DNA of 64,000 bases from Bradyrhizobium sp. 1. GTDB lineage: Bacteria; Pseudomonadota; Alphaproteobacteria; Rhizobiales; Xanthobacteraceae. Of the stretch, positions 1 through 64,000 are shown piece after piece. How positions within the stretch are numbered: the stretch's first letter is position 1; every line of letters starts with the position of its first letter. Below the pieces are notes generated by a model. It made no database searches. It was not told the origin of the DNA and saw only the letters and a list, made by a program, of their open reading frames with translations. Position numbers and translations under genes: made by a program. Where the stretch lies: the NCBI RefSeq assembly GCF_023073315.1, contig NZ_JADPJH010000033.1, positions 480,891 through 544,890 on the forward strand, given 5' to 3'.

Positions 1-462
1 ACCGGAGGCGAGCACGTTGCGGCGGAACACGTAGGAATAGCCCGCGAGCGCCGCCACGCCCTCCTGGATGCGCGCGCCGCCCGCGTCATAGAGGCCGATG
101 ATGGGCGCCCGCGCCTTCATCGCCATGTCCTGGAGTTTTGTAATTTTCAGCGCGTGCGTTTCCGAGAGCGAACCGCCGAACACCGTGAAGTCCTTGGCAA
201 AGACAAAGGTCTTGCGGCCGTTGATGGTGCCCCAGCCGGTGACGACGCCGTCGCCGGGCACCTTGTTCTTCTCCATGCCGAACTCGGTGGAGCGGTGCTC
301 GACGAACATGTCGAATTCCTCGAACGATCCCTTGTCGAGCAAGAGCTCGATGCGCTCGCGGGCGGTCAGCTTGCCGCGGGCGTGCTGCGCCTCGATGCGC
401 TTCTCGCCGCCGCCGAGCTTTGCGCCGGCGCGACGGTCTTCAAGTTGGACGAGTACACCCAA
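1..462 (-). CDS. pccB: Propionyl-CoA carboxylase beta subunit (5' part, truncated by window edge)
   Basis: This is the N-terminal part of the carboxyltransferase subunit that carboxylates propionyl-CoA to methylmalonyl-CoA. The reverse strand reads [20 protein letters not shown], then the family hallmarks [42 protein letters not shown] and [13 protein letters not shown], before running off the window. There is no ATG near the conserved N-terminus. A TTG at 462 preceded by AGGGG about 9 bases upstream is the best start and gives [11 protein letters not shown], close to the family start. An in-frame stop lies at 532-534. The gene is divergent from an ScfR-type regulator, the usual control partner of propionyl-CoA carboxylase. 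Confidence 0.88.
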
Positions 463-503
463 TATGATCTTGCCCCTTGCGACACCTGGTGCTGGAAGCG
501 ACC

Positions 504-511
504 TTTGCAAA
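504..511. promoter_or_regulatory. TTTGCAAA palindrome in the pccB/ScfR divergent promoter
   Basis: A perfect 8-bp palindrome sits 42 bases upstream of the proposed pccB start. A one-mismatch copy (TCTGCAAA, 606-613) overlaps the regulator start. From memory, the Rhodobacter PccR site is built from TTTGCAAA elements, so this is a candidate binding element. The second half-site at the expected spacing is not clear here. Confidence 0.45.
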
Positions 512-612
512 CTCCCGGCCTCAGGGTAAACTTAGCTAACTGTCATTCAAAACTGCAGGGTCCAAATTGCTCATTTTCGCGTATGATTCCCCGACTTCTG
601 CTAATTCTGCAA

Positions 613-2043
613 ATGCCTCGCGGTAACATTTTTGCCGGCGATCGAGTTCGCAGACTCCGCGAGGCGCGCGGTTTAAGCCAGGTGAAACTGGCCAAAGCCG
701 TCGGGATTTCGCCGGGCTACCTATGTCAAATTGAAGCCGATGTGCGCCCTCTCACGGGCGACGTTCTGCTTCGGCTCAGCCGACATTTCGCGCTAGATAT
801 CTCCTATTTCGGCAACAACGACGACATGCGGGTTGCGAGCGAGCTCCGCGAAACGGCCAGCGATCCTCTCTTTGGAGGCGGAGTGACAGGTGAGGAAGCC
901 AGCGCTGCGGTTCGCTCCGCGCCCAGCATTGCCAACCGATTTCTTCATCTCTACAGAGCCTATCTGGCACTAGAGGAAGAACATCGAACCTTGCAAACGA
1001 CCATCGCGCAGGATGATGCCGGCAGTGCGAGCCGGTTTCCTTACGATGAGGTCCGCGATTGGGTGCAGGCTAATCGCAATCATTTTGCACCGCTAGATCG
1101 AGCGGCCGAGCTCCTTGCATCAGATCAACAGTTTCGCTCGGGAAGTCACGGTGAAGACTTCCTACGATATCTCCGCGATGTTCGGGGCATTAGAGTTATT
1201 CACTCGCAACAGCCCCTCGATGCCGGCATGATTTGGCGGCTTGATCGTAATGCGAAGACTTTACACTTATCCGAGGGTGCACCGCTGGAAAGCCGCATCT
1301 TTTGGATTGCCCATGTGATCGGCTTGATTGAGCAAGGAGAAACAATCGAGCGCCTTGTCCGACGCGCCAAATTGAGCAACCCGGAGGCCTGCGCCCTCGC
1401 GCGCGTCGCTTTGGCAAACTATTTCGCCGGAGCCCTGGTGATGCCGTATGAGACGTTTCTGCAAGCTGCTCGAGATACCCAATACGACATTGAACGCCTT
1501 CAGCTGCGATTCAAGGCGAGCTTCGAGCAAGTTTGCCATCGACTAAGCACCCTGCAGCGACGTCAATCTCCCGGCATTCCATTCTACTTTTTGAAGATCG
1601 ATATCGCCGGAAACGTCTTGAAACGTAGTAGCGCCACGCGCTTTCAATTTGCTCGCTTCGGCGGCCCCTGTCCACTATGGAATGTCCATCAATCGTTTTC
1701 GCAGCCAGGCCGAACACTCGTTCAACTTGCATCCACGCCGGACGGAACCACCTATCTTTGCATCGCGCGGACTGTCAGCCTCTCCAGCAATTCCTATCTC
1801 GATCGGCCGCGGGCCGTGGCGGTCGGACTTGGATGCGAGATCACTTATGCGGCTCAAACCGTCTACGCGAAGGGTATAAACCTAGACGACAAACAAGCCG
1901 TTGATCAAATAGGGCCAGGATGCCGCGCATGCGAGCGCGTCGACTGCCGCCATCGCGCGTTGCCACCCATTGGCCACGCACTCGACGTCGGCACGGCAGA
2001 GCGCGGCGTAGTTCCGTACAAGATTGACCTGCGTCGAGACTGA
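613..2043 (+). CDS. ScfR-family (PccR-like) XRE transcriptional regulator
   Basis: The product (476 aa from the ATG at 613) is a short-chain-acyl-CoA-responsive regulator that likely controls the divergent pccB. It has an N-terminal XRE helix-turn-helix at about residues 8-65 (GLSQVKLAKAVGISPGYLCQ), a central ImmA/IrrE-like region, and the C-terminal Cys-rich tail CRACERVDCRHRA near residue 437 that marks this family. The reading frame stays open upstream to 154, but that stretch is antisense to pccB and should be ignored. ATG 583 is an alternative start. Family members are usually about 470 aa, which favours 613. Confidence 0.87.
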   Translation: MPRGNIFAGDRVRRLREARGLSQVKLAKAVGISPGYLCQIEADVRPLTGDVLLRLSRHFALDISYFGNNDDMRVASELRETASDPLFGGGVTGEEASAAVRSAPSIANRFLHLYRAYLALEEEHRTLQTTIAQDDAGSASRFPYDEVRDWVQANRNHFAPLDRAAELLASDQQFRSGSHGEDFLRYLRDVRGIRVIHSQQPLDAGMIWRLDRNAKTLHLSEGAPLESRIFWIAHVIGLIEQGETIERLVRRAKLSNPEACALARVALANYFAGALVMPYETFLQAARDTQYDIERLQLRFKASFEQVCHRLSTLQRRQSPGIPFYFLKIDIAGNVLKRSSATRFQFARFGGPCPLWNVHQSFSQPGRTLVQLASTPDGTTYLCIARTVSLSSNSYLDRPRAVAVGLGCEITYAAQTVYAKGINLDDKQAVDQIGPGCRACERVDCRHRALPPIGHALDVGTAERGVVPYKIDLRRD

Positions 2044-2179
2044 CAAAGTTCATCAACCTGATCAATCTACCACTGAGGCCACCTCTTATACTTGACTAAA
2101 CGCGCGAGCAGGCCTCCGCAGACGCCTCTTCCTTGGTTCCCCGTCAAACCACCACCAGCTGGCGATCACCGTCTCTGCG

Positions 2180-3466
2180 TCAACGCAGATCAGCTTGAGC
2201 GACGCTTCCAATATGCTTTCGTTCTCGAAGACTTGCTATCAAGCCAGTTCCAGCAAAGGCCAACGCTGAGATCACGATCAAGCCGAAGGTGTAAGCTCCC
2301 GTCCAGTCCTTCGTGTGCCCCATGATGGTTGGCGTCAGAAAGCCTGATAGGTTTCCAAATGCGTTCACGGCAGCAATGCCTCCCGCGGCCCCGGCGCCAC
2401 TGAGAAGTCGTGACGGCAGCGTCCAGAAAACTGGAACGAATGCAAAGACCCCCAGGCCAGCCAAAGTGAACGCTGCGATGTTGAGGGCAGGATCCTGAAC
2501 AAGAACTGACGCCAGCAATGATGTGGCGGACAGCGTCAACGGTGCAACGGCGAACCACACTCGCTCTCCAGCGAAATCTGACAGACGCGCCCAGCCAAGC
2601 TGCGCCACCATCCCGAAGAGATACGGCAGGGCCGAAAGAACTCCGGTTTGCACATTTGTCATCCCCATTCCTTTAATGATCGTCGGAACGAAGAACCCAA
2701 CTGTGTAATTGATGCCGAGCGCTCCAAAGTAGATGAGACCAAACGCCCACACCCGCGGAGTTCGTAGCGCCGCTACCGTGCTTGGAATGTCATTCGACGG
2801 CTCTCGTGTTGCGTCGATCGACCCGAGCAACACTCGCTTCTCGTCTGCGGTCAGCCACCGAGCCTCCGACGGGCTGTCCGGCAAATAGAGATACATTACG
2901 ACCGCAAGCACGAGTGCCGGGAACCCTTCAATCAGGAATAGCCACTGCCAGCCGGCTAAGCCGAACACACCATTTAGATCGAGCAGATAGCCAGACACGA
3001 GTCCGCCAACAGTTCCGGCGATTGATCCAGACACCAAGAAGTAGCTGAGGACGCGACCTCGCACGCTTTCTGGAAACCAGCCGGATAGATAGAACAATAC
3101 CCCTGGAACCAACCCAGCCTCAGCTGCTCCCAGAAGGAGCCGAATTGCATAGAGCGAGGTTTCGTTCCAAACGAAGGCAGTCGCCATCGAGGCGAGCCCC
3201 CACGTCACCATGATCCGTGCGAACCACTTCCCAGCGCCGAACCTCTTCAGTGCAGCATTCGAAGGGACTTCGAAAAGAAAATAAGTCAGGAAGAACAAAC
3301 CGGCAGCCAAACCATAACTCGAGGTGCTCAACCCGAGATCGTGGCTCATATTGGGTGCCGCATAACCGATATTTACTCGGTCGAGATATGCGACGACGAA
3401 GCTCGCCATCAGGATAGGCAACAGCCTGATCGTCGCCTTCCTAATAATCTGATCTTCCCTGATCAT
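2180..3466 (-). CDS. MFS transporter, anion:cation symporter (ACS) type
   Basis: This is a 428-aa integral membrane protein with about 12 hydrophobic segments. The first-helix signature YLDRVNIGYAAPNM is typical of the ACS group, which imports organic anions such as phthalate, 4-hydroxyphenylacetate, tartrate or hexuronates. The start has GGGACGGA just upstream. It is divergent from the Old Yellow Enzyme gene, and the intergenic region holds one strong and one weak copy of the regional operator. It is therefore probably an uptake system for the substrate, or a related acid, handled by the cluster. The substrate cannot be predicted more closely. Confidence 0.88.
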   Translation of the reverse strand: MIREDQIIRKATIRLLPILMASFVVAYLDRVNIGYAAPNMSHDLGLSTSSYGLAAGLFFLTYFLFEVPSNAALKRFGAGKWFARIMVTWGLASMATAFVWNETSLYAIRLLLGAAEAGLVPGVLFYLSGWFPESVRGRVLSYFLVSGSIAGTVGGLVSGYLLDLNGVFGLAGWQWLFLIEGFPALVLAVVMYLYLPDSPSEARWLTADEKRVLLGSIDATREPSNDIPSTVAALRTPRVWAFGLIYFGALGINYTVGFFVPTIIKGMGMTNVQTGVLSALPYLFGMVAQLGWARLSDFAGERVWFAVAPLTLSATSLLASVLVQDPALNIAAFTLAGLGVFAFVPVFWTLPSRLLSGAGAAGGIAAVNAFGNLSGFLTPTIMGHTKDWTGAYTFGLIVISALAFAGTGLIASLRERKHIGSVAQADLR

Positions 3467-3507
3467 TATTCCGTCCCTTGGCCATTATTTATCTGATTGT
3501 CTGAATC

Positions 3508-3527
3508 TTACAAACGACCGTTTCTTA
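3508..3527. promoter_or_regulatory. Weak regional operator-like palindrome
   Basis: AAACGACCGTTT is a near-perfect palindrome 50 bases upstream of the MFS start. It aligns to the regional operator with an imperfect left arm (TACAA-ACGA-CCGTT). Confidence 0.4.
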
Positions 3528-3573
3528 TTGCAAGAGCGGCGACGGTGCACGGACGGTCTTGACTTCGTAAAAT

Positions 3574-3587
3574 AACGGTTGTTTGTT
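3574..3587. promoter_or_regulatory. Regional operator AACRG-N4-CYGTT
   Basis: AACGG-TTGT-TTGTT matches 9 of 10 arm bases. It lies 59 bases upstream of the oxidoreductase start and about 110 bases upstream of the divergent MFS start, so it could serve both. Confidence 0.6.
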
Positions 3588-3645
3588 AAATTGCCCTTGG
3601 TTCGAGGTGGCGCATGCCGCGGACCGGTCAACGTCGGAGTTTGTT

Positions 3646-4752
3646 ATGAAATCGGGTGATCCGCTGTTCTCTCCGTTTCGGCTAGGAGATCGTGAACTAG
3701 CGAATCGAATTGTGCTCGCGCCGCTTACCCGTTCGCGAGCAGTCGGCGAAGGTCTTCCAGTTGACCTGCATGCGGAGTATTACGCTCAGCGGGCGAGCGC
3801 GGGCCTTCTTATCGCGGAGGCAACGCAAATCAGCTCGGAGGGCCAAGGCTACCCGAGCACGCCTGGAATCTATACCAACGAGCAAATCTCTGCCTGGCGA
3901 GTGGTTACGGATCGGGTCCACTCCACCGGCGGAACAATTTTTCTTCAACTGTGGCACGTCGGGCGAGCTGGCCATCCGGCAAATCGACCAGGCGCCGAGC
4001 GGTCGGTGGCACCATCCGCTCTGGCAGCGCCTGGCAACGTATACACGAAGGGCGGCCTACAGCCATTTCCCATTCCGCGGGAGCTCTCGACTAGCGACAT
4101 TCCAAGGATCGTCGAAGACTACGTTTCCGCCGCGAACAAGGCGATGGCTGCGGGGTTCGACGGCGTCGAAATCCACGGGGCTAACGGCTATCTGGTAGAC
4201 CAGTTCTTGCAGTCGAGCTCAAATCATCGCTCCGATCAATACGGCGGCTCCATTGAGAACCGGGTCCGATTTCTACATCTTGTAACAGAAGCCGTCAGCA
4301 GGGCCATCGGGCGTTCCAGGACGGGTGTCCGCTTGTCGCCCTTCGGCATATTCAACGGCGCCTCCGATCCAGATCCGTCCAAGCTTTTCGACGTGGCGAT
4401 CCGAGGCCTGTCAGAGATCAAAATCGGCTATCTTCACGTCATCAACCCGGAAGTTTCCGGTGACAGCTCAGCTGCCGGGGTTGGCGTCGACGTCGCGGGT
4501 TTCGCGCGCCAGCGATTTGCTGGCCCGCTGATCGTCGCGGGCGGCTACGATCGTGACCGAGCGATTGAGGCCGTCTCGTCTGGAGCTGCAGATCTGGTGG
4601 CCTTTGGACGCTTGTTCATTTCGAACCCCGACCTTCCGAGGCGACTACGACTTGGCGCGCCTCTAGTCGAGCCGGACAGAAGCACATTCTATACGAGCGG
4701 CCCCAGGGGGTACGTCGATTATCCACCCATGGCCACAGATCAAGCCCGTTGA
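3646..4752 (+). CDS. Old Yellow Enzyme family NADH:flavin oxidoreductase
   Basis: An FMN-dependent ene-reductase of 368 aa that reduces activated C=C bonds (enones, enoates, nitro compounds). Family marks are the N-terminal FMN segment RIVLAPLTRSRA, LQLWHVGRAGHP, the substrate-binding HGAN pair in EIHGANGYLVDQFL, and the C-terminal TFYTSGPRGYVDYP. I chose ATG 3646 over the longer frame from 3583. It has GGAG six bases upstream, matches the usual family start (DPLFSPFRLG), and leaves the operator at 3574-3587 outside the gene. The native substrate is unknown. It could reduce an unsaturated intermediate of the cluster's pathway. Confidence 0.88.
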   Translation: MKSGDPLFSPFRLGDRELANRIVLAPLTRSRAVGEGLPVDLHAEYYAQRASAGLLIAEATQISSEGQGYPSTPGIYTNEQISAWRVVTDRVHSTGGTIFLQLWHVGRAGHPANRPGAERSVAPSALAAPGNVYTKGGLQPFPIPRELSTSDIPRIVEDYVSAANKAMAAGFDGVEIHGANGYLVDQFLQSSSNHRSDQYGGSIENRVRFLHLVTEAVSRAIGRSRTGVRLSPFGIFNGASDPDPSKLFDVAIRGLSEIKIGYLHVINPEVSGDSSAAGVGVDVAGFARQRFAGPLIVAGGYDRDRAIEAVSSGAADLVAFGRLFISNPDLPRRLRLGAPLVEPDRSTFYTSGPRGYVDYPPMATDQAR

Positions 4753-4768
4753 TCAAGCGCTTGCTGGA

Positions 4769-5000
4769 TCATTCGTTTGTCGGTTCAGAACGTTCGAGCA
4801 GATTATCTGAAATGATCCGCTGCCGGCTTCGAACAATTTCGTGAGTCGCGCATCGCGCCAAATGGCGCTCAACAGCATGTAGTTTCGTGTCTCCGGCACC
4901 GCCATGCATCTGTAGCGTTCCCGAGGTGACCTCTTCGGCCATATCTCCGGCCCACGAGCGCCGAATTAGCCCGTCTGCCAAACTTCTCACGAAGCTCAAT
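4769..5000 (-). pseudogene. Acyl-CoA dehydrogenase C-terminal remnant
   Basis: The reverse strand encodes SWAGDMAEEVTSGTLQMHGG followed by AVERH, the C-terminal part of an acyl-CoA dehydrogenase. The frame then shifts: the expected continuation WRDARLTKLFEAGS is present but in the neighbouring frame, and RIISDNLLER follows back in the first frame. No N-terminal two thirds can be found to the right. This is a decayed, frameshifted fragment, not an expressed enzyme. Confidence 0.72.
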
Positions 5001-5306
5001 CGGGATCAGCCCCTAAACGGGAGTCCAGCTGATTGGCGGCAGGAAACATCCCCTTCACGAATTCGCGCGCCCCTCCCCGATCAACCGTCGCTCTTCCGCT
5101 TCACGTTCTCCGGCGTGCCCATGCTCGAATCTCGCCCTGCCTGTACAGGCACCTGCCTCCTCAGCAGGACGTTCAAACTTCAGAGACTTGAGGTGACAGA
5201 GCGCTTGCGATTAACGTCCAGACCTGCGCAGCCAGGCACTCGAAGCAATAAATATGTGATGGTCCGGGACGGTCCAATTGTGGATCTCATGTTGACAGGG
5301 CCCGCT

Positions 5307-5328
5307 TTAACTTTCATACGTTAGTTAA
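5307..5328. promoter_or_regulatory. TTAACT-N10-AGTTAA inverted repeat
   Basis: A perfect 6-bp inverted repeat 218 bases upstream of the racemase gene. The inner bases AACTT-TCAT-ACGTT resemble the regional operator weakly. Confidence 0.35.
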
Positions 5329-5452
5329 GCGTCGGGCTCGCTTCCTATTGGACGACCGAGGCCGGCGTTTCCTCCCTCTTTGAACTTGGCGCCGCCGTCG
5401 CAAGACGGCGGCTTTTTCTTTGGTCACGCGGGTCAACGCAGTTTGATTGCCA

Positions 5453-5466
5453 GACAGTCGTCTGTT
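5453..5466. promoter_or_regulatory. Regional operator
   Basis: GACAG-TCGT-CTGTT matches 9 of 10 arm bases and lies 80 bases upstream of the racemase start. Confidence 0.55.
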
Positions 5467-5545
5467 AGCAATCACTTATCTGTCCGCGATTTGCTTGACG
5501 CTTTACTCGCGGGAGAATGTTTGGGAGCCTTAGAAGGATCGTCTT

Positions 5546-6697
5546 ATGGGACCACTATCTGGCGTCAAGATCCTTGAGATCGCTGCTATCGGGCCCGCGC
5601 CGATGGCGTCAATGCTGCTCGCGGAGCTCGGAGCGACCGTGCTGCGCCTCGATCGTCCGACAGCCTCGGATCTCGGCCTGGCTATCCCCGTGGAAAAGGA
5701 GCTTTTGCTGCGGAGCAGACCAGCTATCTCCGTGGATCTCAAATCGGATGCTGGCATTAAGTTCGCTCTCGATCTCGTCGCCAGCGCCGATATGCTTATC
5801 GAAGGATTTCGGCCCGGTGTGATGGAACGGCTTGGGCTTGGTCCTGAGATCTGTCTGAAGCGAAATTCAAAGCTCATATACGGCCGCATGACGGGATGGG
5901 GACAAACCGGGCCGTTGGCCCATACCGCCGGCCACGATCTCAACTACATCGCACTTTCGGGCGCGTTAGACAGCATCGGTCGCACTGGGGCGCCTCCGAC
6001 CCCACCGCTAAATCTGGTCGGCGACTTTGGCGGAGGCGCGCTCTACTTAACTCTCGGACTGCTTGCGGCACTGACTTTCGCAAGATCGACTGGCCAAGGC
6101 CAAGTTGTGGACGCTGCGATGGTCGACGGTGCGGCATCTTTGATGACGCTCTTCTACGGATTGAGAGCTGCCAACCTATTCAACTTCCCTAGAGGGAAGA
6201 ACATCCTCGATTCCGGCGCGCCCTACTATGACGTCTACCAATGTGCAGATGGTGGTTACATAGCGGTGGCAGCGATCGAGATGAAATTTCGACGGGAGTT
6301 ACTTGAAAAACTAGGGCTCTACGGATCGGTTCCTGACGGCGAGGATCCTGACACGTGGCCGGCGTTGCGTGCTGCGATCGAGAAAGTCGTGCGATCGAAG
6401 AGCCGAGAGGAGTGGTCGACGATTTTCGACGGCAGCGACGCTTGTGTTTCGCCAGTTCTGTCAATGGCGGAGGTCCATCGCCACCCACACAATCTTCATC
6501 GTAAGACGTTCGTTGACGTTGAGGGAATCGTGCAACCTGCTCCCGCCCCAAGGTTCAGCGTTACCGCCCTGGGCCTGCCAACTCGACCGACCCCGGTCGA
6601 CTCCGACGTGGCCGCGGCTTTGGCGCCCTGGGGTCTCTCTGACGCTGCGGTGGATAGGCTTATGGCAAGTCGCGTCATAGGGTTGACGACCCGATAG
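5546..6697 (+). CDS. Alpha-methylacyl-CoA racemase-like CaiB/BaiF protein
   Basis: A class III CoA-transferase-fold protein (383 aa) of the AMACR subgroup, which epimerises 2-methylacyl-CoA esters so that S-specific dehydrogenases can act. Evidence: GHDLNYIALSGAL places His130 and Asp131, and NLVGDFGGG places Asp160. The 30-residue spacing matches the catalytic His126/Asp156 pair of the mycobacterial racemase. PGVMERLGLGP is also typical. GAAGGA precedes the ATG. It stands alone, with an operator upstream and pseudogenes on both sides. Its presence is a main reason to think the pathway handles alpha-methyl-branched acids. A plain CoA transferase is the alternative. Confidence 0.8.
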   Translation: MGPLSGVKILEIAAIGPAPMASMLLAELGATVLRLDRPTASDLGLAIPVEKELLLRSRPAISVDLKSDAGIKFALDLVASADMLIEGFRPGVMERLGLGPEICLKRNSKLIYGRMTGWGQTGPLAHTAGHDLNYIALSGALDSIGRTGAPPTPPLNLVGDFGGGALYLTLGLLAALTFARSTGQGQVVDAAMVDGAASLMTLFYGLRAANLFNFPRGKNILDSGAPYYDVYQCADGGYIAVAAIEMKFRRELLEKLGLYGSVPDGEDPDTWPALRAAIEKVVRSKSREEWSTIFDGSDACVSPVLSMAEVHRHPHNLHRKTFVDVEGIVQPAPAPRFSVTALGLPTRPTPVDSDVAAALAPWGLSDAAVDRLMASRVIGLTTR

Positions 6698-6772
6698 CTC
6701 AAGAGCGTGCGGCTACAACGATGCTTTCACATGTGTCCCGGTCAGGAGCAACGCTACTGGAACGGCGTTGAA

Positions 6773-7150
6773 ATGGTAGAAATCGTTCGCCTTGAGATCG
6801 TTGGGTCGTCGCGCTGTCGCGCTATCCATGGTGATCCCAATCATGGCCGGGCATACGGCGGCCAAGCCCTCTGACATTCGCTAATGGCAGCGTCAAACAT
6901 TGTTCCACTGAAGGCCGCCGTCTATGGTGCAGCTTCTTTTCCTGGGCGGAATTGATCCGGCACCACCGGCGACATTGACTTCCCCATGCTGCAGGAGGGC
7001 GGCGCTTTTCATCGCGGCCCATTCAGGTACCCAGCGAGCCGGACGCAATGTCTTTTCGGCCAAATCTCATTTGCCGTCCCACTGGTTTCGCGCCAGGACG
7101 CAGAGAAACACAAAATCGCGAAACACGCCGGCGGATGCGGCTTCTCTCCA
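6773..7150 (+). pseudogene. TesB-type acyl-CoA thioesterase remnant
   Basis: From ATG 6773 the frame reads VRLEIVGSSRCRAIHGDPNH, GRAYGGQAL, then a TGA at 6872, then HSLMAASNIVP. This matches the N-terminus of thioesterase II (DPNHGRAYGGQALAQSLMAAS). The next conserved block appears frameshifted as SMVQLLFLGGIDPAPP (family HSMHAYFLRGGDPARP). Further degraded sequence runs to about 7150. The stop and frameshift make it non-functional. It fills most of the gap between the racemase and the lyase genes. Confidence 0.58.
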
Positions 7151-7159
7151 GAAGACCCG

Positions 7160-8815
7160 TCAGGTGACGTATCGCGTAAACGCGACGGTCGTCGCACGGG
7201 CTCGCCAATCGGTGACGACGTTGACTAGAGCTGGCTTGCCCGCAGCGACCGCCGCCTTTGCGCGTTCGAGCGCCGGCCTGATCTCCTCGGGAGACTCAAC
7301 CCACTCTCCGTGTCCACCTAGCGCCTCGGCCATACGATCGAACCTGGTATAACCCAACTCCCGTCCGGGCCTCTCTCGTTCAGGGTCACCGGTCCAGCCA
7401 CCGTTCAAACTGACCACCACGATCAGGGGGAGCTTGTGTCGTACTGCCGTGTCGAACTCCATTGCGTTGAGTCCGAACGATCCATCGCCGTGAAGCACGA
7501 CAACTTGAGCCTCGGGACGAGCCACTTTGGCACCCACCCCAAACGGCATTCCTACGCCCATCGTGCCGAAAGTGCCGGAGTTCAGACGATGCCCAGGTCG
7601 ATACGAAGGGATCGCCTGCCGGCCAAAATTGAGGATCTCTTGTCCATCGACAACAAGGACGGCGTCCCTGTCTAGAAAATCACGCACTTCCCGGCACAGT
7701 CTGAGGGGATGTATGGGTGTATCTGGATTCGACAGCGCCTTTTCTTGTGCCGCGCTCTTCGTTTCGTTGACCGACCGCAGATGATCGTTCCACTCCTTGA
7801 TGGCCGCGGCATTGGGCCGGTCTTTGATGACGCCGAGCAGTTGTTCTAGAGCAACCTTGAGATCCGCACAGGCACCGACCTCCAGATTTGGGCTATCAGC
7901 GATCTCCTGGGCATCGACGTCAATTCGCACGACGCGAACATCCGGCCTGAAACGCGGCGGCGACACATGGCCTGACATATAGTTCATGCGAGTGCCGAGG
8001 ACCAACACCAGGTCGGCTTCGCGAAACGCGGTGGCGCGTGCAGACAGAAAGCAGAGTGGGTGGTCGTCGGGAACCAGTCCGCGTGCTTGCGGCGTCGTGA
8101 AAAAGGGGATCTCCGTCTTGTCAATGAACTTCGTCAAGACGTCGCCTGCGTCTGCCCAAAGCGCACCGCCCCCGAAAATGATGATTGGACGCTTGGCCGA
8201 CGCAATCGCGGAGGAAATTCTCGACAGATCGTGGCTCGACACAGCTGGACGAGGCCGCTCGAACGCATTGAACGGACTGGGCCACACGATCTTGCTTTCA
8301 TCGACCGGCGCCGTCAGCACATCCGCCGGAAAGTCCAGATAGACGGGTCCTGGCTTTCCCGAAACACAAATCCGCAGAGCGCGATCGACAAGCTCGGGAA
8401 TCCTTGCAGCCTGATGAACCCGCTCGGCCCATTTGGTGCAGGGTTCCATCATGGTCACCTGATCGAGTTCTTGGAATACACCTTTGCCCGATTGATCGGT
8501 TGGGCTCGAGCCGCCAAGAACGAGAACCGGCACGCAGTCGGCCCACGCGTGCGCGACGCCCGTCACCATATTCGTTGTCCCAGGACCGGATGCAGCCATG
8601 CAAGCTGCAGGCTTACCACGAAGCCGCGCGTAGGCATGGGCAGCCATGACGCCGGCCTGTTCGTGCCGAACGTCGATTCCCCTCAGCCCCAGACGGATAG
8701 CTTCCGCCTCCGCCTGAAGCATTGGCGCCCCCATGATGAAGAAGAACGTATCGATGCCGGAGCGCTGCAGGGCTTTCGCAAGGATCGTCCCGCCGGTCGC
8801 CGTCGAATCTGTCAT
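7160..8815 (-). CDS. Thiamine-diphosphate enzyme, 2-hydroxyacyl-CoA lyase-like
   Basis: A 551-aa enzyme of the acetolactate synthase/oxalyl-CoA decarboxylase/HACL superfamily. The cofactor-activating Glu is in RHEQAGVMAAHAYAR (Glu52). The ThDP motif runs from GDGSFGL (443) to NGG (471). At the oxalyl-CoA decarboxylase active-site pair Tyr-Glu this protein has Phe114-Gln115 (FQELDQ), the pattern of 2-hydroxyacyl-CoA lyases, so cleavage to formyl-CoA plus an aldehyde or ketone is likelier than oxalyl-CoA decarboxylation. The gene starts 11 bases after the formyl-CoA-transferase-like gene and is surely co-transcribed with it. Acetolactate synthase is unlikely in this context. Confidence 0.78.
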   Translation of the reverse strand: MTDSTATGGTILAKALQRSGIDTFFFIMGAPMLQAEAEAIRLGLRGIDVRHEQAGVMAAHAYARLRGKPAACMAASGPGTTNMVTGVAHAWADCVPVLVLGGSSPTDQSGKGVFQELDQVTMMEPCTKWAERVHQAARIPELVDRALRICVSGKPGPVYLDFPADVLTAPVDESKIVWPSPFNAFERPRPAVSSHDLSRISSAIASAKRPIIIFGGGALWADAGDVLTKFIDKTEIPFFTTPQARGLVPDDHPLCFLSARATAFREADLVLVLGTRMNYMSGHVSPPRFRPDVRVVRIDVDAQEIADSPNLEVGACADLKVALEQLLGVIKDRPNAAAIKEWNDHLRSVNETKSAAQEKALSNPDTPIHPLRLCREVRDFLDRDAVLVVDGQEILNFGRQAIPSYRPGHRLNSGTFGTMGVGMPFGVGAKVARPEAQVVVLHGDGSFGLNAMEFDTAVRHKLPLIVVVSLNGGWTGDPERERPGRELGYTRFDRMAEALGGHGEWVESPEEIRPALERAKAAVAAGKPALVNVVTDWRARATTVAFTRYVT

Positions 8816-8826
8816 TTGAACACTCC

Positions 8827-10044
8827 CTAGATTGTTCCGGCCTTTTGCAAGGCATCGATCTTCGGCTCATCGAATCCCAGGAGACCGCCGAGGATTTCCC
8901 GCGTATGCGCGCTCAGAATTGGCGCAGCTTCAACCTGAACCGGCGACTCCGACATGTGCACGGGCCATCCCGGCATCTGATATTGCCCGCGGCTCGGATG
9001 CTCGACATTCACAAAAATCCCGCGCTCGTGCATGCTGGGATCGTCGGAGATTTCCATTGTGTCGAGCACTGCGCCCGCGGGCACGCCCGCTTCGGCAAGC
9101 AGCCGCATCGCTTCGTGCTTGTCGTGCTTCCGCATCCAAGGCGCGACGATCTCGTTTACGGCAGCCGCATGATCCGCCCGGAACTGCGGAGATGAAAATC
9201 GCTCGTCCCCGACGAGATCTTCACGGCCGACGACACGAAGCAAAGCTTCCCACTGATGATTGTTCGCGCGGCTGCTGTAGACGTAGCAATAGTCGTTCGG
9301 ACCATCACCGGCGCACCGAAATGCCTCGCTTGGCGCCGTCGTTCCCAAAACGACCTGATTTCCCGCCCTGTTGCAGGCAAAGCCGTCGCGCTCCTGCGCG
9401 GCGTACGCGATGCGACAGAAGTTCACCATCGCGTCCTGCATGGCTACAGCCACGTGTTGACCGCGGCCCGTACGATGACGCTGCATTAGTGCGGCCAAAA
9501 TGCCGATCGTGGCGTGTAAACCCGTTCCCGTGTCGCCTAGAGTCGGCCCCGGCTTGATGGGGCGCCCGTCGCGATCGCCGGTAATGCTCATGACGCCTCC
9601 GGTCGCCTGAGCAATCATGTCGAAACTTCGGTACTTCTCGTACGGGCTGCCTTTCCCAAAGCCCTTGATTTGGGCAAACACGATGCGCTCGTTGATGCGC
9701 TGCACCTCCGGCCAGCCAAAGCCCATGCTTTCGATGAGACCCGGCGTGAAGTTCTCGATCATGACATCGCAGCGGCGTATCAGTTCCCGCAAAATCTCCT
9801 TTCCAGCCTGGTCCTTCAAGTTCAGCGTTACGCTCTTCTTGTTGGCATTGAGGAAGAGGAAATAGTGGGAATCAAGCCCCTTGACGTTCGTGGACGCGTA
9901 TCGTCCCTGCTCGCCGCCTTTCGGATTCTCGATCTTGATGACCTCGGCGCCCATCCACGCCAGCGATTGCGTCACGGAGGTGCCCGCCTCGAATTGAGTT
10001 AGATCGAGCACGCGGACGCCAGCCAGCGCCAAATCATTACCCAT
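8827..10044 (-). CDS. CaiB/BaiF family CoA-transferase, formyl-CoA transferase (Frc)-like
   Basis: A class III CoA transferase of 405 aa that moves CoA between acids through an aspartyl anhydride. The catalytic Asp171 sits in GDTGTGLHATIGILAAL, equivalent to Asp169 of Oxalobacter Frc. Frc-like blocks follow (GRGQHVAVAMQDAMVNFCR and GPNDYCYVY). I chose the ATG at 10044 (GAGGAG upstream, MGNDLALAGVRVLDL) over the longer frame from 10116 because the latter would run through the operator at 10075-10088. With the downstream lyase it could form a self-sustaining pair, with formyl-CoA released by the lyase donating CoA to the next 2-hydroxy acid. Confidence 0.85.
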   Translation of the reverse strand: MGNDLALAGVRVLDLTQFEAGTSVTQSLAWMGAEVIKIENPKGGEQGRYASTNVKGLDSHYFLFLNANKKSVTLNLKDQAGKEILRELIRRCDVMIENFTPGLIESMGFGWPEVQRINERIVFAQIKGFGKGSPYEKYRSFDMIAQATGGVMSITGDRDGRPIKPGPTLGDTGTGLHATIGILAALMQRHRTGRGQHVAVAMQDAMVNFCRIAYAAQERDGFACNRAGNQVVLGTTAPSEAFRCAGDGPNDYCYVYSSRANNHQWEALLRVVGREDLVGDERFSSPQFRADHAAAVNEIVAPWMRKHDKHEAMRLLAEAGVPAGAVLDTMEISDDPSMHERGIFVNVEHPSRGQYQMPGWPVHMSESPVQVEAAPILSAHTREILGGLLGFDEPKIDALQKAGTI

Positions 10045-10074
10045 GGGTCTCCTCGCGCCTTCTGTCTTGAAACT

Positions 10075-10088
10075 AACAGTTGTCTGTT
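10075..10088. promoter_or_regulatory. Regional operator (perfect)
   Basis: AACAG-TTGT-CTGTT, a perfect inverted repeat, 31 bases upstream of the Frc-like start. It is a pointer to the correct start of that gene. Confidence 0.68.
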
Positions 10089-10145
10089 TTCGTATCACGG
10101 GCCACTGCTGAGTCAAGGCAATTATGTAATGATGCTCAGCTTGAA

Positions 10146-10159
10146 AACGGTCATTTGTT
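10146..10159. promoter_or_regulatory. Regional operator
   Basis: AACGG-TCAT-TTGTT (9 of 10 arm bases), 34 bases upstream of the GMC oxidoreductase GTG start. With the site at 10075 it makes a two-operator divergent promoter. Confidence 0.6.
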
Positions 10160-10192
10160 AGTCTTAACTTGTTTTAGAGGAGGAACCACAAG

Positions 10193-11800
10193 GTGGACTA
10201 CGACGTCGTGATCGTCGGCGCTGGCGCCGCCGGCAGCGTGCTCGCTGCCAGATTGACTGAGAACCGGAGTGTCCGCGTTCTCCTTCTCGAGGCCGGAGGG
10301 TCAGATAACAATCCGCTGGTGCACATTCCGGCGGGGTTCATTCATCTACTTGGCAGCTCCCGCCTCGGATGGGATTACGAGACCGTCCCTGAGCCTGGCG
10401 CGGCTCTTCGCCGCATTCGGATGCCACGTGGAAAGCTGCTTGGGGGAAGCAGCTCCATCAACGGCATGTGGCAGGCGTGGGGCTTGCCTGGTGACTACGA
10501 CGCATGGGAGCAAGTCGGCTGCAGCGGGTGGGGCTATGCGACCATGCGGCAATATCTGCGCCGACAGGAAACCTATGTACGCGATGAGTCCGGGCTCAGG
10601 GGGACGAATGGACCAATCATTGTCTCGGATTTCACCGGGCATCATCCCCTTACGGAGGCCTTCCTAAAGGCCGGGAGCGAACTCCAACTTCCCTTCGTCA
10701 AAGATCTGAATGCTCAGCCGCAGGAAGGCGTAAGCCTCGTTCAGCAGACCCGCCGAGGGCGGCGCCGCATGAGCGCCTACCGCGCATATTTGCATCCCGC
10801 GAAATCACGGCCCAATCTGCGGATCATAACCAACGCGCACGCGCTCCATCTCAACATGGAAGGAACTCGCGTAACAGGGGTTAGCTACCGGAAGAACGGC
10901 GAAATCCACTCCGTGCGCGCCGCCCGCGAGGTTATATTGGCCGCAGGCGCGCTAAATACGCCCCAACTGCTGATGTTGTCCGGCCTCGGACCGGCTGAAC
11001 ATCTTCAGCGCATGGGAATCCCGGTCCGCTGCGATATACCTGGTGTCGGCAGCAATCTTCACGATCACTATATCGCACGCGTTGTTGGTGCGGTTCACCG
11101 GGGCACCTCACTCAATGAAGAGACCCGAGGCTTCCGACTGCTTCGCGCCGGTATTGAGTATCTCATCCGAGGTCGTGGTATCCTCACCTTTTCGCCCGCG
11201 AACGGGACTGGATTTCTCCGTAGCAAGCCCGAGCTTGCGGAGCCGGATCTGCAGCTTGCATTCTCGCCAGCCAGCTACTCGCCGCTCAAACCAGGGCAGC
11301 TCGACACGGTGCCAGGCATAACCTGCGGCGTTTGGCAGATGCGACCGGCGAGCCGTGGGTCAGTCAGATTGCAGTCCGCCGATCCGCAGGCGAGGCCTGC
11401 AATAAGCATGGGCTATCTCAATTCAGTCGACGATCAAGCGGCAATCGTCGCCGGCTTACGGGCGTGCCGCCGCATTCTGCGCGCTCCAGCACTCGCTCAC
11501 TTTGCGAACTCGGAGCGTCTACCTGGCGATGACATCGAGACGGACGACGAACTGCTGGACTATGCCAGAAACACCGGATCAACCGTCTTCCACCCGGTCG
11601 GCACTTGCCGAATGGGGTCTGACAAAGCTGCAGTCGTGTCACCCGAGCTGCGGGTTCACAATGTCGGTGGCCTTCGCGTGGCGGACGCTTCAGTCATGCC
11701 AAGTATCACATCCAGCAATACGCATGCTCCGACGGTGGCAATAGCTGAGCGGGCGGCCGAACTGATTGCAGGGTCCTTGTCCGTCGAAGCACAAAAGTGA
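10193..11800 (+). CDS. GMC family FAD-dependent alcohol oxidoreductase
   Basis: A 535-aa glucose-methanol-choline oxidoreductase, oxidising an alcohol to an aldehyde. It has the FAD dinucleotide fold DYDVVIVGAGAAGSVLAARL at residues 2-21, the GMC signature GKLLGGSSSINGM near residue 82, and the catalytic pair His467 (HPVGTCRMG) and His511 (SNTHAPT). The start is GTG with a strong AGGAGGAA upstream. The next genes in the same direction are Liv set 1, separated by 95 bases containing another operator. It is choline-dehydrogenase-like in overall form, but the substrate is not readable and a pathway alcohol is as likely as choline. Confidence 0.88.
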   Translation: MDYDVVIVGAGAAGSVLAARLTENRSVRVLLLEAGGSDNNPLVHIPAGFIHLLGSSRLGWDYETVPEPGAALRRIRMPRGKLLGGSSSINGMWQAWGLPGDYDAWEQVGCSGWGYATMRQYLRRQETYVRDESGLRGTNGPIIVSDFTGHHPLTEAFLKAGSELQLPFVKDLNAQPQEGVSLVQQTRRGRRRMSAYRAYLHPAKSRPNLRIITNAHALHLNMEGTRVTGVSYRKNGEIHSVRAAREVILAAGALNTPQLLMLSGLGPAEHLQRMGIPVRCDIPGVGSNLHDHYIARVVGAVHRGTSLNEETRGFRLLRAGIEYLIRGRGILTFSPANGTGFLRSKPELAEPDLQLAFSPASYSPLKPGQLDTVPGITCGVWQMRPASRGSVRLQSADPQARPAISMGYLNSVDDQAAIVAGLRACRRILRAPALAHFANSERLPGDDIETDDELLDYARNTGSTVFHPVGTCRMGSDKAAVVSPELRVHNVGGLRVADASVMPSITSSNTHAPTVAIAERAAELIAGSLSVEAQK

Positions 11801-11812
11801 TACTAATTATCT

Positions 11813-11826
11813 AACGGTCGGCCGTT
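11813..11826. promoter_or_regulatory. Regional operator (perfect)
   Basis: AACGG-TCGG-CCGTT, all ten arm bases matching, 70 bases upstream of the Liv set 1 binding-protein start. Confidence 0.65.
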
Positions 11827-11895
11827 TTACCTGACTGATAGGGTGGAAGAAACGGAGCTCAAACAGAGTCTTCCGGGCTTTTAAAGGAGAGAACT

Positions 11896-13041
11896 TTGCA
11901 TCTTAAGCATTTTTTCGTCACCGCCGCCGTTCTCAGCACCGTGTTGATCTCCCACACAGCGGGCGCTCAGGAACCCCTCAAGATCGGGGCCGTCTATGCA
12001 CTGACCGGTCCGGTAGCTCCCTACGGCGTTGCACAGCAGAAAGCCCTGCAACTGCGTACCGACGCACTCAACGCAAAAGGCGGACTCAAGGGACGAAAAC
12101 TCCAAGTCTTCTTCTACGACACGGAGGGCAATGGAAATAAAGCCGTGCAGTTCACTAGAAAGGCAATCGAATCGGACAAGGTAGACATAATCTTGGGTCC
12201 TTCGACCTCTGGAGAGGCGTTACTCGCTGCGCCAATCGCAAACGAAGCCAAGGTGCCGCTCATATCTCATTCGGCGGCGCAAACTGTCGTGGATCCCGCC
12301 AGGCCTTATGTCTTCCAAACGGCCCAGTATGACAGAATTGCAGTGCCGGTCGCTCTCCAGGAATTCAAGCGGCTTGGATATACCAAAGTGGCGCTGCTGA
12401 GTTCGACCGATGGATACGGCCAATCCGGGACCGCGGTTCTGCAAGAACTCGCTCCGAAATACGGCATCTCGATCATCCTCGAGCAATTCGATCGACAAGA
12501 CACGGACATGACTGCGCAAGTCCTCAGAGCCCGCCAAAGCAGCGCCGATGTCATGCTGATTTGGAGTACATTCCCGGCGCCGGCCATCATTCTGCGAAAC
12601 GCTAAAGCAGCTGGATTTGCGAAGCCGATCTACAATAGTTTCGCCATGGCGGCACCCGATTTCCTCAATCAGGCCGGACCAAACGCCGAGAACACATTTG
12701 TGATGTCCGCCGCTCTGTTGCTTCCGGAAGCGCTGTCCGACAGCCATCCATCCAAGAAGGCTGTTATGGAAGAGTATCAGGAATTCCTTGCTCGATACAA
12801 GGAAGCTCCGACCCCGTCGGCTCAGCACGCGCTCGATGCAATGAGCATCATCGAGGACTCAGTGAAACGAATCGATGGCGATGTGAACCGCCAGTCTCTA
12901 CGCGACGCGATCGAGCGGACCGACATATTTGGCGCGAACGGCCATTTCAAATTCTCACCGACAGATCATGGCGTGAGCACTGAAAACGCTCCGATCGTCT
13001 TCCTTCTGGTGAAGGGCGGCAAATTCACGGCAGCCCGCTAG
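11896..13041 (+). CDS. ABC transporter substrate-binding protein, Liv set 1
   Basis: A periplasmic LivJ/LivK-type receptor of 381 aa. The start is TTG with AAAGGAGAG upstream, followed by a signal peptide (HFFVTAAVLSTVLISHTAGA, then cleavage near AQE). It has a Peripla_BP_6 fold with IGAVYALTGPVAPYG and a YDTEGNGNKAVQ segment. It opens a five-gene transporter operon with permeases and ATPases spaced by 0-30 bases. It is clearly paralogous to the binding protein at 31964-33133, sharing VYDTEGNG-like, GPSTSGE and RQDTDMTAQ blocks. Despite the family name, the ligand is probably an aromatic or branched carboxylate rather than an amino acid (inference from context). Confidence 0.9.
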   Translation: MHLKHFFVTAAVLSTVLISHTAGAQEPLKIGAVYALTGPVAPYGVAQQKALQLRTDALNAKGGLKGRKLQVFFYDTEGNGNKAVQFTRKAIESDKVDIILGPSTSGEALLAAPIANEAKVPLISHSAAQTVVDPARPYVFQTAQYDRIAVPVALQEFKRLGYTKVALLSSTDGYGQSGTAVLQELAPKYGISIILEQFDRQDTDMTAQVLRARQSSADVMLIWSTFPAPAIILRNAKAAGFAKPIYNSFAMAAPDFLNQAGPNAENTFVMSAALLLPEALSDSHPSKKAVMEEYQEFLARYKEAPTPSAQHALDAMSIIEDSVKRIDGDVNRQSLRDAIERTDIFGANGHFKFSPTDHGVSTENAPIVFLLVKGGKFTAAR

Positions 13042-13069
13042 GTGGTCTGGCGCGACTAAGGAGCGGGCC

Positions 13070-13951
13070 ATGAACAGCCTTAGCGTTGTTATCGAACTTG
13101 CCGTGTCGGGTCTCGTGATCGGTTGCGTATATGCGTTAGTCGCGTGGGGCTTCACGATCGTATTCAATGCTACCGGCCTAGTCAATTTTGCGGCGGGTGA
13201 GTTGGTGATGATGGGTGGCGTGATCTCGGCGACGCTTCACACGCGATTCGCGTTGCAGCCCATCGTTACCGTGCCATTGACCGTGATAGTCGTCGCCGCA
13301 GTGTCGGCAGCGACGGACCGCTATTTTCTTCAGAAGGCACGTCGCCAAGTTCACATGACGCTTGTGATGATTACTATCGGATTGGCAATCGGCCTGAGGG
13401 GGGCGATGCTCTTCCTGACGGGCAAAGACTTTCAATTTCCGCCTCCATTTTCGGAGTTCGAATTTCCTCCGATTCTCGGAATCAATTTGTCTACCCAGGG
13501 TGTCTGGGTCATTTGCGCCGTTGCGGTGATGACTGGCGTTCTTTGGTGGTTGTTCGCGAAAACTTGGCTAGGCTATTCGATGCGCGCCAGCGGCGAAAAC
13601 CCGAGGGCCGCGCAGTTGATGGGGGTTTCGCCTCGATGGGTCTCAAACCTGTCCTTCGCGCTCGCCGGCGCGATGGGAGCGCTCGCCGGAACGCTTATCG
13701 CACCATTGGCTTCCGCGAACTACGCGAGTGGGCTCTACTTCGGCGTAAAAGGCTTCTCGGCTGCGGTGCTAGGGGGCCTGGGGAGCCCGGTGGGGGCAGT
13801 CGTCGGCGGTCTATTGCTTGGTTTGATTGAAAGCTTTGCTGCTGGCTATGTGTCTTCCGGTTGGAAGGACGCCATCGCTTTGGGATTGCTGATTCTCGTT
13901 CTCCTCCTCATGCCATCCGGCCTCTTCGGCCGTCGCGCAACCCGGGTATAA
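13070..13951 (+). CDS. livH: Branched-chain-type ABC permease LivH, set 1
   Basis: A 293-aa inner-membrane permease with about 8 helices. The N-terminus VIGCVYALVAWGFTIVFNAT and the ENPRAAQLMGVSP loop are typical of LivH. It ends at 13951, two bases before livM. It pairs with LivM to form the translocation pore. Confidence 0.92.
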   Translation: MNSLSVVIELAVSGLVIGCVYALVAWGFTIVFNATGLVNFAAGELVMMGGVISATLHTRFALQPIVTVPLTVIVVAAVSAATDRYFLQKARRQVHMTLVMITIGLAIGLRGAMLFLTGKDFQFPPPFSEFEFPPILGINLSTQGVWVICAVAVMTGVLWWLFAKTWLGYSMRASGENPRAAQLMGVSPRWVSNLSFALAGAMGALAGTLIAPLASANYASGLYFGVKGFSAAVLGGLGSPVGAVVGGLLLGLIESFAAGYVSSGWKDAIALGLLILVLLLMPSGLFGRRATRV

Positions 13952-13953
13952 CC

Positions 13954-14925
13954 ATGTCGTCACTACGAAGGAGCTACCGCCAGAACCTCCTGGGGCTGGG
14001 TATCGCCGCACTGCTGCTGGTTGGCGTTGGTCTGATCGTCTCCAACTCATTCTATCTCACCACTCTGATCTTTGCCTTGATCTCCGCGATATCTGCCATC
14101 GGACTAACACTCGTTTTTGGTTTCGCTGGTTTGGCGTCGTTGGGCCAGGCAGCTTTCTTTGGTATAGGTGCCTACACGGCCGCCTGCCTGACGGAATTCT
14201 ACCATCTGCCGCCGCTCTTATCGCTAATGTGTGCCGTCGCCTCGGCGTCACTGTCGGCGTGGGCGATTGGCCGTCCGTTGCTCCGGCTGTCCGGCGTCTA
14301 TCTCACAATGGCATCTCTGGCTTTTGGCCTCATCGCGTACCTCACATTCAGCCAAATGAGACGCATCACCGGGGGCCTCGATCCAGGCTTTATGCTCACT
14401 CATGAGTTCTCGATCGGACCTTTTCGGTTGGGGGACACTCACTCGATGTACTGGGTCTGCAGCTGTTTCACGATCGCCACGCTCCTTGTCGCGCTCAATC
14501 TCATTCACTCAAAATTCGGACGAGCCCTACGTGCCCTAAAGAGCTCAGCCCCCGCATCGGAAGGCGTCGGAATTTCAACTGCGTCTTACAAGTCCACTGT
14601 GTTTGCAATTGCAGCGGGAATGACCGGCCTTTCCGGAGGGCTGTATGCCTTCTTTATGCGCTCGTTCAATGCCACCGCATTTAATTTCAATCTCTCTATC
14701 GAGCTGCTCGTCGTCGTGATGATCGGTTCACTTCGATCGGTGTGGGGCGCACTATTTGGGGCAGCTTTCGTCACGTTACTTCCGACACTTCTGGAGAACC
14801 TCGAAGACTTCAAACTGTTCGTCTACGGTGCCATAATCGTTGCAATCATGATGTTTATGCCTGACGGCCTGTTCGACGGGCTACTTCGACTGGTGATTCG
14901 CTCCCCGCGCAAGGCTGACGTCTGA
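13954..14925 (+). CDS. livM: Branched-chain-type ABC permease LivM, set 1
   Basis: The second permease subunit (323 aa). The frame extends back to 13861 inside livH, but the ATG at 13954 two bases after the livH stop is the natural start. The GFAGLASLGQAAFFGIGAYT block and the GLDPGF loop are LivM marks. Its stop overlaps the livG start (TGATG). It is close in sequence to the LivM at 19206-20177 and less so to the one at 47811-48887. Confidence 0.92.
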   Translation: MSSLRRSYRQNLLGLGIAALLLVGVGLIVSNSFYLTTLIFALISAISAIGLTLVFGFAGLASLGQAAFFGIGAYTAACLTEFYHLPPLLSLMCAVASASLSAWAIGRPLLRLSGVYLTMASLAFGLIAYLTFSQMRRITGGLDPGFMLTHEFSIGPFRLGDTHSMYWVCSCFTIATLLVALNLIHSKFGRALRALKSSAPASEGVGISTASYKSTVFAIAAGMTGLSGGLYAFFMRSFNATAFNFNLSIELLVVVMIGSLRSVWGALFGAAFVTLLPTLLENLEDFKLFVYGAIIVAIMMFMPDGLFDGLLRLVIRSPRKADV

Positions 14926-15683
14926 TGTTGGCCGTAAGCAATCTGACAAAGCGGTTCGCTGGCTTGTTGGCGGTTGACAATCTTTCTTTCACTGTGCCGG
15001 CCGGAAAAGTGACTGCACTCATCGGCCCGAACGGCGCAGGCAAAACCACCGTCCTGAGCATGGCCAGCGGACTTCTCCAGCCGAGCAACGGATCAGTGAC
15101 CTTCGACGGCAGAAGTATCATCGGATCGCCCGGTCATACGATTGCTCGGCTCGGAATCAGCCGCACGTACCAAAACCTCCAAATGTTCGAAGACATGAGC
15201 GTCCTCGAGGTAGCAATGACGGGCGCACACCGCTGCGGAACGTCGAACATCTGGAGCACGCTATTTGGTCTTCCCTCCATCATCCGAGAGGAGCGTTTAA
15301 TCGAGACAGCGGCACGCGATGCGCTTGCAGAGGCGGGTGTTCCATCAACGCTCTTCGGCCAAGATGCCGAGACCCTTCCCTACGGCCTCCAACGAAGAGT
15401 CGAGTTGGCGCGCGCCTTGGCCGCGAAACCTCGACTGCTCCTGCTTGATGAGCCAGCCGCAGGGCTCAATCCGGTCGAGACACGCGATCTCTCCGCTTTG
15501 CTCTCCACGCTCCGCGCCGGAGGCTTGACCGTTCTTTTGGTTGAGCACGACATGGATCTCGTGATGAAACTGAGTGACTACGTCGTCGTCATGAACTTCG
15601 GCCGAGCCATTGCCGCCGGAACGCCGCGGCAGGTCCAGTCCGATCCGCAAGTAGTCGAAGCCTATCTCGGCGCAGAGGATTGA
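14925..15683 (+). CDS. livG: ABC transporter ATPase LivG, set 1
   Basis: A 252-aa ATPase with Walker [10 protein letters not shown], the LivG signature LPYGLQRRVELARAL in place of LSGGQ, Walker B LLLDEPAAGLNP and the switch LVEHDMD. The start overlaps the livM stop by one base, so the two are translationally coupled. Confidence 0.93.
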   Translation: MLAVSNLTKRFAGLLAVDNLSFTVPAGKVTALIGPNGAGKTTVLSMASGLLQPSNGSVTFDGRSIIGSPGHTIARLGISRTYQNLQMFEDMSVLEVAMTGAHRCGTSNIWSTLFGLPSIIREERLIETAARDALAEAGVPSTLFGQDAETLPYGLQRRVELARALAAKPRLLLLDEPAAGLNPVETRDLSALLSTLRAGGLTVLLVEHDMDLVMKLSDYVVVMNFGRAIAAGTPRQVQSDPQVVEAYLGAED

Positions 15684-15687
15684 TCTC

Positions 15688-16428
15688 ATGTTGCAGGTCA
15701 CGGGGCTCCACGTAAGCTACGGAATGATCGCGGCCGTCCGCGATGTAGCGATCGAAGTCGGGGCGGGCGAGATCGTGTCGCTGATTGGCGCGAATGGAGC
15801 AGGGAAATCCACCCTGATCAACGCGATTTCGGGTCTCGTGCATGCAGACCGAGGCGAGCTGCGGTTTGACGGCCACTCTCTGGCTCACATGGACGCTGAA
15901 CAGGTCGTCAAGTTAGGTGTGGTGCAGGTACCCGAGGGACGCCAGGTCTTTGCCCAAATGAGCGTGCTCGAAAATCTGCAGATGGGAAGTAACGTGCATC
16001 GACGCACCTATTCACCGAACGACCTACAGAGCGTGTTTGACCTATTTCCCCGCCTGGCCGAGCGGCGCGAGCAACAAGCGGGATTGCTTTCTGGCGGTGA
16101 GCAACAGATGCTGGCCATTGGCCGCGCATTGATGACGCGCCCAAAACTGTTGCTGTTGGATGAACCCTCGATGGGCCTCGCTCCGCTCGTCGTCAAGATG
16201 ATCTTTGGCATTCTGGCGTTCCTCAATGAGCGAGGCATCGCGATTTTGCTCGTGGAACAGAACGCTCGCGCCGCCCTGAAGCTTTCTCGCCGAGCCTATG
16301 TTCTCACCAACGGCCGGGTCACTCATTCTGGCTTGTCGGCCGAGCTCCTCAATAGCCCAGACATCCAAGAGGCCTTTCTCGGGGGACATCAAGTTCACAA
16401 TGAGCACCCCATGGGAAGCCAAGTCTAA
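15688..16428 (+). CDS. livF: ABC transporter ATPase LivF, set 1
   Basis: The partner ATPase (246 aa) with Walker A GANGAGKST, signature LLSGGEQQMLAIGRAL, Walker B LLLDEPSMGLAP and VEQNARAAL. It is the last gene of the rightward operon and faces the acyl-CoA dehydrogenase gene tail to tail across 73 bases. Confidence 0.93.
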   Translation: MLQVTGLHVSYGMIAAVRDVAIEVGAGEIVSLIGANGAGKSTLINAISGLVHADRGELRFDGHSLAHMDAEQVVKLGVVQVPEGRQVFAQMSVLENLQMGSNVHRRTYSPNDLQSVFDLFPRLAERREQQAGLLSGGEQQMLAIGRALMTRPKLLLLDEPSMGLAPLVVKMIFGILAFLNERGIAILLVEQNARAALKLSRRAYVLTNGRVTHSGLSAELLNSPDIQEAFLGGHQVHNEHPMGSQV

Positions 16429-16501
16429 GGCTTCGCCCGATCTCTTGTTTTCCGAAGCTCCGCTACGACATCAAAAACCGTCGATGCCGCCGCTACTACT
16501 C

Positions 16502-17662
16502 CTAATAGGAGCGCGGCAGGCCGAGCCAACGCTCGCTGACGAAGTTCAACACCATGTCGTTGTTCAAGGGAGCGAACACATGGAGCCGGCAGTCGCGATA
16601 GTAGCGTTGCATCGGAGACGCCTGATCGAAGCCGGCCGACGCCATCGCCTCCATGCCAATGTCTGCGGCTGAGACGGCTGCCTTCGAAGCCGCGTACTTT
16701 GCCATGCTGCTCAAGACCTCAGCGGAGCCGCCTGCGGCATGTCGCCTGGCCGCTTCCAATGTGAGGGACCACGCCGCCTCCAAGGCGATGCCAACGGCGG
16801 AGAGACGATGTTGCAGGGCTTGAAACTGACCAATCGGCCGCCCAAATGCCTGCCTCTCCTTCGCGTATGTCACTGCCGTCTCCAGAGCACCACGACCGAT
16901 CCCGGTTACCGCCGCCGCAGCATTTAGACGCTCGTTGTTGAGCGCCGTCAGGACCTGCATAAATCCCATGTCGATCTGGCCAAGCACAGCGGACGCGGGC
17001 ACACGCACGTTATCGAAATGAACCTCGCAAGTCGGATAGCCGTTGATCGCGAAAGTTGCCAGCCGGCTTGCTTCGATGCCCGGAGTCTCTCGCGGGAGCA
17101 AAAACATGGTGATTCCTCTGGCACGATTCTCACCTGTGCGCGCGAGAACGACCATGAAGTTGCAGAACGTCGCCCCGCTGATCCACATCTTCGATCCAGA
17201 CAGGATCCAGTCGTTGCCATCCCGCCGCGCCTTCGTCTTCATCGCGGTAAGAATGTCTGTTCCCCCACCCGCCTCGGTGAGACAGAATGACCCGAAGCTC
17301 TCTCCTTTCATCAACGGCTCCAAGTACTGCTTACGCTGTGCGTCGGTCGCATAATCGCGAAGCAGGCCGGTTACCAGAAAGTGGACGACCATATAGACTG
17401 CCGACGACGTCGCCATGCGGCCGAGGATCTCCAAGACCAAGGCCTGAGCCTCGGCGCTTCCTCCGCTGCCTTCCATTTCTTCGGGAACACCGACACCAAG
17501 GACACCAATTTCGGCGAGCGCCTGGTGGAGCTCGCGATCGAAGGTCTTCTCGGCGTCCAGCTTCTGCACCTTCTGCAGCGGTGACACACGTTCGACGGTC
17601 TTCTCGACGGATTCGGCCAGCATCGCCAGTTCGTCCGACAGTGACAGCATGCGCTCAATCAT
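16502..17662 (-). CDS. Acyl-CoA dehydrogenase, isovaleryl-CoA-dehydrogenase-like
   Basis: A 386-aa FAD acyl-CoA dehydrogenase with the CLTEAGGGTD and WISGATFCNFMVVLART blocks. The usual C-terminal catalytic Glu segment (EGTSEIQ) is replaced by APLNNDMVLNF. A Glu is instead present in helix G (NNERLNAAAAV), the position of the base in isovaleryl-CoA dehydrogenase (Glu254, LERLVLAGG). That placement fits branched substrates. It is the last gene of the leftward operon that carries Liv set 2 and lies 28 bases after livF. It would supply the enoyl-CoA for the carboxylase encoded further right. Confidence 0.85.
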   Translation of the reverse strand: MIERMLSLSDELAMLAESVEKTVERVSPLQKVQKLDAEKTFDRELHQALAEIGVLGVGVPEEMEGSGGSAEAQALVLEILGRMATSSAVYMVVHFLVTGLLRDYATDAQRKQYLEPLMKGESFGSFCLTEAGGGTDILTAMKTKARRDGNDWILSGSKMWISGATFCNFMVVLARTGENRARGITMFLLPRETPGIEASRLATFAINGYPTCEVHFDNVRVPASAVLGQIDMGFMQVLTALNNERLNAAAAVTGIGRGALETAVTYAKERQAFGRPIGQFQALQHRLSAVGIALEAAWSLTLEAARRHAAGGSAEVLSSMAKYAASKAAVSAADIGMEAMASAGFDQASPMQRYYRDCRLHVFAPLNNDMVLNFVSERWLGLPRSY

Positions 17663-17690
17663 GGCTTCTTTGCTCGCGTTCTTTGGTGTT

Positions 17691-18440
17691 CTATTTTCGA
17701 GATTTTAGGACAGGAGCTAGTGCACGCCCGGACGCTGCGGCTTTGCCCAGGAAGGCTTCGCGTACGTGCTCGTTCTTGGCTATTTCCGCGGCTGGCCCTT
17801 CTAGTTCGACTCGGCCGTGGGTCAGCACATAGGCCCTGTCCGAGAACCGTAGGGCCGCTCTCGCGTTCTGTTCGACCAGCAGGATTGAGATACCCTGCTC
17901 CCGCAGCTGGCGCAGCGTCGCGAAGATTTCCTCGACGATCAGTGGCGCCAGCCCCATGGACGGCTCATCTAAGAGCAAGACCCTTGGCCGCGCCATCAGC
18001 GCTCTTCCGATTGCCAGCATCTGCTGCTCACCGCCAGACAAAAGTCCGGCATATTGCGTCCGCCGCTCCAGAAGTCGCGGGAAAAGAGAGTAGACCCTGT
18101 CGATATCTTGGCCGAGCTCTTCGTTCCGTCGGACATACGCCCCTAGAAGCAAGTTCTCCTCGACCGACATCCGGACAAAGATTTGTCGACCTTCTGGGAC
18201 CTGAACGATCCGACGGCGTACCACTCTCTCTGGCCGGAGACCGCCTATGGATTCGCCGTCGAACAGGATATGTCCGGACGCCACTGGGACGACCCCGGAG
18301 ATCGCATTCAGGAGTGTGGATTTGCCGGCCCCGTTCGCACCGATAAGGCAGACGAGTTCACGATCGTTCAACCTGAGCGAACCATCCTCAAGCCCGACTA
18401 CGGCGCCGTAGCAAACGCGAACGGCCTCAAGCAACAGCAT
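17691..18440 (-). CDS. livF: ABC transporter ATPase LivF, set 2
   Basis: A 249-aa ATPase. The frame is open to 18479, but ATG 18440 gives the family start LLLEAVRVCYGAVVGLE and overlaps the livG end by 14 bases. Walker A GANGAGKST, LLSGGEQQMLAIGRAL and LLLDEPSMGLAP are intact. The C-terminus (GKAAASGRALAPVLKSRK) is slightly longer than in set 1. Confidence 0.92.
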   Translation of the reverse strand: MLLLEAVRVCYGAVVGLEDGSLRLNDRELVCLIGANGAGKSTLLNAISGVVPVASGHILFDGESIGGLRPERVVRRRIVQVPEGRQIFVRMSVEENLLLGAYVRRNEELGQDIDRVYSLFPRLLERRTQYAGLLSGGEQQMLAIGRALMARPRVLLLDEPSMGLAPLIVEEIFATLRQLREQGISILLVEQNARAALRFSDRAYVLTHGRVELEGPAAEIAKNEHVREAFLGKAAASGRALAPVLKSRK

Positions 18441-19209
18441 CGGCTGCCTCCGCGCCTTTTCCGAGATAGGCCTCAACAACTGCGGGATCGTTCTGAACCT
18501 GATCTGGCGTCCCTTGCGATAGGAGCTGCCCGAAATTCATCACGATCACTTGGTCCGAAATGCCCATGACGAGATTCATGTCATGCTCCACGAGCAGAAC
18601 CGTCGTGCCTCCTTCGCGCAGTTCGCAAATCAGCTGCGCCATCGTTTCGGACTCTTGATTATTTAGGCCTGCCGCCGGCTCATCCAAAAGAAGCATGTCA
18701 ACGCCGGAAGCGATGGCGCGAGCAATTTCGACACGGCGTTGCCATCCGTAAGGAAGCTCCGCGGCCACGCGACCACTATACGATGCCGGCACGCCAGCGC
18801 GGTCGAGGGCCGCCATTGCTCTGTTCCGAAGATCTTTCTCTTCAGCCACCACCGATGGCGCCCGCAACAAAGCGGCAAGCCAAGTGCTCCGACCGACCCG
18901 ATGCGCTCCTACCATCACCGTTTCAAGGACCGTCATGCCTTCGAACATCTGCAAATTCTGATAAGTCCGGGTCATGCCATTTGAGGCAATCGAATGAGGA
19001 CTCCGACCGGTAATGTCTGCTCCCTTGAGCAAAACACGTCCAGCCGTCGGCCGCAAAACCCCGGTGATCAGGTTCAACGCAGTTGTCTTGCCCGCTCCAT
19101 TTGGGCCGATTAGCGCGGTGATCGAATTCCGCCGGACCTGGATGGAGAGCGCATTGACCGCGACCAGGCCCGCGAAATTCTTTGTCAGTGCTTCCACTGA
19201 GAGAATCAT
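18427..19209 (-). CDS. livG: ABC transporter ATPase LivG, set 2
   Basis: A 260-aa ATPase with [36 protein letters not shown] and LVEHDMNLV. The sequence and order parallel set 1. It overlaps the livM stop by 4 bases (ATGA). Confidence 0.92.
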   Translation of the reverse strand: MILSVEALTKNFAGLVAVNALSIQVRRNSITALIGPNGAGKTTALNLITGVLRPTAGRVLLKGADITGRSPHSIASNGMTRTYQNLQMFEGMTVLETVMVGAHRVGRSTWLAALLRAPSVVAEEKDLRNRAMAALDRAGVPASYSGRVAAELPYGWQRRVEIARAIASGVDMLLLDEPAAGLNNQESETMAQLICELREGGTTVLLVEHDMNLVMGISDQVIVMNFGQLLSQGTPDQVQNDPAVVEAYLGKGAEAADAVA

Positions 19210-20177
19210 GTCGGCTTCCGCCGCGAAATGAGCTTCTGAGATGCTTCGATCATTGCTTGAAACAGCCCCTCAGGCATGATCATCACGATGATCACCATGG
19301 CGACCCCATAAGCAAATAGTTTGTAGTCCTCGAACCTATCGAGGAGGCTCGGAAGCACGGTCACTAGGGTCGCGCCAAGGAGGGCTCCCCACACTGATCG
19401 AACAGACCCCACAATAACCATGACAAGAAGTTCGATCGAAAGATTGAACCCAAATGCGCTTGAATTGAATGAACGCAGGAAGAAGGCAAACAGCCCTCCT
19501 GCCACGCCTGTGATGCCAGCTGAAATAGCCAGCGCCATCGCCTTGTAGGCGACCACCGAAATTCCGAGCCCATCGGCCGCAATTTCGGAACTACCAAGAG
19601 CTTTAAGCGCTCGGCCAAAGCGAGAGTGGACGAGGTTGAGAACGAACAGGGCGACGATAGCGAGCGAAGTGGCACAGACCCAGTACATGGATCTGGTGTC
19701 ACCAAGACGCCAGCCAAGCACGCTAAAGGGCGCCGACGAGAACCCGGGATCGAGACCGCCTGTAATGCCGCGCATCTGCCCGAAAAGAATGTAGGCAATG
19801 ATCCCGAAGGCGAGCGATGCCATCGCAAAATAAAGATCTGAAAGACGTAGGAGAGGACGCGCAATCAACCAGCCAATCACGCCTGCGGCCATCGCTCCGA
19901 TCATCAGCGCGAGGACAGGTTCGACGTTCAGGTTCGTCGCCAGATTGGCCGAGACATATGCGCCAATGCCAAAGAAGGCCGACTGACCGAGGGAGATGAG
20001 GCCGGCATAGCCCATCAAAACTGTCAATCCGACCGAGGCGATGCCAAAGATCATGCAAAGGTTGATGACGGTGAGGTAGTACGAGTTTTGGACAAGCGAG
20101 CCAATAGCGATCTCTAGTACGATCAGAATTCCGAGACCGATCAGATTGCAGTGATAGGAGTCCAAGCGCTGCAACAT
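19206..20177 (-). CDS. livM: Branched-chain-type ABC permease LivM, set 2
   Basis: A 323-aa permease, the same length as the set 1 LivM, with shared blocks such as TGGLDPGF, HSRFGRALKAL and FNLSIELLV. This indicates an old duplication of the whole transporter. It starts two bases after livH. Confidence 0.92.
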   Translation of the reverse strand: MLQRLDSYHCNLIGLGILIVLEIAIGSLVQNSYYLTVINLCMIFGIASVGLTVLMGYAGLISLGQSAFFGIGAYVSANLATNLNVEPVLALMIGAMAAGVIGWLIARPLLRLSDLYFAMASLAFGIIAYILFGQMRGITGGLDPGFSSAPFSVLGWRLGDTRSMYWVCATSLAIVALFVLNLVHSRFGRALKALGSSEIAADGLGISVVAYKAMALAISAGITGVAGGLFAFFLRSFNSSAFGFNLSIELLVMVIVGSVRSVWGALLGATLVTVLPSLLDRFEDYKLFAYGVAMVIIVMIMPEGLFQAMIEASQKLISRRKPT

Positions 20178-20179
20178 CT

Positions 20180-21049
20180 TTAGACTCTCTTTAGCTGGGG
20201 AGAGCCGAAGATGCCCGACGGCCGGAGCAACAACATGATGATGAGGAGAGCGAGCGCAATGGCGTCTTTGTACGCGGACGCAACGTAGCCCGCTGACAAA
20301 GATTCGATAGTGCCGATCAGTACTCCTCCAACGATGGCACCGATCGGATTTCCTAGCCCCCCGAGAATGGCAGCGGCAAATCCTTTGATCCCAAAGAACA
20401 AGCCGATGTCGTAACTCGCTGAAGCTAGGGGCGCGATCAATGCGCCCGCCATAGCCCCGAGGGCGCCAGCCATCAAAAACGCGACCATTGAGATCAGGCG
20501 AGGCGAAATTCCCATCAAAGTCGCGGCTCTAGGGTTCTCAGCGGTGGCACGCATTGCCCTGCCCAGCCAAGTTATATTCAATAGGTACCAGAGGCCGACT
20601 GACACCGTGATAAGAGCGAGCCCAATCCAGACGCCCTGCCCCGCCAGGTGCGCACCGAAGACGTTCACGGGAGAAATGCCCCCCAAGCCGTCGGGAAAGT
20701 ACACATCTTTGCCTATCGTGAACTCGACAGCTCCACGGAGGACAATTCCCGCGCCGATGGTCAGCATAACCAGTGTGATGTGCGATCGGCGTCGAGCTCT
20801 TTGGAGGATGAGACTATCGACCAGCACCGCTACGCAACCCACGAGCATCATCGACGCGGGTAGCGCGAGGATCGGTGGGAAGCCGGACTTCAAAATCAGC
20901 GCCGCGGAAATGACGCCGCCCATCATAATGAACTCGCCATGAGCGAAGTTCACTATGCCGGCCGAATTGTAGACAATGGTAAAGCCAAGCGCCACGAGTG
21001 CGTAGATACATCCCGTGGTAAGGCCAGCTACTACAATCTGAACAGCCAT
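20180..21049 (-). CDS. livH: Branched-chain-type ABC permease LivH, set 2
   Basis: A 289-aa permease (TTGCIYALVALGFTIVYNSA, NPIGAIVGGVLIG). No binding-protein gene is adjacent. The paralogous receptor at 31964-33133 is the likely partner. 241 bases separate it from the cupin gene upstream, with no operator copy seen between, so a shared transcript from the cupin promoter is plausible. Confidence 0.91.
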   Translation of the reverse strand: MAVQIVVAGLTTGCIYALVALGFTIVYNSAGIVNFAHGEFIMMGGVISAALILKSGFPPILALPASMMLVGCVAVLVDSLILQRARRRSHITLVMLTIGAGIVLRGAVEFTIGKDVYFPDGLGGISPVNVFGAHLAGQGVWIGLALITVSVGLWYLLNITWLGRAMRATAENPRAATLMGISPRLISMVAFLMAGALGAMAGALIAPLASASYDIGLFFGIKGFAAAILGGLGNPIGAIVGGVLIGTIESLSAGYVASAYKDAIALALLIIMLLLRPSGIFGSPQLKRV

Positions 21050-21290
21050 TCACCGGGTCCTCTACAGCTTGTGCATCGTCGAACGTTTGCGTCGGTATAA
21101 TTGCGTCTTCCTCGAAGCCTCCAACTCGGCGGCAGGGTACTTTCAATTGCGCGGCTTGCGCCCTGAGGTTGGACGGCGAAATCACCCCTGCAGAACCGGC
21201 GATCCAGCATGGCGGTCACGCATTGATTGCGCGGGAGCGAGCTTGGCGCTCCGGTAGTGCACGCCGACTACAAGCGCCGCTCGATCTGGA

Positions 21291-21743
21291 TTAGCTCTTC
21301 TTTCCACGGCGAGCGGCCGCAGCCGCGATTTCCGAGAAGCCGGCGAGCGATTCATTCGGAACGTCCGGAAGATTGATGACGATGTTCTCTGGCGTCCGGG
21401 TCGTCAGCCACACAAGATCGTCATCGTGGCTCAGATTGACTTCCACGTGCGGCATGTGAGGCGGCACGAAGACAAAATCGCCCTCCTCCATGTCGACCCA
21501 TTCCGAATAGTTCTCGCCGAAGTAAATTCGACCGCGACCATGAAGGACATAACCACCCGTCTCAGCCTCGCCGTGGTGATGGGGCAAAGATCGGAAGCCA
21601 GGCTCATTGCTAACTTTACCGAACCAGATCTTGGTAGCGGGCGTATGTTGCCGGCTCACACCGGACACGCGTACGGCTCCGCCGGACTGGCCCGTCTGCT
21701 CACTGAGCTCATTTTTGCGGGTAACAACCGGTACAGCGCTCAT
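21291..21743 (-). CDS. Single-domain cupin protein
   Basis: A 150-aa cupin. Motif 1 is PHHHGEAETGGYVLHGRG (metal-type His, His and Glu present) and motif 2 is GDFVFVPPHMPHVEVN, so a metal centre is likely. The frame is open to 21938, but the ATG at 21743 has GAGGCTGGG upstream and sits just downstream of an operator at 21766-21779 that the longer version would bury. The small size fits a dioxygenase, isomerase or sensor-like cupin. No reaction can be assigned. It is the first gene of the leftward Liv set 2 group. Confidence 0.8.
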   Translation of the reverse strand: MSAVPVVTRKNELSEQTGQSGGAVRVSGVSRQHTPATKIWFGKVSNEPGFRSLPHHHGEAETGGYVLHGRGRIYFGENYSEWVDMEEGDFVFVPPHMPHVEVNLSHDDDLVWLTTRTPENIVINLPDVPNESLAGFSEIAAAAARRGKKS

Positions 21744-21765
21744 CCCAGCCTCGTCTGCAATAACT

Positions 21766-21779
21766 AACAAACAACCGTT
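21766..21779. promoter_or_regulatory. Regional operator
   Basis: AACAA-ACAA-CCGTT (9 of 10 arm bases), 22 bases upstream of the cupin ATG. Its extended sequence CTAACAAACAACCGTT is almost identical to the reverse complement of the site at 3574. Confidence 0.62.
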
Positions 21780-22143
21780 TACACACCGCGCACGCGGGCT
21801 GTCAAGCATTCTTGGTTGCGCCCTCTGCGCGGAATAGCCGTCGGAGGTGCCGAAGGTTCTCAGATTATTCTGTATTTTAGAATACGGTCTCCACCACCAA
21901 TGAAAGGCTTCGACCTGGGACTTCCCGAATAACGGCAAGGGGACTACGCGGCCGCCATTAGGTACCCGGCAATCTTAATTTGATTGAAGCGAATTGGCAG
22001 GGGCCCGAAGGGAGCTTTTTGACAAGACTTCCGAACGTCCGCGCCAGCCTGACTATAACGGAACGCTTGAAACGGCAGTGATCACAAGCCGCACCAAACC
22101 CGTCGGGAGGGATCTCAACAAAGCTCCCAATCTTGACGGTATG
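21780..22143. other. Intergenic stretch without recognisable gene
   Basis: About 360 bases between the operator upstream of the cupin gene and the end of the TetR gene. I see no coding potential on either strand beyond antisense shadows, and no clear terminator. Confidence 0.5.
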
Positions 22144-22800
22144 CTAGACGGCTTCGCTCTTGGCTCGCGCAGCTCTTGGAGGGCCGGGGTGCGGGCGATC
22201 TTGAGGCACCTCGTCAACACCGAGAAGCCGGAAAGTCATTCGCATATGGAGGTCAACGATGTTTGCCTGACTAAGCCGCCCGTCATCGTTGTACCAGCTA
22301 GCGACGCCGGACAACATCGACAATATGGCAAAAGTTGCGACTCGCGGATCCTCCGCTTTGAAAAGCTTCTTCTTGACCCCCTCTTTGATCAGATCGGTCA
22401 AGATGGAAGAATAGCGGTCGCGGAGATCCGTGATGATCTTGCGATGTTTGGCAGACAAGCTTCGCAGCTCGAGATTGCCAATAATCACTTCCTCTTTTTG
22501 TTCGGTATGAAAGCGGATGTGAAGCTCGATCAGCTTCTTCAGCCGTTCCACCACGCCGGAGGTCTTCGAACTCGCTCGTTCAAGATCTCCGAGCATGAGC
22601 TCAAGATGCTCTCTGAGCAGATTAAAAAGGAAGTCGTCCTTGCTCTTGATATAGTTGTAGAGCGATCCTGCCTGAATGCCCACCTCGTCTGCGACTTTGC
22701 GTAAGCTCGCGGCGCGAAAACCATGCTGAGCGATCATTTGAACCGCAGCGCGACGGATCAGCTTTTCCGTAGTCTCTCGCTTAAATCCAGCGCGACGCAT
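22144..22800 (-). CDS. TetR/AcrR family transcriptional regulator, candidate master repressor
   Basis: A 218-aa repressor with an N-terminal TetR helix-turn-helix (SLRKVADEVGIQAGSLYNYI, about residues 31-50). Its ligand domain resembles the KstR2/TetR_C_24 type (HIRFHTEQKEEVIIGNLELR), a group that senses acyl-CoA intermediates. The ATG at 22800 has AAGGAG upstream. It follows the SDR gene by 13 bases and is co-transcribed with it. It is the only TetR gene in the window, and the repeated near-palindromic operators of regions 2-4 suit a TetR dimer. No operator copy is obvious upstream of its own transcript, so autoregulation is uncertain. Confidence 0.88.
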   Translation of the reverse strand: MRRAGFKRETTEKLIRRAAVQMIAQHGFRAASLRKVADEVGIQAGSLYNYIKSKDDFLFNLLREHLELMLGDLERASSKTSGVVERLKKLIELHIRFHTEQKEEVIIGNLELRSLSAKHRKIITDLRDRYSSILTDLIKEGVKKKLFKAEDPRVATFAILSMLSGVASWYNDDGRLSQANIVDLHMRMTFRLLGVDEVPQDRPHPGPPRAARAKSEAV

Positions 22801-22813
22801 TCGGCATTTCTCC

Positions 22814-23566
22814 TTAGACTGCCAGATATCCACCGTCGACGGGGAGAGTTACCCCAGTAATGTAGCTCGCAGCCGACGAGGCGAGAAAAACGACCGCTCC
22901 CTGCAGTTCCTCAGGACGTCCGATGCGTCGCATGGGAACGTGGGACAGAATACCTTTGAGAGCCTTCTCGCTCTTCTGGACGGCGTCGGTCATGGGCGTA
23001 TTGATCAATCCAGGCGCGATTGCATTGACGCGGATACCGTAGATTGCGAGCTCAACCGCGAGCGCCTTGGTCAGCTGCAAGATCGCTCCCTTCGAGGTAA
23101 CGTAACTTACAGCAGCTGATCCGCCGACAAACGACTGAATGGACCCGACGTTGACGATACACCCCTTCGAAGCTTTCAAAGCTTCCAGAAAGGCCGCAAC
23201 GAGGTTGTAAGGTCCATCGATGTTGATCGACCTCGTCCGTTCCCAACGATCCCGCGCACCAGGCTCGTCCATCCGCCCCGCGAGCAGAACGCCCGCGTTA
23301 TTGACCAAGATATCGATGTTGCCGACTTCCTTGGCAACTCGCGTCGCCAACAGCTCACAGGCCGACGGACTGGCAACGTCAAGTTGAAAGGACCAACTTC
23401 GTCCGCCAAGATCCTTGATGAGAGCGGTAGACTCCGAAGCGCTCCCCTCGTCTACGTCTGTCACGATCACTGCAGCGCCCGCAGACGCCAGTCCTACCGC
23501 GATAGCCCTACCATTCCCTCGGCCGGCCCCGGTAACCAGAGCTGTGCGTCCGTCAAGACTTACCAA
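22814..23566 (-). CDS. SDR family oxidoreductase (paralogue of 30617-31378)
   Basis: A classical short-chain dehydrogenase of about 250 aa with nucleotide-binding TGAGRGNG, NNAG, catalytic Tyr/Lys in SYVTSKGAILQ, and C-terminus [16 protein letters not shown]. No ATG is available. TTG at 23566 gives VSLDGRTALVTGAG, which lines up with the paralogue. TTG 23611 is an alternative. It shares the unusual block VNVGSIQSFV with the SDR at 30617, so the two are recent duplicates. It probably oxidises or reduces a hydroxyacyl intermediate. It heads a two-gene transcript with the TetR gene. Confidence 0.87.
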   Translation of the reverse strand: MVSLDGRTALVTGAGRGNGRAIAVGLASAGAAVIVTDVDEGSASESTALIKDLGGRSWSFQLDVASPSACELLATRVAKEVGNIDILVNNAGVLLAGRMDEPGARDRWERTRSINIDGPYNLVAAFLEALKASKGCIVNVGSIQSFVGGSAAVSYVTSKGAILQLTKALAVELAIYGIRVNAIAPGLINTPMTDAVQKSEKALKGILSHVPMRRIGRPEELQGAVVFLASSAASYITGVTLPVDGGYLAV

Positions 23567-23772
23567 GCTAACCAAGAGATGTTCCGATTTGATTTTCCCA
23601 GAGAATCTCAAGAGATACTTTAGGCAATATAGCCCTTCAGTTCCGGGCTGTAAAACGGCCGATCTCTGAGCTAGACGCGAATCTCAGTAGATTCAAGGGG
23701 AAAGCAGAGCAATGACGTACGAACGCCCGTTTGGAAGGGCGCCCAAGCTGGCCGGAGCAGTGCCGCCTCGAA

Positions 23773-24723
23773 TCACCGTTTTCGGGATGCCAAAGCATCC
23801 TTGCCTGCACGCATCACCTTTCCAGGTAGGGGATGGCCGACTATCCGTTCCGCCATTCGAGCACATTCAACGAGCCGACCGAGGTCCACCCCAGTCTCAA
23901 TGCCCATCTCATGACACATATAGACGAGGTCCTCGGTACAGATGTTGCCGGCGGCTCCCTTGTGACCGGCAAAAGGACACCCACCAAGACCGGCGCAAGA
24001 GCTATCAAATTGGTCCACGCCGAGCCGCAAAGCGGCATAAGCATTAGCAATTCCCGTTCCCCGGGTGTCATGGAGATGGAGGCCTATCCTCAGATCTGGC
24101 CATTTGTCGCGCAGGGCGCCAATCCGCTGCTCCATGGAAAGTGGCGTGCCGTGTCCCACCGTATCAGCCAGGTACACGCCCCTTAAGGTTACCCCGTTTT
24201 CCGCAGCGAGCGAAAGCAGCGTTTCCGTCATCTTGACGACCTGGTCGATCGGAACCTCGCCTTCGAAGTTGCAGCCGAAAGCAGTCATGACGTAACCCCA
24301 CTCTACGGGTACATTGTGCTCCCGGTAGATGGCCAGCCAATCCCGCTGTTCCTCGATTGTCCGTTCGATGGTCATTCCCGTGTTTTTGACGCTGAATGTG
24401 TTCGACGCCGTGATCCGAATTGCTCCAACTACATCCAATGGCAACTGGAGGGCACGGAGCAGCCCTTTCTTGTTCAACCAAAGGCCCGTGTATCTGACGT
24501 TCGGAACCCGTTTGATTGACCGGGCGACTTCATCTGCGTCTTTCATCCCCGGCACACGTTCCGGATTGACATAAGAGACGCAATCGATTTGACGCAGCCC
24601 CGTTTCCGCAAGCGCTTCGATGAATTCGACCTTCAGACGCGTATCGATCTGCGCCTTCTCAATTTGAAATCCCTCTCGTGGGCCTTCTTCGTGAATGTGA
24701 ATAACGCGAGGCAGATCGGACAT
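23773..24723 (-). CDS. Hydroxymethylglutaryl-CoA lyase family protein
   Basis: A DRE-TIM metallolyase of 316 aa that would split HMG-CoA or a homologue into acetyl-CoA and an acetoacetate-type acid. Visible family marks are the N-terminal EEGPREGFQ, the metal-binding HLHDTRGTG, and the flexible-loop Cys in AGLGGCPFAG. It is the last gene of the carboxylase operon, 60 bases after the biotin carboxylase gene. With the methylglutaconyl-type hydratase at 29674 this completes a Liu/Atu-like sequence of carboxylation, hydration and cleavage. Confidence 0.87.
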   Translation of the reverse strand: MSDLPRVIHIHEEGPREGFQIEKAQIDTRLKVEFIEALAETGLRQIDCVSYVNPERVPGMKDADEVARSIKRVPNVRYTGLWLNKKGLLRALQLPLDVVGAIRITASNTFSVKNTGMTIERTIEEQRDWLAIYREHNVPVEWGYVMTAFGCNFEGEVPIDQVVKMTETLLSLAAENGVTLRGVYLADTVGHGTPLSMEQRIGALRDKWPDLRIGLHLHDTRGTGIANAYAALRLGVDQFDSSCAGLGGCPFAGHKGAAGNICTEDLVYMCHEMGIETGVDLGRLVECARMAERIVGHPLPGKVMRAGKDALASRKR

Positions 24724-24783
24724 TGAAGGTGCCTGTACTTTGAGCGGTAACGGTCTTTCGGCGTAGTGACGTTTCTAGCGGAC

Positions 24784-26175
24784 CTAGGCCTTGGCCATTT
24801 CCGACGACGAAGTCGCCTGAGCGATCAACTCATCATGGTGCGCATCTAAGAACGACGTGCTTAGCTCTGCCGACTCAAACTTCGGGTGCGTGATGATCGC
24901 CCTCAGATAGTCTTTGTTCGTCGCAATTCCCCCGATCTCAATTTGACTCAGCGCCGAGGAAAGCAACCCGATCGCGTCCGATCGCGTCTGTCCTAATGCC
25001 ATCACCTTCATCACCATCGGGTCATAAAACGGTGGAACGGTCGCTCCGGACACGAGTCCGGTATCGACACGGACCCCCGCCATGTGCGGGACACTGAGGT
25101 GCGTGATCTTGCCCGGCGAGGGAAAGAACTTGCGGGATGGATTCTCGGCGTAGATTCGTGCCTCGACCGCGTGTCCGCTCGCTTTGATCGCGGATTGTGA
25201 CAAGGCAGATGCTACATCTCGTCCCAACGCGTGTTCAATTTGAGCGGCCACAAGGTCCACGCCGGTCACCAACTCGGTTACACCGTGCTCGACTTGAATA
25301 CGCGTGTTCATTTCGAGGAAGTAGAACTCTTGCCGCTCCGCGTCATAGAGAAACTCGATCGTCCCGGCTCCATCATACCGGCATGAGGCCGCCAGATTGA
25401 CGGAAACGCGAGCCATTTCCTCGCGAGTACATTCGCTCAGTCCAGGGGCCAGCGCCTCCTCGATGACTTTCTGATGCCTCCTCTGAACGGAGCAGTCTCG
25501 ATCGAAGAGGTGGACAGCCTCTCCGTTTCCAAAGCCGAACACCTGGACTTCCACGTGGCGGGCGGTCCGCACGTACCGTTCACAATAGACAGCCCCATCG
25601 CCGAACGCCCGCACGGCGAGACCACTGGTTGCGGTGACGGCGGCAATCAAGTCTTCCGATCGTTCCACCAAGCGCATGCCAATACCACCGCCACCGGCAG
25701 TTGCCTTAACGAGCAGCGGAAAACCGATCTTCGCACCAGCGGCGATGATTTCCTCTTGGTCGTCTGACAGCTTGTCTGACCCAGGCAGCACGGGCACGCC
25801 AGCCGCAACGGCCATTTGTCTCGCGCGATGCTTGTCGCCCATGGCCAGGATCGTCTCCGGTTTGGGCCCGACAAAAACAATTCCAGCTCGAGCGCAACGG
25901 TCAGCGAATTCTGCATTCTCAGCCAAAAAGCCATAGCCAGGGTGTATTAGATTGGCTCCGACCTCGCGCGCTGCAAAAAGTACAGCCTCCTGATTGAGAT
26001 AGGACTCCTTGGCCTGGGGACCACCAACAAATCTCGCCTCGTCAGCCAGCTTGACGTGCAACGCGTCCTCGTCCGCTTTAGAATAGACGGCGACGGTCGG
26101 AATTCCGATGGATTGCGCAGCGCGAATAATGCGGCAGGCGATTTCACCTCGATTGGCGATCAGCAGCTTGTTCAT
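24784..26175 (-). CDS. Acyl-CoA carboxylase biotin carboxylase subunit
   Basis: A 463-aa ATP-grasp biotin carboxylase without a fused carrier domain. It has the N-terminal ANRGEIACRIIRAA, the Gly-rich ATP loop KATAGGGGIGMR, and EMNTRIQVEHGVTE near residue 290, where the usual Pro after EH is Gly. It is flanked by a ligase and the HMG-CoA lyase gene. It works with the 70-aa carrier at 27774 and the transferase at 27996. Leucine- and terpene-pathway enzymes normally fuse carrier and carboxylase in one chain of about 660 aa, so this split form is notable. Confidence 0.9.
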   Translation of the reverse strand: MNKLLIANRGEIACRIIRAAQSIGIPTVAVYSKADEDALHVKLADEARFVGGPQAKESYLNQEAVLFAAREVGANLIHPGYGFLAENAEFADRCARAGIVFVGPKPETILAMGDKHRARQMAVAAGVPVLPGSDKLSDDQEEIIAAGAKIGFPLLVKATAGGGGIGMRLVERSEDLIAAVTATSGLAVRAFGDGAVYCERYVRTARHVEVQVFGFGNGEAVHLFDRDCSVQRRHQKVIEEALAPGLSECTREEMARVSVNLAASCRYDGAGTIEFLYDAERQEFYFLEMNTRIQVEHGVTELVTGVDLVAAQIEHALGRDVASALSQSAIKASGHAVEARIYAENPSRKFFPSPGKITHLSVPHMAGVRVDTGLVSGATVPPFYDPMVMKVMALGQTRSDAIGLLSSALSQIEIGGIATNKDYLRAIITHPKFESAELSTSFLDAHHDELIAQATSSSEMAKA

Positions 26176-26202
26176 GGCGACTCTTCTACCTCCGAACGGC
26201 GT

Positions 26203-27726
26203 CTACACACTGCTTCGCGAACCGATCATAGTTCGCAGCTCGCGTTTCATGATCTTGCCCGAATAATTGATCGGCATCTCTTCATACGGAACGAAAACGA
26301 CGCGCTTCGGCGCCTTGTAGCTTGCAAGGTTTGCCTTTGCGAACGAGATCAGCTCTTCTTCCGAAGCCAGCATTCCGTCACGAAGCACGACGACGGCGGT
26401 CACTTCCTCCCCCCATCGTTCGCTTGGTAAGCCGATGATACCGACTTCCCGAATCTTCTCGTGCCGTTGCATTACGCGCTCGACTTCCTGGGAGAAGACA
26501 TTCAACCCCCCGGTCTTGACCATGTCCTTGATCCGATCACGGAAGTAGACAAACCCCGCCTCATCCATAGTTCCGGCATCGCCGGTCCGAAGCCATCCCT
26601 TGTGGAACGCCTCCTTCGTTGCGTCGGGCCTCTTGAAATAGCCTTCCATCACAGAAGGACCGCGAACCAATATCTCACCTTGCGTGCCAATAGCGGCATC
26701 GGACAGATCAGGATTGGCGATCTTGACCTCAAAGTTCAGAAATGGTCGCCCGATCGAGTCAGGGGCGCGCTCGTAATCCTCTTCCTTGAGCACGGTTACG
26801 ATTACGCCGGCCTCCGTTAAGCCGTACTGATAATAGATCTTCATTTTGGGAATCAATCGGTGCATGTCGTCCCGATCTTTCCCGCTCAGTATGCCCCCGC
26901 CGACATACCAGTGACGAAACGACCTGATCTTGCTTGGCGAGGACGATGCCGCAAGGCACAGCTCACGCGCCATGGACGGCGGGGTGAAACCGTTGTCGCA
27001 GCTGTGACGATCGATCAGATCGACCATTCGATCGGCAGAATAGCTCTTCATGATGGTGGAAGTCGCTCCCAAGTAAAGGTGCGGAAGCAGCCAGCAATTC
27101 AATGCTGCCCCATGATGGAGAGGGGTCGCCAAAATGGTATGACCGAACTCCGACATCCCGGTGTCGAGCGCCTCATGGATCGTGTTCCAGAACACCTGCC
27201 GGTTCCGAAGAACGACGCCCTTGGATCGCCCCGTCGTTCCGCCGGTGAACATGATGAGTTGAACATCGTCGTCGCTATACTCGATGTCCGGCGCAACGGC
27301 TGACGACTTGGTCACGATCCAGTCGTACGAATTGTCTGCCTTTTCGGCATCTAGCGGCACGCATGGAAGATCGATGCCTCTGAGATGCTGCTCGATCAAG
27401 TCTTGGTCGGCGAAAACCAAGCGGCATTCTCCATCCTGGAGGTTAGCCAGGATCTCAGCCGTCGTCAGACGATAGTTGATAGGTACGCAGCACGCTCGAA
27501 CAGCCGAGATCGCCGCCATCGCCACGACCCACCTCAAGCCGGATGAGCCCAGGATAGCGACCTTATCACCCGGCCCTATCCCAACACCAATGAGATAGTT
27601 TGCCACCCGATTCGTTGCGTCGTTTAGCGCGCCGTATGTCATCGACATCTGGCCGTCTCGCAACGCGATCCGATCCGGGAATTTGCGGGCGTTTCGGGCA
27701 ATATGCTGGGAAACCACCGCCGTCAT
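26203..27726 (-). CDS. Acyl-CoA synthetase (AMP-forming)
   Basis: An ANL-superfamily ligase of 507 aa with the P-loop MFTGGTTGRSKGVVL, hinge YFRDRIKDMVKTGG and catalytic Lys near the C-terminus in NYSGKIMKRELR. The ATG at 27726 has AGGAAGGAAG upstream and is preferred to the frame opening at 27750. It sits between the carrier and biotin carboxylase genes, so it presumably activates the acid whose CoA ester the carboxylase uses. The substrate is unknown. Confidence 0.9.
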   Translation of the reverse strand: MTAVVSQHIARNARKFPDRIALRDGQMSMTYGALNDATNRVANYLIGVGIGPGDKVAILGSSGLRWVVAMAAISAVRACCVPINYRLTTAEILANLQDGECRLVFADQDLIEQHLRGIDLPCVPLDAEKADNSYDWIVTKSSAVAPDIEYSDDDVQLIMFTGGTTGRSKGVVLRNRQVFWNTIHEALDTGMSEFGHTILATPLHHGAALNCWLLPHLYLGATSTIMKSYSADRMVDLIDRHSCDNGFTPPSMARELCLAASSSPSKIRSFRHWYVGGGILSGKDRDDMHRLIPKMKIYYQYGLTEAGVIVTVLKEEDYERAPDSIGRPFLNFEVKIANPDLSDAAIGTQGEILVRGPSVMEGYFKRPDATKEAFHKGWLRTGDAGTMDEAGFVYFRDRIKDMVKTGGLNVFSQEVERVMQRHEKIREVGIIGLPSERWGEEVTAVVVLRDGMLASEEELISFAKANLASYKAPKRVVFVPYEEMPINYSGKIMKRELRTMIGSRSSV

Positions 27727-27773
27727 CGACCTACTTCCTTCCTGCCACACTCACTCGAAACAATCTCTCGCAC

Positions 27774-27986
27774 TCAGGACAGCTCAATGAGCACAGTGTC
27801 CTGGTCGACGACGTCGCCTTCTTGCGCCACAACCTTGGTCACCACACCCTGGCTTGTCGCATCTACCGGGATCTCCATTTTCATCGATTCGAGGATCACC
27901 ACGGCATCGCCATATTCGACTGGATCGCCGACAGACTTCAGAATCTTCCAGACTGTGCCCGCCATCGGGCTCACGATCTTCTTCAT
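27774..27986 (-). CDS. Stand-alone biotin carboxyl carrier protein
   Basis: A 70-aa biotinyl domain and nothing else, with biotinylation motif ESMKME (Lys36) and a symmetric half VVTKVVAQEGDVVDQDTVLI. The gene follows the carboxyltransferase gene by 9 bases. It lacks the Ala/Pro-rich N-terminal linker of AccB, so it is the minimal carrier type seen in split acyl-CoA carboxylases. Confidence 0.93.
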   Translation of the reverse strand: MKKIVSPMAGTVWKILKSVGDPVEYGDAVVILESMKMEIPVDATSQGVVTKVVAQEGDVVDQDTVLIELS

Positions 27987-27995
27987 CGAACTCTC

Positions 27996-29522
27996 CTATA
28001 CCGGATGGACGGCGTTTCGCCGCCGGATCGTCTGCGAGCTCTTCATGGAATAGATGGCGAAGCGCCGGATGAGTTCATCTCTGAGCTCGTTCGGATGGAC
28101 GACCGCCTCCGCGGCGAACGGGTCTGCAGCAGCAGAATAGACATTGATGTCCTTTGCATACTCCTGCCGCTTCTCGTTGATGAAGGCTGCACGCTCTGCG
28201 GGAGGCAATTCGGCAATTTGATTGAAATACAACGCATTGATGGCAGCCTCCGGCCCTACCAGCGCCGGCTTCGCCGTCGGGAGCGCTAGCATCGCATCGG
28301 GCTTGGTCGGAGCCCCCGACATTGCGAGATAGCCGCCGCCGTAAGCCTTACGCACCATGACAGCAATGCGCGGCACGGTCGCTTCGCAGACCGCCGAAAG
28401 AAGTTTCGCTCCGTGCCTGATGATTCCGGCTTTCTCAACGGAGCTTCCGATCATGTAGCCGCTGATGTCCTGAAGGAAAAGCAGGGGTATGTTGAACGCA
28501 TTGCACAGCCAGATGAAGCGGGCCGCCTTATCGCAGGAGTCGTTGAACAGAACACCTCCCTTGAACTTCGAGTTGTTTGCGATCACACCGACCCCGCGAC
28601 CGCCAAGCCTGATGAACGCGGTCGTCATCTCCTTGGCGAAAAGCTCTTTGCTCTCGAGGAACGAGCCGTCGTCCGCCAAACCTTGAATAAGCGCCTTGAT
28701 GTCGAACGGGACATTTTGGTCCGGCGGGATGACCTTCGTCAGATCCACAGATGCGCCGTTCGCGACCGCTTCAACGACCGACGGCTTCTGTTCGAAGGAG
28801 GCCGGGAAGTAGCCAAGATAAGTCTTTGCGACAGCGATCGCCTCTTCATCCGTTTTGACGAGAATGTCTCCGAGCCCGCTGAGCGTGCAGTGCATTCTTG
28901 CACCGCCCAGATCTTCCTCGCTGATATCCTCGCCGATGGCCATGCGCGCCATTCGCGGCGAGCCGACATAGGCGGTCGCCTTCTTGTCCACCATGATTAC
29001 CGTATCACACAGGCCCGGAATGTACGCAGCACCCGCCGGCGACGGTCCGAAGAGAACGCAAAGCTGCGGCACAACGCCCGACAGTTGAACCAGATTGTGG
29101 AAGATATTTCCCCAAGCGGTTCTTCCGAGATAGGATTGCTTCTGTTCGTCAATTCGCGCGCCCGCCGAGTCGACGAAGTACACGAGCGGAATCTTTAGAT
29201 TGAGCGCCAACTCCTGCATGCGCGTGATCTTAAGGAGGGTCTGATACCCCCAGGTGCCGGCTTTCACGGAAATGTCGTTGGCAATGACCGCAACCTTGCG
29301 GCCCCCGACCGAGCCTATGCCGGTTACGACCGCGTCCGCCGGCACCTTCTTCTCGGCCCCGGCCAGCAGACCATCCTCCATGTCCAAACCGCCGTCGAAA
29401 AAGAGGCTCAGACGATCGCGAACGAACAGCTTTCCTTCGAGCAACTGCGCGGATTTCGGATTATTCCTACCGCCGTCCATTGCCCACTTTATGCGCTGGT
29501 CAAGGTCGTCATACAGATCCAT
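27996..29522 (-). CDS. Acyl-CoA carboxylase carboxyltransferase subunit
   Basis: A 508-aa fused N/C carboxyltransferase with two crotonase-like halves. Acyl-CoA-side block: VYFVDSAGARIDEQ and SPAGAAYIPG. Biotin-side block: FLQDISGYMIGSSVEKAGI and KAYGGGYLAMSG. It resembles MccB/PccB-type subunits but has VKAGTWGYQTLLKI where MccB has VKGGTYYPLTVKK, so the substrate is not simply assigned. It heads the leftward five-gene operon (transferase, carrier, ligase, biotin carboxylase, HMG-CoA lyase) with an operator 88 bases upstream. Confidence 0.9.
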   Translation of the reverse strand: MDLYDDLDQRIKWAMDGGRNNPKSAQLLEGKLFVRDRLSLFFDGGLDMEDGLLAGAEKKVPADAVVTGIGSVGGRKVAVIANDISVKAGTWGYQTLLKITRMQELALNLKIPLVYFVDSAGARIDEQKQSYLGRTAWGNIFHNLVQLSGVVPQLCVLFGPSPAGAAYIPGLCDTVIMVDKKATAYVGSPRMARMAIGEDISEEDLGGARMHCTLSGLGDILVKTDEEAIAVAKTYLGYFPASFEQKPSVVEAVANGASVDLTKVIPPDQNVPFDIKALIQGLADDGSFLESKELFAKEMTTAFIRLGGRGVGVIANNSKFKGGVLFNDSCDKAARFIWLCNAFNIPLLFLQDISGYMIGSSVEKAGIIRHGAKLLSAVCEATVPRIAVMVRKAYGGGYLAMSGAPTKPDAMLALPTAKPALVGPEAAINALYFNQIAELPPAERAAFINEKRQEYAKDINVYSAAADPFAAEAVVHPNELRDELIRRFAIYSMKSSQTIRRRNAVHPV

Positions 29523-29610
29523 GTGAGCTCCAAGTAGCGTCAGCCTTATCTCGTATCGGCGGCTTGAGCCGCTCGGGCATCCGACGCCACGAGATCAGCA
29601 GAGCGAATTA

Positions 29611-29624
29611 ATCGGACGGTTGTT
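29611..29624. promoter_or_regulatory. Regional operator (imperfect)
   Basis: ATCGG-ACGG-TTGTT matches 8 of 10 arm bases and continues as AGTTAA. It lies 88 bases upstream of the carboxyltransferase start. Confidence 0.5.
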
Positions 29625-29673
29625 AGTTAAATGCAGCGCCGTTGTCAACGCGAGACTTCGCCGGCGAGACGCA

Positions 29674-30462
29674 TTAGCTGACCCAAGCCGGCTTTCGCTT
29701 TTCAAGAAAGCTCTTGATCCCCTCTTCCGCCTCGTCCCAGGCCCACATCTCGGCGACACGATCGACCGTGTAGACGAAATTGTCCGCTGAACCGTGGGTC
29801 GACACGTATTCGATGAGACGCTTGTTCGCAGCAAGGGATCCCGGCGCACATTTCAGCACCATATCGACTTCCTCTTGGACGGCAGCATCGAGACGGTCGG
29901 CCGGCACGCTGACTGACAGAAGCCCCATCGTCACCGCTTCTGCAGCCGTAATTCGGCGCCCCGTCAGGAATAACCGCCTGGCGAACGGTTCGCCGATCCG
30001 CCGAACAAGGTAAGGGGAGATCATGCCGGGCAGAAGCCCCAGCCGCGCCTCGGTGACCGCGAACTGCGCATCGTCACAACCAATCGCGATATCGCACACC
30101 GAAACCAGCCCAAGACCGCCTGCGTATGCCGGCCCATTGATCCTGCCAATTACAGGCTTGGAGAGGGTGTCCAATTCACGAAGCCAACAGGCGAGCTTAC
30201 TCGCCTCCTTGATGCGCTCACTCTGGGGCCGCGACGCCTGCTCTTGTTGGTACTTGAGATCTCCTCCCGAGCAGAAACTCGCTCCAGCTGCAGTCAAAAC
30301 CAGAACTCTGATTGAAGAATCGGATTCGCATCTGCTGACGACGCTGCGCGCCTCGTCGTACATGACGCCGTTCATTGCATTGTGCACCGCGGGTCGGTTG
30401 AGCCGCAGGGTGGCCACCCCCCGCGTGTCGACAGAAAATTCGATTGTCGTGAATGCGCCCAT
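29674..30462 (-). CDS. Enoyl-CoA hydratase, methylglutaconyl-CoA hydratase-like
   Basis: A 262-aa crotonase with oxyanion-hole segments SFCSGGDLKYQ and NGPAYAGGLGLV and catalytic Glu in AVTEARLGLLPG. The block ISPYLVRRIGEPFARRLFLT is characteristic of the LiuC/AtuE/AU hydratases, which hydrate 3-methylglutaconyl-CoA or its isoprenoid homologue. This supports a Liu/Atu-type pathway. It is transcribed alone, with an operator 20 bases upstream of the ATG shared with the divergent SDR gene. Confidence 0.85.
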   Translation of the reverse strand: MGAFTTIEFSVDTRGVATLRLNRPAVHNAMNGVMYDEARSVVSRCESDSSIRVLVLTAAGASFCSGGDLKYQQEQASRPQSERIKEASKLACWLRELDTLSKPVIGRINGPAYAGGLGLVSVCDIAIGCDDAQFAVTEARLGLLPGMISPYLVRRIGEPFARRLFLTGRRITAAEAVTMGLLSVSVPADRLDAAVQEEVDMVLKCAPGSLAANKRLIEYVSTHGSADNFVYTVDRVAEMWAWDEAEEGIKSFLEKRKPAWVS

Positions 30463-30482
30463 GATCTATCCTGCTCTTAACT

Positions 30483-30496
30483 AACAGATGTCCGTT
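30483..30496. promoter_or_regulatory. Regional operator (perfect arms)
   Basis: AACAG-ATGT-CCGTT, ten of ten arm bases, between the hydratase (minus, 20 bases away) and the SDR (plus, 120 bases away). Confidence 0.65.
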
Positions 30497-30616
30497 TACC
30501 CTGAATTGCGGGCGGATTCAACTGGCCCGATCGGGTTCCATCAGGTGGCATTTGGCGTGCAGATCTGAGGCTACCGGCGCAGTACACGGATACGGTTCGA
30601 GAGAAGGAGCATTGAT

Positions 30617-31378
30617 ATGGGCATTTCGTTCTCCCTGACGGGAAGGCTCGCCGTGGTTACCGGAGCTGGCCAGGGAAATGGCCTTGCTATCGCTCGCGGC
30701 CTCGCTGATGCCGGCGCGAAGGTGCTTGTGGCCGATCGCAACGGAGACACCGCTGAAGCTGGCGCGCGTCTCATCAAAGATGGCGGAGGCGACGCAATGC
30801 CGGCTAAGCTTGATGTCACGGATCGAACTGCCTGCCAGGCATTTGCCCGGAACGTGGCAGGAGAGCACGGCGACGTTTCAATACTGGTCAACAATGCCGG
30901 TATTCTGCTGCGCGGATCGGTGGATCGAGACGCCGCGGATGACGAGTGGGACCGCACACTCCAAGTGAATGTCACCGGGACATATAACATGGTTCGCGCC
31001 TTCTTGCCGGCATTGAAGCAAACCAGGGGCGCGATCGTTAACTTGGGATCCATCCAGTCCTTCGTTTCGACGCCAAATTCCGCGGCATACACAGCCTCGA
31101 AGGGCGCCGTGCTTCAATTGACGAAAGCGTTGGCCGTGGAGCTTGCCGCGTTGGGCATCCGGGTGAATGCAATTGCTCCCGGTTTTATCGAAACTCCGAT
31201 GACGGAAGCAACACGATCAGATCCCGATCGCCTCAAGGCGCTCCTCGCGCACACGCCCATGCGGCGGGTTGGACAACCAGACGAGCTCGCTGGCGCGGTC
31301 ATATTCCTGGCTTCGCCTGCGTCAAGCTATGTCACGGGCGTTATGCTGCCAGTCGACGGCGGCTATCTGGCGTTGTAG
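30617..31378 (+). CDS. SDR family oxidoreductase
   Basis: A 253-aa classical SDR with [12 protein letters not shown], the active-site block [11 protein letters not shown] and C-terminal [15 protein letters not shown]. It is the functional twin of the SDR at 22814-23566, sharing NLGSIQSFV and the closing [17 protein letters not shown] precedes the ATG. The SRPBCC gene starts 3 bases after its stop, so the two are one transcript. Confidence 0.9.
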
Positions 31379-31381
31379 CGG

Positions 31382-31885
31382 ATGAGCACCCCCGAGCGGA
31401 TTTTCATCGTAAGGTCGCTGCTGCTTCCCACGAGCGACGTAGCGGCCTGGCAGGTGATCGGACAATTCGGTCAACCCCAACTCTGGCTGCCCGGTATTAC
31501 TGCGACGGACACAGTTCGTACGGTCAACGGCACCTATCAGCGGCGATGCGATACAGTCCTGGGTGAATTCCATGAATCGCTGATCGAAGCGGGCACCCAC
31601 TGGCACGTCTACACCATCGATTCCGGACCATTGCCCGTTGAAGAGTACCGAGCACTGATCGGGGTAAAGAACCTTGCGGCACGTCGCTCGGGCCTGTTAT
31701 GGGCTGTCAGCTTTAAACCCTTGGTCGATAGCACGCACGCTCAGAGACTTGTCGCTGCTGTCCTCGATGCCGGCATATCTCGACTTCAAACAATGTTCAA
31801 CGCCGCTCCAGACCTAAAGACAGAGTGGTCTGGCTGGCAACTGCCCATTGACAAACTCGGCATCAAAGTCCCGCCGTTGCCGTAG
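31382..31885 (+). CDS. SRPBCC (START-like) family protein
   Basis: A 167-aa small lipid-binding-fold protein whose opening strand-helix pattern (ATDTVRTVNGTYQRRCDTVL, SGPLPVEEYRALI) resembles polyketide cyclase/dehydrase-like SRPBCC proteins. No catalytic residues can be named. It may bind or cyclise a hydrophobic intermediate handled by the SDR encoded just upstream. A rho-independent terminator follows. Confidence 0.7.
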   Translation: MSTPERIFIVRSLLLPTSDVAAWQVIGQFGQPQLWLPGITATDTVRTVNGTYQRRCDTVLGEFHESLIEAGTHWHVYTIDSGPLPVEEYRALIGVKNLAARRSGLLWAVSFKPLVDSTHAQRLVAAVLDAGISRLQTMFNAAPDLKTEWSGWQLPIDKLGIKVPPLP

Positions 31886-31910
31886 TCAAGGAGCGCGACT
31901 GCAGAAAGCG

Positions 31911-31942
31911 AAACCCGCTACAGTTGTCTGTAGCGGGTTTTC
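31911..31942. terminator. Bidirectional rho-independent terminator
   Basis: AAACCCGCTACAG, loop TTGT, CTGTAGCGGGTTT, then TCT: a 13-bp perfect stem with A- and T-rich flanks between two convergent genes. Confidence 0.85.
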
Positions 31943-31963
31943 TGGGACCTTCCTTGCTGGGGT

Positions 31964-33133
31964 CTACTGCGCCAGAACCCAATTACCATCCTTCGCCTGG
32001 AGCAGAACCATAGAGAGCGAGTTCCGATCCAAACCACCGTGATTCTCGGGCGTGAATTTGAATACTCCGTTCGCGCCGATCACAGACGTTTTCTCTATCG
32101 CATCCCTGAGCGTCTCGCGGTTTATATCGCCCTTAATCGACTCCGCGGCCGCTTTGATGATTAGCACGGCGTCGTAACTGTGTGCGGCAAATGTCGGCGG
32201 CGCCTCACCATACTTCTGCTTATAGTCGTCATAGACCTTCTGAACGACCGGCCGCACAGGATCGTCGTCCTTCAACGATCCGGGCGCTAAAAGCCGCATT
32301 GACGTTAGGAAGGTGCCATTTGCGGCCGGTCCAGCCTGAGTAAGGAGATCGCGGCTGGCTGCTGCATAGCTATTGTAAATGGGCTTGTCGAAGCCGAGAT
32401 TGACGGCATTCTTCAAGATGATGCTAGGTCCAGGTAGCGCGCTCCAGATAATCACGGCGTCGGCAGACGACGCCTTAACCCGAAGCAACTGGGCAGTCAT
32501 ATCCGTATCTTGGCGGTTGAATTCCTCGTGATCTACCAGCACGACGTCAAAGTTCTTGCATATTTCCTTTAGCACGTTCGCGCCGGATTGCCCAAAGCCA
32601 TCCGCCGAAGACATCACCGCAATTCGCTTGACCCCTTTTTTCTGCAAAACGGAGAGCAGATCCGTAGCGACGAGGCGGTCCGACGGCGGTGTGTTGAAAC
32701 CGTATGGCGTCGGTGGGGTGAATACTTTTTCGGTGCCGGCATGCATAATAATGGGGATGCGCGCCTCGTTTGCGACAGGCAATGCGAGCAGACTTTCGCC
32801 GGACGTCGATGGTCCGACCACAACATCGACCTTATCATTCTCGATCAGGCGACGCAGCTGCTGGACCGCCTTGGTTCCGTTTCCTTCAGTATCGTACACC
32901 ACAGCTTCGATCTTGCGGCCATTGATCCCGCCCGCTCGATTCAACTCATCTACCTTGAGGCGTAGTGCTCGCTCCTCGGGGATGCCAAGGAATGACGCGG
33001 ATCCGGACGTCGCATAGATCGCGCCGATCTTGATTGTGTCCCCTGCCTGCGCGACACCCAAGCCGACTGGCGCGGTCACTACCAGCAAAGCGCATGCTGC
33101 CAGCAAGGACATTCTGCAGAAGCTCTTGGACAA
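31964..33133 (-). CDS. ABC transporter substrate-binding protein, probable receptor for Liv set 2
   Basis: A 389-aa periplasmic receptor with signal peptide (ACALLVVTAPVGLGVAQA, then GDTIKIG). It is close to the set 1 receptor at 11896-13041, sharing VYDTEGNGTKAVQ, GPSTSGESLLA and NRQDTDMTAQLLR. It is monocistronic with an operator just upstream. Liv set 2 has no receptor of its own, and sets 1 and 2 are paralogous throughout, so this protein most likely serves set 2, 11 kb away. Confidence 0.9.
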   Translation of the reverse strand: MSKSFCRMSLLAACALLVVTAPVGLGVAQAGDTIKIGAIYATSGSASFLGIPEERALRLKVDELNRAGGINGRKIEAVVYDTEGNGTKAVQQLRRLIENDKVDVVVGPSTSGESLLALPVANEARIPIIMHAGTEKVFTPPTPYGFNTPPSDRLVATDLLSVLQKKGVKRIAVMSSADGFGQSGANVLKEICKNFDVVLVDHEEFNRQDTDMTAQLLRVKASSADAVIIWSALPGPSIILKNAVNLGFDKPIYNSYAAASRDLLTQAGPAANGTFLTSMRLLAPGSLKDDDPVRPVVQKVYDDYKQKYGEAPPTFAAHSYDAVLIIKAAAESIKGDINRETLRDAIEKTSVIGANGVFKFTPENHGGLDRNSLSMVLLQAKDGNWVLAQ

Positions 33134-33167
33134 ATTTACCTCCCCGATGCAATTTGTTCTTTAATTA

Positions 33168-33181
33168 AACGGACGCCTGTT
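33168..33181. promoter_or_regulatory. Regional operator (perfect arms)
   Basis: AACGG-ACGC-CTGTT, ten of ten arm bases, 34 bases upstream of the receptor start. Confidence 0.65.
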
Positions 33182-33724
33182 TGTTACTATAATAGGATTT
33201 GCCTTGCAAGAGAGGCGCCTGGCAAGCCCCATACCCGCGTGGCTGTCCAGCAATCCATCATGACGTCGCTGTGCTTTGTCGTTGAAGGTCGCCTCATTCG
33301 CAATCGCAAATGGAGGAAACATCGTTGATCTAGGCGTTCCTCCCGGGCAGCGAATATGACTTTTCTCTTTACTCATCGGGGAGACAGCACGTCGTATTAG
33401 CCGGGCCAGTGCTTTCGCAATCCGGGCCCTTCGTAAGATCGGAAACCGGGCCAACCAACCTGTTATGTTCCAACGGACGCAGTCTTTCGTCGGAATCCGT
33501 GCAATCAGACGACACGCCCGGATTGGGTCATCGAACGAGAACCTGATGGGCAGAAGAGGCGGCGCGACACCTTTCCATCAATGCTATCCGGCATAAAGCA
33601 ACACGTGAACCAGGTGGACGACGGATGGACCGATATGGCCGCGCGGCCCAATCGCTCGGTCATGCAAAATCGAAGCGCGCTTGGGCCGCATGCTGAGGAG
33701 CCTTGTTGACTCTTCCTAGCCCAT
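33182..33724. other. Gene-free interval
   Basis: About 540 bases with no credible reading frame and no recognisable remnant. It separates the receptor promoter from the convergently ordered Bug-type receptor gene. Confidence 0.5.
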
Positions 33725-34690
33725 TCAGCGTTGGATCGAGATTCCCGAGTCGGTTATGATAGTCCGATATTTCGCCCGCTCCTTGTCAATGAACCGAGAG
33801 AATTCCTCGGCATCGAGGTAGAATGCCGGAACGCCCGCTCTGTCTAACTGTTCAGCAATCGCGGGGTCTGTCACAATCTCTCGCAGTTGCGATGCGAGCT
33901 TGTCGATCACCGATCGCGGCGTCTTGGCGGGAGCCATCAATCCGTTCCAGATCAGCTGGTCGAATGCCGCTGCCCCGCCCTCAGCAAGCGTCGGAATCGC
34001 CGTGAACCTCGGATCGGGCGTACGCGTCGTTATTCCAAGCGCACGAAGCTGCCCACTCTCGACCAGAGGCCATGCAGTAATCGGCGGGTCGATGAGAAAA
34101 TCAATGTCCCCAGCAAGAAGAGACGGCAAGGACTGCGAGCTTCCTCTGAAGGGTACGTGAACGGCCTTCATCCCGGTGAGCTTGAGAAGCCACTCGACGC
34201 CCAGATGCATCGACGATCCAGGACCAGAACTTCCGTATGAGAGATCCTTCTGCTTGGCGGCTGCAATGAGATCCGAAAGGCTCTTGTAGGAGGTATTCGC
34301 GTTTACGACGAGCAGCATTGGAGCTGCCGACAGCATCGCGATTGGCATCAAATCTCTCGAGACGTCGTATTGAACGCTCGGGTTCAGCAGAGGCTGGGTG
34401 ATCACGGTGCTCGGCCCGGCGATGACGATGGTGTAGCCATCTGCTGCCGCCTTTACGACGCTTTCGGTGCCGATCACTCCGCCTGCTCCGGCCCGGTTAT
34501 CAACAACGACCGGCTGTCCAAGCCTGCGTTGCAGACCTTCGCCGACGATGCGGGCCAGACTATCGGTTTGGCCACCCGCGGCAAAGGGCACGACGAGCCT
34601 GATAGCGTGGTCCGGATAGTCGGCTGCACGAACCCGCGGCGCGACGATCAGCAGACACGCGATAGCGATCCCGATGCGGGCAAGCTTCAC
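33725..34690 (-). CDS. Bug-family (tripartite tricarboxylate transporter) substrate-binding protein
   Basis: A 321-aa periplasmic solute receptor with signal peptide (IGIAIACLLIVAPRVRA, then ADYPDH). Bug-family marks are IRLVVPFAAGGQTDSLARIV, VVDNRAGAGGVIGTE and GSSMHLGVEWL. No TctA or TctB membrane genes are in the window, as is common for Bug receptors in Bradyrhizobium and Bordetella relatives. The ligand is a carboxylate. A variant operator lies upstream, tying it to the regulon. Confidence 0.9.
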   Translation of the reverse strand: MKLARIGIAIACLLIVAPRVRAADYPDHAIRLVVPFAAGGQTDSLARIVGEGLQRRLGQPVVVDNRAGAGGVIGTESVVKAAADGYTIVIAGPSTVITQPLLNPSVQYDVSRDLMPIAMLSAAPMLLVVNANTSYKSLSDLIAAAKQKDLSYGSSGPGSSMHLGVEWLLKLTGMKAVHVPFRGSSQSLPSLLAGDIDFLIDPPITAWPLVESGQLRALGITTRTPDPRFTAIPTLAEGGAAAFDQLIWNGLMAPAKTPRSVIDKLASQLREIVTDPAIAEQLDRAGVPAFYLDAEEFSRFIDKERAKYRTIITDSGISIQR

Positions 34691-34714
34691 CTCATTCCTC
34701 CCATGGCAATCTTT

Positions 34715-34730
34715 AACTAACGTCAGTTAG
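34715..34730. promoter_or_regulatory. Variant operator palindrome
   Basis: CTAAC-GTCA-GTTAG is a perfect inverted repeat 26 bases upstream of the Bug receptor start. In the 14-bp register (34715-34728) it reads AACTA-ACGT-CAGTT, 7 of 10 arm bases. Confidence 0.45.
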
Positions 34731-34752
34731 CCTAAAGGTTTAGAATTGCCTG

Positions 34753-35505
34753 TCAATGGGCGGCAACGCTCCCGCTAATCGCGATTCTTCCAGCGCCGCT
34801 GGATTCCGACCGAAATCGTGTCAGGTCTCGCTCGGGCCACCAAGGTCCATTCCGGCGCATCGAACACGCCGCCGCAAGTCGGTCAGCAAACCTCGGAGCG
34901 CGGCTCTCGAGAAAGCTCGCAACTCCTTCACGCGCATCCGGTGAGTTTGCTCGACCTTTTAAATGTGCGCTCGACAATATGCGAAGTTATAGGATGATCC
35001 AGGCGAAGTAGGATGATCCAGACCAACATGTCTCCGCAGCATGCGACGGACCAGCGCCACCGAAACGGGAGACGTGTGCGCAACCAGCCGACGTGCATAA
35101 GCGATAGCAGCTGCCAGAACCCCGCCGGCCGGATGCAGCTGGCGCAAATAGTCCCGCCGCCGACGCCTCGTTGGCCGGGTCCATTTGGTCCGACAGATAC
35201 CCGTCAGATGTCTTTTCCGACGATATGATTCATGTCAGGAACCAGGTCGATGCGACCTCTGGCACCGTACCACGACATGTGAATGGAAATGAGAACTTCG
35301 CCTTACCGGCGGCGAACCGTGCATCATCGCCAGACGCTTGGTAGCACCGAATCCGACCTGGTTCTCTGGACGCCCGCTGACCGGCTTCGGGATATTGAAA
35401 CCGACTGCGTTGAGGCGATCCGGTCGGGTTCAGCGTAGCGACGGCAACACCTTGATCGACCCGACAGCCGATGTAGGGGGATGAAGCGCCTTCTGGGCCG
35501 GTCAT
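34753..35505 (-). pseudogene. Enoyl-CoA hydratase pseudogene
   Basis: Pieces of one crotonase gene lie in order on the reverse strand. ATG 35505 overlaps the MaoC stop (ATGA) and opens GCRVDQGVAVATLN. The next block RPDRLNAVGFNIPK is in a shifted frame. Much of the middle is missing. Then AAAIAYARRLVAHTSPVSVA and RRMLRRHVGLDHP, and finally KGRANSPDAREGVASFLESR. Several frameshifts and a deletion make it dead. Its position shows it was once the last gene of the long leftward operon. Confidence 0.78.
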
Positions 35506-35972
35506 GAATAGACGAAGATCACGTCGGCGATCATCGCGGGCTTCTCCGCCCCCTCGATTTCGATCGATATTGCGTTGGTAACTCGCCAACCGGACGCCCC
35601 CTTCTCAGCCGCTTTGATGGTTTGTCGCAAACGAATTCGCGATCCGACAGGGACTGCTGCCAGGAAACGAAGCTTGTCGAGGCCATAGTTGAGGATACGC
35701 ATCGCCTCAACCTGAAAAATCATTGGCATCAGGGTCCCGAGCAATGATAGCAGCAGATATCCATGAGCTATCGTCTTGCCGCCCGGGGCCTCACGCGCCG
35801 CGCGCTCTGTGTCGACATGAATCCATTGTCGATCGCCCGTGGCCGCTGCAAACGCATCGACCATCGCCTGCGTCACCTCTACCCAATCGCTCGGTCCCAG
35901 CTTCTCGCCAACTGCGCCAGCCACTTCATCTGCTGAGCTAAATGCTCTCACGAGGTCCTCTCCATATTTCAC
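35502..35972 (-). CDS. MaoC-like (R)-specific enoyl-CoA hydratase
   Basis: A 156-aa single hotdog-domain hydratase. The hydratase-2 motif is present: Asp47 and His52 in AAATGDRQWIHVDTERA, followed by GGKTIAHGYLLLSLL. Such proteins hydrate trans-2-enoyl-CoA to (R)-3-hydroxyacyl-CoA, matching the MFE-2-like SDR at 43518. The start overlaps the ligase stop by one base. In steroid side-chain operons a MaoC protein is the partner of a DUF35 protein and an SCP2-type aldolase, both of which are encoded just upstream here. Confidence 0.88.
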   Translation of the reverse strand: MKYGEDLVRAFSSADEVAGAVGEKLGPSDWVEVTQAMVDAFAAATGDRQWIHVDTERAAREAPGGKTIAHGYLLLSLLGTLMPMIFQVEAMRILNYGLDKLRFLAAVPVGSRIRLRQTIKAAEKGASGWRVTNAISIEIEGAEKPAMIADVIFVYS

Positions 35973-37555
35973 TAGTTGACTTGGCGCGCTCTGCCATCCC
36001 AGTAGGGAGCGCGGATCAGCCGCTTCAGAAGCTTCCCACTCGAATTGCGCGGCAGCTCGTCCACGAAGTCGACACTCTTCGGTACTTTGTAGCCGGCCAA
36101 CCGCGTTCGTGCGAAAGCTATAACGTCTGCCTGATCGGCCAGAATGCCCGTCCTGGTAACAACGACCGCCTTCACAGCTTCACCCCACTTCTCGTCCGGG
36201 ACGCCTATGACGGCCACGTCCTTGACGGCAGGATGATCCGATAGAACATTCTCTATTTCCGCCGGATACACGTTTTCACCGCCCGAAATAATCATGTCTT
36301 TGATGCGATCATGGATATAGAGATACCCAGCTTCATCGGTATATCCCGCATCACCGGTATGAAACCATCCATCCCGAATTGCCTGCGCCGATGCTTCAGC
36401 GAGCTTCCAATAACCTGAAAACACGCATGGACCTTTGACCACGATCTCGCCTACCTCGCGCGGCGCAGTCTCAGATCCGTCTGGCTTGACGACTCTTACC
36501 TGCATTGATGCTGCGGCTCTTCCAATGGACCGTTGGCGCTCCTCGGGTCCCTGCTCATATTCCTGGGGCAGCAACACCGTGCCGATAGCGGTCGTTTCCG
36601 TCATCGCAAACATATGGATCAATTCGCAGCCGAGCGTCTGCTTTGCTCTCCGAAACAGGTTCTCGGAGATTGGTGATCCGCCGTAGGTCACGGTCTTCAG
36701 TGATGAAAAGTCCGTCGTTTTACAGAGTTCATGATCCAAGCAAAATTGCAGAACCGCTGGCACAAGTCCCGTTCGAGTGACAGGCCATTTGCCAAACGCC
36801 ATGAGGATGCTCTCCGCGTTCGCGTCTCGGATTACAACCATATGGCCGCCCTGATGAAGGATATGAAGCCCGATCTGAGCCCCTCCGACATGGAAGAATG
36901 GTAACGCCACGAGCATGACATCGTCATACCCCCACGCCCCCAGCGCGCCCTGATCGCCGGCGTGCAGAGACGCGACAACGTTGGCATTCGACAGCAGTGC
37001 ACCCTTTGGGCGCCCGGTCGTTCCTGACGTGTACATCTGCACCACGGCTATATCCGGGACGACGTCAAGCTTTGGGTCGACATCCGCGGGCTCGCCCAGC
37101 CATTTTTCGAGCCCCACTACGCCGCGCGCCCCCTCTATTCCGATGACGTCCACTACCCCGGGAATCTTCTCCTTCAACGCAAAGGCAGTGGCTTCAAATT
37201 CGTCCGAAACAAAAATGAGGCGGGCTTCACTATCCGCAAGGATGTATTCTACCTCGACCGAGGCCAGACGCCAGTTTATCGGCACCAGCGTGACGTGGGA
37301 CTTTGCGCAAGCGAGGTATAGCTCGACAAATGTGTCGGAATTCTTTGCAAAATAGGCGATACGGTCTCCCGCCCCCAATCCCTTGCTTAGAAGCGCTTCG
37401 GCAATCAAATTCGCTCTCTTGTCGAGCTGTTCATATGTCTGCGTTCGTCCCTCGAAAGTGATTGCAGGAGCATCCGGCTTAATGCGGCGATACTGTCGCG
37501 TAATATCCGCCACTTCCTCAATCTTATACTCGGAAGGTCGGCCCATCTCGGTCAT
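35972..37555 (-). CDS. Acyl-CoA synthetase (AMP-forming)
   Basis: A 527-aa ANL ligase with MYTSGTTGRPKGALL, the hinge IHDRIKDMIISGGENVYPAE and catalytic Lys in NSSGKLLKRLIR. It resembles FadD3/FadD17-type and benzoate-like ligases in length and hinge sequence, but the substrate is not assignable. It is embedded in the long operon with 4-bp overlap to the DUF35 gene, so it is made together with the thiolase-like pair. Confidence 0.9.
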   Translation of the reverse strand: MTEMGRPSEYKIEEVADITRQYRRIKPDAPAITFEGRTQTYEQLDKRANLIAEALLSKGLGAGDRIAYFAKNSDTFVELYLACAKSHVTLVPINWRLASVEVEYILADSEARLIFVSDEFEATAFALKEKIPGVVDVIGIEGARGVVGLEKWLGEPADVDPKLDVVPDIAVVQMYTSGTTGRPKGALLSNANVVASLHAGDQGALGAWGYDDVMLVALPFFHVGGAQIGLHILHQGGHMVVIRDANAESILMAFGKWPVTRTGLVPAVLQFCLDHELCKTTDFSSLKTVTYGGSPISENLFRRAKQTLGCELIHMFAMTETTAIGTVLLPQEYEQGPEERQRSIGRAAASMQVRVVKPDGSETAPREVGEIVVKGPCVFSGYWKLAEASAQAIRDGWFHTGDAGYTDEAGYLYIHDRIKDMIISGGENVYPAEIENVLSDHPAVKDVAVIGVPDEKWGEAVKAVVVTRTGILADQADVIAFARTRLAGYKVPKSVDFVDELPRNSSGKLLKRLIRAPYWDGRARQVN

Positions 37556-37950
37556 TGCGACACCTCAATCGGTTGAAAGCACGGTACGGGTCCGTCCTTG
37601 CCATCTCGAAACACGACCTCGACAGGCATTCCGATCTTAAGTTTGTCGAGCTCACAACCGACGATATTCGTGAGGATCCGCGGACCTTCTGAGAGTGCAA
37701 CGTATGCGATCGCATATGGCTCGGGTACCCCGCGCCGCGTGACGCTGCAGGCATATATCTCGCCACGCCCCGACGCCTCACGCCATTTAAGCCTTTGCCC
37801 AAAGCAATCAGGACAATGGGGACGAGGATACCAAATGGACTTGTTGCAGTCTTCGCACGCCTGAATCAGCAGACGCCCGCCTTTAGATCGCCAAAACGGC
37901 GCCACGTCACGGTCAGGCAACGGACTGCTGCCTCCTGCTGCGTCGGTCAT
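37552..37950 (-). CDS. DUF35 OB-fold/zinc-ribbon protein, partner of SCP2-type thiolase
   Basis: A 132-aa protein with an N-terminal rubredoxin-like zinc ribbon (Cys32, Cys35, Cys46, Cys49 in CEDCNK and CPDC) and a C-terminal OB fold. It lies one base after the thiolase gene. DUF35 domains form complexes with SCP2-type thiolases or aldolases (Ltp2-ChsH2) and acyl-CoA-handling enzymes and probably hold the CoA substrate. Confidence 0.9.
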   Translation of the reverse strand: MTDAAGGSSPLPDRDVAPFWRSKGGRLLIQACEDCNKSIWYPRPHCPDCFGQRLKWREASGRGEIYACSVTRRGVPEPYAIAYVALSEGPRILTNIVGCELDKLKIGMPVEVVFRDGKDGPVPCFQPIEVSQ

Positions 37951-37951
37951 C

Positions 37952-39127
37952 TTAGGCTCTCTCCAGGATCAGGGTGGCGCTGCCGTGCCTCGTGCCCAGG
38001 TAACCTCCGGTCCCATGGGCGACGGCAAGATCGCAATTCTCAACTTGCACGTTTGGATGGGCCTCTCCGCGCAGCTGGCGAACTGCCTCCAGTATCTTGA
38101 TCATGCCTCCGCGGTTAGCCGGGTGATTGTTACACAAACCACCGCCATCGGTATTGACGGGCAATTTGCCGATCCCCGAAATGAGACCGCCATCAGCGAC
38201 AAACCTCCCGCCCTCGCCCTTTCTACAAAATCCAAGATCCTCTAGCGTCATGAGAACCGTAATCGTGAAACTGTCATAGATCGATGCGTACTTGATGTCT
38301 GACGGTCTCACTCCCGCTTGTTCAAACGCGGCTGGGCCGGACCACACTGCACCTGAATATGTCAGGTCAATGCGACCGTTGTCCGGATGCTTGATAGCTT
38401 CACCGCTGCCCTTGATGCGTACCATCGGGCGCGACAGGCTCTTGGCCACCTCCGAGGCGGCAATAATCACGGCTCCTCCGCCGTCGCTCACGACGCAGCA
38501 ATCAAGCCGGTGCAACGGGTCAGCAATCATCGGGGAGTTCATCACTTCCTCGACAGTAACAACGTTGCGCAGCATGGCATGTGGATTGTGCTGAGCGTGG
38601 TGAGACGCTGCCACCTTGACCCAAGCCAATTGTTCACCGGTCGTACCGAATTCATGCATGTGCCGATTGGCGCACATTCCATACAAATTTACGATACTGG
38701 GACGGAAGGGCAGCTCATAGGGTACATCCGGCGTCTCCGGGTCGGTCGCAAATCGGCCCTCGGCTGCTGGCGCGCTACCGGTACGAGGCCGGCCGGCCTG
38801 CGTAATGAGTCCAATCGAGCAACGCCCCGCCACGATCGCTCGAGCCATGTGGGCGACACCGATGAGATAGGACGAACCGCCTGTTTCGGTCGTTTCGACG
38901 TATCTTGGCCTCAAGCCAAGGTACTCGACCATTGACATTGGACCCAATCCAGGTGCGTCGCCGGCGCAGAAGTACCCGTCTACGTCGCGCATGGAGAGCC
39001 CCGCGTCTGCGAGCGCGCCACGCGCCGCCTCCGCATGTAACTGAGCGACGGTCTTCCCTTCAGCCTTGCGGGTTGGATGCTCGTAGGCGCCGACCACGAA
39101 CGCTGCGTTATCCCCAGTCAATTTCAC
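37952..39127 (-). CDS. SCP2/Ltp2-type thiolase-like protein lacking catalytic cysteines
   Basis: A 391-aa thiolase-fold protein. The nucleophilic-Cys segment of true thiolases reads VETTETGGSSYL (residues 78-88), with no Cys. The C-terminal Cys-Gly-Gly motif is AHGTGGYLGT, with His in place of Cys. The GHP-like motif is kept as CNNHPANRGG. Loss of both cysteines is the hallmark of Ltp2-type retro-aldolases, which cut 3-hydroxy-2-methylacyl-CoA to propionyl-CoA and a ketone or aldehyde together with a DUF35 protein. That partner is the next gene. Thiolysis is therefore unlikely. The frame overlaps the preceding hydratase gene by 20 bases. Confidence 0.82.
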   Translation of the reverse strand: MKLTGDNAAFVVGAYEHPTRKAEGKTVAQLHAEAARGALADAGLSMRDVDGYFCAGDAPGLGPMSMVEYLGLRPRYVETTETGGSSYLIGVAHMARAIVAGRCSIGLITQAGRPRTGSAPAAEGRFATDPETPDVPYELPFRPSIVNLYGMCANRHMHEFGTTGEQLAWVKVAASHHAQHNPHAMLRNVVTVEEVMNSPMIADPLHRLDCCVVSDGGGAVIIAASEVAKSLSRPMVRIKGSGEAIKHPDNGRIDLTYSGAVWSGPAAFEQAGVRPSDIKYASIYDSFTITVLMTLEDLGFCRKGEGGRFVADGGLISGIGKLPVNTDGGGLCNNHPANRGGMIKILEAVRQLRGEAHPNVQVENCDLAVAHGTGGYLGTRHGSATLILERA

Positions 39128-39911
39128 TCTCCTTCAGCGCCATTTCTCGAAAACATGGCTTTCGCTTATCCTTGAATGCTGCGACGCCCTCCATAAACTC
39201 AGGAGCGCCCATCGCCTTTCGCTGGAACGTATTCTCGAGATCCAACTGATCTTCGAGACTGTTTACATCGCTCCGCCAATAGAGCGCTCGAGTGAGCGCC
39301 AGTGCATATGTCGGTCCGTCCGCGAGGCGTTGCGCGTACCTCGCCGCGGCCTCTCGCAAATCGCCATCTTCGACGACCTCGCTGACGAGTCCCCATTGCA
39401 TCGCGGTGTCACTCGGCAGTTTCTCAGCCAGCAATGACAACCGCATCGCCCTTGGCCTCCCCACAATTCGCGGCAGCAGCCACGTCGCGCCTCCATCGGG
39501 GACTAGTCCCACATTCCGAAACGCTTGTAGAAAGTACGCCGACTTCGCGCAAAGAATGAAGTCGCCCATCAGGGCAAGCGACATTCCCACACCTGCGGCA
39601 AGCCCATTGACCACCGTCATGAACGGCACGGGCAAATCGCGCAACCTCCTAACCAGCGGATGGTAGAGCGATTCAAGGGGAGATATTGCACTAGTGGTAT
39701 CGATGTGCCCGAGATCTGCGCCTGCACAAAATGCGCGGCCCTCGCCAGTGAGCACGACGCAACGGATTTGCCGGCTCCGCTCGGCCACCTTGGCCAGGGC
39801 TTCTTGCATCGCGACCAGCATTTCCGTAGACACCGCGTTGAGGACCGCTGGAGCATTCAACGTGATAGTCGCCACATTATCTCTCACATCGAAGAGAACT
39901 TGATCTGTCAT
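39108..39911 (-). CDS. Enoyl-CoA hydratase/isomerase
   Basis: A 267-aa crotonase with oxyanion-hole blocks RAFCAGADLGHI and NGLAAGVGMSLAL, and GLVPDGGATWLLPRIVGR as in PaaG/PaaB-like hydratase-isomerases. It lies between the smaller dehydrogenase and the thiolase-like gene with 4- and 20-base overlaps, so translation is coupled. It hydrates or isomerises the enoyl-CoA made by the upstream dehydrogenases. Confidence 0.9.
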   Translation of the reverse strand: MTDQVLFDVRDNVATITLNAPAVLNAVSTEMLVAMQEALAKVAERSRQIRCVVLTGEGRAFCAGADLGHIDTTSAISPLESLYHPLVRRLRDLPVPFMTVVNGLAAGVGMSLALMGDFILCAKSAYFLQAFRNVGLVPDGGATWLLPRIVGRPRAMRLSLLAEKLPSDTAMQWGLVSEVVEDGDLREAAARYAQRLADGPTYALALTRALYWRSDVNSLEDQLDLENTFQRKAMGAPEFMEGVAAFKDKRKPCFREMALKESEIDWG

Positions 39912-41005
39912 TGTGCCACCTGGCCGAGCATGACGAAGCGCCTCTCATGAAAATCAGCGTTACCTAACGTCGCGTCGATGGCCATCAATCGCTTCAGATA
40001 ATGGCCCACACAAAGCTCATCGGTCATTCCCATGCCGCCATGGAGTTGAATGGCTTGTTGGGCGACAAATCGCCCTGCTTTTCCGACCATTGCCTTCGCA
40101 GAGGTCGCTGCGATTAGATGGTTCGAATTGGCCTCTACCGCCCGGGCAGCCGCCGCTACCAACGACCGGCACAATTCAATTTCCACTCGCATGTCCACCA
40201 CGCGATGACGCAGAACCTGGAAGTCGCTCAAGCGCTGAGAGAACTGTTTGCGTGTCTGCAAGTAGTCGACGGTCTGATCGTAAGTCGCCTGCATCGCGCC
40301 CACCGCCTGCGCGCACAGAAACACCAGAGCTCGAGCCAGCACATCATCTATGCTCGAGATTTTATCCGCAGCCGCACCAAGCCTAGCAAGAACCGGAGCT
40401 CCCTCAAGCACTACAGCCGAAATCTGACGTCCGTCGACAGATCCGACGGTATCAACGCGAACGCCCTCGCCCCAGCGGTCGACGATGAAGAGGCCCCTCG
40501 TGCCCTTCGGATCGCTCGCAAGTATGATGATGCGGTCGGCGATCGCCGCTCCCTCGACCGCGCTCTTGGTTCCGCTCAGGATCGTTCTCCCGGCAGCTTC
40601 TGATGCGATCACCGCCGGTTCCCCGTACCTGTATTGGGTGCCGGGTTCATAGAGGCCAAATGCCCACGTGCGATCGCCTGCCGCAATCTCGGCCAACCAT
40701 GTCGTACGCTGCTCATCGCTACCGCAGGCTTCGATCAATCCTGCGCAGAGCACCGCTGTCGCCAAATACGGCTCATCTACCAGATAGCGCCCGAAAGCTT
40801 CGGCCAGCAATGCTAAATCGACCGCGCTTCCGCCGAGTCCGGAGCAACTTGACGGGATGGCGAGCGCAAGCCAGCCCAACTCGGCGAACTGCTTCCAATT
40901 AGCCGGGCCGTGCTGACGCGCAGCGGGAAGTGGATAGTTCGCTCTCAGCCAACTATCGATACTCGCAGACAGAATCCGCCGTTCTTCACTCAGTTCCTGA
41001 AACAT
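39908..41005 (-). CDS. Acyl-CoA dehydrogenase, small (ChsE1/FadE28-like) subunit
   Basis: A 365-aa acyl-CoA dehydrogenase. It has TRKQFSQRLSDFQVLRHRV and the C-terminal block QLHGGMGMTDELCVGHYLK, followed by RLMAIDATLG rather than the usual Arg-Glu FAD loop. It lies 21 bases after the larger dehydrogenase. Adjacent large/small acyl-CoA dehydrogenase genes of this kind often make an alpha2-beta2 enzyme acting on ring- or branched-chain CoA esters. It may be inactive alone. Confidence 0.86.
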   Translation of the reverse strand: MFQELSEERRILSASIDSWLRANYPLPAARQHGPANWKQFAELGWLALAIPSSCSGLGGSAVDLALLAEAFGRYLVDEPYLATAVLCAGLIEACGSDEQRTTWLAEIAAGDRTWAFGLYEPGTQYRYGEPAVIASEAAGRTILSGTKSAVEGAAIADRIIILASDPKGTRGLFIVDRWGEGVRVDTVGSVDGRQISAVVLEGAPVLARLGAAADKISSIDDVLARALVFLCAQAVGAMQATYDQTVDYLQTRKQFSQRLSDFQVLRHRVVDMRVEIELCRSLVAAAARAVEANSNHLIAATSAKAMVGKAGRFVAQQAIQLHGGMGMTDELCVGHYLKRLMAIDATLGNADFHERRFVMLGQVAQ

Positions 41006-41026
41006 TTATGTCCACCGCTCCGATCG

Positions 41027-42208
41027 CTAGCCGAAAATCGCTTTCGCGATAATATTGTGTTGAACCTCGCTGGAGCCGCCGTAGATTGTCGCCGCGCGTC
41101 GGTAGAGATACTCTTCCACTCTCCCCGCAGCATAGGTTGGGAATGCTGCATTTCCCTTCGGCAATACACGATGCTCGTATGCCAGTGCGTCCGGGCCCAG
41201 CACGTCGCATGTTAGCTCGAGGATACGCTGTAGAACTTCCGATCCCCGCAACTTGAGTATGCTCGGCTCGACGGCCAACGCCTCACCGCGCTCGTCCTTC
41301 AAGAGCGTATCTATAGTTAGACTCTCCAGTGCCATAACCTCAATCTCAAGTGCTGCTATGCGCTTGGCAACACACGGAGCCTCGGTCAGCAGCCAGCCTG
41401 TGGCAAAGGACGATGCGATTTCCTTGAGACGGGCCAGGCGGCGCTTGGATCGAGCTGCATCGGCTGTCAAAATCCGTTCGTAGGACAAGAGAAACTTTGC
41501 ATAGGTCCATCCACGGTTTTCTTCACCTATGCGGTTTCCTTTGGGAACGCGGACATCCTCGAAAAACACTTGGTTGAGGCTGTGCCCGCCATCGATAGAG
41601 ATGATCGGGCGCACACTGATTCCTGGGGTCCTGAGGTCGATCAGCAAGAACGTGATTCCGGACTGGGGCTTTGCTCCTTGGTCAGTACGCACGAGGCAGA
41701 AGATCCAATCGGAATAGTGGGCTTCGCTGGTCCATATCTTGGTCCCGTTGACAACGTAATCATCACCGTCCGACACCGCTCGCGTGCTGAGAGACGCAAG
41801 GTCGGAGCCCGAACCAGGCTCGGAAAAGCCCTGACACCAGACGTGATCCATGGACACGATCTTCGGAAGAAATGCCTGCTTCTGAGCCGGCGTTCCAAAG
41901 GTGTAGATGACCGGACCGACCATCGTGATTCCGAACGGCGACAGGACCGGCGCGTCCGCCGCCGCGCATTCCTCCTCAAAGATATATCGCTGGGCTCCGG
42001 ACCAACCAGGACCGCCGAATTCCTTCGGCCAACTCGGCGCCGACCATCCCCGCCTATACAGAATCTTGTGCCAAGCAACGATGTCTTCTCTCGACAGATG
42101 AGCGTGGCAACTTGCCCGGTCGGACAATTCCGCGGGAAGGTTCTCGGAGAGAAACCCGCGCACTTCCGCTCGGAATTCGAGCAGCTCCGGCTTTGACAGA
42201 AGATTCAT
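41027..42208 (-). CDS. Acyl-CoA dehydrogenase, large (ChsE2/FadE29-like) subunit
   Basis: A 393-aa acyl-CoA dehydrogenase with WCQGFSEPGSGSDLASL and WTSEAHYSDWIFCLVRT, and the FAD/dimer motif IYGGSSEVQHNIIAKAI at the C-terminus. A helix-G Glu is present in LLSYERILTADA. The WSAPSWPKEFGGPG N-terminal block belongs to the steroid/terpenoid FadE group. It is co-transcribed with the small subunit gene, so I infer a heteromeric enzyme. Confidence 0.88.
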   Translation of the reverse strand: MNLLSKPELLEFRAEVRGFLSENLPAELSDRASCHAHLSREDIVAWHKILYRRGWSAPSWPKEFGGPGWSGAQRYIFEEECAAADAPVLSPFGITMVGPVIYTFGTPAQKQAFLPKIVSMDHVWCQGFSEPGSGSDLASLSTRAVSDGDDYVVNGTKIWTSEAHYSDWIFCLVRTDQGAKPQSGITFLLIDLRTPGISVRPIISIDGGHSLNQVFFEDVRVPKGNRIGEENRGWTYAKFLLSYERILTADAARSKRRLARLKEIASSFATGWLLTEAPCVAKRIAALEIEVMALESLTIDTLLKDERGEALAVEPSILKLRGSEVLQRILELTCDVLGPDALAYEHRVLPKGNAAFPTYAAGRVEEYLYRRAATIYGGSSEVQHNIIAKAIFG

Positions 42209-42304
42209 TCAGCACCTCGATGGCTCGCAGCACGCGGATCGACGTACCTCCTTCGACGAAGGTCGCTGAGGCCGCGGATCGTAAGGGTCACAATCAGTTC
42301 TGGA

Positions 42305-43474
42305 CTACTTCTCGCTCGCATAACCGATTGGACCGCTAACCTTTTCGAACTTTCCGCCCTTTACCTCGCAAAGAAAGGATACGCGAGAACCTTGGTGTAC
42401 GTCAGGCCCGTAATTCTGAATCGGCGTATCCCAAATGGTCGAATAGTTCTTGATACCTTCAAGGGCCTTGACGAATCTTTCGACCGTCAAGTCTGGACCC
42501 GCTCGCTCGAGCGCCAAAGCTGTGAGATCCAAGGCTACAAGCGCGTTGATCGCAGTGGCATTCAACTCGATGCCAAAGCGCGACTTGAATTTGTCCATCT
42601 CCGCCTTTGCTTCCGGGGGCGCCTTCTCCGGATCCGGCACAATCGTAGGTACTGCGGCATACAGACCGGACATACCGGGGGCCGCCGAGATTGTCGGGTC
42701 GTAACTCGCCGATCCGCCGACGATGGGTGCGTCGATCCCATTCTGCCGCGCTGCGGTGTAGATCAGAATTGTATCGCGAGCCAGTGACCCCAGCGCGATG
42801 ACACCGCAGTTGGCTTCTTTGAGTTCGAGGATCTGCGTAGTGAAATCAGTATCGCGGGGCTTGTAGGTCAGCGATTTTGTAAGCTTGACGCCGTCGGCCT
42901 GCGCCTGGTCGATGATGCCCTCGACGAACTCCTTTCCAAATTCCGTGTTCTGCGTGAGAGCGCATACGGACGTCGCTTTCGAGTGCGTAATGACGTACTT
43001 CAGCCCGGATCGAATTTGATCGTAGTAGCTCGATGTCGCAGCGAACTTCAGCGGATGAAACGGCTCCCACATGGCCCGCGCCTGGCCGGTCGGAAACAGA
43101 TTCGGAATGTTTTCCTTCAACTGAAGCGGCAACACGGCGTTGTTCATCGCCGTTCCCAATCCACCGATCATCGCGAAGATGCCGTCGTGGTTAATCAGCT
43201 TATTCGCCGCCTGCACGGCACGCGGCACTTGATATTGGGAATCTTCGATGATGACCTTGATCTTTCGCCCGTGAATGCCGCCCTTATTGTTGATTTCGTC
43301 CGCCTTCATACGGAAGGCGTCCGCCGCTGCCACACCGAAATTCGCTGCGGGACCGCTTAGGTCCAGATGCGAACCGAGGCGGATCTCGTCCTTCGTCACT
43401 CCATTAACTTCGGAAGCAAATCCGCCCGACATACCGAGCGCACCAATTCCCAACACCAACGTTGCTGTCTTCAT
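42305..43474 (-). CDS. ABC transporter substrate-binding protein, Liv set 3
   Basis: A 389-aa periplasmic receptor with signal peptide (LVLGIGALGMSGGFASEV) and the Peripla_BP_6 opening RLGSHLDLSGPAANFGVAAA. It lies in the same leftward operon as Liv set 3, downstream of the ligase and SDR genes, 96 bases before the dehydrogenases. It is of a different subtype from the receptors of sets 1 and 2. Confidence 0.9.
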   Translation of the reverse strand: MKTATLVLGIGALGMSGGFASEVNGVTKDEIRLGSHLDLSGPAANFGVAAADAFRMKADEINNKGGIHGRKIKVIIEDSQYQVPRAVQAANKLINHDGIFAMIGGLGTAMNNAVLPLQLKENIPNLFPTGQARAMWEPFHPLKFAATSSYYDQIRSGLKYVITHSKATSVCALTQNTEFGKEFVEGIIDQAQADGVKLTKSLTYKPRDTDFTTQILELKEANCGVIALGSLARDTILIYTAARQNGIDAPIVGGSASYDPTISAAPGMSGLYAAVPTIVPDPEKAPPEAKAEMDKFKSRFGIELNATAINALVALDLTALALERAGPDLTVERFVKALEGIKNYSTIWDTPIQNYGPDVHQGSRVSFLCEVKGGKFEKVSGPIGYASEK

Positions 43475-43517
43475 TTCTACCCCTCCAAATCCTTTGAAAT
43501 ATTTGCGGCGGCGTCAC

Positions 43518-44429
43518 TCAGCTGCTACGCAACAACTTCAGCCTATCTTCCAGCCGCCCCGCCGGCCCGGGCGTCGTCGGCGTCGCGGTCTTCAGATCAG
43601 AGATCTGCCCATACTTCTCGGCGAACATGTCCGCGCTGATTTGCTTGGAAGGATTGAACTGCACGCCCTCTGTTTCAAAGAAGTGGATGCGACCAAATCC
43701 TCCGGCCCCCGCGGTGATGATGTGACCACTGTCCTGACACAGCTCGCTCGAGAGATACGCTACGGCAGGAGATACCTGCTGCGGACCCATGTGCTCCACG
43801 ATCGATTCCGCGACAAGCCCAACCGTCATTCGAGTGTTCGCGCCAGGAGATACGGCATTGATCAGGACATTCTTGCGTCTCCCCTCGATGGCGAGACAAT
43901 TCATGAGGCCCAGCATGCCCATCTTTGCCGTCCCGTAGTTCGCTTGGCCGAAATTTCCGCTCGTGCCCGCTATCGACGTCGTTACGACGATCCTGCCGTA
44001 CTCCTGCTCGAGCATGACCGGCCATGCAGCCTTCGTGCAGTAGGTCGTGCCCAGGAGATGCACCTGAAGGACAGCGTTGAAGTCCTCCATCGACATTTTC
44101 GCAAAGCTCTTGTCTCGGAGAATTCCCGCATTGTTGACCAGCACATGAAGACCTCCGAACCTTTCCTGGGCCGTCTTCACGATCCTTTCAGCGCCCTCGG
44201 CGCTCGCTACGCTGTCGTAGTTCGCGGCGGCCTCGCCTCCGGCTTCCTTGATTTCCTCCACGACCTTGTCGGCGGCTGCGTTGCCATTGCCCGTACCGTC
44301 CACGCCGCCGCCAAGATCGTTCACCACGACCTTTGCTCCGAGCCTGGCGAGTAGAAGTGCATGCTCGCGTCCAAGTCCCGCGCCCGCTCCCGTGACAATG
44401 GCCACACGTCCGTCCAATCGAACTGTCAT
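43518..44429 (-). CDS. SDR, (3R)-hydroxyacyl-CoA dehydrogenase domain of MFE-2 type
   Basis: A 303-aa SDR with TGAGAGLGREHALLLARLGA and the inserted NDLGGGVDGTGNG loop typical of the peroxisomal multifunctional enzyme type 2 dehydrogenase domain. NNAGILRDKSFAKM and the catalytic NYGTAKMGM follow, with a longer C-terminus. It would oxidise the (R)-3-hydroxyacyl-CoA made by a MaoC hydratase. It stands between the long-chain ligase and the receptor gene. Confidence 0.88.
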   Translation of the reverse strand: MTVRLDGRVAIVTGAGAGLGREHALLLARLGAKVVVNDLGGGVDGTGNGNAAADKVVEEIKEAGGEAAANYDSVASAEGAERIVKTAQERFGGLHVLVNNAGILRDKSFAKMSMEDFNAVLQVHLLGTTYCTKAAWPVMLEQEYGRIVVTTSIAGTSGNFGQANYGTAKMGMLGLMNCLAIEGRRKNVLINAVSPGANTRMTVGLVAESIVEHMGPQQVSPAVAYLSSELCQDSGHIITAGAGGFGRIHFFETEGVQFNPSKQISADMFAEKYGQISDLKTATPTTPGPAGRLEDRLKLLRSS

Positions 44430-44453
44430 CTCTGTTCTCCGTAGATCTGGGCG

Positions 44454-46268
44454 TTAACGCCCTTCGGCGTACATTTCTTCAATCGCGCTCTGATATCGTC
44501 GCTCGACCGCTTTGCGCTTCAGCTTCATGGTCGGCGTCAATTCCTCGTCTTCCGTGGTCAACAGTTCCTCGATCAGGTGGAACTTACGGATGGCCTCCAC
44601 TCGCGAGAACCGTTGATTGACGATCTCGACCTGATCGCCCATCAACCGACGTATCTCTGGCGCTCGGCACAGCGATTGATAGTCGGTAAAGGGAATCGCT
44701 CGGTCCTGTGCGAACTGGGCGACGTTCTCGTGGTCGATCATTATGAGACAAGACAGAAACTTCCTCTTGTCGCCCAGAACGACGGCGTCAGCGATATAGG
44801 GAGAGAATTTGAGCTGGTTCTCGATTTCGGACGGAGTGATGTTCTTTCCTCCGGCCGTGATGAGGATATCCTTCAGCCTGTCTGTGACGTACACCCACCC
44901 GTCCGCATCGACACGCCCGACATCACCCGTCTTGAGCCAGCCATCGACAAACGTCTCCGCCATCTTCTCCGGCAGGTTGCGATAGCCCTCGAAAATGTTC
45001 GCTCCTTTGAGCTGGATTTCTTCGCCGTCCCCTAGGCGGAACTCCATCCCCGGAACAGGCTTGCCGACACTGCCAAGCCTGTATTCGTCACATGGGGGCG
45101 CAGTTGCGATACCTGACGTTTCGGTCATGCCATAGAGCTCGAGCATCGGGACGCCCAGCGCGAAGTACCATCGTATGAGCTCGGGAGCGATCGGAGCGGC
45201 CCCGGTAACGAGGAATCGGCTACGATTGATGCCGATCATGCGCTTGATGTTGCTGAGCACGAGATGGTTGGCGCAGAAGAACGCCGCTGTCAGTGGAAGT
45301 GGCGGCTGGCTTCCTCTCAGCTTCGCATCGGCGATCCGGTAGCCTATGCCGATGGCGCGCTCGTAGCACCACCTGTTGAAAGGTGTCGCTTCTTTTATCT
45401 TGACTTGCACGTTCGAATAGAACTTCTCCCAAAAGCGCGGCACCGCGAAGAGAGCCGTGGGCTGCACTTCCTGAATGTTGTCGGCGGTCGTTTCTACGCT
45501 CTCGACGAAATTGACAACCTGCCCAACCTTCAGCGGAAACAGTGAGGTCCAGGACCGCTCCGCTACGTGGCACAGCGGAAGAAAACTCACTTGCTCATCG
45601 TCTGCCCTGAACTTCAATGCCTGAGTGCCGTTCTCGATGAGCTTGGCGAGATTGCGGTTGGTCAGCATCACCCCCTTCGACATACCTGTCGTGCCGGAGG
45701 TATAGATGAGGACTGCCAGATCTTCGGGCCGCCCGTTGGCTACGGCCGTCTCCCACTCGTCCGGCTTTTCAGACTCCCTCTGCTGGCCGAGCTCCAGCAA
45801 TCTGTCGAAACTGAAGACCATAGGGTCGTCCAGGCCCCGCAGCCCCTCCATGTCGCAAACGATGATCCACCTAAGCTTGGTACACAGATGCCGCACCTCA
45901 AGCACCTTATCCAATTGCTCTTGGTTCTCCACGACGCAAAGAACTGTGCCGCTGTCTTCGAGGATGTACTGAACTTGTCTCGGGCTGTCCGTGGTGTAGA
46001 TGCCGTTCGAAACCGCGCCGAGTCCCAGCGCTCCATGGTCTGAATATACCCACTCCAGAACCGGGTCCGCGATGATCGAGATGGTATCCCCGCGACCGAC
46101 ACCCAAAGCTGCCATCCCGAGCCCGGCTTGGCGAGCGAAGCTGCCATACTGCGTCCACGTCACCTCGCGCCAAATCCCTCGCTCCTTTTTTCGAAGCGCG
46201 ACAGCCTCTCCGCGCTCCCTACAAGCACGAGCGAATAATTGGGCGACTGTGGACGATCCCATATCCAT
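44454..46268 (-). CDS. Long-chain fatty-acid--CoA ligase (AMP-forming)
   Basis: A large ANL ligase of about 604 aa, of the long-chain FACL type with the extended C-terminus (PTMKLKRKAVERRY). P-loop IYTSGTTGMSKGVML; hinge VTDRLKDILITAGGKNITPS. ATG 46268 (MDMGSSTVAQLF) is preferred. GTG 46292 with GGAAGAAG upstream, overlapping the livF end, is also possible, and the frame is open to 46388. It follows Liv set 3, so the imported acid may be activated here first. Confidence 0.88.
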   Translation of the reverse strand: MDMGSSTVAQLFARACRERGEAVALRKKERGIWREVTWTQYGSFARQAGLGMAALGVGRGDTISIIADPVLEWVYSDHGALGLGAVSNGIYTTDSPRQVQYILEDSGTVLCVVENQEQLDKVLEVRHLCTKLRWIIVCDMEGLRGLDDPMVFSFDRLLELGQQRESEKPDEWETAVANGRPEDLAVLIYTSGTTGMSKGVMLTNRNLAKLIENGTQALKFRADDEQVSFLPLCHVAERSWTSLFPLKVGQVVNFVESVETTADNIQEVQPTALFAVPRFWEKFYSNVQVKIKEATPFNRWCYERAIGIGYRIADAKLRGSQPPLPLTAAFFCANHLVLSNIKRMIGINRSRFLVTGAAPIAPELIRWYFALGVPMLELYGMTETSGIATAPPCDEYRLGSVGKPVPGMEFRLGDGEEIQLKGANIFEGYRNLPEKMAETFVDGWLKTGDVGRVDADGWVYVTDRLKDILITAGGKNITPSEIENQLKFSPYIADAVVLGDKRKFLSCLIMIDHENVAQFAQDRAIPFTDYQSLCRAPEIRRLMGDQVEIVNQRFSRVEAIRKFHLIEELLTTEDEELTPTMKLKRKAVERRYQSAIEEMYAEGR

Positions 46269-46282
46269 GACCTGCCGCTGTT

Positions 46283-47053
46283 TCACCGCCACGTCTTCTT
46301 CTTCCAACGCCGGTTCGGTCCCGCGTCGTCGGCTCTCATTCCGAGATAGAATTCCTGGATATCGGCTTTGGTCCGAAGCTGATCGCACGTGTCTGCCATC
46401 ACAACCCGGCCAAGTTCCATCACATAGCCGTAGTGCGCTATCTGCAGCGCTTGCGCTACGTTCTGCTCGACGAGTAGAACCGACAGTTTATCGTCTCGAT
46501 TGATGCGGACGATGACGTCAAGCACCTCCTTCACCAGTCGCGGGGAAAGGCCGAGCGACGGCTCGTCCAGCAGCAGGACGCGAGGCCGGCTCATCAAGGC
46601 CCGGCCAATCGCTACCATCTGCTGCTCACCCCCCGAAAGTGTCCCTGCAGCCCTGGTCCTCAATTCGACAAGTCTCGGGAAATAGGACAGAACGCGGTCG
46701 AGGTCTGCGGCCATCGCCGACCTATCCGAGCGGGCGTACGCTCCCATCATCAGGTTTTGACCCACCGACAGAAACGGAAAGATCTCTCGCCCCTCGGGAA
46801 CGTGAGCAATCCCCTTGCGGGCGATCGCATCAGGCGCCATTCCCTGGATCTCTTGGCCTTGCAGCCGCACTTGGCCACGGGTGGGATCGAGAGCACCGGC
46901 TATCGTCTTGAGCACAGTAGTCTTTCCCGCACCATTTGAGCCCAGGATGGTGGTGATCTTCCCCTCTTCGACCGCCAGGCTAATGCCGCGAAGCGCCGCA
47001 ATAGGTCCGTAGTGCGTTTCAATGTTCGCCACATCGAGGATAGCGGACGTCAT
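46283..47053 (-). CDS. livF: ABC transporter ATPase LivF, set 3
   Basis: A 256-aa ATPase with [37 protein letters not shown] and VEQNVAQAL. A charged extension ends the protein (NRRWKKKTWR). The start overlaps the livG stop by 4 bases. Confidence 0.92.
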   Translation of the reverse strand: MTSAILDVANIETHYGPIAALRGISLAVEEGKITTILGSNGAGKTTVLKTIAGALDPTRGQVRLQGQEIQGMAPDAIARKGIAHVPEGREIFPFLSVGQNLMMGAYARSDRSAMAADLDRVLSYFPRLVELRTRAAGTLSGGEQQMVAIGRALMSRPRVLLLDEPSLGLSPRLVKEVLDVIVRINRDDKLSVLLVEQNVAQALQIAHYGYVMELGRVVMADTCDQLRTKADIQEFYLGMRADDAGPNRRWKKKTWR

Positions 47054-47814
47054 GAGGGAATTCCGAGATAGGCCGACAACACCTGCGGGTTTTGACGCAC
47101 TTCGTCAGGTCGACCGACGGCTACCATTTGCCCTTGATCGATCGCCATCACGCGATCCGACACGCGACCGACAAGTCCCATGTCATGTTCCACCAACGCT
47201 ATCGTAATCCCGAGATCGTCGCGGATATCCCGGATCCAGAAGCCAATATCGTGCGTCTCTTCCGGATTGAGCCCTGAAGACGGCTCGTCGAGCAGCAGCA
47301 GCTTTGGCTGCGTGCAGAGTGCGCGAGCGATTTCTACGATCTTCCGTACCCCGTAAGGAAGATTGGCAATCAGTTCATCGCGCGCGTGCTCCAGCCGAAG
47401 AAGCTCAATGACCCGCTCGGCAACATCGCGATGCTCCAACTCCCGCTTTCGAACCGAAGGGAGGAACAGCATCTCCTGCAACACATTCGTCTCGACATGT
47501 GCTTGCCGTCCCACGAGCAGGTTGTGCAGCACCGACGCATGCTCGAAGAGCTCGATATTCTGAAATGTCCGCGCAATGCCCAGTTTTGCGATCCGATGGG
47601 CGGCCACGTTCGTAATATTCATTCCATCGAACGTGATCTCGCCGCCGGTCGGTCGGTAGATCCGGCTCAGGAGATTGAACAGCGTTGTCTTGCCGGCACC
47701 GTTCGGTCCGATGATCGTAAAGATCTCCCCGGCCTGGATGTCAAAGCTAATCGCATTGACGGCCTTAACTCCACCGAAGCTAAGCGTCAGATCGCGCACG
47801 TTGAGGAGCGTCAT
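47050..47814 (-). CDS. livG: ABC transporter ATPase LivG, set 3
   Basis: A 254-aa ATPase beginning [20 protein letters not shown], with [38 protein letters not shown] and VEHDMGLV. The frame is open for another 316 codons upstream, but that stretch overlaps livM and is spurious. ATG 47814 overlaps the livM stop (ATGA). Confidence 0.92.
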
Positions 47815-48887
47815 CGGAACCGCTCCGATTTCGTAAAGTTCTTCTGCCGGCGGAATGTCGCCTTTCTGTGCATCGGGAAGTGCGCGAAATAGGCCTTCAC
47901 CTTCTGCCAACGGCCATTGATCCCGGCCGGCTCGAACAGAACGAATGCGACCAGAATTGCGCCAAACAGGCCCGGCTCCAGGCCGGGCTGCTGCGCCAAC
48001 GAATCTGGGAGGGTATCGCGAAACACCGCAATGATTTGTGGAAGCATCGATACGAAAATCGCTCCGAAAATCGCACCGTGGAGCGATCCGAGTCCGCCGA
48101 CGACGACCATCAGAAGCAGCTGGATCGACAGAAGTACACCGAACGCGTCCGGCGCTAAGCTCCCTATCCGATGGGCCAGCAGGGCTCCCGAAAGCCCGGC
48201 GAAGCCGGCCGACAACGCAAATGCCGTCGTCTTCTTCGAAGCTAGGTTGACTCCCATCGATTGCGCGGCAACTTCGCTGTCGCGGATCGACACGAACGCC
48301 CTTCCCGTTGGCGATCGAAGAATATTGCGAGCCAGCAAAAGCGCCCCTACCGCGGACAACAAGCATAGATAGTAGAAGGAGACACCTTCCATTATCGAAT
48401 AATTGAGAATGACCCCAGCAGGCACACTCATGCCGCCGAATCCACCGGTCATGCTCTCCCAATGAACGAACACGTGTTCGACGATGAAGGTAAAAGCGAG
48501 CGTCGCCATCGCAAGGTACAGACCGGACAGCCGTAGCGCCGGATAACCCAAAAGCGCTCCCACAAGGGTCGAGATCACTACCGCCCCGATGATCGACAGT
48601 GGAAGCGGCAAACCGGACGTCAGAAGAACCGCATTTGCGTAGGCCCCAATTCCGACGAACGCCCCATGCCCGATGGAGACTTGCCCGGCAAATCCCGTCA
48701 GCAACATCAGCCCGACGCTCGTGATGCTCAAAATAAGGGCGTACGAGATCTCGCCGAGCCAAAAACTGCCAACGCTGAGCGGCAAGAGAAGGAGAATTAC
48801 GAGCAGGCCGCAGTAGATATTCCGATCAATCCCATCGCGGAAGAGATCGATGTCCTGATTGTAATGTGTTTTGAATATCCTCCGCAT
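47811..48887 (-). CDS. livM: Branched-chain-type ABC permease LivM, set 3
   Basis: A 358-aa permease with [20 protein letters not shown] and [16 protein letters not shown]. It is about 35 residues longer than LivM of sets 1 and 2, with a basic C-terminal tail ([19 protein letters not shown]). One base separates it from livH. Confidence 0.92.
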
Positions 48888-48888
48888 A

Positions 48889-49758
48889 TCAGACCTTCTT
48901 TCGACCTACGCTGCCGAGGAGGCCTTGCGGTCGGACGAAGAGCACGGCCAGCAACGCGACATATGCGGCGATGTCCTTCATGTCGGCGGTCACGTACCAG
49001 CTCGACAACTGCTCAAGTAAGCCGATCAGAACCCCGCCTACCAACGCTCCCGGAACGGAGCCGAATCCGCCAAGAACCGCGGCGGCAAACGCCTTCAGGC
49101 CTAAAAACCCGAGATTGGAGTCAACCAAGGTCACCGGCGCAATCAGCACGCCGGCAATAGCTGCAATGCCGCCCGAGATCGCCCACACCAGTGAAAATAG
49201 AAGCTTTACCGGTACCCCCATGTAGTACGCGGCCAACTGGTTCTGAGAGGCCGCCTGCATGGCGACGCCGACGCGGGTCAACCCGAAGAACATGCCAACG
49301 GCCCCACACAGGAAAACCGCGCCGACCATCATCGACAAAGTCGTACTGGAGACGACAACACCACCGACATTGATCGCACCCGCAAATGGAGTCGGCAGAA
49401 CCAAGGAGGATGTGCCCCAAATCATCGTTCCAACAGCCCGAAGAACGAATCCCAATCCGATCGTCAGCATCACCACCGAAAACTGGGGCTGCCCGATAAT
49501 CCGCCGAAGGATCACGGCGTCGATCAAGAACCCGATGACGGCTACAACAATCATTGTTGCGGCGATCGCCGCCCAATACCCCCACCCCCAAAGCACGATG
49601 AACGAGTAAGCAACAAAGGCGCCGATCATCAGCAACTCGCCTTGCGCGAAGTTTACAACCTCGGTTGCCTTGTAGATGAGCGTGAAGCCCAGCGCGATCA
49701 ACGCATAGACGCATCCAACCGCCACGCCGCTGACGATAACTGAGATCAGGCTGTGCAA
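48889..49758 (-). CDS. livH: Branched-chain-type ABC permease LivH, set 3
   Basis: A 289-aa permease (AVGCVYALIALGFTLIYKAT, FGSVPGALVGGVLIG). It is the first gene of the long leftward operon that continues through ATPases, ligase, SDR, receptor, dehydrogenases, hydratase, thiolase-like protein, DUF35, ligase and MaoC. A perfect operator lies 137 bases upstream. Confidence 0.92.
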   Translation of the reverse strand: MHSLISVIVSGVAVGCVYALIALGFTLIYKATEVVNFAQGELLMIGAFVAYSFIVLWGWGYWAAIAATMIVVAVIGFLIDAVILRRIIGQPQFSVVMLTIGLGFVLRAVGTMIWGTSSLVLPTPFAGAINVGGVVVSSTTLSMMVGAVFLCGAVGMFFGLTRVGVAMQAASQNQLAAYYMGVPVKLLFSLVWAISGGIAAIAGVLIAPVTLVDSNLGFLGLKAFAAAVLGGFGSVPGALVGGVLIGLLEQLSSWYVTADMKDIAAYVALLAVLFVRPQGLLGSVGRKKV

Positions 49759-49894
49759 TTGCGATCCCCCACGGCAGGGAACAAAGAAGCCTCACCCCCC
49801 TGGCTTTGGAAGAACGTCAGGACGCGTAATCGCCCGCTCCCTGCGGGCTTATCGCTGCGTTCGCTTTCCACCCCAGCACTCCTTGCTTAAAAGC

Positions 49895-49908
49895 AACGGC
49901 CGCCTGTT
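49895..49908. promoter_or_regulatory. Regional operator (perfect arms)
   Basis: AACGG-CCGC-CTGTT, ten of ten arm bases, 137 bases upstream of livH. It is the only strong copy before the 14-kb operon. Confidence 0.65.
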
Positions 49909-50452
49909 AGTTTATGATCTTACCAAGCAGACCAGCGAGCTACTTGTCAAGAAGGAAGGGAGTTGAGGCAATTCGGCACAGTTGAGCGCGATCTAGTTGA
50001 CTAGTGCAGTCCCCTCGCAGTTCACCCACGAATGACCAGCTTGCCTCGGCGGCGCTAGCCTGCGGCATGCCAGGTTGGAGTGTCGCCAAGCCTATCCAAG
50101 TGAAGCAGGCGAGATAACTACAGCTCTGTTCCGTAGAATCTGGCGTGTTCCGAAGTCCATCCGTGCAGGCCGGCGATATATTGACGTCTCTGCCGAATAT
50201 ATACTAACATCTGTTTGATTTGCCCCGATAGCATCGGTGGTCTCGTGCAGTAGCGACCGAAACGCGTGCGGATAAACAATAGTCGACATCAGGAAGGAAC
50301 GGCTCGAAACGCTGTGCCTATCGCCGGCTTGCGTCCATTGCGGTTGAGCGATTCAAGCGGTCGCAACGCCGCGTCCTCATGCGCCGGATAAGGCGTCCGC
50401 TTCGTCAACATTGTTGAAGTTCTCACTCCCATGGTCTGAGGTAGAACAGCTT
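49909..50452. other. Gene-free divergent promoter region
   Basis: About 540 bases with no credible gene. It contains a shortened operator-like palindrome, AACATCTGTT at 50206-50215, and otherwise nothing I can name. Confidence 0.5.
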
Positions 50453-52012
50453 ATGCTCGACATTCCCCAAAATGCGCTGCCCGATATCTGGTCCCGACAT
50501 GCGCGGCTCGCGCCCAACAAGCCCGCGATCCGATGCGGAAACGAGTGCCTGACGTGGGGAGAATTTGGCAGTCGCATGAACCGCATTGCGAACGCTCTCC
50601 TGAACCTCGGTGTTCAGAAAGGTGATCGTCTGGCATTCGTGATGTCGAACTCGATCGAACATCTCGTGTTGCTATGCGGAGCCATGAAGTCAGGGGCGTG
50701 CGTCGTGCCCGTCAGCACGCTTCTTTCTTCAGAACAGATCGCCGGGCTGATCAATGATTCGGGCAGTTCGCTGCTATTTACAGATAGCAAACATCTGGAC
50801 ACCATTGCAGAAGTAAGGGGTGGATTGAAATCCCTCCGGCCGAACGGAATTTTCGCCGACGCGAACAAGTCTTGGTGCCGATCCATTCGCGAGTTGTGGG
50901 CTGGGGCGCCGGATGCCGAACCGAACGTCGCGCTCGAGCTCGATGACCTGGTGAATATTAGCTACAGCTCCGGCACGACCGGGCTGCCGAAAGGCGTCGC
51001 CTACTCTCATCGAGCCCGTCAGAATATGGGCATGACTTACGCCATTGGCATGAAGTACGGCGCCACGGCACGAACTCTTCTCACCACGCCAATCTACTCC
51101 AATGGCAGCTGGATCACGCTGTGGCCCGCCCTGATGACGGGCGGCGAGATCGTGATCATGCCATCTTTCTCAACGAAGGAGTGCCTCGACCTGATCCAGG
51201 AGCGTAGGATCACCCACGTTTTTATGGTACCCACCCAATACATTCGCTTGCTGGATGAACCTGCGCTGCCACGGACGGACCTCAGCAGTCTCGAAATGTG
51301 TCTAACGGCGGGGTCGACGATGACTGTAGATGTCAAGCGCAAGATAACAGCTGCCTTCGGACTCCGGCTTTATGAGCTATATGGTTTCTCGGAAGGCGGA
51401 GCGACGATTATTTCGCCGGAAGAAATGGTTGATCGGCCGTCATCGGTCGGGCGACCAAATCCAGGCTATGAAGTTCGAATCCTTGGCGACAACGATCGAG
51501 AAGTCGCGCGAGATCAGACTGGAGAGGTCGCGTTCTACGGCGGGTGGATGATGCGCGGATACTACAATAATGACGCGCAGACAGAGTCCATAGTCTGGCG
51601 CGATGAAAAGGGACGATCGTTCATTCGCTCCGGCGACGTGGGCAAGCTCGACGACGAGGGTTATCTCTATATCGTCGGACGCAAGAAGGATATGATCATC
51701 TCGGGCGGGTTCAATATATACCCGGCCGATATCGAAGCGGCGCTGAGCGCGCACCCCGATGTTCTGGAAGCGACCGTCATCGGAGTGTCCCACCCGGTCT
51801 GGGGAGAAACTCCCATTGGCTTCGCTATCGTAAAGCGCGAGAGCAAACTCGAGGTTGGCTCACTTAAAGAATGGGCGAACGAACGCCTGGCAAAAACGCA
51901 GAGGCTCTCGGCAGTCATATTTCTAGACGAGTTTCCGCGAAACGCGCTCGGTAAGGTGGTCAAGCGCGATCTCCAGAGCCATCCATCCCTGCCGGACTTC
52001 AAACGTTCATAG
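50453..52012 (+). CDS. Acyl-CoA synthetase (AMP-forming)
   Basis: A 519-aa ANL ligase with SYSSGTTGLPKGVAY, hinge IVGRKKDMIISGGFNIYPAD and catalytic Lys in NALGKVVKRDLQ. ATG 50453 has GAGGTAGAA upstream. The frame can be extended to a TTG at 50411. It resembles feruloyl/fatty-acyl FadD3-like ligases. It is transcribed rightward on its own, between the long operon and the second cluster, so it could belong to either. Confidence 0.9.
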   Translation: MLDIPQNALPDIWSRHARLAPNKPAIRCGNECLTWGEFGSRMNRIANALLNLGVQKGDRLAFVMSNSIEHLVLLCGAMKSGACVVPVSTLLSSEQIAGLINDSGSSLLFTDSKHLDTIAEVRGGLKSLRPNGIFADANKSWCRSIRELWAGAPDAEPNVALELDDLVNISYSSGTTGLPKGVAYSHRARQNMGMTYAIGMKYGATARTLLTTPIYSNGSWITLWPALMTGGEIVIMPSFSTKECLDLIQERRITHVFMVPTQYIRLLDEPALPRTDLSSLEMCLTAGSTMTVDVKRKITAAFGLRLYELYGFSEGGATIISPEEMVDRPSSVGRPNPGYEVRILGDNDREVARDQTGEVAFYGGWMMRGYYNNDAQTESIVWRDEKGRSFIRSGDVGKLDDEGYLYIVGRKKDMIISGGFNIYPADIEAALSAHPDVLEATVIGVSHPVWGETPIGFAIVKRESKLEVGSLKEWANERLAKTQRLSAVIFLDEFPRNALGKVVKRDLQSHPSLPDFKRS

Positions 52013-52175
52013 AGTCCGAGCTGAACCATGCCGAGGAGTCTTTACTCGTGCAAAGGCTCGCTGCAACGTGCTACGTGGCGCACGCGGCACGTTCTCGGCA
52101 GGCTGGGACGCGTGTCGTGCCCCGCGGCCTGCGACAGCGGCCCGTCTTGGCTCCAGCCGTTCATTCATCCGTAGA

Positions 52176-52490
52176 TCAGTCGCGGGTTTCGGGTAGTGAG
52201 CGGCTCAGGACAAGCCCGAGCCGCTCCATGACCGCCTTGCCGGACCCTTCGATCAGGAGGTCGCAGGATGCCGCCAGCTCCCCGACCGCTTCGATGTCGC
52301 GCGCATTCTTTCGGTCGAGCTCGACAATGCGTCGCCTTCAATTAACGAAATCTCCCTCTTTGCGTTCACCTCGCCCTGGCCGGGCGACTGTCACCCCCTT
52401 TGGCCCCATATCCGACGGCAGCATGGCCGCAAACGGACCGGGACCGATGCCGGCGAATTCCAACGCTCGGATGTTCCTCAGCGGTGCCGT
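52176..52490 (-). pseudogene. CaiB/BaiF CoA-transferase (racemase-type) N-terminal remnant
   Basis: One reverse frame reads APLRNIRALEFAGIGPGPFA, MLPSDMGPKGVTVARPGRGE, a TGA stop, then IVELDRKNARDIEAVGELAA, CDLLIEGSGKAVMERLGL, ending at 52176. This is the first 100 or so residues of an AMACR-like protein. The expected initiator is ACG instead of ATG (52490), there is an internal stop, and the remaining three quarters are gone. It is clearly dead. It sits between the ligase and the CoxG-like gene. Confidence 0.78.
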
Positions 52491-52571
52491 CTGCCAATCG
52501 GCGATAAATATTGCAGGCCGAATGACACTCTCGCCAAAAGCGGTGAAAGCGAGCCGCGATGCGTCCGTCCA

Positions 52572-53012
52572 CTATAAGGTCTGAGCGAACCTGGCGAAGA
52601 AGTCGTCAGCCATCTTCTTGGCCGTCCCGTTGATGAGCCGCTGTCCCAACTGAGCCAGCTTACCCCCGATCTGTGCATCGACCTGGTAGCTCAAAAGAGT
52701 TCCCCCATCGCGTTCGGCGAGGTCTACCTTTGCGCCGCCTTTTGCAAAGCCTGCCACACCGCCTTCGCCTTGTCCGGAGATCCTATAGCCGTGCGGGGGG
52801 TCGAGATCGCTCAGGGAGACTTTGCCTCGGAATCGAGCGGATACAGGGCCAACTTTCATCTTAGCGACGGCGCGGAAGCCCTGATCGTCGGTCTTCTCCA
52901 ATTCCTCGCAACCGGGAATGCACGCCTTCAGGACTTCCGGGTCGTTCAGCTTTTCCCAGACCCGTTCCTTCGGTGCGGCAAGTTGGATCTCGCCTGTCAT
53001 GGTCATCGCCAT
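52572..53012 (-). CDS. CoxG-like SRPBCC family protein
   Basis: A 146-aa SRPBCC protein of the carbon-monoxide-dehydrogenase subunit G family (MTGEIQLAAPKERVWEKLND, CIPGCEEL, VGPVSARFRGKVSL, ending INGTAKKMADDFFARFA). CoxG proteins assist assembly or membrane recruitment of molybdenum hydroxylases. A three-subunit enzyme of that class is encoded 6-11 kb to the right. It follows the AbfD-like gene by 36 bases on the same strand. Confidence 0.88.
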   Translation of the reverse strand: MAMTMTGEIQLAAPKERVWEKLNDPEVLKACIPGCEELEKTDDQGFRAVAKMKVGPVSARFRGKVSLSDLDPPHGYRISGQGEGGVAGFAKGGAKVDLAERDGGTLLSYQVDAQIGGKLAQLGQRLINGTAKKMADDFFARFAQTL

Positions 53013-53048
53013 AACGCTCTCCGGATTTGGTGAGAAGTTGTTTGGATG

Positions 53049-54602
53049 TCAATTGCGGATGGGTGCGAACACCCGAGCCATATACGTGGAGACATCATGG
53101 GAAATACGCTGGCGCGAAGTGTCGCCCACGCCAGCAAGAACCTTCGCCAGTTCCTTCTTGAAGTCGAGTTGCATCGAGCGGGCAATCTGGATCCGCTGCG
53201 CCTGGGGCGATCCCGCGCCATGCATAGATTCGGTCAGATAGCCGACTGCGTTCCGGCCAAGTGTCATGTTCTCTACCAGCCGCAGGATTCGAATCCTGTC
53301 CTCAGTCGAGACCTCGGGGCGCCCCTTCAGATATTTCTCGATCAGGGGCCCCACCGTTTCGTGGCGCAGTTCGCGCTCGGACGGCAGAGTAACCATCAGT
53401 CCACCCGCGATATCCTGCGCAAGCCGGCCGATTTCGTAAGGAAAGCGCGTGACGTGGTGCTTGCATACGTTGGCAAGCATTTCGTCTGGAACGTAGGCCC
53501 CGGATTTCATCGCCATGCCCTGATGGCTCGCCGCGATTCCCGTGCCGTAGATCGTCTCGTTCAGATGGGTCATCTCGACGAGCTTGTCACGAATATGCGA
53601 GGCACGTTCGACGCCGTTGTAGTCGGCGATCGTCGCCGCAGCGCCGATCAGTACATCGCCGACACCTGTCTTGCAGACGTAGCTTCGGCGATGGTAGCAG
53701 GTGAATCGTTCGACTAGCGTAGACGCGAATTCGAACTCGCCGTCGAGAAAGACGTGCTCGGTTGGAATGAACACATCCTCGAAGATGATCATCGCTTCCT
53801 GGCCGGAGAACTGTGCGTTGCCGGCATCGACGTCCCCGCCCTCCGCACTACGACTGTCGCAGGATTGCCTCCCGTAGATGTAAGTGATGCCCTCGGCGTC
53901 CACGGGAATGGCGCCGACGATCGCATAGTCCTTGTCGGCGGCCTCCAACCGCATTGTCGGCATGATGATCAGCCAGTGCGAATTCAGGCAACCCGTTTGA
54001 TGGGCCTTGGCGCCGCTGACATAGACGCCCTCGGCCGTACGCCGCGTGACGTGAACGAACAGGTCTGGATCTGCCTGCTGAGACGGGGAGCGGCTCCGGT
54101 CTCCCTTCACGTCCGTCATGGCTCCGCCGACGACGAAATTCGCGCTCTGCATCCGCGCGAGAAAGGCCGTGAAGCGAGCGTGATAGCCGGTGCCGTACTT
54201 GCCATCCAGATCGTAGGTTATGGAGTGCAGCGAGTTGAGCGCGTCCATGCCGACACATCGTTGGAAGCAGGTGCCCGTCAGTTGGCCCAGGCGGCGCTGC
54301 ATCTTGTTCTGCATCACAAGATCGCGCTGGCTCTTGGAGATGTGAAGAAACCGGTTAATCCGTTCGCCGGTGGAGGGAGAGACCTCGGACGCCAATTCCG
54401 GATCTTCGTTCGCGAGATCGTAGGTCTGCGCGACCGCGTTGATCGAGGGCCGTATGATCGGATGATCGACGGGCTCTGCGACAGGGTCGCCCATCAGGTA
54501 GACCTTCAGTCTACGCCCCCTCAGGCTTTCGATATATTGTGCCCCGGAGCTAATTTTCATTGGGGACCGTGCCGTATCCAGGGCGACGAGTTCCTGATCC
54601 AT
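53049..54602 (-). CDS. 4-Hydroxybutyryl-CoA dehydratase (AbfD)-like flavoprotein
   Basis: A 517-aa member of the HpaB/AbfD flavoprotein fold. It carries the [4Fe-4S] ligands that mark dehydratases rather than hydroxylases: Cys112 and Cys116 (TCFQRCVGMDA), His304 and Cys310 (CYHRRSYVCKTGVGD). The catalytic Glu269 (GQEAMIIFEDVF), Tyr308 and Glu of TESMHGAGSPQAQ are also present. AbfD of Clostridium aminobutyricum has Cys99, Cys103, His292, Cys299, so the His-Cys spacing here is one shorter. The reaction would be 4-hydroxyacyl-CoA to 2-enoyl-CoA. The start has GGAGGT six bases upstream, so the frame extension to 54632 is not used. Confidence 0.8.
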   Translation of the reverse strand: MDQELVALDTARSPMKISSGAQYIESLRGRRLKVYLMGDPVAEPVDHPIIRPSINAVAQTYDLANEDPELASEVSPSTGERINRFLHISKSQRDLVMQNKMQRRLGQLTGTCFQRCVGMDALNSLHSITYDLDGKYGTGYHARFTAFLARMQSANFVVGGAMTDVKGDRSRSPSQQADPDLFVHVTRRTAEGVYVSGAKAHQTGCLNSHWLIIMPTMRLEAADKDYAIVGAIPVDAEGITYIYGRQSCDSRSAEGGDVDAGNAQFSGQEAMIIFEDVFIPTEHVFLDGEFEFASTLVERFTCYHRRSYVCKTGVGDVLIGAAATIADYNGVERASHIRDKLVEMTHLNETIYGTGIAASHQGMAMKSGAYVPDEMLANVCKHHVTRFPYEIGRLAQDIAGGLMVTLPSERELRHETVGPLIEKYLKGRPEVSTEDRIRILRLVENMTLGRNAVGYLTESMHGAGSPQAQRIQIARSMQLDFKKELAKVLAGVGDTSRQRISHDVSTYMARVFAPIRN

Positions 54603-54665
54603 CTCGATACCTCCGTTGGAGCGGCCCGTCATGCTTGCGCGTACGGGCCGCGATAAAGGTCCGCG

Positions 54666-55880
54666 TCAACCCTTCTTGACCAGCGGACAGGCACTGTCTT
54701 TCAGCGGGCGAAACGCCTCGTCGCCGGGGATCACTTCACGTAGCTTGTAGAAGTCCCATTCGCCCTTCGACTCCCACGGCTTCTTGACTTCGTACACGTA
54801 CATGTCGTGCACCATCCGACCGTCTTCGCGAATACGACCGTTCTTGGCAAAGAAGTCATTGATAGGTATTTCGCGCATCTTCTTCATCACTGCTTGCGCC
54901 TCGTCGGTACCGGCCGCTTCGACCGCCCGGAGGTAGTGCATGGTCGACGAATAGTCGCCGGCATCGCCCATGTGAGGCATCACTTTCATCTTTTCGAAGA
55001 ACCTCTTCGACCAGGCGCGCGTCTCGTCATCACGGTCCCAGTAGAAGGCATTGGTCAACACCAAGCCTTGTCCGACCGAAAGACCGAGAGCCTTGATGTC
55101 CGTCTCCCAGACCAGAAGGCCGGCCAGCGTCTGCTTTGGTTGAATTCCGAACTCCTGCGCCGATTTGATCGAGTTGACCAGCACATTGCCGGACCCGGCC
55201 AACGCGACCACCTGGGCTTTCGAGGACTGGGCCTGCAAAAGGAAGGAGGATTGATCGAATGAGTCAGGTGGATATCTGGTCGATCCGACGACTTCGCCAC
55301 CCATCGCCTTGACCACAGCCGAAGTGTCGGCTTCGAGAGCATGTCCGAAGGCGTAGTCCGCAGTTAGGAAGTACCAGGACTTTTTGCCTTCTTTCGCTAA
55401 CGCGGCTCCGGTTCCACGTGCGAGCGCATAAGTGTCGTAGGCATAGTGAACACTGTTCGGCGTGCACGCGTCGCCCGTAAGACGGGACGAGCCGGAACCA
55501 TTGATGATCGCTATCCGGTTCTTGTCCTTCGCAAGCCCGGAGACCGTGAGCGCGATCGACGAATTGATGAGATTGGCGATCATGTCGACTTTCTCAACGT
55601 CGAACCATTTACGCGCCAGCGCTGAAGCGGTGTCGGGCTTGTTTTGGTGATCGGCGACCACGACCTCGATCGGCCTCCCGAGGACCTTGCCGCCGAAATC
55701 GTCGACGGCCATCTTGATCGCAGTGACCGACCCTGGGCCGGATTCGTGCGAGAATTGTCCGGACATATCGGTCAAGACGCCGATCTTCACGACATCGTCC
55801 GACACTCCCTGCGCGCGAGCACCGGTGGCGATCATCAATGCCGCCGACGCGACCACCAAGCTTCCGATTTTCCGCCTCAT
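54666..55880 (-). CDS. ABC transporter substrate-binding protein (orphan)
   Basis: A 404-aa periplasmic receptor with signal peptide (IGSLVVASAALMIATGARA) and VVKIGVLTDMSGQFSHESG, of the Bradyrhizobium-rich Peripla_BP_6 subtype. ATG 55880 has GGGGAG upstream. No permease or ATPase gene lies nearby in this cluster, so it must borrow a Liv-type membrane complex. It is first in the leftward group receptor, AbfD-like, CoxG-like, and divergent from the HxlR regulator. Confidence 0.9.
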   Translation of the reverse strand: MRRKIGSLVVASAALMIATGARAQGVSDDVVKIGVLTDMSGQFSHESGPGSVTAIKMAVDDFGGKVLGRPIEVVVADHQNKPDTASALARKWFDVEKVDMIANLINSSIALTVSGLAKDKNRIAIINGSGSSRLTGDACTPNSVHYAYDTYALARGTGAALAKEGKKSWYFLTADYAFGHALEADTSAVVKAMGGEVVGSTRYPPDSFDQSSFLLQAQSSKAQVVALAGSGNVLVNSIKSAQEFGIQPKQTLAGLLVWETDIKALGLSVGQGLVLTNAFYWDRDDETRAWSKRFFEKMKVMPHMGDAGDYSSTMHYLRAVEAAGTDEAQAVMKKMREIPINDFFAKNGRIREDGRMVHDMYVYEVKKPWESKGEWDFYKLREVIPGDEAFRPLKDSACPLVKKG

Positions 55881-55932
55881 GTTCGTCTCCCCAGACGCTG
55901 GAATTGCAGTCAAATGCTGATTTTTATTACTA

Positions 55933-55968
55933 GCATAACTAGACTTTCTATACATGCATAACTAGACT
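55933..55968. promoter_or_regulatory. Tandem 13-bp direct repeats GCATAACTAGACT
   Basis: GCATAACTAGACT occurs at 55933-55945 and again at 55956-55968, starts 23 bases apart, in the AT-rich divergent promoter between the receptor and the double-HxlR gene. Two copies spaced about two helical turns suit a regulator with two DNA-binding domains. Confidence 0.6.
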
Positions 55969-56062
55969 GATATTTTCTGTGAGTCAATGACAGCATGTGC
56001 TAAATGTGACCAGCTTTCGAAGGCCTTCCGCAAGACGGCCGCCCCCGACTGGACCGTCCGCA

Positions 56063-57103
56063 ATGCCCGCCGCCGCCAAGATCTTCCCTCCGAAAACCAA
56101 AACCAGCGCGAAGCCTCCCGCGGCATCGAGCGGCGGAAAGGCGGTCAAGACCGAACGCAATTGCTCGGTCGCGCGTACGCTCGATATCGTCTCGGACGCT
56201 TGGGCCTTCCTCATCATCCGCGAAGCCTTCTTCGGCACACAGACCTTCGAGGCCTTCCGCTCGGCGCTCGGGATACCGCGGGCAACCCTGACCGACAGAT
56301 TGAGGAAGCTCACGCAGCTTGCGATATTCCGTCAAGTCGCGACCCGATCGTCTCAACGCAAGGAATATCGTCTGACCAAGATGGGCTTCGACCTTTACCC
56401 GAGCTTCATCGCGTTGATGCAGTTCGGCGACCGCTGGCTCTCCAACGGAAAGCCGCCGCCGCTCACGCTGGTGCATACACTTTGCGGCTGCGACAGCCAT
56501 CCGATCGTCAGCTGCTCGCGATGCGGAAAAAGCGTCGGCGCGCGCGACGCCGAATACCGAGATGGTCCCGGCGCAGGGAGAAGCGCCGCCAAAGAAGGTC
56601 GTAACACGCGGCGGGCGTCCGACAACAACCGGTTCCTGACGGGGCGACCGAGCTCGGTCTCCCGAGCGCTCGAGATCATCGGCGACAAATGGAGCTTCAT
56701 GGTCGTCCGTGAAGGATTTTTCGGCAACCGCCGCTACGACAAGATCCTCAACGAACTCGCGATCGCGCCGAATATCCTCACGGATCGGCTGAATCGTCTG
56801 GTCGGCAGCGGAGTGTTCCGGCGCAGGCAATACCAGAGCTCGCCCGAGCGGTTCGAATACCTGCTCACCGACATGGGTCTGGAGCTCTACGGTCCTTTCA
56901 TCGCCATGCTGCGATGGGGGGATCGTTGGCTTTCGAAGGGGAAGCCGCCGCTTATACTCACTCACATCAAGTGCGGCCAGGACTTCGAGCCCGTCGTCGA
57001 CTGCAACCGGTGCAACAGCCCGATCACCGCCGCCGACATGCGGTATCGTCTCGCCTACGACCCCAAATCCTTCGGGGCGCTCGGCCCGCGATCCGTTGAG
57101 TGA
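56063..57103 (+). CDS. Tandem HxlR-type transcriptional regulator
   Basis: A 346-aa protein made of two HxlR winged-helix domains in series. Repeat 1 is CSVARTLDIVSDAWAFLIIR, and repeat 2 is SSVSRALEIIGDKWSFMVVR. Each is followed by a Cys-rich tail (CGCDSHPIVSCSRCGK and CGQDFEPVVDCNRCN), suggesting a small metal-binding ribbon per repeat. HxlR proteins normally act as homodimers of about 110-150 aa, so this chain is a covalent dimer. ATG 56063 is preferred, and GTG 55997 is possible. It is divergent from the receptor/AbfD-like operon, with tandem repeats between, and likely controls the second cluster. Confidence 0.85.
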   Translation: MPAAAKIFPPKTKTSAKPPAASSGGKAVKTERNCSVARTLDIVSDAWAFLIIREAFFGTQTFEAFRSALGIPRATLTDRLRKLTQLAIFRQVATRSSQRKEYRLTKMGFDLYPSFIALMQFGDRWLSNGKPPPLTLVHTLCGCDSHPIVSCSRCGKSVGARDAEYRDGPGAGRSAAKEGRNTRRASDNNRFLTGRPSSVSRALEIIGDKWSFMVVREGFFGNRRYDKILNELAIAPNILTDRLNRLVGSGVFRRRQYQSSPERFEYLLTDMGLELYGPFIAMLRWGDRWLSKGKPPLILTHIKCGQDFEPVVDCNRCNSPITAADMRYRLAYDPKSFGALGPRSVE

Positions 57104-57118
57104 CCGCGCGGGCACCTC

Positions 57119-58663
57119 TCAGGCCTGATGTCCGAGCGCTTCGACGAGCTTGAACCGCATGATTTTGCCGGATCCCGTGCGCGGAATCTCGTCGACGAGA
57201 TGCGTAGCTTCCGGGATTTTGTATGCGGAAAGATGCGACCTGCAATGGTCCAGAAGCGCGGCAATATCGAGGGCGCCGTCCTTCGCGACCACGAAGAGGC
57301 ACGGTACTTCGCCGAGGGTCGCGTGCTTGAGACTCACAACAGCGCAGTCTTTGACTTGCGGATACTTAACGACGACTTCCTCGATCTCGGCTGGCGCAAT
57401 GTTCTGACCGCCGCGGATGATGAGCTCCTTGATGCGGCCCGTGATCGTCAGGTAGCCCGAGGGATCGGATTTCGCGAGATCGCCCGTATGATACCAACCC
57501 TTGCGCAGTGCCGACGCCGTTTCCGCAGGCTTATTGTGGTAACCGTGCATGAGGTTCGGGCCGCGGACGATCAGTTCGCCCTCCTCGCCGATCGGGACGT
57601 CCTCCAGCGAGGACGGATCGACGATACGGACCGCGAGTCCCGGCACCGGGAGCCCGCAAGATCCCATCGGCCTGCCGCCGCGCAGCCAGTTCATGGTCAC
57701 CATCGTTGACGTTTCGGTGATCCCGTATCCGTCGAGGAGTCGCGTCTTGAAACGATCCTCGAACGCCTTGTTCAGCGTCGCCGGCATGATGGCGCCTGCC
57801 GAGATGCAAAGGCGGACGGTCCCAAGCTGCTCGACACCGGCCTCCTGCGCGCGCAGCAAGAGATAGTGAAACATCGTGGGCACGCCCGGCATAACCGAAT
57901 ATTTGCCGGTTTGTAGCAGATCAATCGCTTGCTGCGGCGAGAACCGCTCCATGATGTGCTCGCTGGCGCCAACCGCAAGGACGCCCAGTACCGATAGGTT
58001 GAGACCGTAGGAATGGAAAAGTGGAAGCGGCGAGAGGATGACGTCTTCGCTCGTCAATTCGGCGATTGGTGCCCAGCATGCTGCCGAGATCCAAAGCATG
58101 CCGCGGATCGACAGCAACACGCCTTTCGCCCGTCCCGTAGTACCTGAAGTGTAGATGATGAACGAGGACCGATCGATGTCGTCCGGATCGAGCGCCGTCG
58201 CGCCGGAGGTCTCTGCCAGCTTGTCCAACGATAATCCGGTCGCTTCGCCCCCCTCGCCGGCGAAAATGACCCTTGGAGAGATGGAAGCCTCAAGGCTGAT
58301 CCTCCCCAGGAGCTCCCTTCGTGCGCACGTGGTGAAGACGACGCCGCAGTCGGCGTCGGCAAGACGGTAACTGACCTCGCCCTCGGCGGCGTCGAAGCTG
58401 ATCGGCACCACGATCGCGCCCGCGCGCAGCGCGCCGAAACAGGCTTCGATCCAATCAACCCCGTTCGGCAGATATATCGCAAGCCTATCACCTTCTTTCA
58501 GGCCGGCATCGGTCAGGTTCGCCGCGATCGACGCGGTGCGATCGGCGAGCTGCGCATAGGTGACTGATCGGGCCGCATCCCAATACGCCACCTGATCCGG
58601 TCGATTCTTCGCATGACGCTCGAGAAGCGCCGCTATCGGCGCGATCAGATCAACGTGCAGCAT
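57119..58663 (-). CDS. Acyl-CoA synthetase (AMP-forming)
   Basis: A 514-aa ANL ligase with IYTSGTTGRAKGVLL, hinge ITGRIKELIIRGGQNIAPAE and catalytic Lys in GSGKIMRFKLVE. It lies 12 bases after the SDR gene and is the last gene of the molybdenum-hydroxylase operon. I infer that it activates the acid (possibly a 4-hydroxy acid) that the AbfD-like enzyme dehydrates. Confidence 0.9.
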   Translation of the reverse strand: MLHVDLIAPIAALLERHAKNRPDQVAYWDAARSVTYAQLADRTASIAANLTDAGLKEGDRLAIYLPNGVDWIEACFGALRAGAIVVPISFDAAEGEVSYRLADADCGVVFTTCARRELLGRISLEASISPRVIFAGEGGEATGLSLDKLAETSGATALDPDDIDRSSFIIYTSGTTGRAKGVLLSIRGMLWISAACWAPIAELTSEDVILSPLPLFHSYGLNLSVLGVLAVGASEHIMERFSPQQAIDLLQTGKYSVMPGVPTMFHYLLLRAQEAGVEQLGTVRLCISAGAIMPATLNKAFEDRFKTRLLDGYGITETSTMVTMNWLRGGRPMGSCGLPVPGLAVRIVDPSSLEDVPIGEEGELIVRGPNLMHGYHNKPAETASALRKGWYHTGDLAKSDPSGYLTITGRIKELIIRGGQNIAPAEIEEVVVKYPQVKDCAVVSLKHATLGEVPCLFVVAKDGALDIAALLDHCRSHLSAYKIPEATHLVDEIPRTGSGKIMRFKLVEALGHQA

Positions 58664-58675
58664 CTCCCCCTCCCA

Positions 58676-59425
58676 TCAAACCATCGAATATCCGCCGTTT
58701 ACGCTGATCACCTGGCCGGTGATCCAGCTGCCGGCTTCAGAGGCGAGCAACGCGACCAAGGGAGCGACGTCCGACGGCAGACCCAGCCGTCGGATGGCGT
58801 AGGCCTTTACCAGCTTGTCGCGATTGGCATCCACCCAGGTCTTGTCGTGCGCGGTTTCGATCAGGCCGAGCGAAATCGAATTCGCGGTGACGCCCGAACG
58901 GCCCCACTCGCGCGCGAGCGACTTCATGAGGGCGATGGTGCCGGCGCGCGCGGCAGCGGCGAGCGCGAGACCGGACTCACCGACCCGCGAGGAGTCACCC
59001 ATGATCGAAATGATTCGACCGTGGCCCGAGACCTCCAATAGCGGCCCTGCGCTGTGGGAACAGTTGAGAGCGCCGTACAGGCAGGTGTCGATCTGCTTCT
59101 TCCATTCCTCCGGCGTGCTTTCGCTGAACTTCTTTCGGAACACTAGACCAGCGTTATTGACGAGAATATCGAGTCCGCCGAAATCGGTCTTGATGTCCGC
59201 GACCATCTTCTTGACTACGTCTGCGTTCGCGATATCGGCCTGGTAGGCTTTTGCCTTGCCAGCAGCCTTCTGTATCTCTGCGACGACGCCTTCGGCCTCG
59301 GCCTTCGAACTGTGATAGTTGACCGCGACCGCCGCGCCGCGCTCCGCCAGCATCCTGCAGATCGCGGCGCCGACGTCGCGGCCGCCTCCCGTCACCAGCG
59401 CAGTACGTCCTCTGAGATCGGTCAT
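58676..59425 (-). CDS. SDR-fold protein lacking the catalytic Tyr-Lys pair
   Basis: A 249-aa SDR fold with cofactor motif TGGGRDVG and NNAG, and closing WITGQVISVNGGYSMV. Where active members have YxxxK before AGTIALMKSLA, this protein reads LALAAAARAGT, so Tyr is Ala and Lys is Arg. The catalytic Ser region reads IISIMGDSSRVG. It may be a non-oxidoreductase or a structural partner. The ATG at 59425 overlaps the molybdenum-subunit stop (ATGA). The frame extension to 59845 is antisense-like noise. Confidence 0.85.
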   Translation of the reverse strand: MTDLRGRTALVTGGGRDVGAAICRMLAERGAAVAVNYHSSKAEAEGVVAEIQKAAGKAKAYQADIANADVVKKMVADIKTDFGGLDILVNNAGLVFRKKFSESTPEEWKKQIDTCLYGALNCSHSAGPLLEVSGHGRIISIMGDSSRVGESGLALAAAARAGTIALMKSLAREWGRSGVTANSISLGLIETAHDKTWVDANRDKLVKAYAIRRLGLPSDVAPLVALLASEAGSWITGQVISVNGGYSMV

Positions 59426-61818
59426 GATTTTTCCTTTGCTTTGAGCTTCGCGTTCTGAATGAGCCTGAAGATGCGTTCCGGCGTCATCGGAAGGATCGAG
59501 ACGTCGATGTCGAAGGGCGATAGCGCGTCGGCGATGGCGTTGGCGATCGCCGCCGGTGCTCCGATGGTGCCGCCTTCGCCCATGCCACGAAATCCGCCGG
59601 CCACCGCTGATTCGCTTTCCACATGGACGACATCCATCAACGGCACTTCGGGTGCGGATGGAATCACGTAGTCGACGAGGCTGGCGCTGAGGAGTTGACC
59701 GTCGTCGTCGTAGATCAGTTCCTCGAAGAGTGCCGCCCCGATGCCTTGCGCCACGCCACCATGCACCTGGCCGTCGACGATCATGGGGTTGATGATACGG
59801 CCGCAGTCCTCGGCAACAACGAACTTGTGGATCTTCACGAAACACGTTGCGGGATCGATCTCGACTGCGGCGATATGTGTCGCCGCCGCCGTAGTTCCGT
59901 TGATCGGATCGTAAGTATAGGTCGCGGTCAATTCTTCCCGGGCGTCGACCGGCAGTGTCTTCATGTCTGAATAAACGGCCTTGGCGATCTGCTTGAAAGT
60001 CACCGATCTGTCGGTACCGAGTACGGCTACCTTTCCGTCAGTCACCTCGAGGTCTTCCGTGCTGGCTTCGAGGAGATGCGATGCGACCCGCCGAAGCTTC
60101 GCCTGCAGTATGGCGGATGCGTGCTTCGCAGCGCCACCGCCAAGCACCGCGCTGCGGCTCGCGTAGGTACCCGTGGACATCGGCACCTCGTCGCTGTCGC
60201 CCTGAACGACGCGGATGTCCTCGAAGCGTGCACCGAGATCGTCGGCGATGATCTGCCCCAAGGTCGTCTCAAGCCCTTGACCGTGGGAGGCGACGCCGAA
60301 CGCCGCTGTAATGGCGCCCGTGGAATCTATCGTGATCTTCGCGGTTTCCGAGCCAGTGTTGATCGGCATACCGGGCGCTACCGCTATCCGCGACCCGATG
60401 CCGGTCAATTCCGCGTAGGAGGCGATACCGATCCCGAATAGCCGCCCGCTTTCACGGGCGTGGGCTTGGTGCTTGCGAAGCTGCACATAGCCCGCCGCTT
60501 CGGCGGCGGCATCGAGGCATTCGATGAACCCGGTCTTGTCCCAGATTATCCCGGAAGCGATGCGGTACGGAAATTCTTCAGCCCGCACCAAGTTGCGGCG
60601 TCTGATCTCGAGCGGATCGATGCCGAGCGCCTTCGCGCCCATATCCATCAATCGTTCGCAGACGAAGGTCGAAACGGGTCGACCGACGCCTCGATAAGGG
60701 CCGGTTGGTGGCTTGCACGTCGCGACTCCACGAACCGCACCGCGATAGGACTGTATCTTGTAGGGGCCAGGCAGGAAGCTGACGACCTGAACCGGCTCCA
60801 GCCCACATGTCCATGGATAGATCGAAAAGGCGCCTACGTCCCCGATCACGTCGGCCTGGAGCGTCGTGGCCGTGCCGTTCGCGTCGAACCCCATTTCGGC
60901 GTCGACGATCTCCGAAAAGGCCTGGCTGCTGCTGCTGATGTCCTCAAGCCGGTCGGCCGTCCATTTGATCGATCGGCGCAGCCTGCGCGCGGCAATGCAG
61001 ATCAGGAGTTCTTCCGGGTACAGGGAGCCCTTGGAGCCGAAGCTGCCGCCGACGTCCGGCGCGACCACCCGCAGGCGGTGTCCTGGAAGGGAAAGCGATT
61101 CCGAAATTGCGTCGCGTATGATACCGGGAATGTTGGACGACGTGTAAAGAGTGAGTGCGTCCCTTCGCTTTTCGTATTCCGCGGTATAGCTGCGCGGCTC
61201 CATCGCAAGCGGCGCCTTGCGCGTCATTTCGAAGCGTCCGCCGACTCTCACCGCCGCGGCCGCCATGTCCTTTCCGACGTCCCCCTTCTTGAATTCGCGG
61301 GCAATCAGAACGTTGGTCCCCGCCTCTTCGTGAAGCAGCGGCGCGTCTTCGGCAACCGCTAGTTCAGCGCGCGCGATCGGCTTCAGTGGCTCGTAGTCTA
61401 CTTCGATCAATTCGAGCGCGTCCTCCGCGAGGTAGCGGGAGGTGGCGACAATGGCGGCAATGGCCTCCCCGACATAGCGTACCTTCCCGGAGGCGAGAGG
61501 AAGAATGGGGGTCGCGTAGTAATTCGCCATCCGCGAAAACGGAATGACCGGCTTGAAGTCATCGACGATCTCTTCCGCGGTGAGCACCGCGACGACACCT
61601 GCAGCTTCCGAGGCGGCCGTCGTATCAATCCGGGTGATCTTGGCGTGCGGCTGTCCGCTGCGCAGAAATGCGAGATGCAGCGGCCGGTCTGGCATTCGGT
61701 CGGCGGTGTATTCGCCGCTACCGGTGAGCAGGCGCGGATCCTCGGTACGCCGGATCGGTGCACCGACGTTCTTCGGCCGCAGCACGTCGGATCGGTTCGC
61801 CGGGCGATCGCTATTCAT
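59422..61818 (-). CDS. Xanthine dehydrogenase-family molybdopterin-binding subunit (CoxL-like, form II type)
   Basis: A 798-aa large subunit of a molybdenum hydroxylase. N-terminal domain VGAPIRRTEDPRLLTGSGEY; Mo-site blocks DVGGSFGSKGSLYPEE, GPYRGVGRPVSTFVCERL, SHGQGLETTLGQI and the C-terminal RGMGEGGTIGAPAAIANAI containing the proton-abstracting Glu. It lacks the CO-specific loop VAYRCSFR, so it is not a true CO dehydrogenase. It hydroxylates a carbon of an aromatic or heterocyclic substrate or an aldehyde. ATG 61818 (GGAG six bases upstream) overlaps the hydrolase stop, and 61824 is also possible. Confidence 0.9.
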   Translation of the reverse strand: MNSDRPANRSDVLRPKNVGAPIRRTEDPRLLTGSGEYTADRMPDRPLHLAFLRSGQPHAKITRIDTTAASEAAGVVAVLTAEEIVDDFKPVIPFSRMANYYATPILPLASGKVRYVGEAIAAIVATSRYLAEDALELIEVDYEPLKPIARAELAVAEDAPLLHEEAGTNVLIAREFKKGDVGKDMAAAAVRVGGRFEMTRKAPLAMEPRSYTAEYEKRRDALTLYTSSNIPGIIRDAISESLSLPGHRLRVVAPDVGGSFGSKGSLYPEELLICIAARRLRRSIKWTADRLEDISSSSQAFSEIVDAEMGFDANGTATTLQADVIGDVGAFSIYPWTCGLEPVQVVSFLPGPYKIQSYRGAVRGVATCKPPTGPYRGVGRPVSTFVCERLMDMGAKALGIDPLEIRRRNLVRAEEFPYRIASGIIWDKTGFIECLDAAAEAAGYVQLRKHQAHARESGRLFGIGIASYAELTGIGSRIAVAPGMPINTGSETAKITIDSTGAITAAFGVASHGQGLETTLGQIIADDLGARFEDIRVVQGDSDEVPMSTGTYASRSAVLGGGAAKHASAILQAKLRRVASHLLEASTEDLEVTDGKVAVLGTDRSVTFKQIAKAVYSDMKTLPVDAREELTATYTYDPINGTTAAATHIAAVEIDPATCFVKIHKFVVAEDCGRIINPMIVDGQVHGGVAQGIGAALFEELIYDDDGQLLSASLVDYVIPSAPEVPLMDVVHVESESAVAGGFRGMGEGGTIGAPAAIANAIADALSPFDIDVSILPMTPERIFRLIQNAKLKAKEKS

Positions 61819-62572
61819 AGCCATCTCCACCCTTGCGGAGTCTCTGCCATTGCTCGTCGTCGTGCCCGCATATGACGGTGGCGCCTGACTTCTCGATTCG
61901 GCGGACCTCAGCGAAGGTCTTCAACTGCTGCTCGACGTTCCAGGTATTGCGGGGCGCGGAATCCGCGTCGAGGTTCTGGCGCAGACTGACGGCATCGGAT
62001 GCGAGGAGAAATTGGCCGTCCCGATCGAGACTGACGAGCGCGCCCATCGTCCCCGGCGTGTGACCAGGCAGCGGGACCAGCATCACGCGGCCGTCGCCGA
62101 ACAGATCCTTTTCCCCGTTCACCGGCTCGATCGGATTTCCGCAATCCCAATCGGCCTTGAAGTATCCCGCGGTATCTGCGCCGGGCGCTTTGGCCGCTTC
62201 GATTTCCTTTGCGTGGGCCAAGATGGTGGCGTTGCGGAAGAACTGATTGCAGCCGCAATGGTCCGGATGGAAGTGCGAATTCACGACGATATCGACGTCG
62301 TCGGGCCCGAGCCCCGTGCACGCCAGATTCGGAAGCAACGTCTCTCCCGCGCCCATCATCGGCTTCATGACCTTTGCCAGCGGACCCCAGCGCCCTTCCG
62401 CGTCTTCGGCCACGGACGGATGACAGCCGGTGTCGAACAGCACATTTCCCTGCTTGTGGCGCATCAGCGCGCTGCTGACCGGAAGGTCGATGGTCTCCCC
62501 TCGCTCGGCCCCGGGGACGTAGATGCTCTTCTTCATGCGGAGCCGGCCGGCGGCAATAAAATTCAGCTTCAT
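61811..62572 (-). CDS. Metallo-beta-lactamase-fold hydrolase (lactonase-like)
   Basis: A 253-aa dinuclear-zinc hydrolase: NSHFHPDHCGCNQ gives the HxHxDH motif, LPGHTPGTMG the next His, ASDAV the bridging Asp and CGHDDEQW the last His. It has the look of the N-acyl-homoserine-lactonase group. ATG 62572 overlaps the small-subunit stop (ATGA), and the frame to 62647 is spurious. It is interposed between the iron-sulfur and molybdenum subunits, an unusual place, so its reaction should belong to the same pathway: lactone or thioester hydrolysis. Confidence 0.87.
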   Translation of the reverse strand: MKLNFIAAGRLRMKKSIYVPGAERGETIDLPVSSALMRHKQGNVLFDTGCHPSVAEDAEGRWGPLAKVMKPMMGAGETLLPNLACTGLGPDDVDIVVNSHFHPDHCGCNQFFRNATILAHAKEIEAAKAPGADTAGYFKADWDCGNPIEPVNGEKDLFGDGRVMLVPLPGHTPGTMGALVSLDRDGQFLLASDAVSLRQNLDADSAPRNTWNVEQQLKTFAEVRRIEKSGATVICGHDDEQWQRLRKGGDGYE

Positions 62573-63048
62573 GACTTTCTCTCCGAGCGCAACGCAGCGG
62601 CGCTGCGGATCGCGGCTACGATGTTCTGGTAGCCGGTGCAGCGACAAAGGTTGCCCGACAGCCCCTCCCGGATGTCTTCATCGGTCGCCAGTGGGTACTT
62701 CCGCAGCATGTCCTCGCCCGTCATCAACATGCCTGGCGTGCAGTAGCCGCACTGGAGCCCGTGATGCTCACGAAATTGCGATTGGAGCACGTTGAGATCT
62801 TCGGGCGAGCCCAATCCTTCGACGGTCAATATATCGGCGCCATCGACTTGGACGGCCAGCATGAGACAGGACCGGACGCTATCGCCGTTGACGAGGATCG
62901 TGCAGGCGCCGCACACTCCGTGCTCGCATCCGACGTGCGTACCCGTCAGTCCGAGCCGGTCGCGTAGGAGATCGGAAAGAAGCATGCGTGGCTCGACATC
63001 CGGAACGTCGTGACGCTGTCCATTGACTTTCAACGATATGGCGATCAT
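62569..63048 (-). CDS. [2Fe-2S] small subunit of molybdenum hydroxylase (CoxS-like)
   Basis: A 159-aa electron-transfer subunit with the plant-type cluster CEHGVCGACTILVNG plus SCLML, and the proximal cluster CGYCTPGM and CRCTGYQNIV. All eight Cys are present. ATGA overlaps join it to the FAD subunit upstream and the hydrolase downstream. Confidence 0.94.
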   Translation of the reverse strand: MIAISLKVNGQRHDVPDVEPRMLLSDLLRDRLGLTGTHVGCEHGVCGACTILVNGDSVRSCLMLAVQVDGADILTVEGLGSPEDLNVLQSQFREHHGLQCGYCTPGMLMTGEDMLRKYPLATDEDIREGLSGNLCRCTGYQNIVAAIRSAAALRSERKS

Positions 63049-63914
63049 GCCGTTCTCTCCCCCGCTTCGAGGGCCGTGCGCAATGCGCGCTTGGACAACT
63101 GCTTGAGGAGATGCGTGCGATACTCTCCCGAGGCATGGAGATCGTCGTTCGGCGAGACCTTGGAGGCGACGATCTCGGAGAAGCGTTCGGGCAGCTGCGC
63201 GTCCAGCGGCAACGCGACGAGTTCCTGCTCCGCCTCCCGGAGACGCAGCGGAGTGTCCGCCACTCCCATGACCGCAATACGCGCGCCCTCCAATTTAGTT
63301 TCTGTTCGGCGGACGGACAGCGCGATGCTCGCGAGTGCGAAATCGCCGAAACGTCGCGCGACCTCCTCGAACGCCCAACCATCGTGGTCCAAGACCGGAA
63401 ATTCGACCTCGACGACGATCTCGTCCGGCTCTAGGCAGTTCGTCAGGGCGTCGACGAAGAAGTCCTCTGCAGCAATCGTCCGGAGCCCTTTTGGGCCACG
63501 AACGGCGATGCTGGCGTCGTAGAACATCGCCAACATAGGCAATTCGGCGGCAGGGTCCGCGTGGGACAGGCTGCCGCCGATCGTGCCGCGGTTACGGATT
63601 GCCAGATGCGCAACATGGCGCATCGCTGCCGACATGACCGGCAGCCTCGCAGCGACGAGCGGGGAATGTTCGAGATCACGATGTCGCGTCAACGCTCCGA
63701 TCGCGATCCGGTCCTCCCGGTCCTCGATGTAGGAAAGGCCCTCGATGCGGTTGAGGTCGACCAGAATTGACGGCCGAGCCATTCTGAAGTTCAGTAGCGG
63801 AAGCAGGCTCTGACCACCGGCGAGCACCTTTCCTTCCCCGTTCGAGGCGACCAGCGCCTCGATCGCGAGGTCCACCGTTGACGGCGCTATGTAGTCAAAC
63901 TTGGCCGGCTTCAT
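63045..63914 (-). CDS. FAD-binding medium subunit of molybdenum hydroxylase (CoxM-like)
   Basis: A 289-aa subunit with FAD motifs AGGQSLLPLLNFRMARP and TIGGSLSHADPAAELP. ATG 63914 has GGAGAAGG upstream. The frame is open to 63953, overlapping the preceding hydratase. With the small and large subunits it completes a standard three-part molybdenum hydroxylase, in the order medium, small, hydrolase, large. Confidence 0.93.
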   Translation of the reverse strand: MKPAKFDYIAPSTVDLAIEALVASNGEGKVLAGGQSLLPLLNFRMARPSILVDLNRIEGLSYIEDREDRIAIGALTRHRDLEHSPLVAARLPVMSAAMRHVAHLAIRNRGTIGGSLSHADPAAELPMLAMFYDASIAVRGPKGLRTIAAEDFFVDALTNCLEPDEIVVEVEFPVLDHDGWAFEEVARRFGDFALASIALSVRRTETKLEGARIAVMGVADTPLRLREAEQELVALPLDAQLPERFSEIVASKVSPNDDLHASGEYRTHLLKQLSKRALRTALEAGERTA

Positions 63915-63949
63915 GGGCCTTCTCCAAATCCCGATTTTTCTCCATCCGG

Positions 63950-64000
63950 TCATTCGCCGCGAAAGCGCGGCGACCTCTTCTGCGCGAATGCATCACGACC
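63950..64000 (-). CDS. Enoyl-CoA hydratase, C-terminal end only (window edge)
   Basis: The last 16 codons before a TGA at 63950 read GRDAFAQKRSPRFRGE, the typical C-terminus of a crotonase-family hydratase. The rest lies beyond the window. The stop is 35 bases before the FAD-subunit start, so it is in the same operon. It would hydrate the enoyl-CoA released by the AbfD-like enzyme. Confidence 0.72.
   Translation of the reverse strand, partial: GRDAFAQKRSPRFRGE

Follow-up and report, generated by a model that had tools for sequence, protein, structure and literature searches.

The window, by which we mean the whole 64,000-nucleotide stretch of Bradyrhizobium DNA that was analysed, carries what appears to be a gene for a 4-hydroxybutyryl-CoA dehydratase (4HBD), set in a cluster with genes for a substrate-binding protein, an acyl-CoA ligase, a lactonase and a molybdenum hydroxylase (Table 1).

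Table 1. The dehydratase, its ligand codons and the neighbouring genes, with positions in the window
Feature	Position	Strand	Remarks
4-Hydroxybutyryl-CoA dehydratase (short-gap, thaumarchaeal-type 4HBD)	53049..54602	-	517 aa; start ATG at 54602, stop 53049-53051; assigned from sequence, tree and fold match
C112 codon (= AbfD C99)	54267..54269	-	cluster ligand by homology; position counted from ATG at 54602
C116 codon (= AbfD C103)	54255..54257	-	cluster ligand by homology
H304 codon (= AbfD H292)	53691..53693	-	cluster ligand by homology
C310 codon (= AbfD C299)	53673..53675	-	cluster ligand by homology; His one residue closer than in AbfD
CoxG-like protein (PF06240)	52572..53012	-	directly downstream of dehydratase
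Periplasmic substrate-binding protein (PF13458)	54666..55955	-	directly upstream of dehydratase
HxlR-type regulator, two HxlR stretches	55997..57103	+	opposite strand to cluster
AMP-forming acyl-CoA ligase	57119..58663	-	
SDR-fold protein	58676..59425	-	catalytic Tyr replaced by Ala, Lys by Arg
Molybdenum hydroxylase large subunit	59422..61818	-	nearest solved sequence: quinoline 2-oxidoreductase
Metallo-beta-lactamase-fold lactonase	61811..62572	-	best NCBIfam match AttM/BlcC family, under cut-off
[2Fe-2S] subunit of molybdenum hydroxylase	62569..63048	-	
FAD subunit of molybdenum hydroxylase	63045..63953	-	
Enoyl-CoA hydratase, 3' end	63950..64000	-	gene continues beyond window; whole gene = L146 1341-2120

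The lactonase gene stands between the molybdenum hydroxylase genes, and its product scores 138.7 against an AttM cut-off of 390. The match of the hydroxylase large subunit to quinoline 2-oxidoreductase (540 bits) is too distant for us to name its substrate. Taken together, the ligase, molybdenum hydroxylase and crotonase may resemble the furoate (hmf) genes. Rfam, scanned at its gathering scores, matched nothing in positions 50000-64000.

The original prediction proposed Cys112, Cys116, His304 and Cys310 as cluster ligands, and all four lie exactly where it placed them, aligned with C99, C103, H292 and C299 of AbfD (PDB 1u8v). The catalytic residues of AbfD, Q101, T190, E257, Y296, K300 and E455, are also kept (as Q114, T203, E269, Y308, K311 and E458); the presence of the Glu and Tyr residues had already been remarked on in the original prediction. 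The residues flanking the ligands are invariant across 44 aligned rows. The predicted difference in spacing is also there: the step from His to Cys is six residues in the window protein (HRRSYVCK) and seven in AbfD (HRQSYGGCK). The window protein thus has the short-gap motif HRxSY[VI]CK, shared with the solved structure 6vjr, and does not match the long-gap motif of the AbfD subgroup, HRQ[SNG]Y[GA]GCK.

This spacing had been treated as an oddity that could leave Cys310 unable to reach the cluster, but it proved to be the signature of a whole clade, the solved enzyme 6vjr included. A scan of genome contigs returned at least 576 encoding stretches, and HRRSYVCK was present in all of the best 80 by score, a count that, being of the best-scoring loci, describes the near clade. 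These 80 loci came from Bradyrhizobium and other Pseudomonadota, Bacteroidota, Chloroflexota, Acidobacteriota, Planctomycetota and Nitrososphaeria. As 6vjr, from Nitrosopumilus maritimus, reads the same, the short gap is neither chance nor a sequencing slip, and a shift unique to this gene is ruled out.

Wider searches covered 100 relatives, 385 Alphaproteobacteria and 151 genomes each from the phylum of an AOA locus and that of a Chloroflexi locus. Sixteen loci (duplicates, pieces of the decayed copy, the distant paralogues L144 and L145, and plain stretches) were excluded before alignment, leaving 174 aligned rows in which some Bradyrhizobium genomes are represented twice. There were 126 short-gap rows (class A), 13 long-gap rows (class B, comprising AbfD, Fusobacteria, rows from the AOA phylum and others), 26 rows without two of the ligands, including His to Ala changes (class C), and nine others, two of which (L182 and L184) retain the ligands with the long gap. 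At eleven other positions a residue fixed in 97% or more of the short-gap rows is kept by no more than 10% of the long-gap rows, and AbfD agrees with the short-gap residue at one of them, Q256. The six-residue gap offers a simple sequence test for telling this clade apart both from the AbfD group and from the ligand-poor paralogues, which may have been taken for genes of carbon fixation. Viral contigs gave one match, L105, of the long-gap type. Cetobacterium has an AbfD-type copy, with a gene annotated as 4-hydroxybutyrate dehydrogenase about 3 kb away.

Both Pfam domains of HpaB, PF11794 and PF03241, match the window protein strongly, and by that name it would be a two-component flavin monooxygenase acting on a phenol. 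The overall fold is common to the two families, and the neighbouring hydroxylase could act on an aromatic ring. The closer comparisons nevertheless separate them. The NCBIfam equivalog cut-offs for HpaB-1 and HpaB-2 are missed widely (154.9 against 480.2 and 93.8 against 885.2), and in a phmmer search of solved structures the protein scored 793 bits to 6vjr, which bears the name 'Vinylacetyl-CoA Delta-isomerase', 585 to AbfD and no more than 135 to any HpaB. The single HpaB that we aligned, 2yyk, is about 25% identical to the window protein and has neither the cluster cysteines nor the histidine. No gene for a flavin reductase, the HpaC partner of such an enzyme, was recognised in the cluster genes scanned. 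An AF2 model of the dehydratase (mean pLDDT 76, with residues 448-476 below 50) gave its best fold match among those listed to 6vjr (Z 44.3 over 444 residues, rmsd 2.6), followed by 1u8v at Z 41.1, while HpaB entries reached at most 31.8.

The phylogeny with AbfD and HpaB that the original prediction called for was built from 80 hand-chosen rows of the 174. In it, 62 rows (50 short-gap and 12 long-gap) are united at 100/100 with the window dehydratase among the 4HBDs, apart from class C, HpaB and the outlying long-gap rows L182 and L184, although HpaB, the other outliers and class C carry a long-branch warning. The cut-offs, the ligands missing from HpaB and the tree make a hydroxylase so improbable that we rule it out, and they support the view, argued from sequence, that this is a 4HBD-type protein. 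The original prediction was therefore right to prefer an AbfD-like protein to a hydroxylase. It also expected automatic annotation to call the protein a 4-hydroxyphenylacetate 3-hydroxylase, and the product on a Bradyrhizobium elkanii plasmid is indeed named '4-hydroxyphenylacetate 3-hydroxylase N-terminal domain-containing protein'.

Class A forms one side of a 100/100 branch in the 80-row tree, adjoining the AbfD group. Because class B, class C and L182 and L184 all have the longer spacing, the simplest reading would be that the gap was shortened once, on the branch leading to class A. The archaeal rows are nested within the bacterial short-gap rows in both trees that we made, and form one clade with support of 99/99 in the 80-row tree and 64/62 in the other. 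An AU test did not reject bacterial monophyly (p 0.062).

AbfD is known to be oxygen sensitive, and an enzyme of its type had seemed unexpected in an aerobe. Its occurrence here is much less surprising, as the clade holds an enzyme whose structure, 6vjr, is entitled 'Oxygen tolerant Archeal 4hydroxybutyrylCoA dehydratase (4HBD) from N. maritimus'. From that title and the organism we take 6VJR to be Nmar_0207. The oxygen tolerance of the thaumarchaeal enzyme is also discussed in a passage of PMC11494057, which cites the preprint 10.1101/2020.02.05.935528. This largely removes the puzzle of finding an enzyme known from anaerobes in an aerobe, and by analogy the window protein may be oxygen tolerant itself. 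Synthetic carbon fixation could make good use of bacterial 4HBDs with this property. Genes of this clade can bear the names of phenol hydroxylases, the B. elkanii plasmid being one case, so that aerobic bacteria may have an oxygen-tolerant radical dehydratase that goes unnoticed.

The molybdenum hydroxylase beside the dehydratase, which the original prediction remarked on, was confirmed, and many Bradyrhizobium loci conserve it. Seven of 11 loci from Bradyrhizobium or near it (L025-L029, part of L031, and L136) keep the order of the cluster as far as their stretch reaches, and in this eleven-locus comparison CoxG was not found in L025 or L027. One of the seven, L136, is a B. elkanii plasmid typed as conjugative that bears both the cluster and the dehydratase. 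The cluster is rearranged in L032, where the molybdenum hydroxylase, lactonase, SDR and ligase proteins are 51-67% identical and a 48% relative of the thioesterase lies beside the dehydratase. The remaining three (L030, L033 and L038) have the dehydratase away from the cluster, with a 51% relative of the alcohol dehydrogenase about 4 kb from it in L030.

Among 100 relatives, the window's genome included, the molybdenum hydroxylase large subunit (counted at E of at most 1e-200) and a class A dehydratase each occurred in 12 genomes, both together in eight and either alone in four and four, with G028, which has a 40-residue piece of dehydratase at 83%, scored as being without it. The Fisher p of about 1e-6 for this co-occurrence is optimistic, as the genomes share kinship. 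One of the eight, G032, has the two genes on separate contigs. In a comparison of 80 loci, many of them short, the gene groups of the molybdenum hydroxylase and of the lactonase contained loci from Rhizobiales only; crude gene calling recovered the dehydratase in 70 of the 80. Two Emticicia loci and one Runella locus, read from sequence, have what looks like a gene for an enoyl-CoA hydratase one or two genes upstream.

A 4HBD in this genus brings to mind the 3-hydroxypropionate/4-hydroxybutyrate carbon fixation cycle, which PMC4195664 proposed for some Bradyrhizobiaceae, identifying all 13 of its enzymes there by the account in its relevant passages. The archaeal enzyme of that cycle belongs to the same clade as the window protein. 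According to the same passages, the 4HBD candidate is 34% identical to that of N. gargensis and 80-82% identical to Bradyrhizobiaceae proteins. The archaeal rows in our alignment are 66-73% identical to the window protein, while a class C row, L018, is 33-35% identical to two of them. The 34% reported in PMC4195664 therefore fits a ligand-poor paralogue rather than the present clade, and judged by identity alone the candidate is probably of class C, with two ligands missing. The setting of the gene also speaks against the cycle: it belongs to a cluster that looks catabolic, with genes for uptake, a ligase and a lactonase; among the 60 genomes searched from the genus it was present in 10; and it occurs on a conjugative plasmid. 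We consider a part in carbon fixation very unlikely and have set it aside.

Plasmids outside Bradyrhizobium give an indication of what the dehydratase may act on. The molybdenum hydroxylase large subunit was found at 60-62% identity on 15 listed non-Bradyrhizobium plasmid records (of 16 counted at 60-80%), from Rhizobium, Sinorhizobium, Agrobacterium and Aminobacter, which are related to each other and not independent. All 15 carry an iron alcohol dehydrogenase of at least 75% identity, 2.4-11.3 kb from the molybdenum gene, and none is among the five plasmid records with a dehydratase of at least 60%. The three that we opened have the lactonase, SDR, enoyl-CoA hydratase, ligase, binding protein, ABC transporter and CoxG, together with a thioesterase, the iron alcohol dehydrogenase and a succinate-semialdehyde dehydrogenase (SSADH), and no dehydratase within the stretch. 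Conversely, the four plasmid records with a dehydratase of at least 80% are the same four B. elkanii records that have the large subunit at 86%, and 41.5 kb read from one of these plasmids held no alcohol dehydrogenase of the sister-cluster kind. On plasmids, then, one set stands in for the other.

This suggests that the dehydratase set and the oxidative set handle the same C4 unit. The Aminobacter SSADH passes the TIGR01780 cut-off (722 against 646). In another genome (L206, from G092) a class A relative of the dehydratase (66-67%) lies directly after two genes, one for a related iron alcohol dehydrogenase (57%) and one for an SSADH, which likewise exceeds the TIGR01780 cut-off (680 against 646). 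Both alcohol dehydrogenases fall under the NCBIfam cut-off for 4-hydroxybutyrate dehydrogenase (a score of 232 against 500 was given). The lactonase adds to the picture. According to a passage of PMC3907764, blcABC degrades gamma-butyrolactone through gamma-hydroxybutyrate and succinic semialdehyde to succinate, so a lactonase like AttM/BlcC fits the C4 reading. Dehydratase-free plasmids with the alcohol dehydrogenase, thioesterase and SSADH thus point to 4-hydroxybutyryl-CoA as the substrate of the dehydratase.

The exchange is not clean. In four genomes that have the cluster and no dehydratase (G031, G015, G079 and G094), the expected alcohol dehydrogenase set was absent within the 20 kb fetched at matches of at least 30% identity and 40% cover, and L032 has the dehydratase beside a thioesterase relative; both observations weaken a strict exchange. 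One of the four, G079, does carry a 60% alcohol dehydrogenase, but on a different contig. A search of 10 genomes for the thioesterase, run without a positive control, found nothing. Counting against the overall reading as well are the dehydratases of L030, L033 and L038 that lie outside the cluster, the restriction of the molybdenum hydroxylase and lactonase gene groups to Rhizobiales loci, the cut-offs missed by the alcohol dehydrogenase and the lactonase, and the middling AF2 model.

The same machinery might instead act on a related 4-hydroxyacyl-CoA, substituted or longer, derived from the ring compound. The full set of ring-modifying enzymes in the cluster and the 30% difference in sequence from the N. 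maritimus enzyme would allow this, but the SSADH-family enzyme in the rhizobial counterpart favours a plain C4 unit, the L206 relative adjoins an alcohol dehydrogenase and an SSADH, and the surroundings of the ligands do not vary. We regard a related substrate as improbable and 4-hydroxybutyryl-CoA as the better candidate. The apparent exchange opens a role in 4-hydroxybutyrate metabolism to direct genetic testing in a soil bacterium that is harmless.

In enzymes of the AbfD type an electron and a hydrogen pass from the CoA ester to the flavin. Removal of the unactivated beta proton and of the 4-hydroxyl is assisted by the cluster, its histidine and the tyrosine and glutamate residues, and the product released is crotonyl-CoA. 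We infer the cofactor content, activity and substrate of the window dehydratase, and the order of the steps around it, as follows. The substrate-binding protein would serve the uptake of a small ring compound, whose conversion to 4-hydroxybutyryl-CoA would fall to the molybdenum hydroxylase, lactonase, SDR-like protein, CoA ligase and crotonase-family enzyme, named here in no implied order. The dehydratase would turn the 4-hydroxybutyryl-CoA into crotonyl-CoA for beta-oxidation. On the rhizobial plasmids the same front end would be joined to the thioesterase, iron alcohol dehydrogenase and SSADH, taking the C4 unit to succinate. Within a mobile gene cluster, the dehydratase would thus serve the breakdown of a small ring compound by way of 4-hydroxybutyrate. 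Overall, we think it quite probable that Bradyrhizobium has, in a catabolic cluster running from a small ring through 4-hydroxybutyryl-CoA to crotonyl-CoA, an oxygen-tolerant 4HBD of the thaumarchaeal type with FAD, a [4Fe-4S] cluster and vinylacetyl-CoA isomerase activity.

A broader picture can be drawn, of which we are doubtful. Aerobic soil bacteria would carry a plasmid-borne ring pathway through 4-hydroxybutyryl-CoA, with an oxygen-tolerant radical dehydratase yielding crotonyl-CoA in the slot filled elsewhere by thioesterase, alcohol dehydrogenase and SSADH. The loop between Tyr and Cys would have been shortened once and would contribute to oxygen tolerance, and ammonia-oxidising archaea would have got their carbon-fixation enzyme from such bacteria. 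As a protein, the dehydratase is a further thaumarchaeal-type 4HBD, of a kind already known. The cluster and its exchange with the oxidative branch look new; we found no description of either for Bradyrhizobium in the open-licence papers that were searched.

The dehydratase can be set against three known systems. AbfD of Clostridium aminobutyricum (PDB 1U8V) is 57% identical and shares all of the ligands and catalytic residues, but it and its fusobacterial and other long-gap kin have one extra residue between Tyr and Cys (YGGCK). The N. maritimus 4HBD (PDB 6VJR) is closer: at 70% identity it shares HRRSYVCK and the clade, and is the best match in both sequence and fold. That enzyme serves archaeal carbon fixation, and AOA loci have recurring neighbour genes of their own, whereas the window dehydratase sits in a bacterial cluster that looks catabolic. 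The blcABC (attKLM) system of Agrobacterium has an AttM-like lactonase, as do the present clusters, to which the rhizobial sister cluster adds the alcohol dehydrogenase and SSADH. The Bradyrhizobium cluster differs from it in having the molybdenum hydroxylase, SDR, CoA ligase and crotonase in front, and its dehydratase would yield crotonyl-CoA instead of succinate.

The SDR of the Bradyrhizobium cluster is probably not an ordinary dehydrogenase, because its catalytic Tyr and Lys have been lost, replaced by Ala and Arg, and its AAAAR stretch is also found in three rhizobial copies. At L032, where the cluster is rearranged, Val replaces the catalytic Tyr of the SDR. The window also holds a second catabolic block, whose genes were named from their sequences by eye; the domain scan within it covered only one ligase.

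Coordinates of the cluster SDR, the second catabolic block and further dehydratase loci
Feature	Location	Content
Cluster SDR	window 58676-59425	
Second catabolic block	window 35502-49758	MaoC, CoA ligases, thiolase-like, enoyl-CoA hydratase, two acyl-CoA dehydrogenases, binding protein, SDR, LivFGMH-type transporter (by eye)
Ligase covered by domain scan	window 44454-46388	
Decayed dehydratase copy	G000:C38:467103-468241 (L147 5514-6742)	broken frame, internal stops
Dehydratase piece	G028:C150:8089-8208	residues 449-488
Dehydratase piece	G057:C190:976-1095	residues 449-488
L206 genes	4124-10794	ABC transporter (by eye), iron alcohol dehydrogenase, SSADH, class A dehydratase

The window's own genome carries a decayed second copy of the dehydratase about 13 kb before the window. 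Two 40-residue pieces in other genomes (80-83% identity) are perhaps remnants of lost copies.

Dehydratase genes of class A, with the short His-Cys gap (HRxSY[VI]CK), occur in other settings. At L206, in another genome of the order, the genes all run in one direction with short gaps, and on its predicted gene content the locus is a compact 4-hydroxybutyrate module. A class A dehydratase in genome G032 (L197, contig C23) is accompanied by a substrate-binding protein (51%), a lactonase (60%) and an enoyl-CoA hydratase. No Mo hydroxylase is present within the 17.7 kb stretch around it, and the Mo cluster of that genome lies on a different contig. A family of proteins of about 400 amino acids (gene group 26 of the neighbourhood comparison) recurs near the dehydratase at L057, L062, L069, L071, L086 and L104, one of these loci being from Lysobacterales and the others from Bacteroidota and Acidobacteriota; by eye it reads like HMG-CoA reductase.

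Two distant proteins of one genome (L182 and L184, both G720; 34-37% identity) retain all four iron-sulfur cluster ligands (Cys, Cys, His, Cys), with the motifs HRHSYTGCK and HRHSYSGCK, and may be additional members of the family that carry a cluster. The ligand-poor class C is a paralogous family of 26 aligned rows (L017-L024 and L116-L133; 33-38% identity), taken from related genomes of the window's genus, order and class. In the alignment, numbered as in AbfD, these proteins keep C99 and H292, while C103 is replaced by Tyr and C299 by Ala, and a Cys occupies the place of Tyr296; their motifs are CAxRY and HHRxxCI[GA]AR. Class C may be what PMC4195664 counted as 4HBD.
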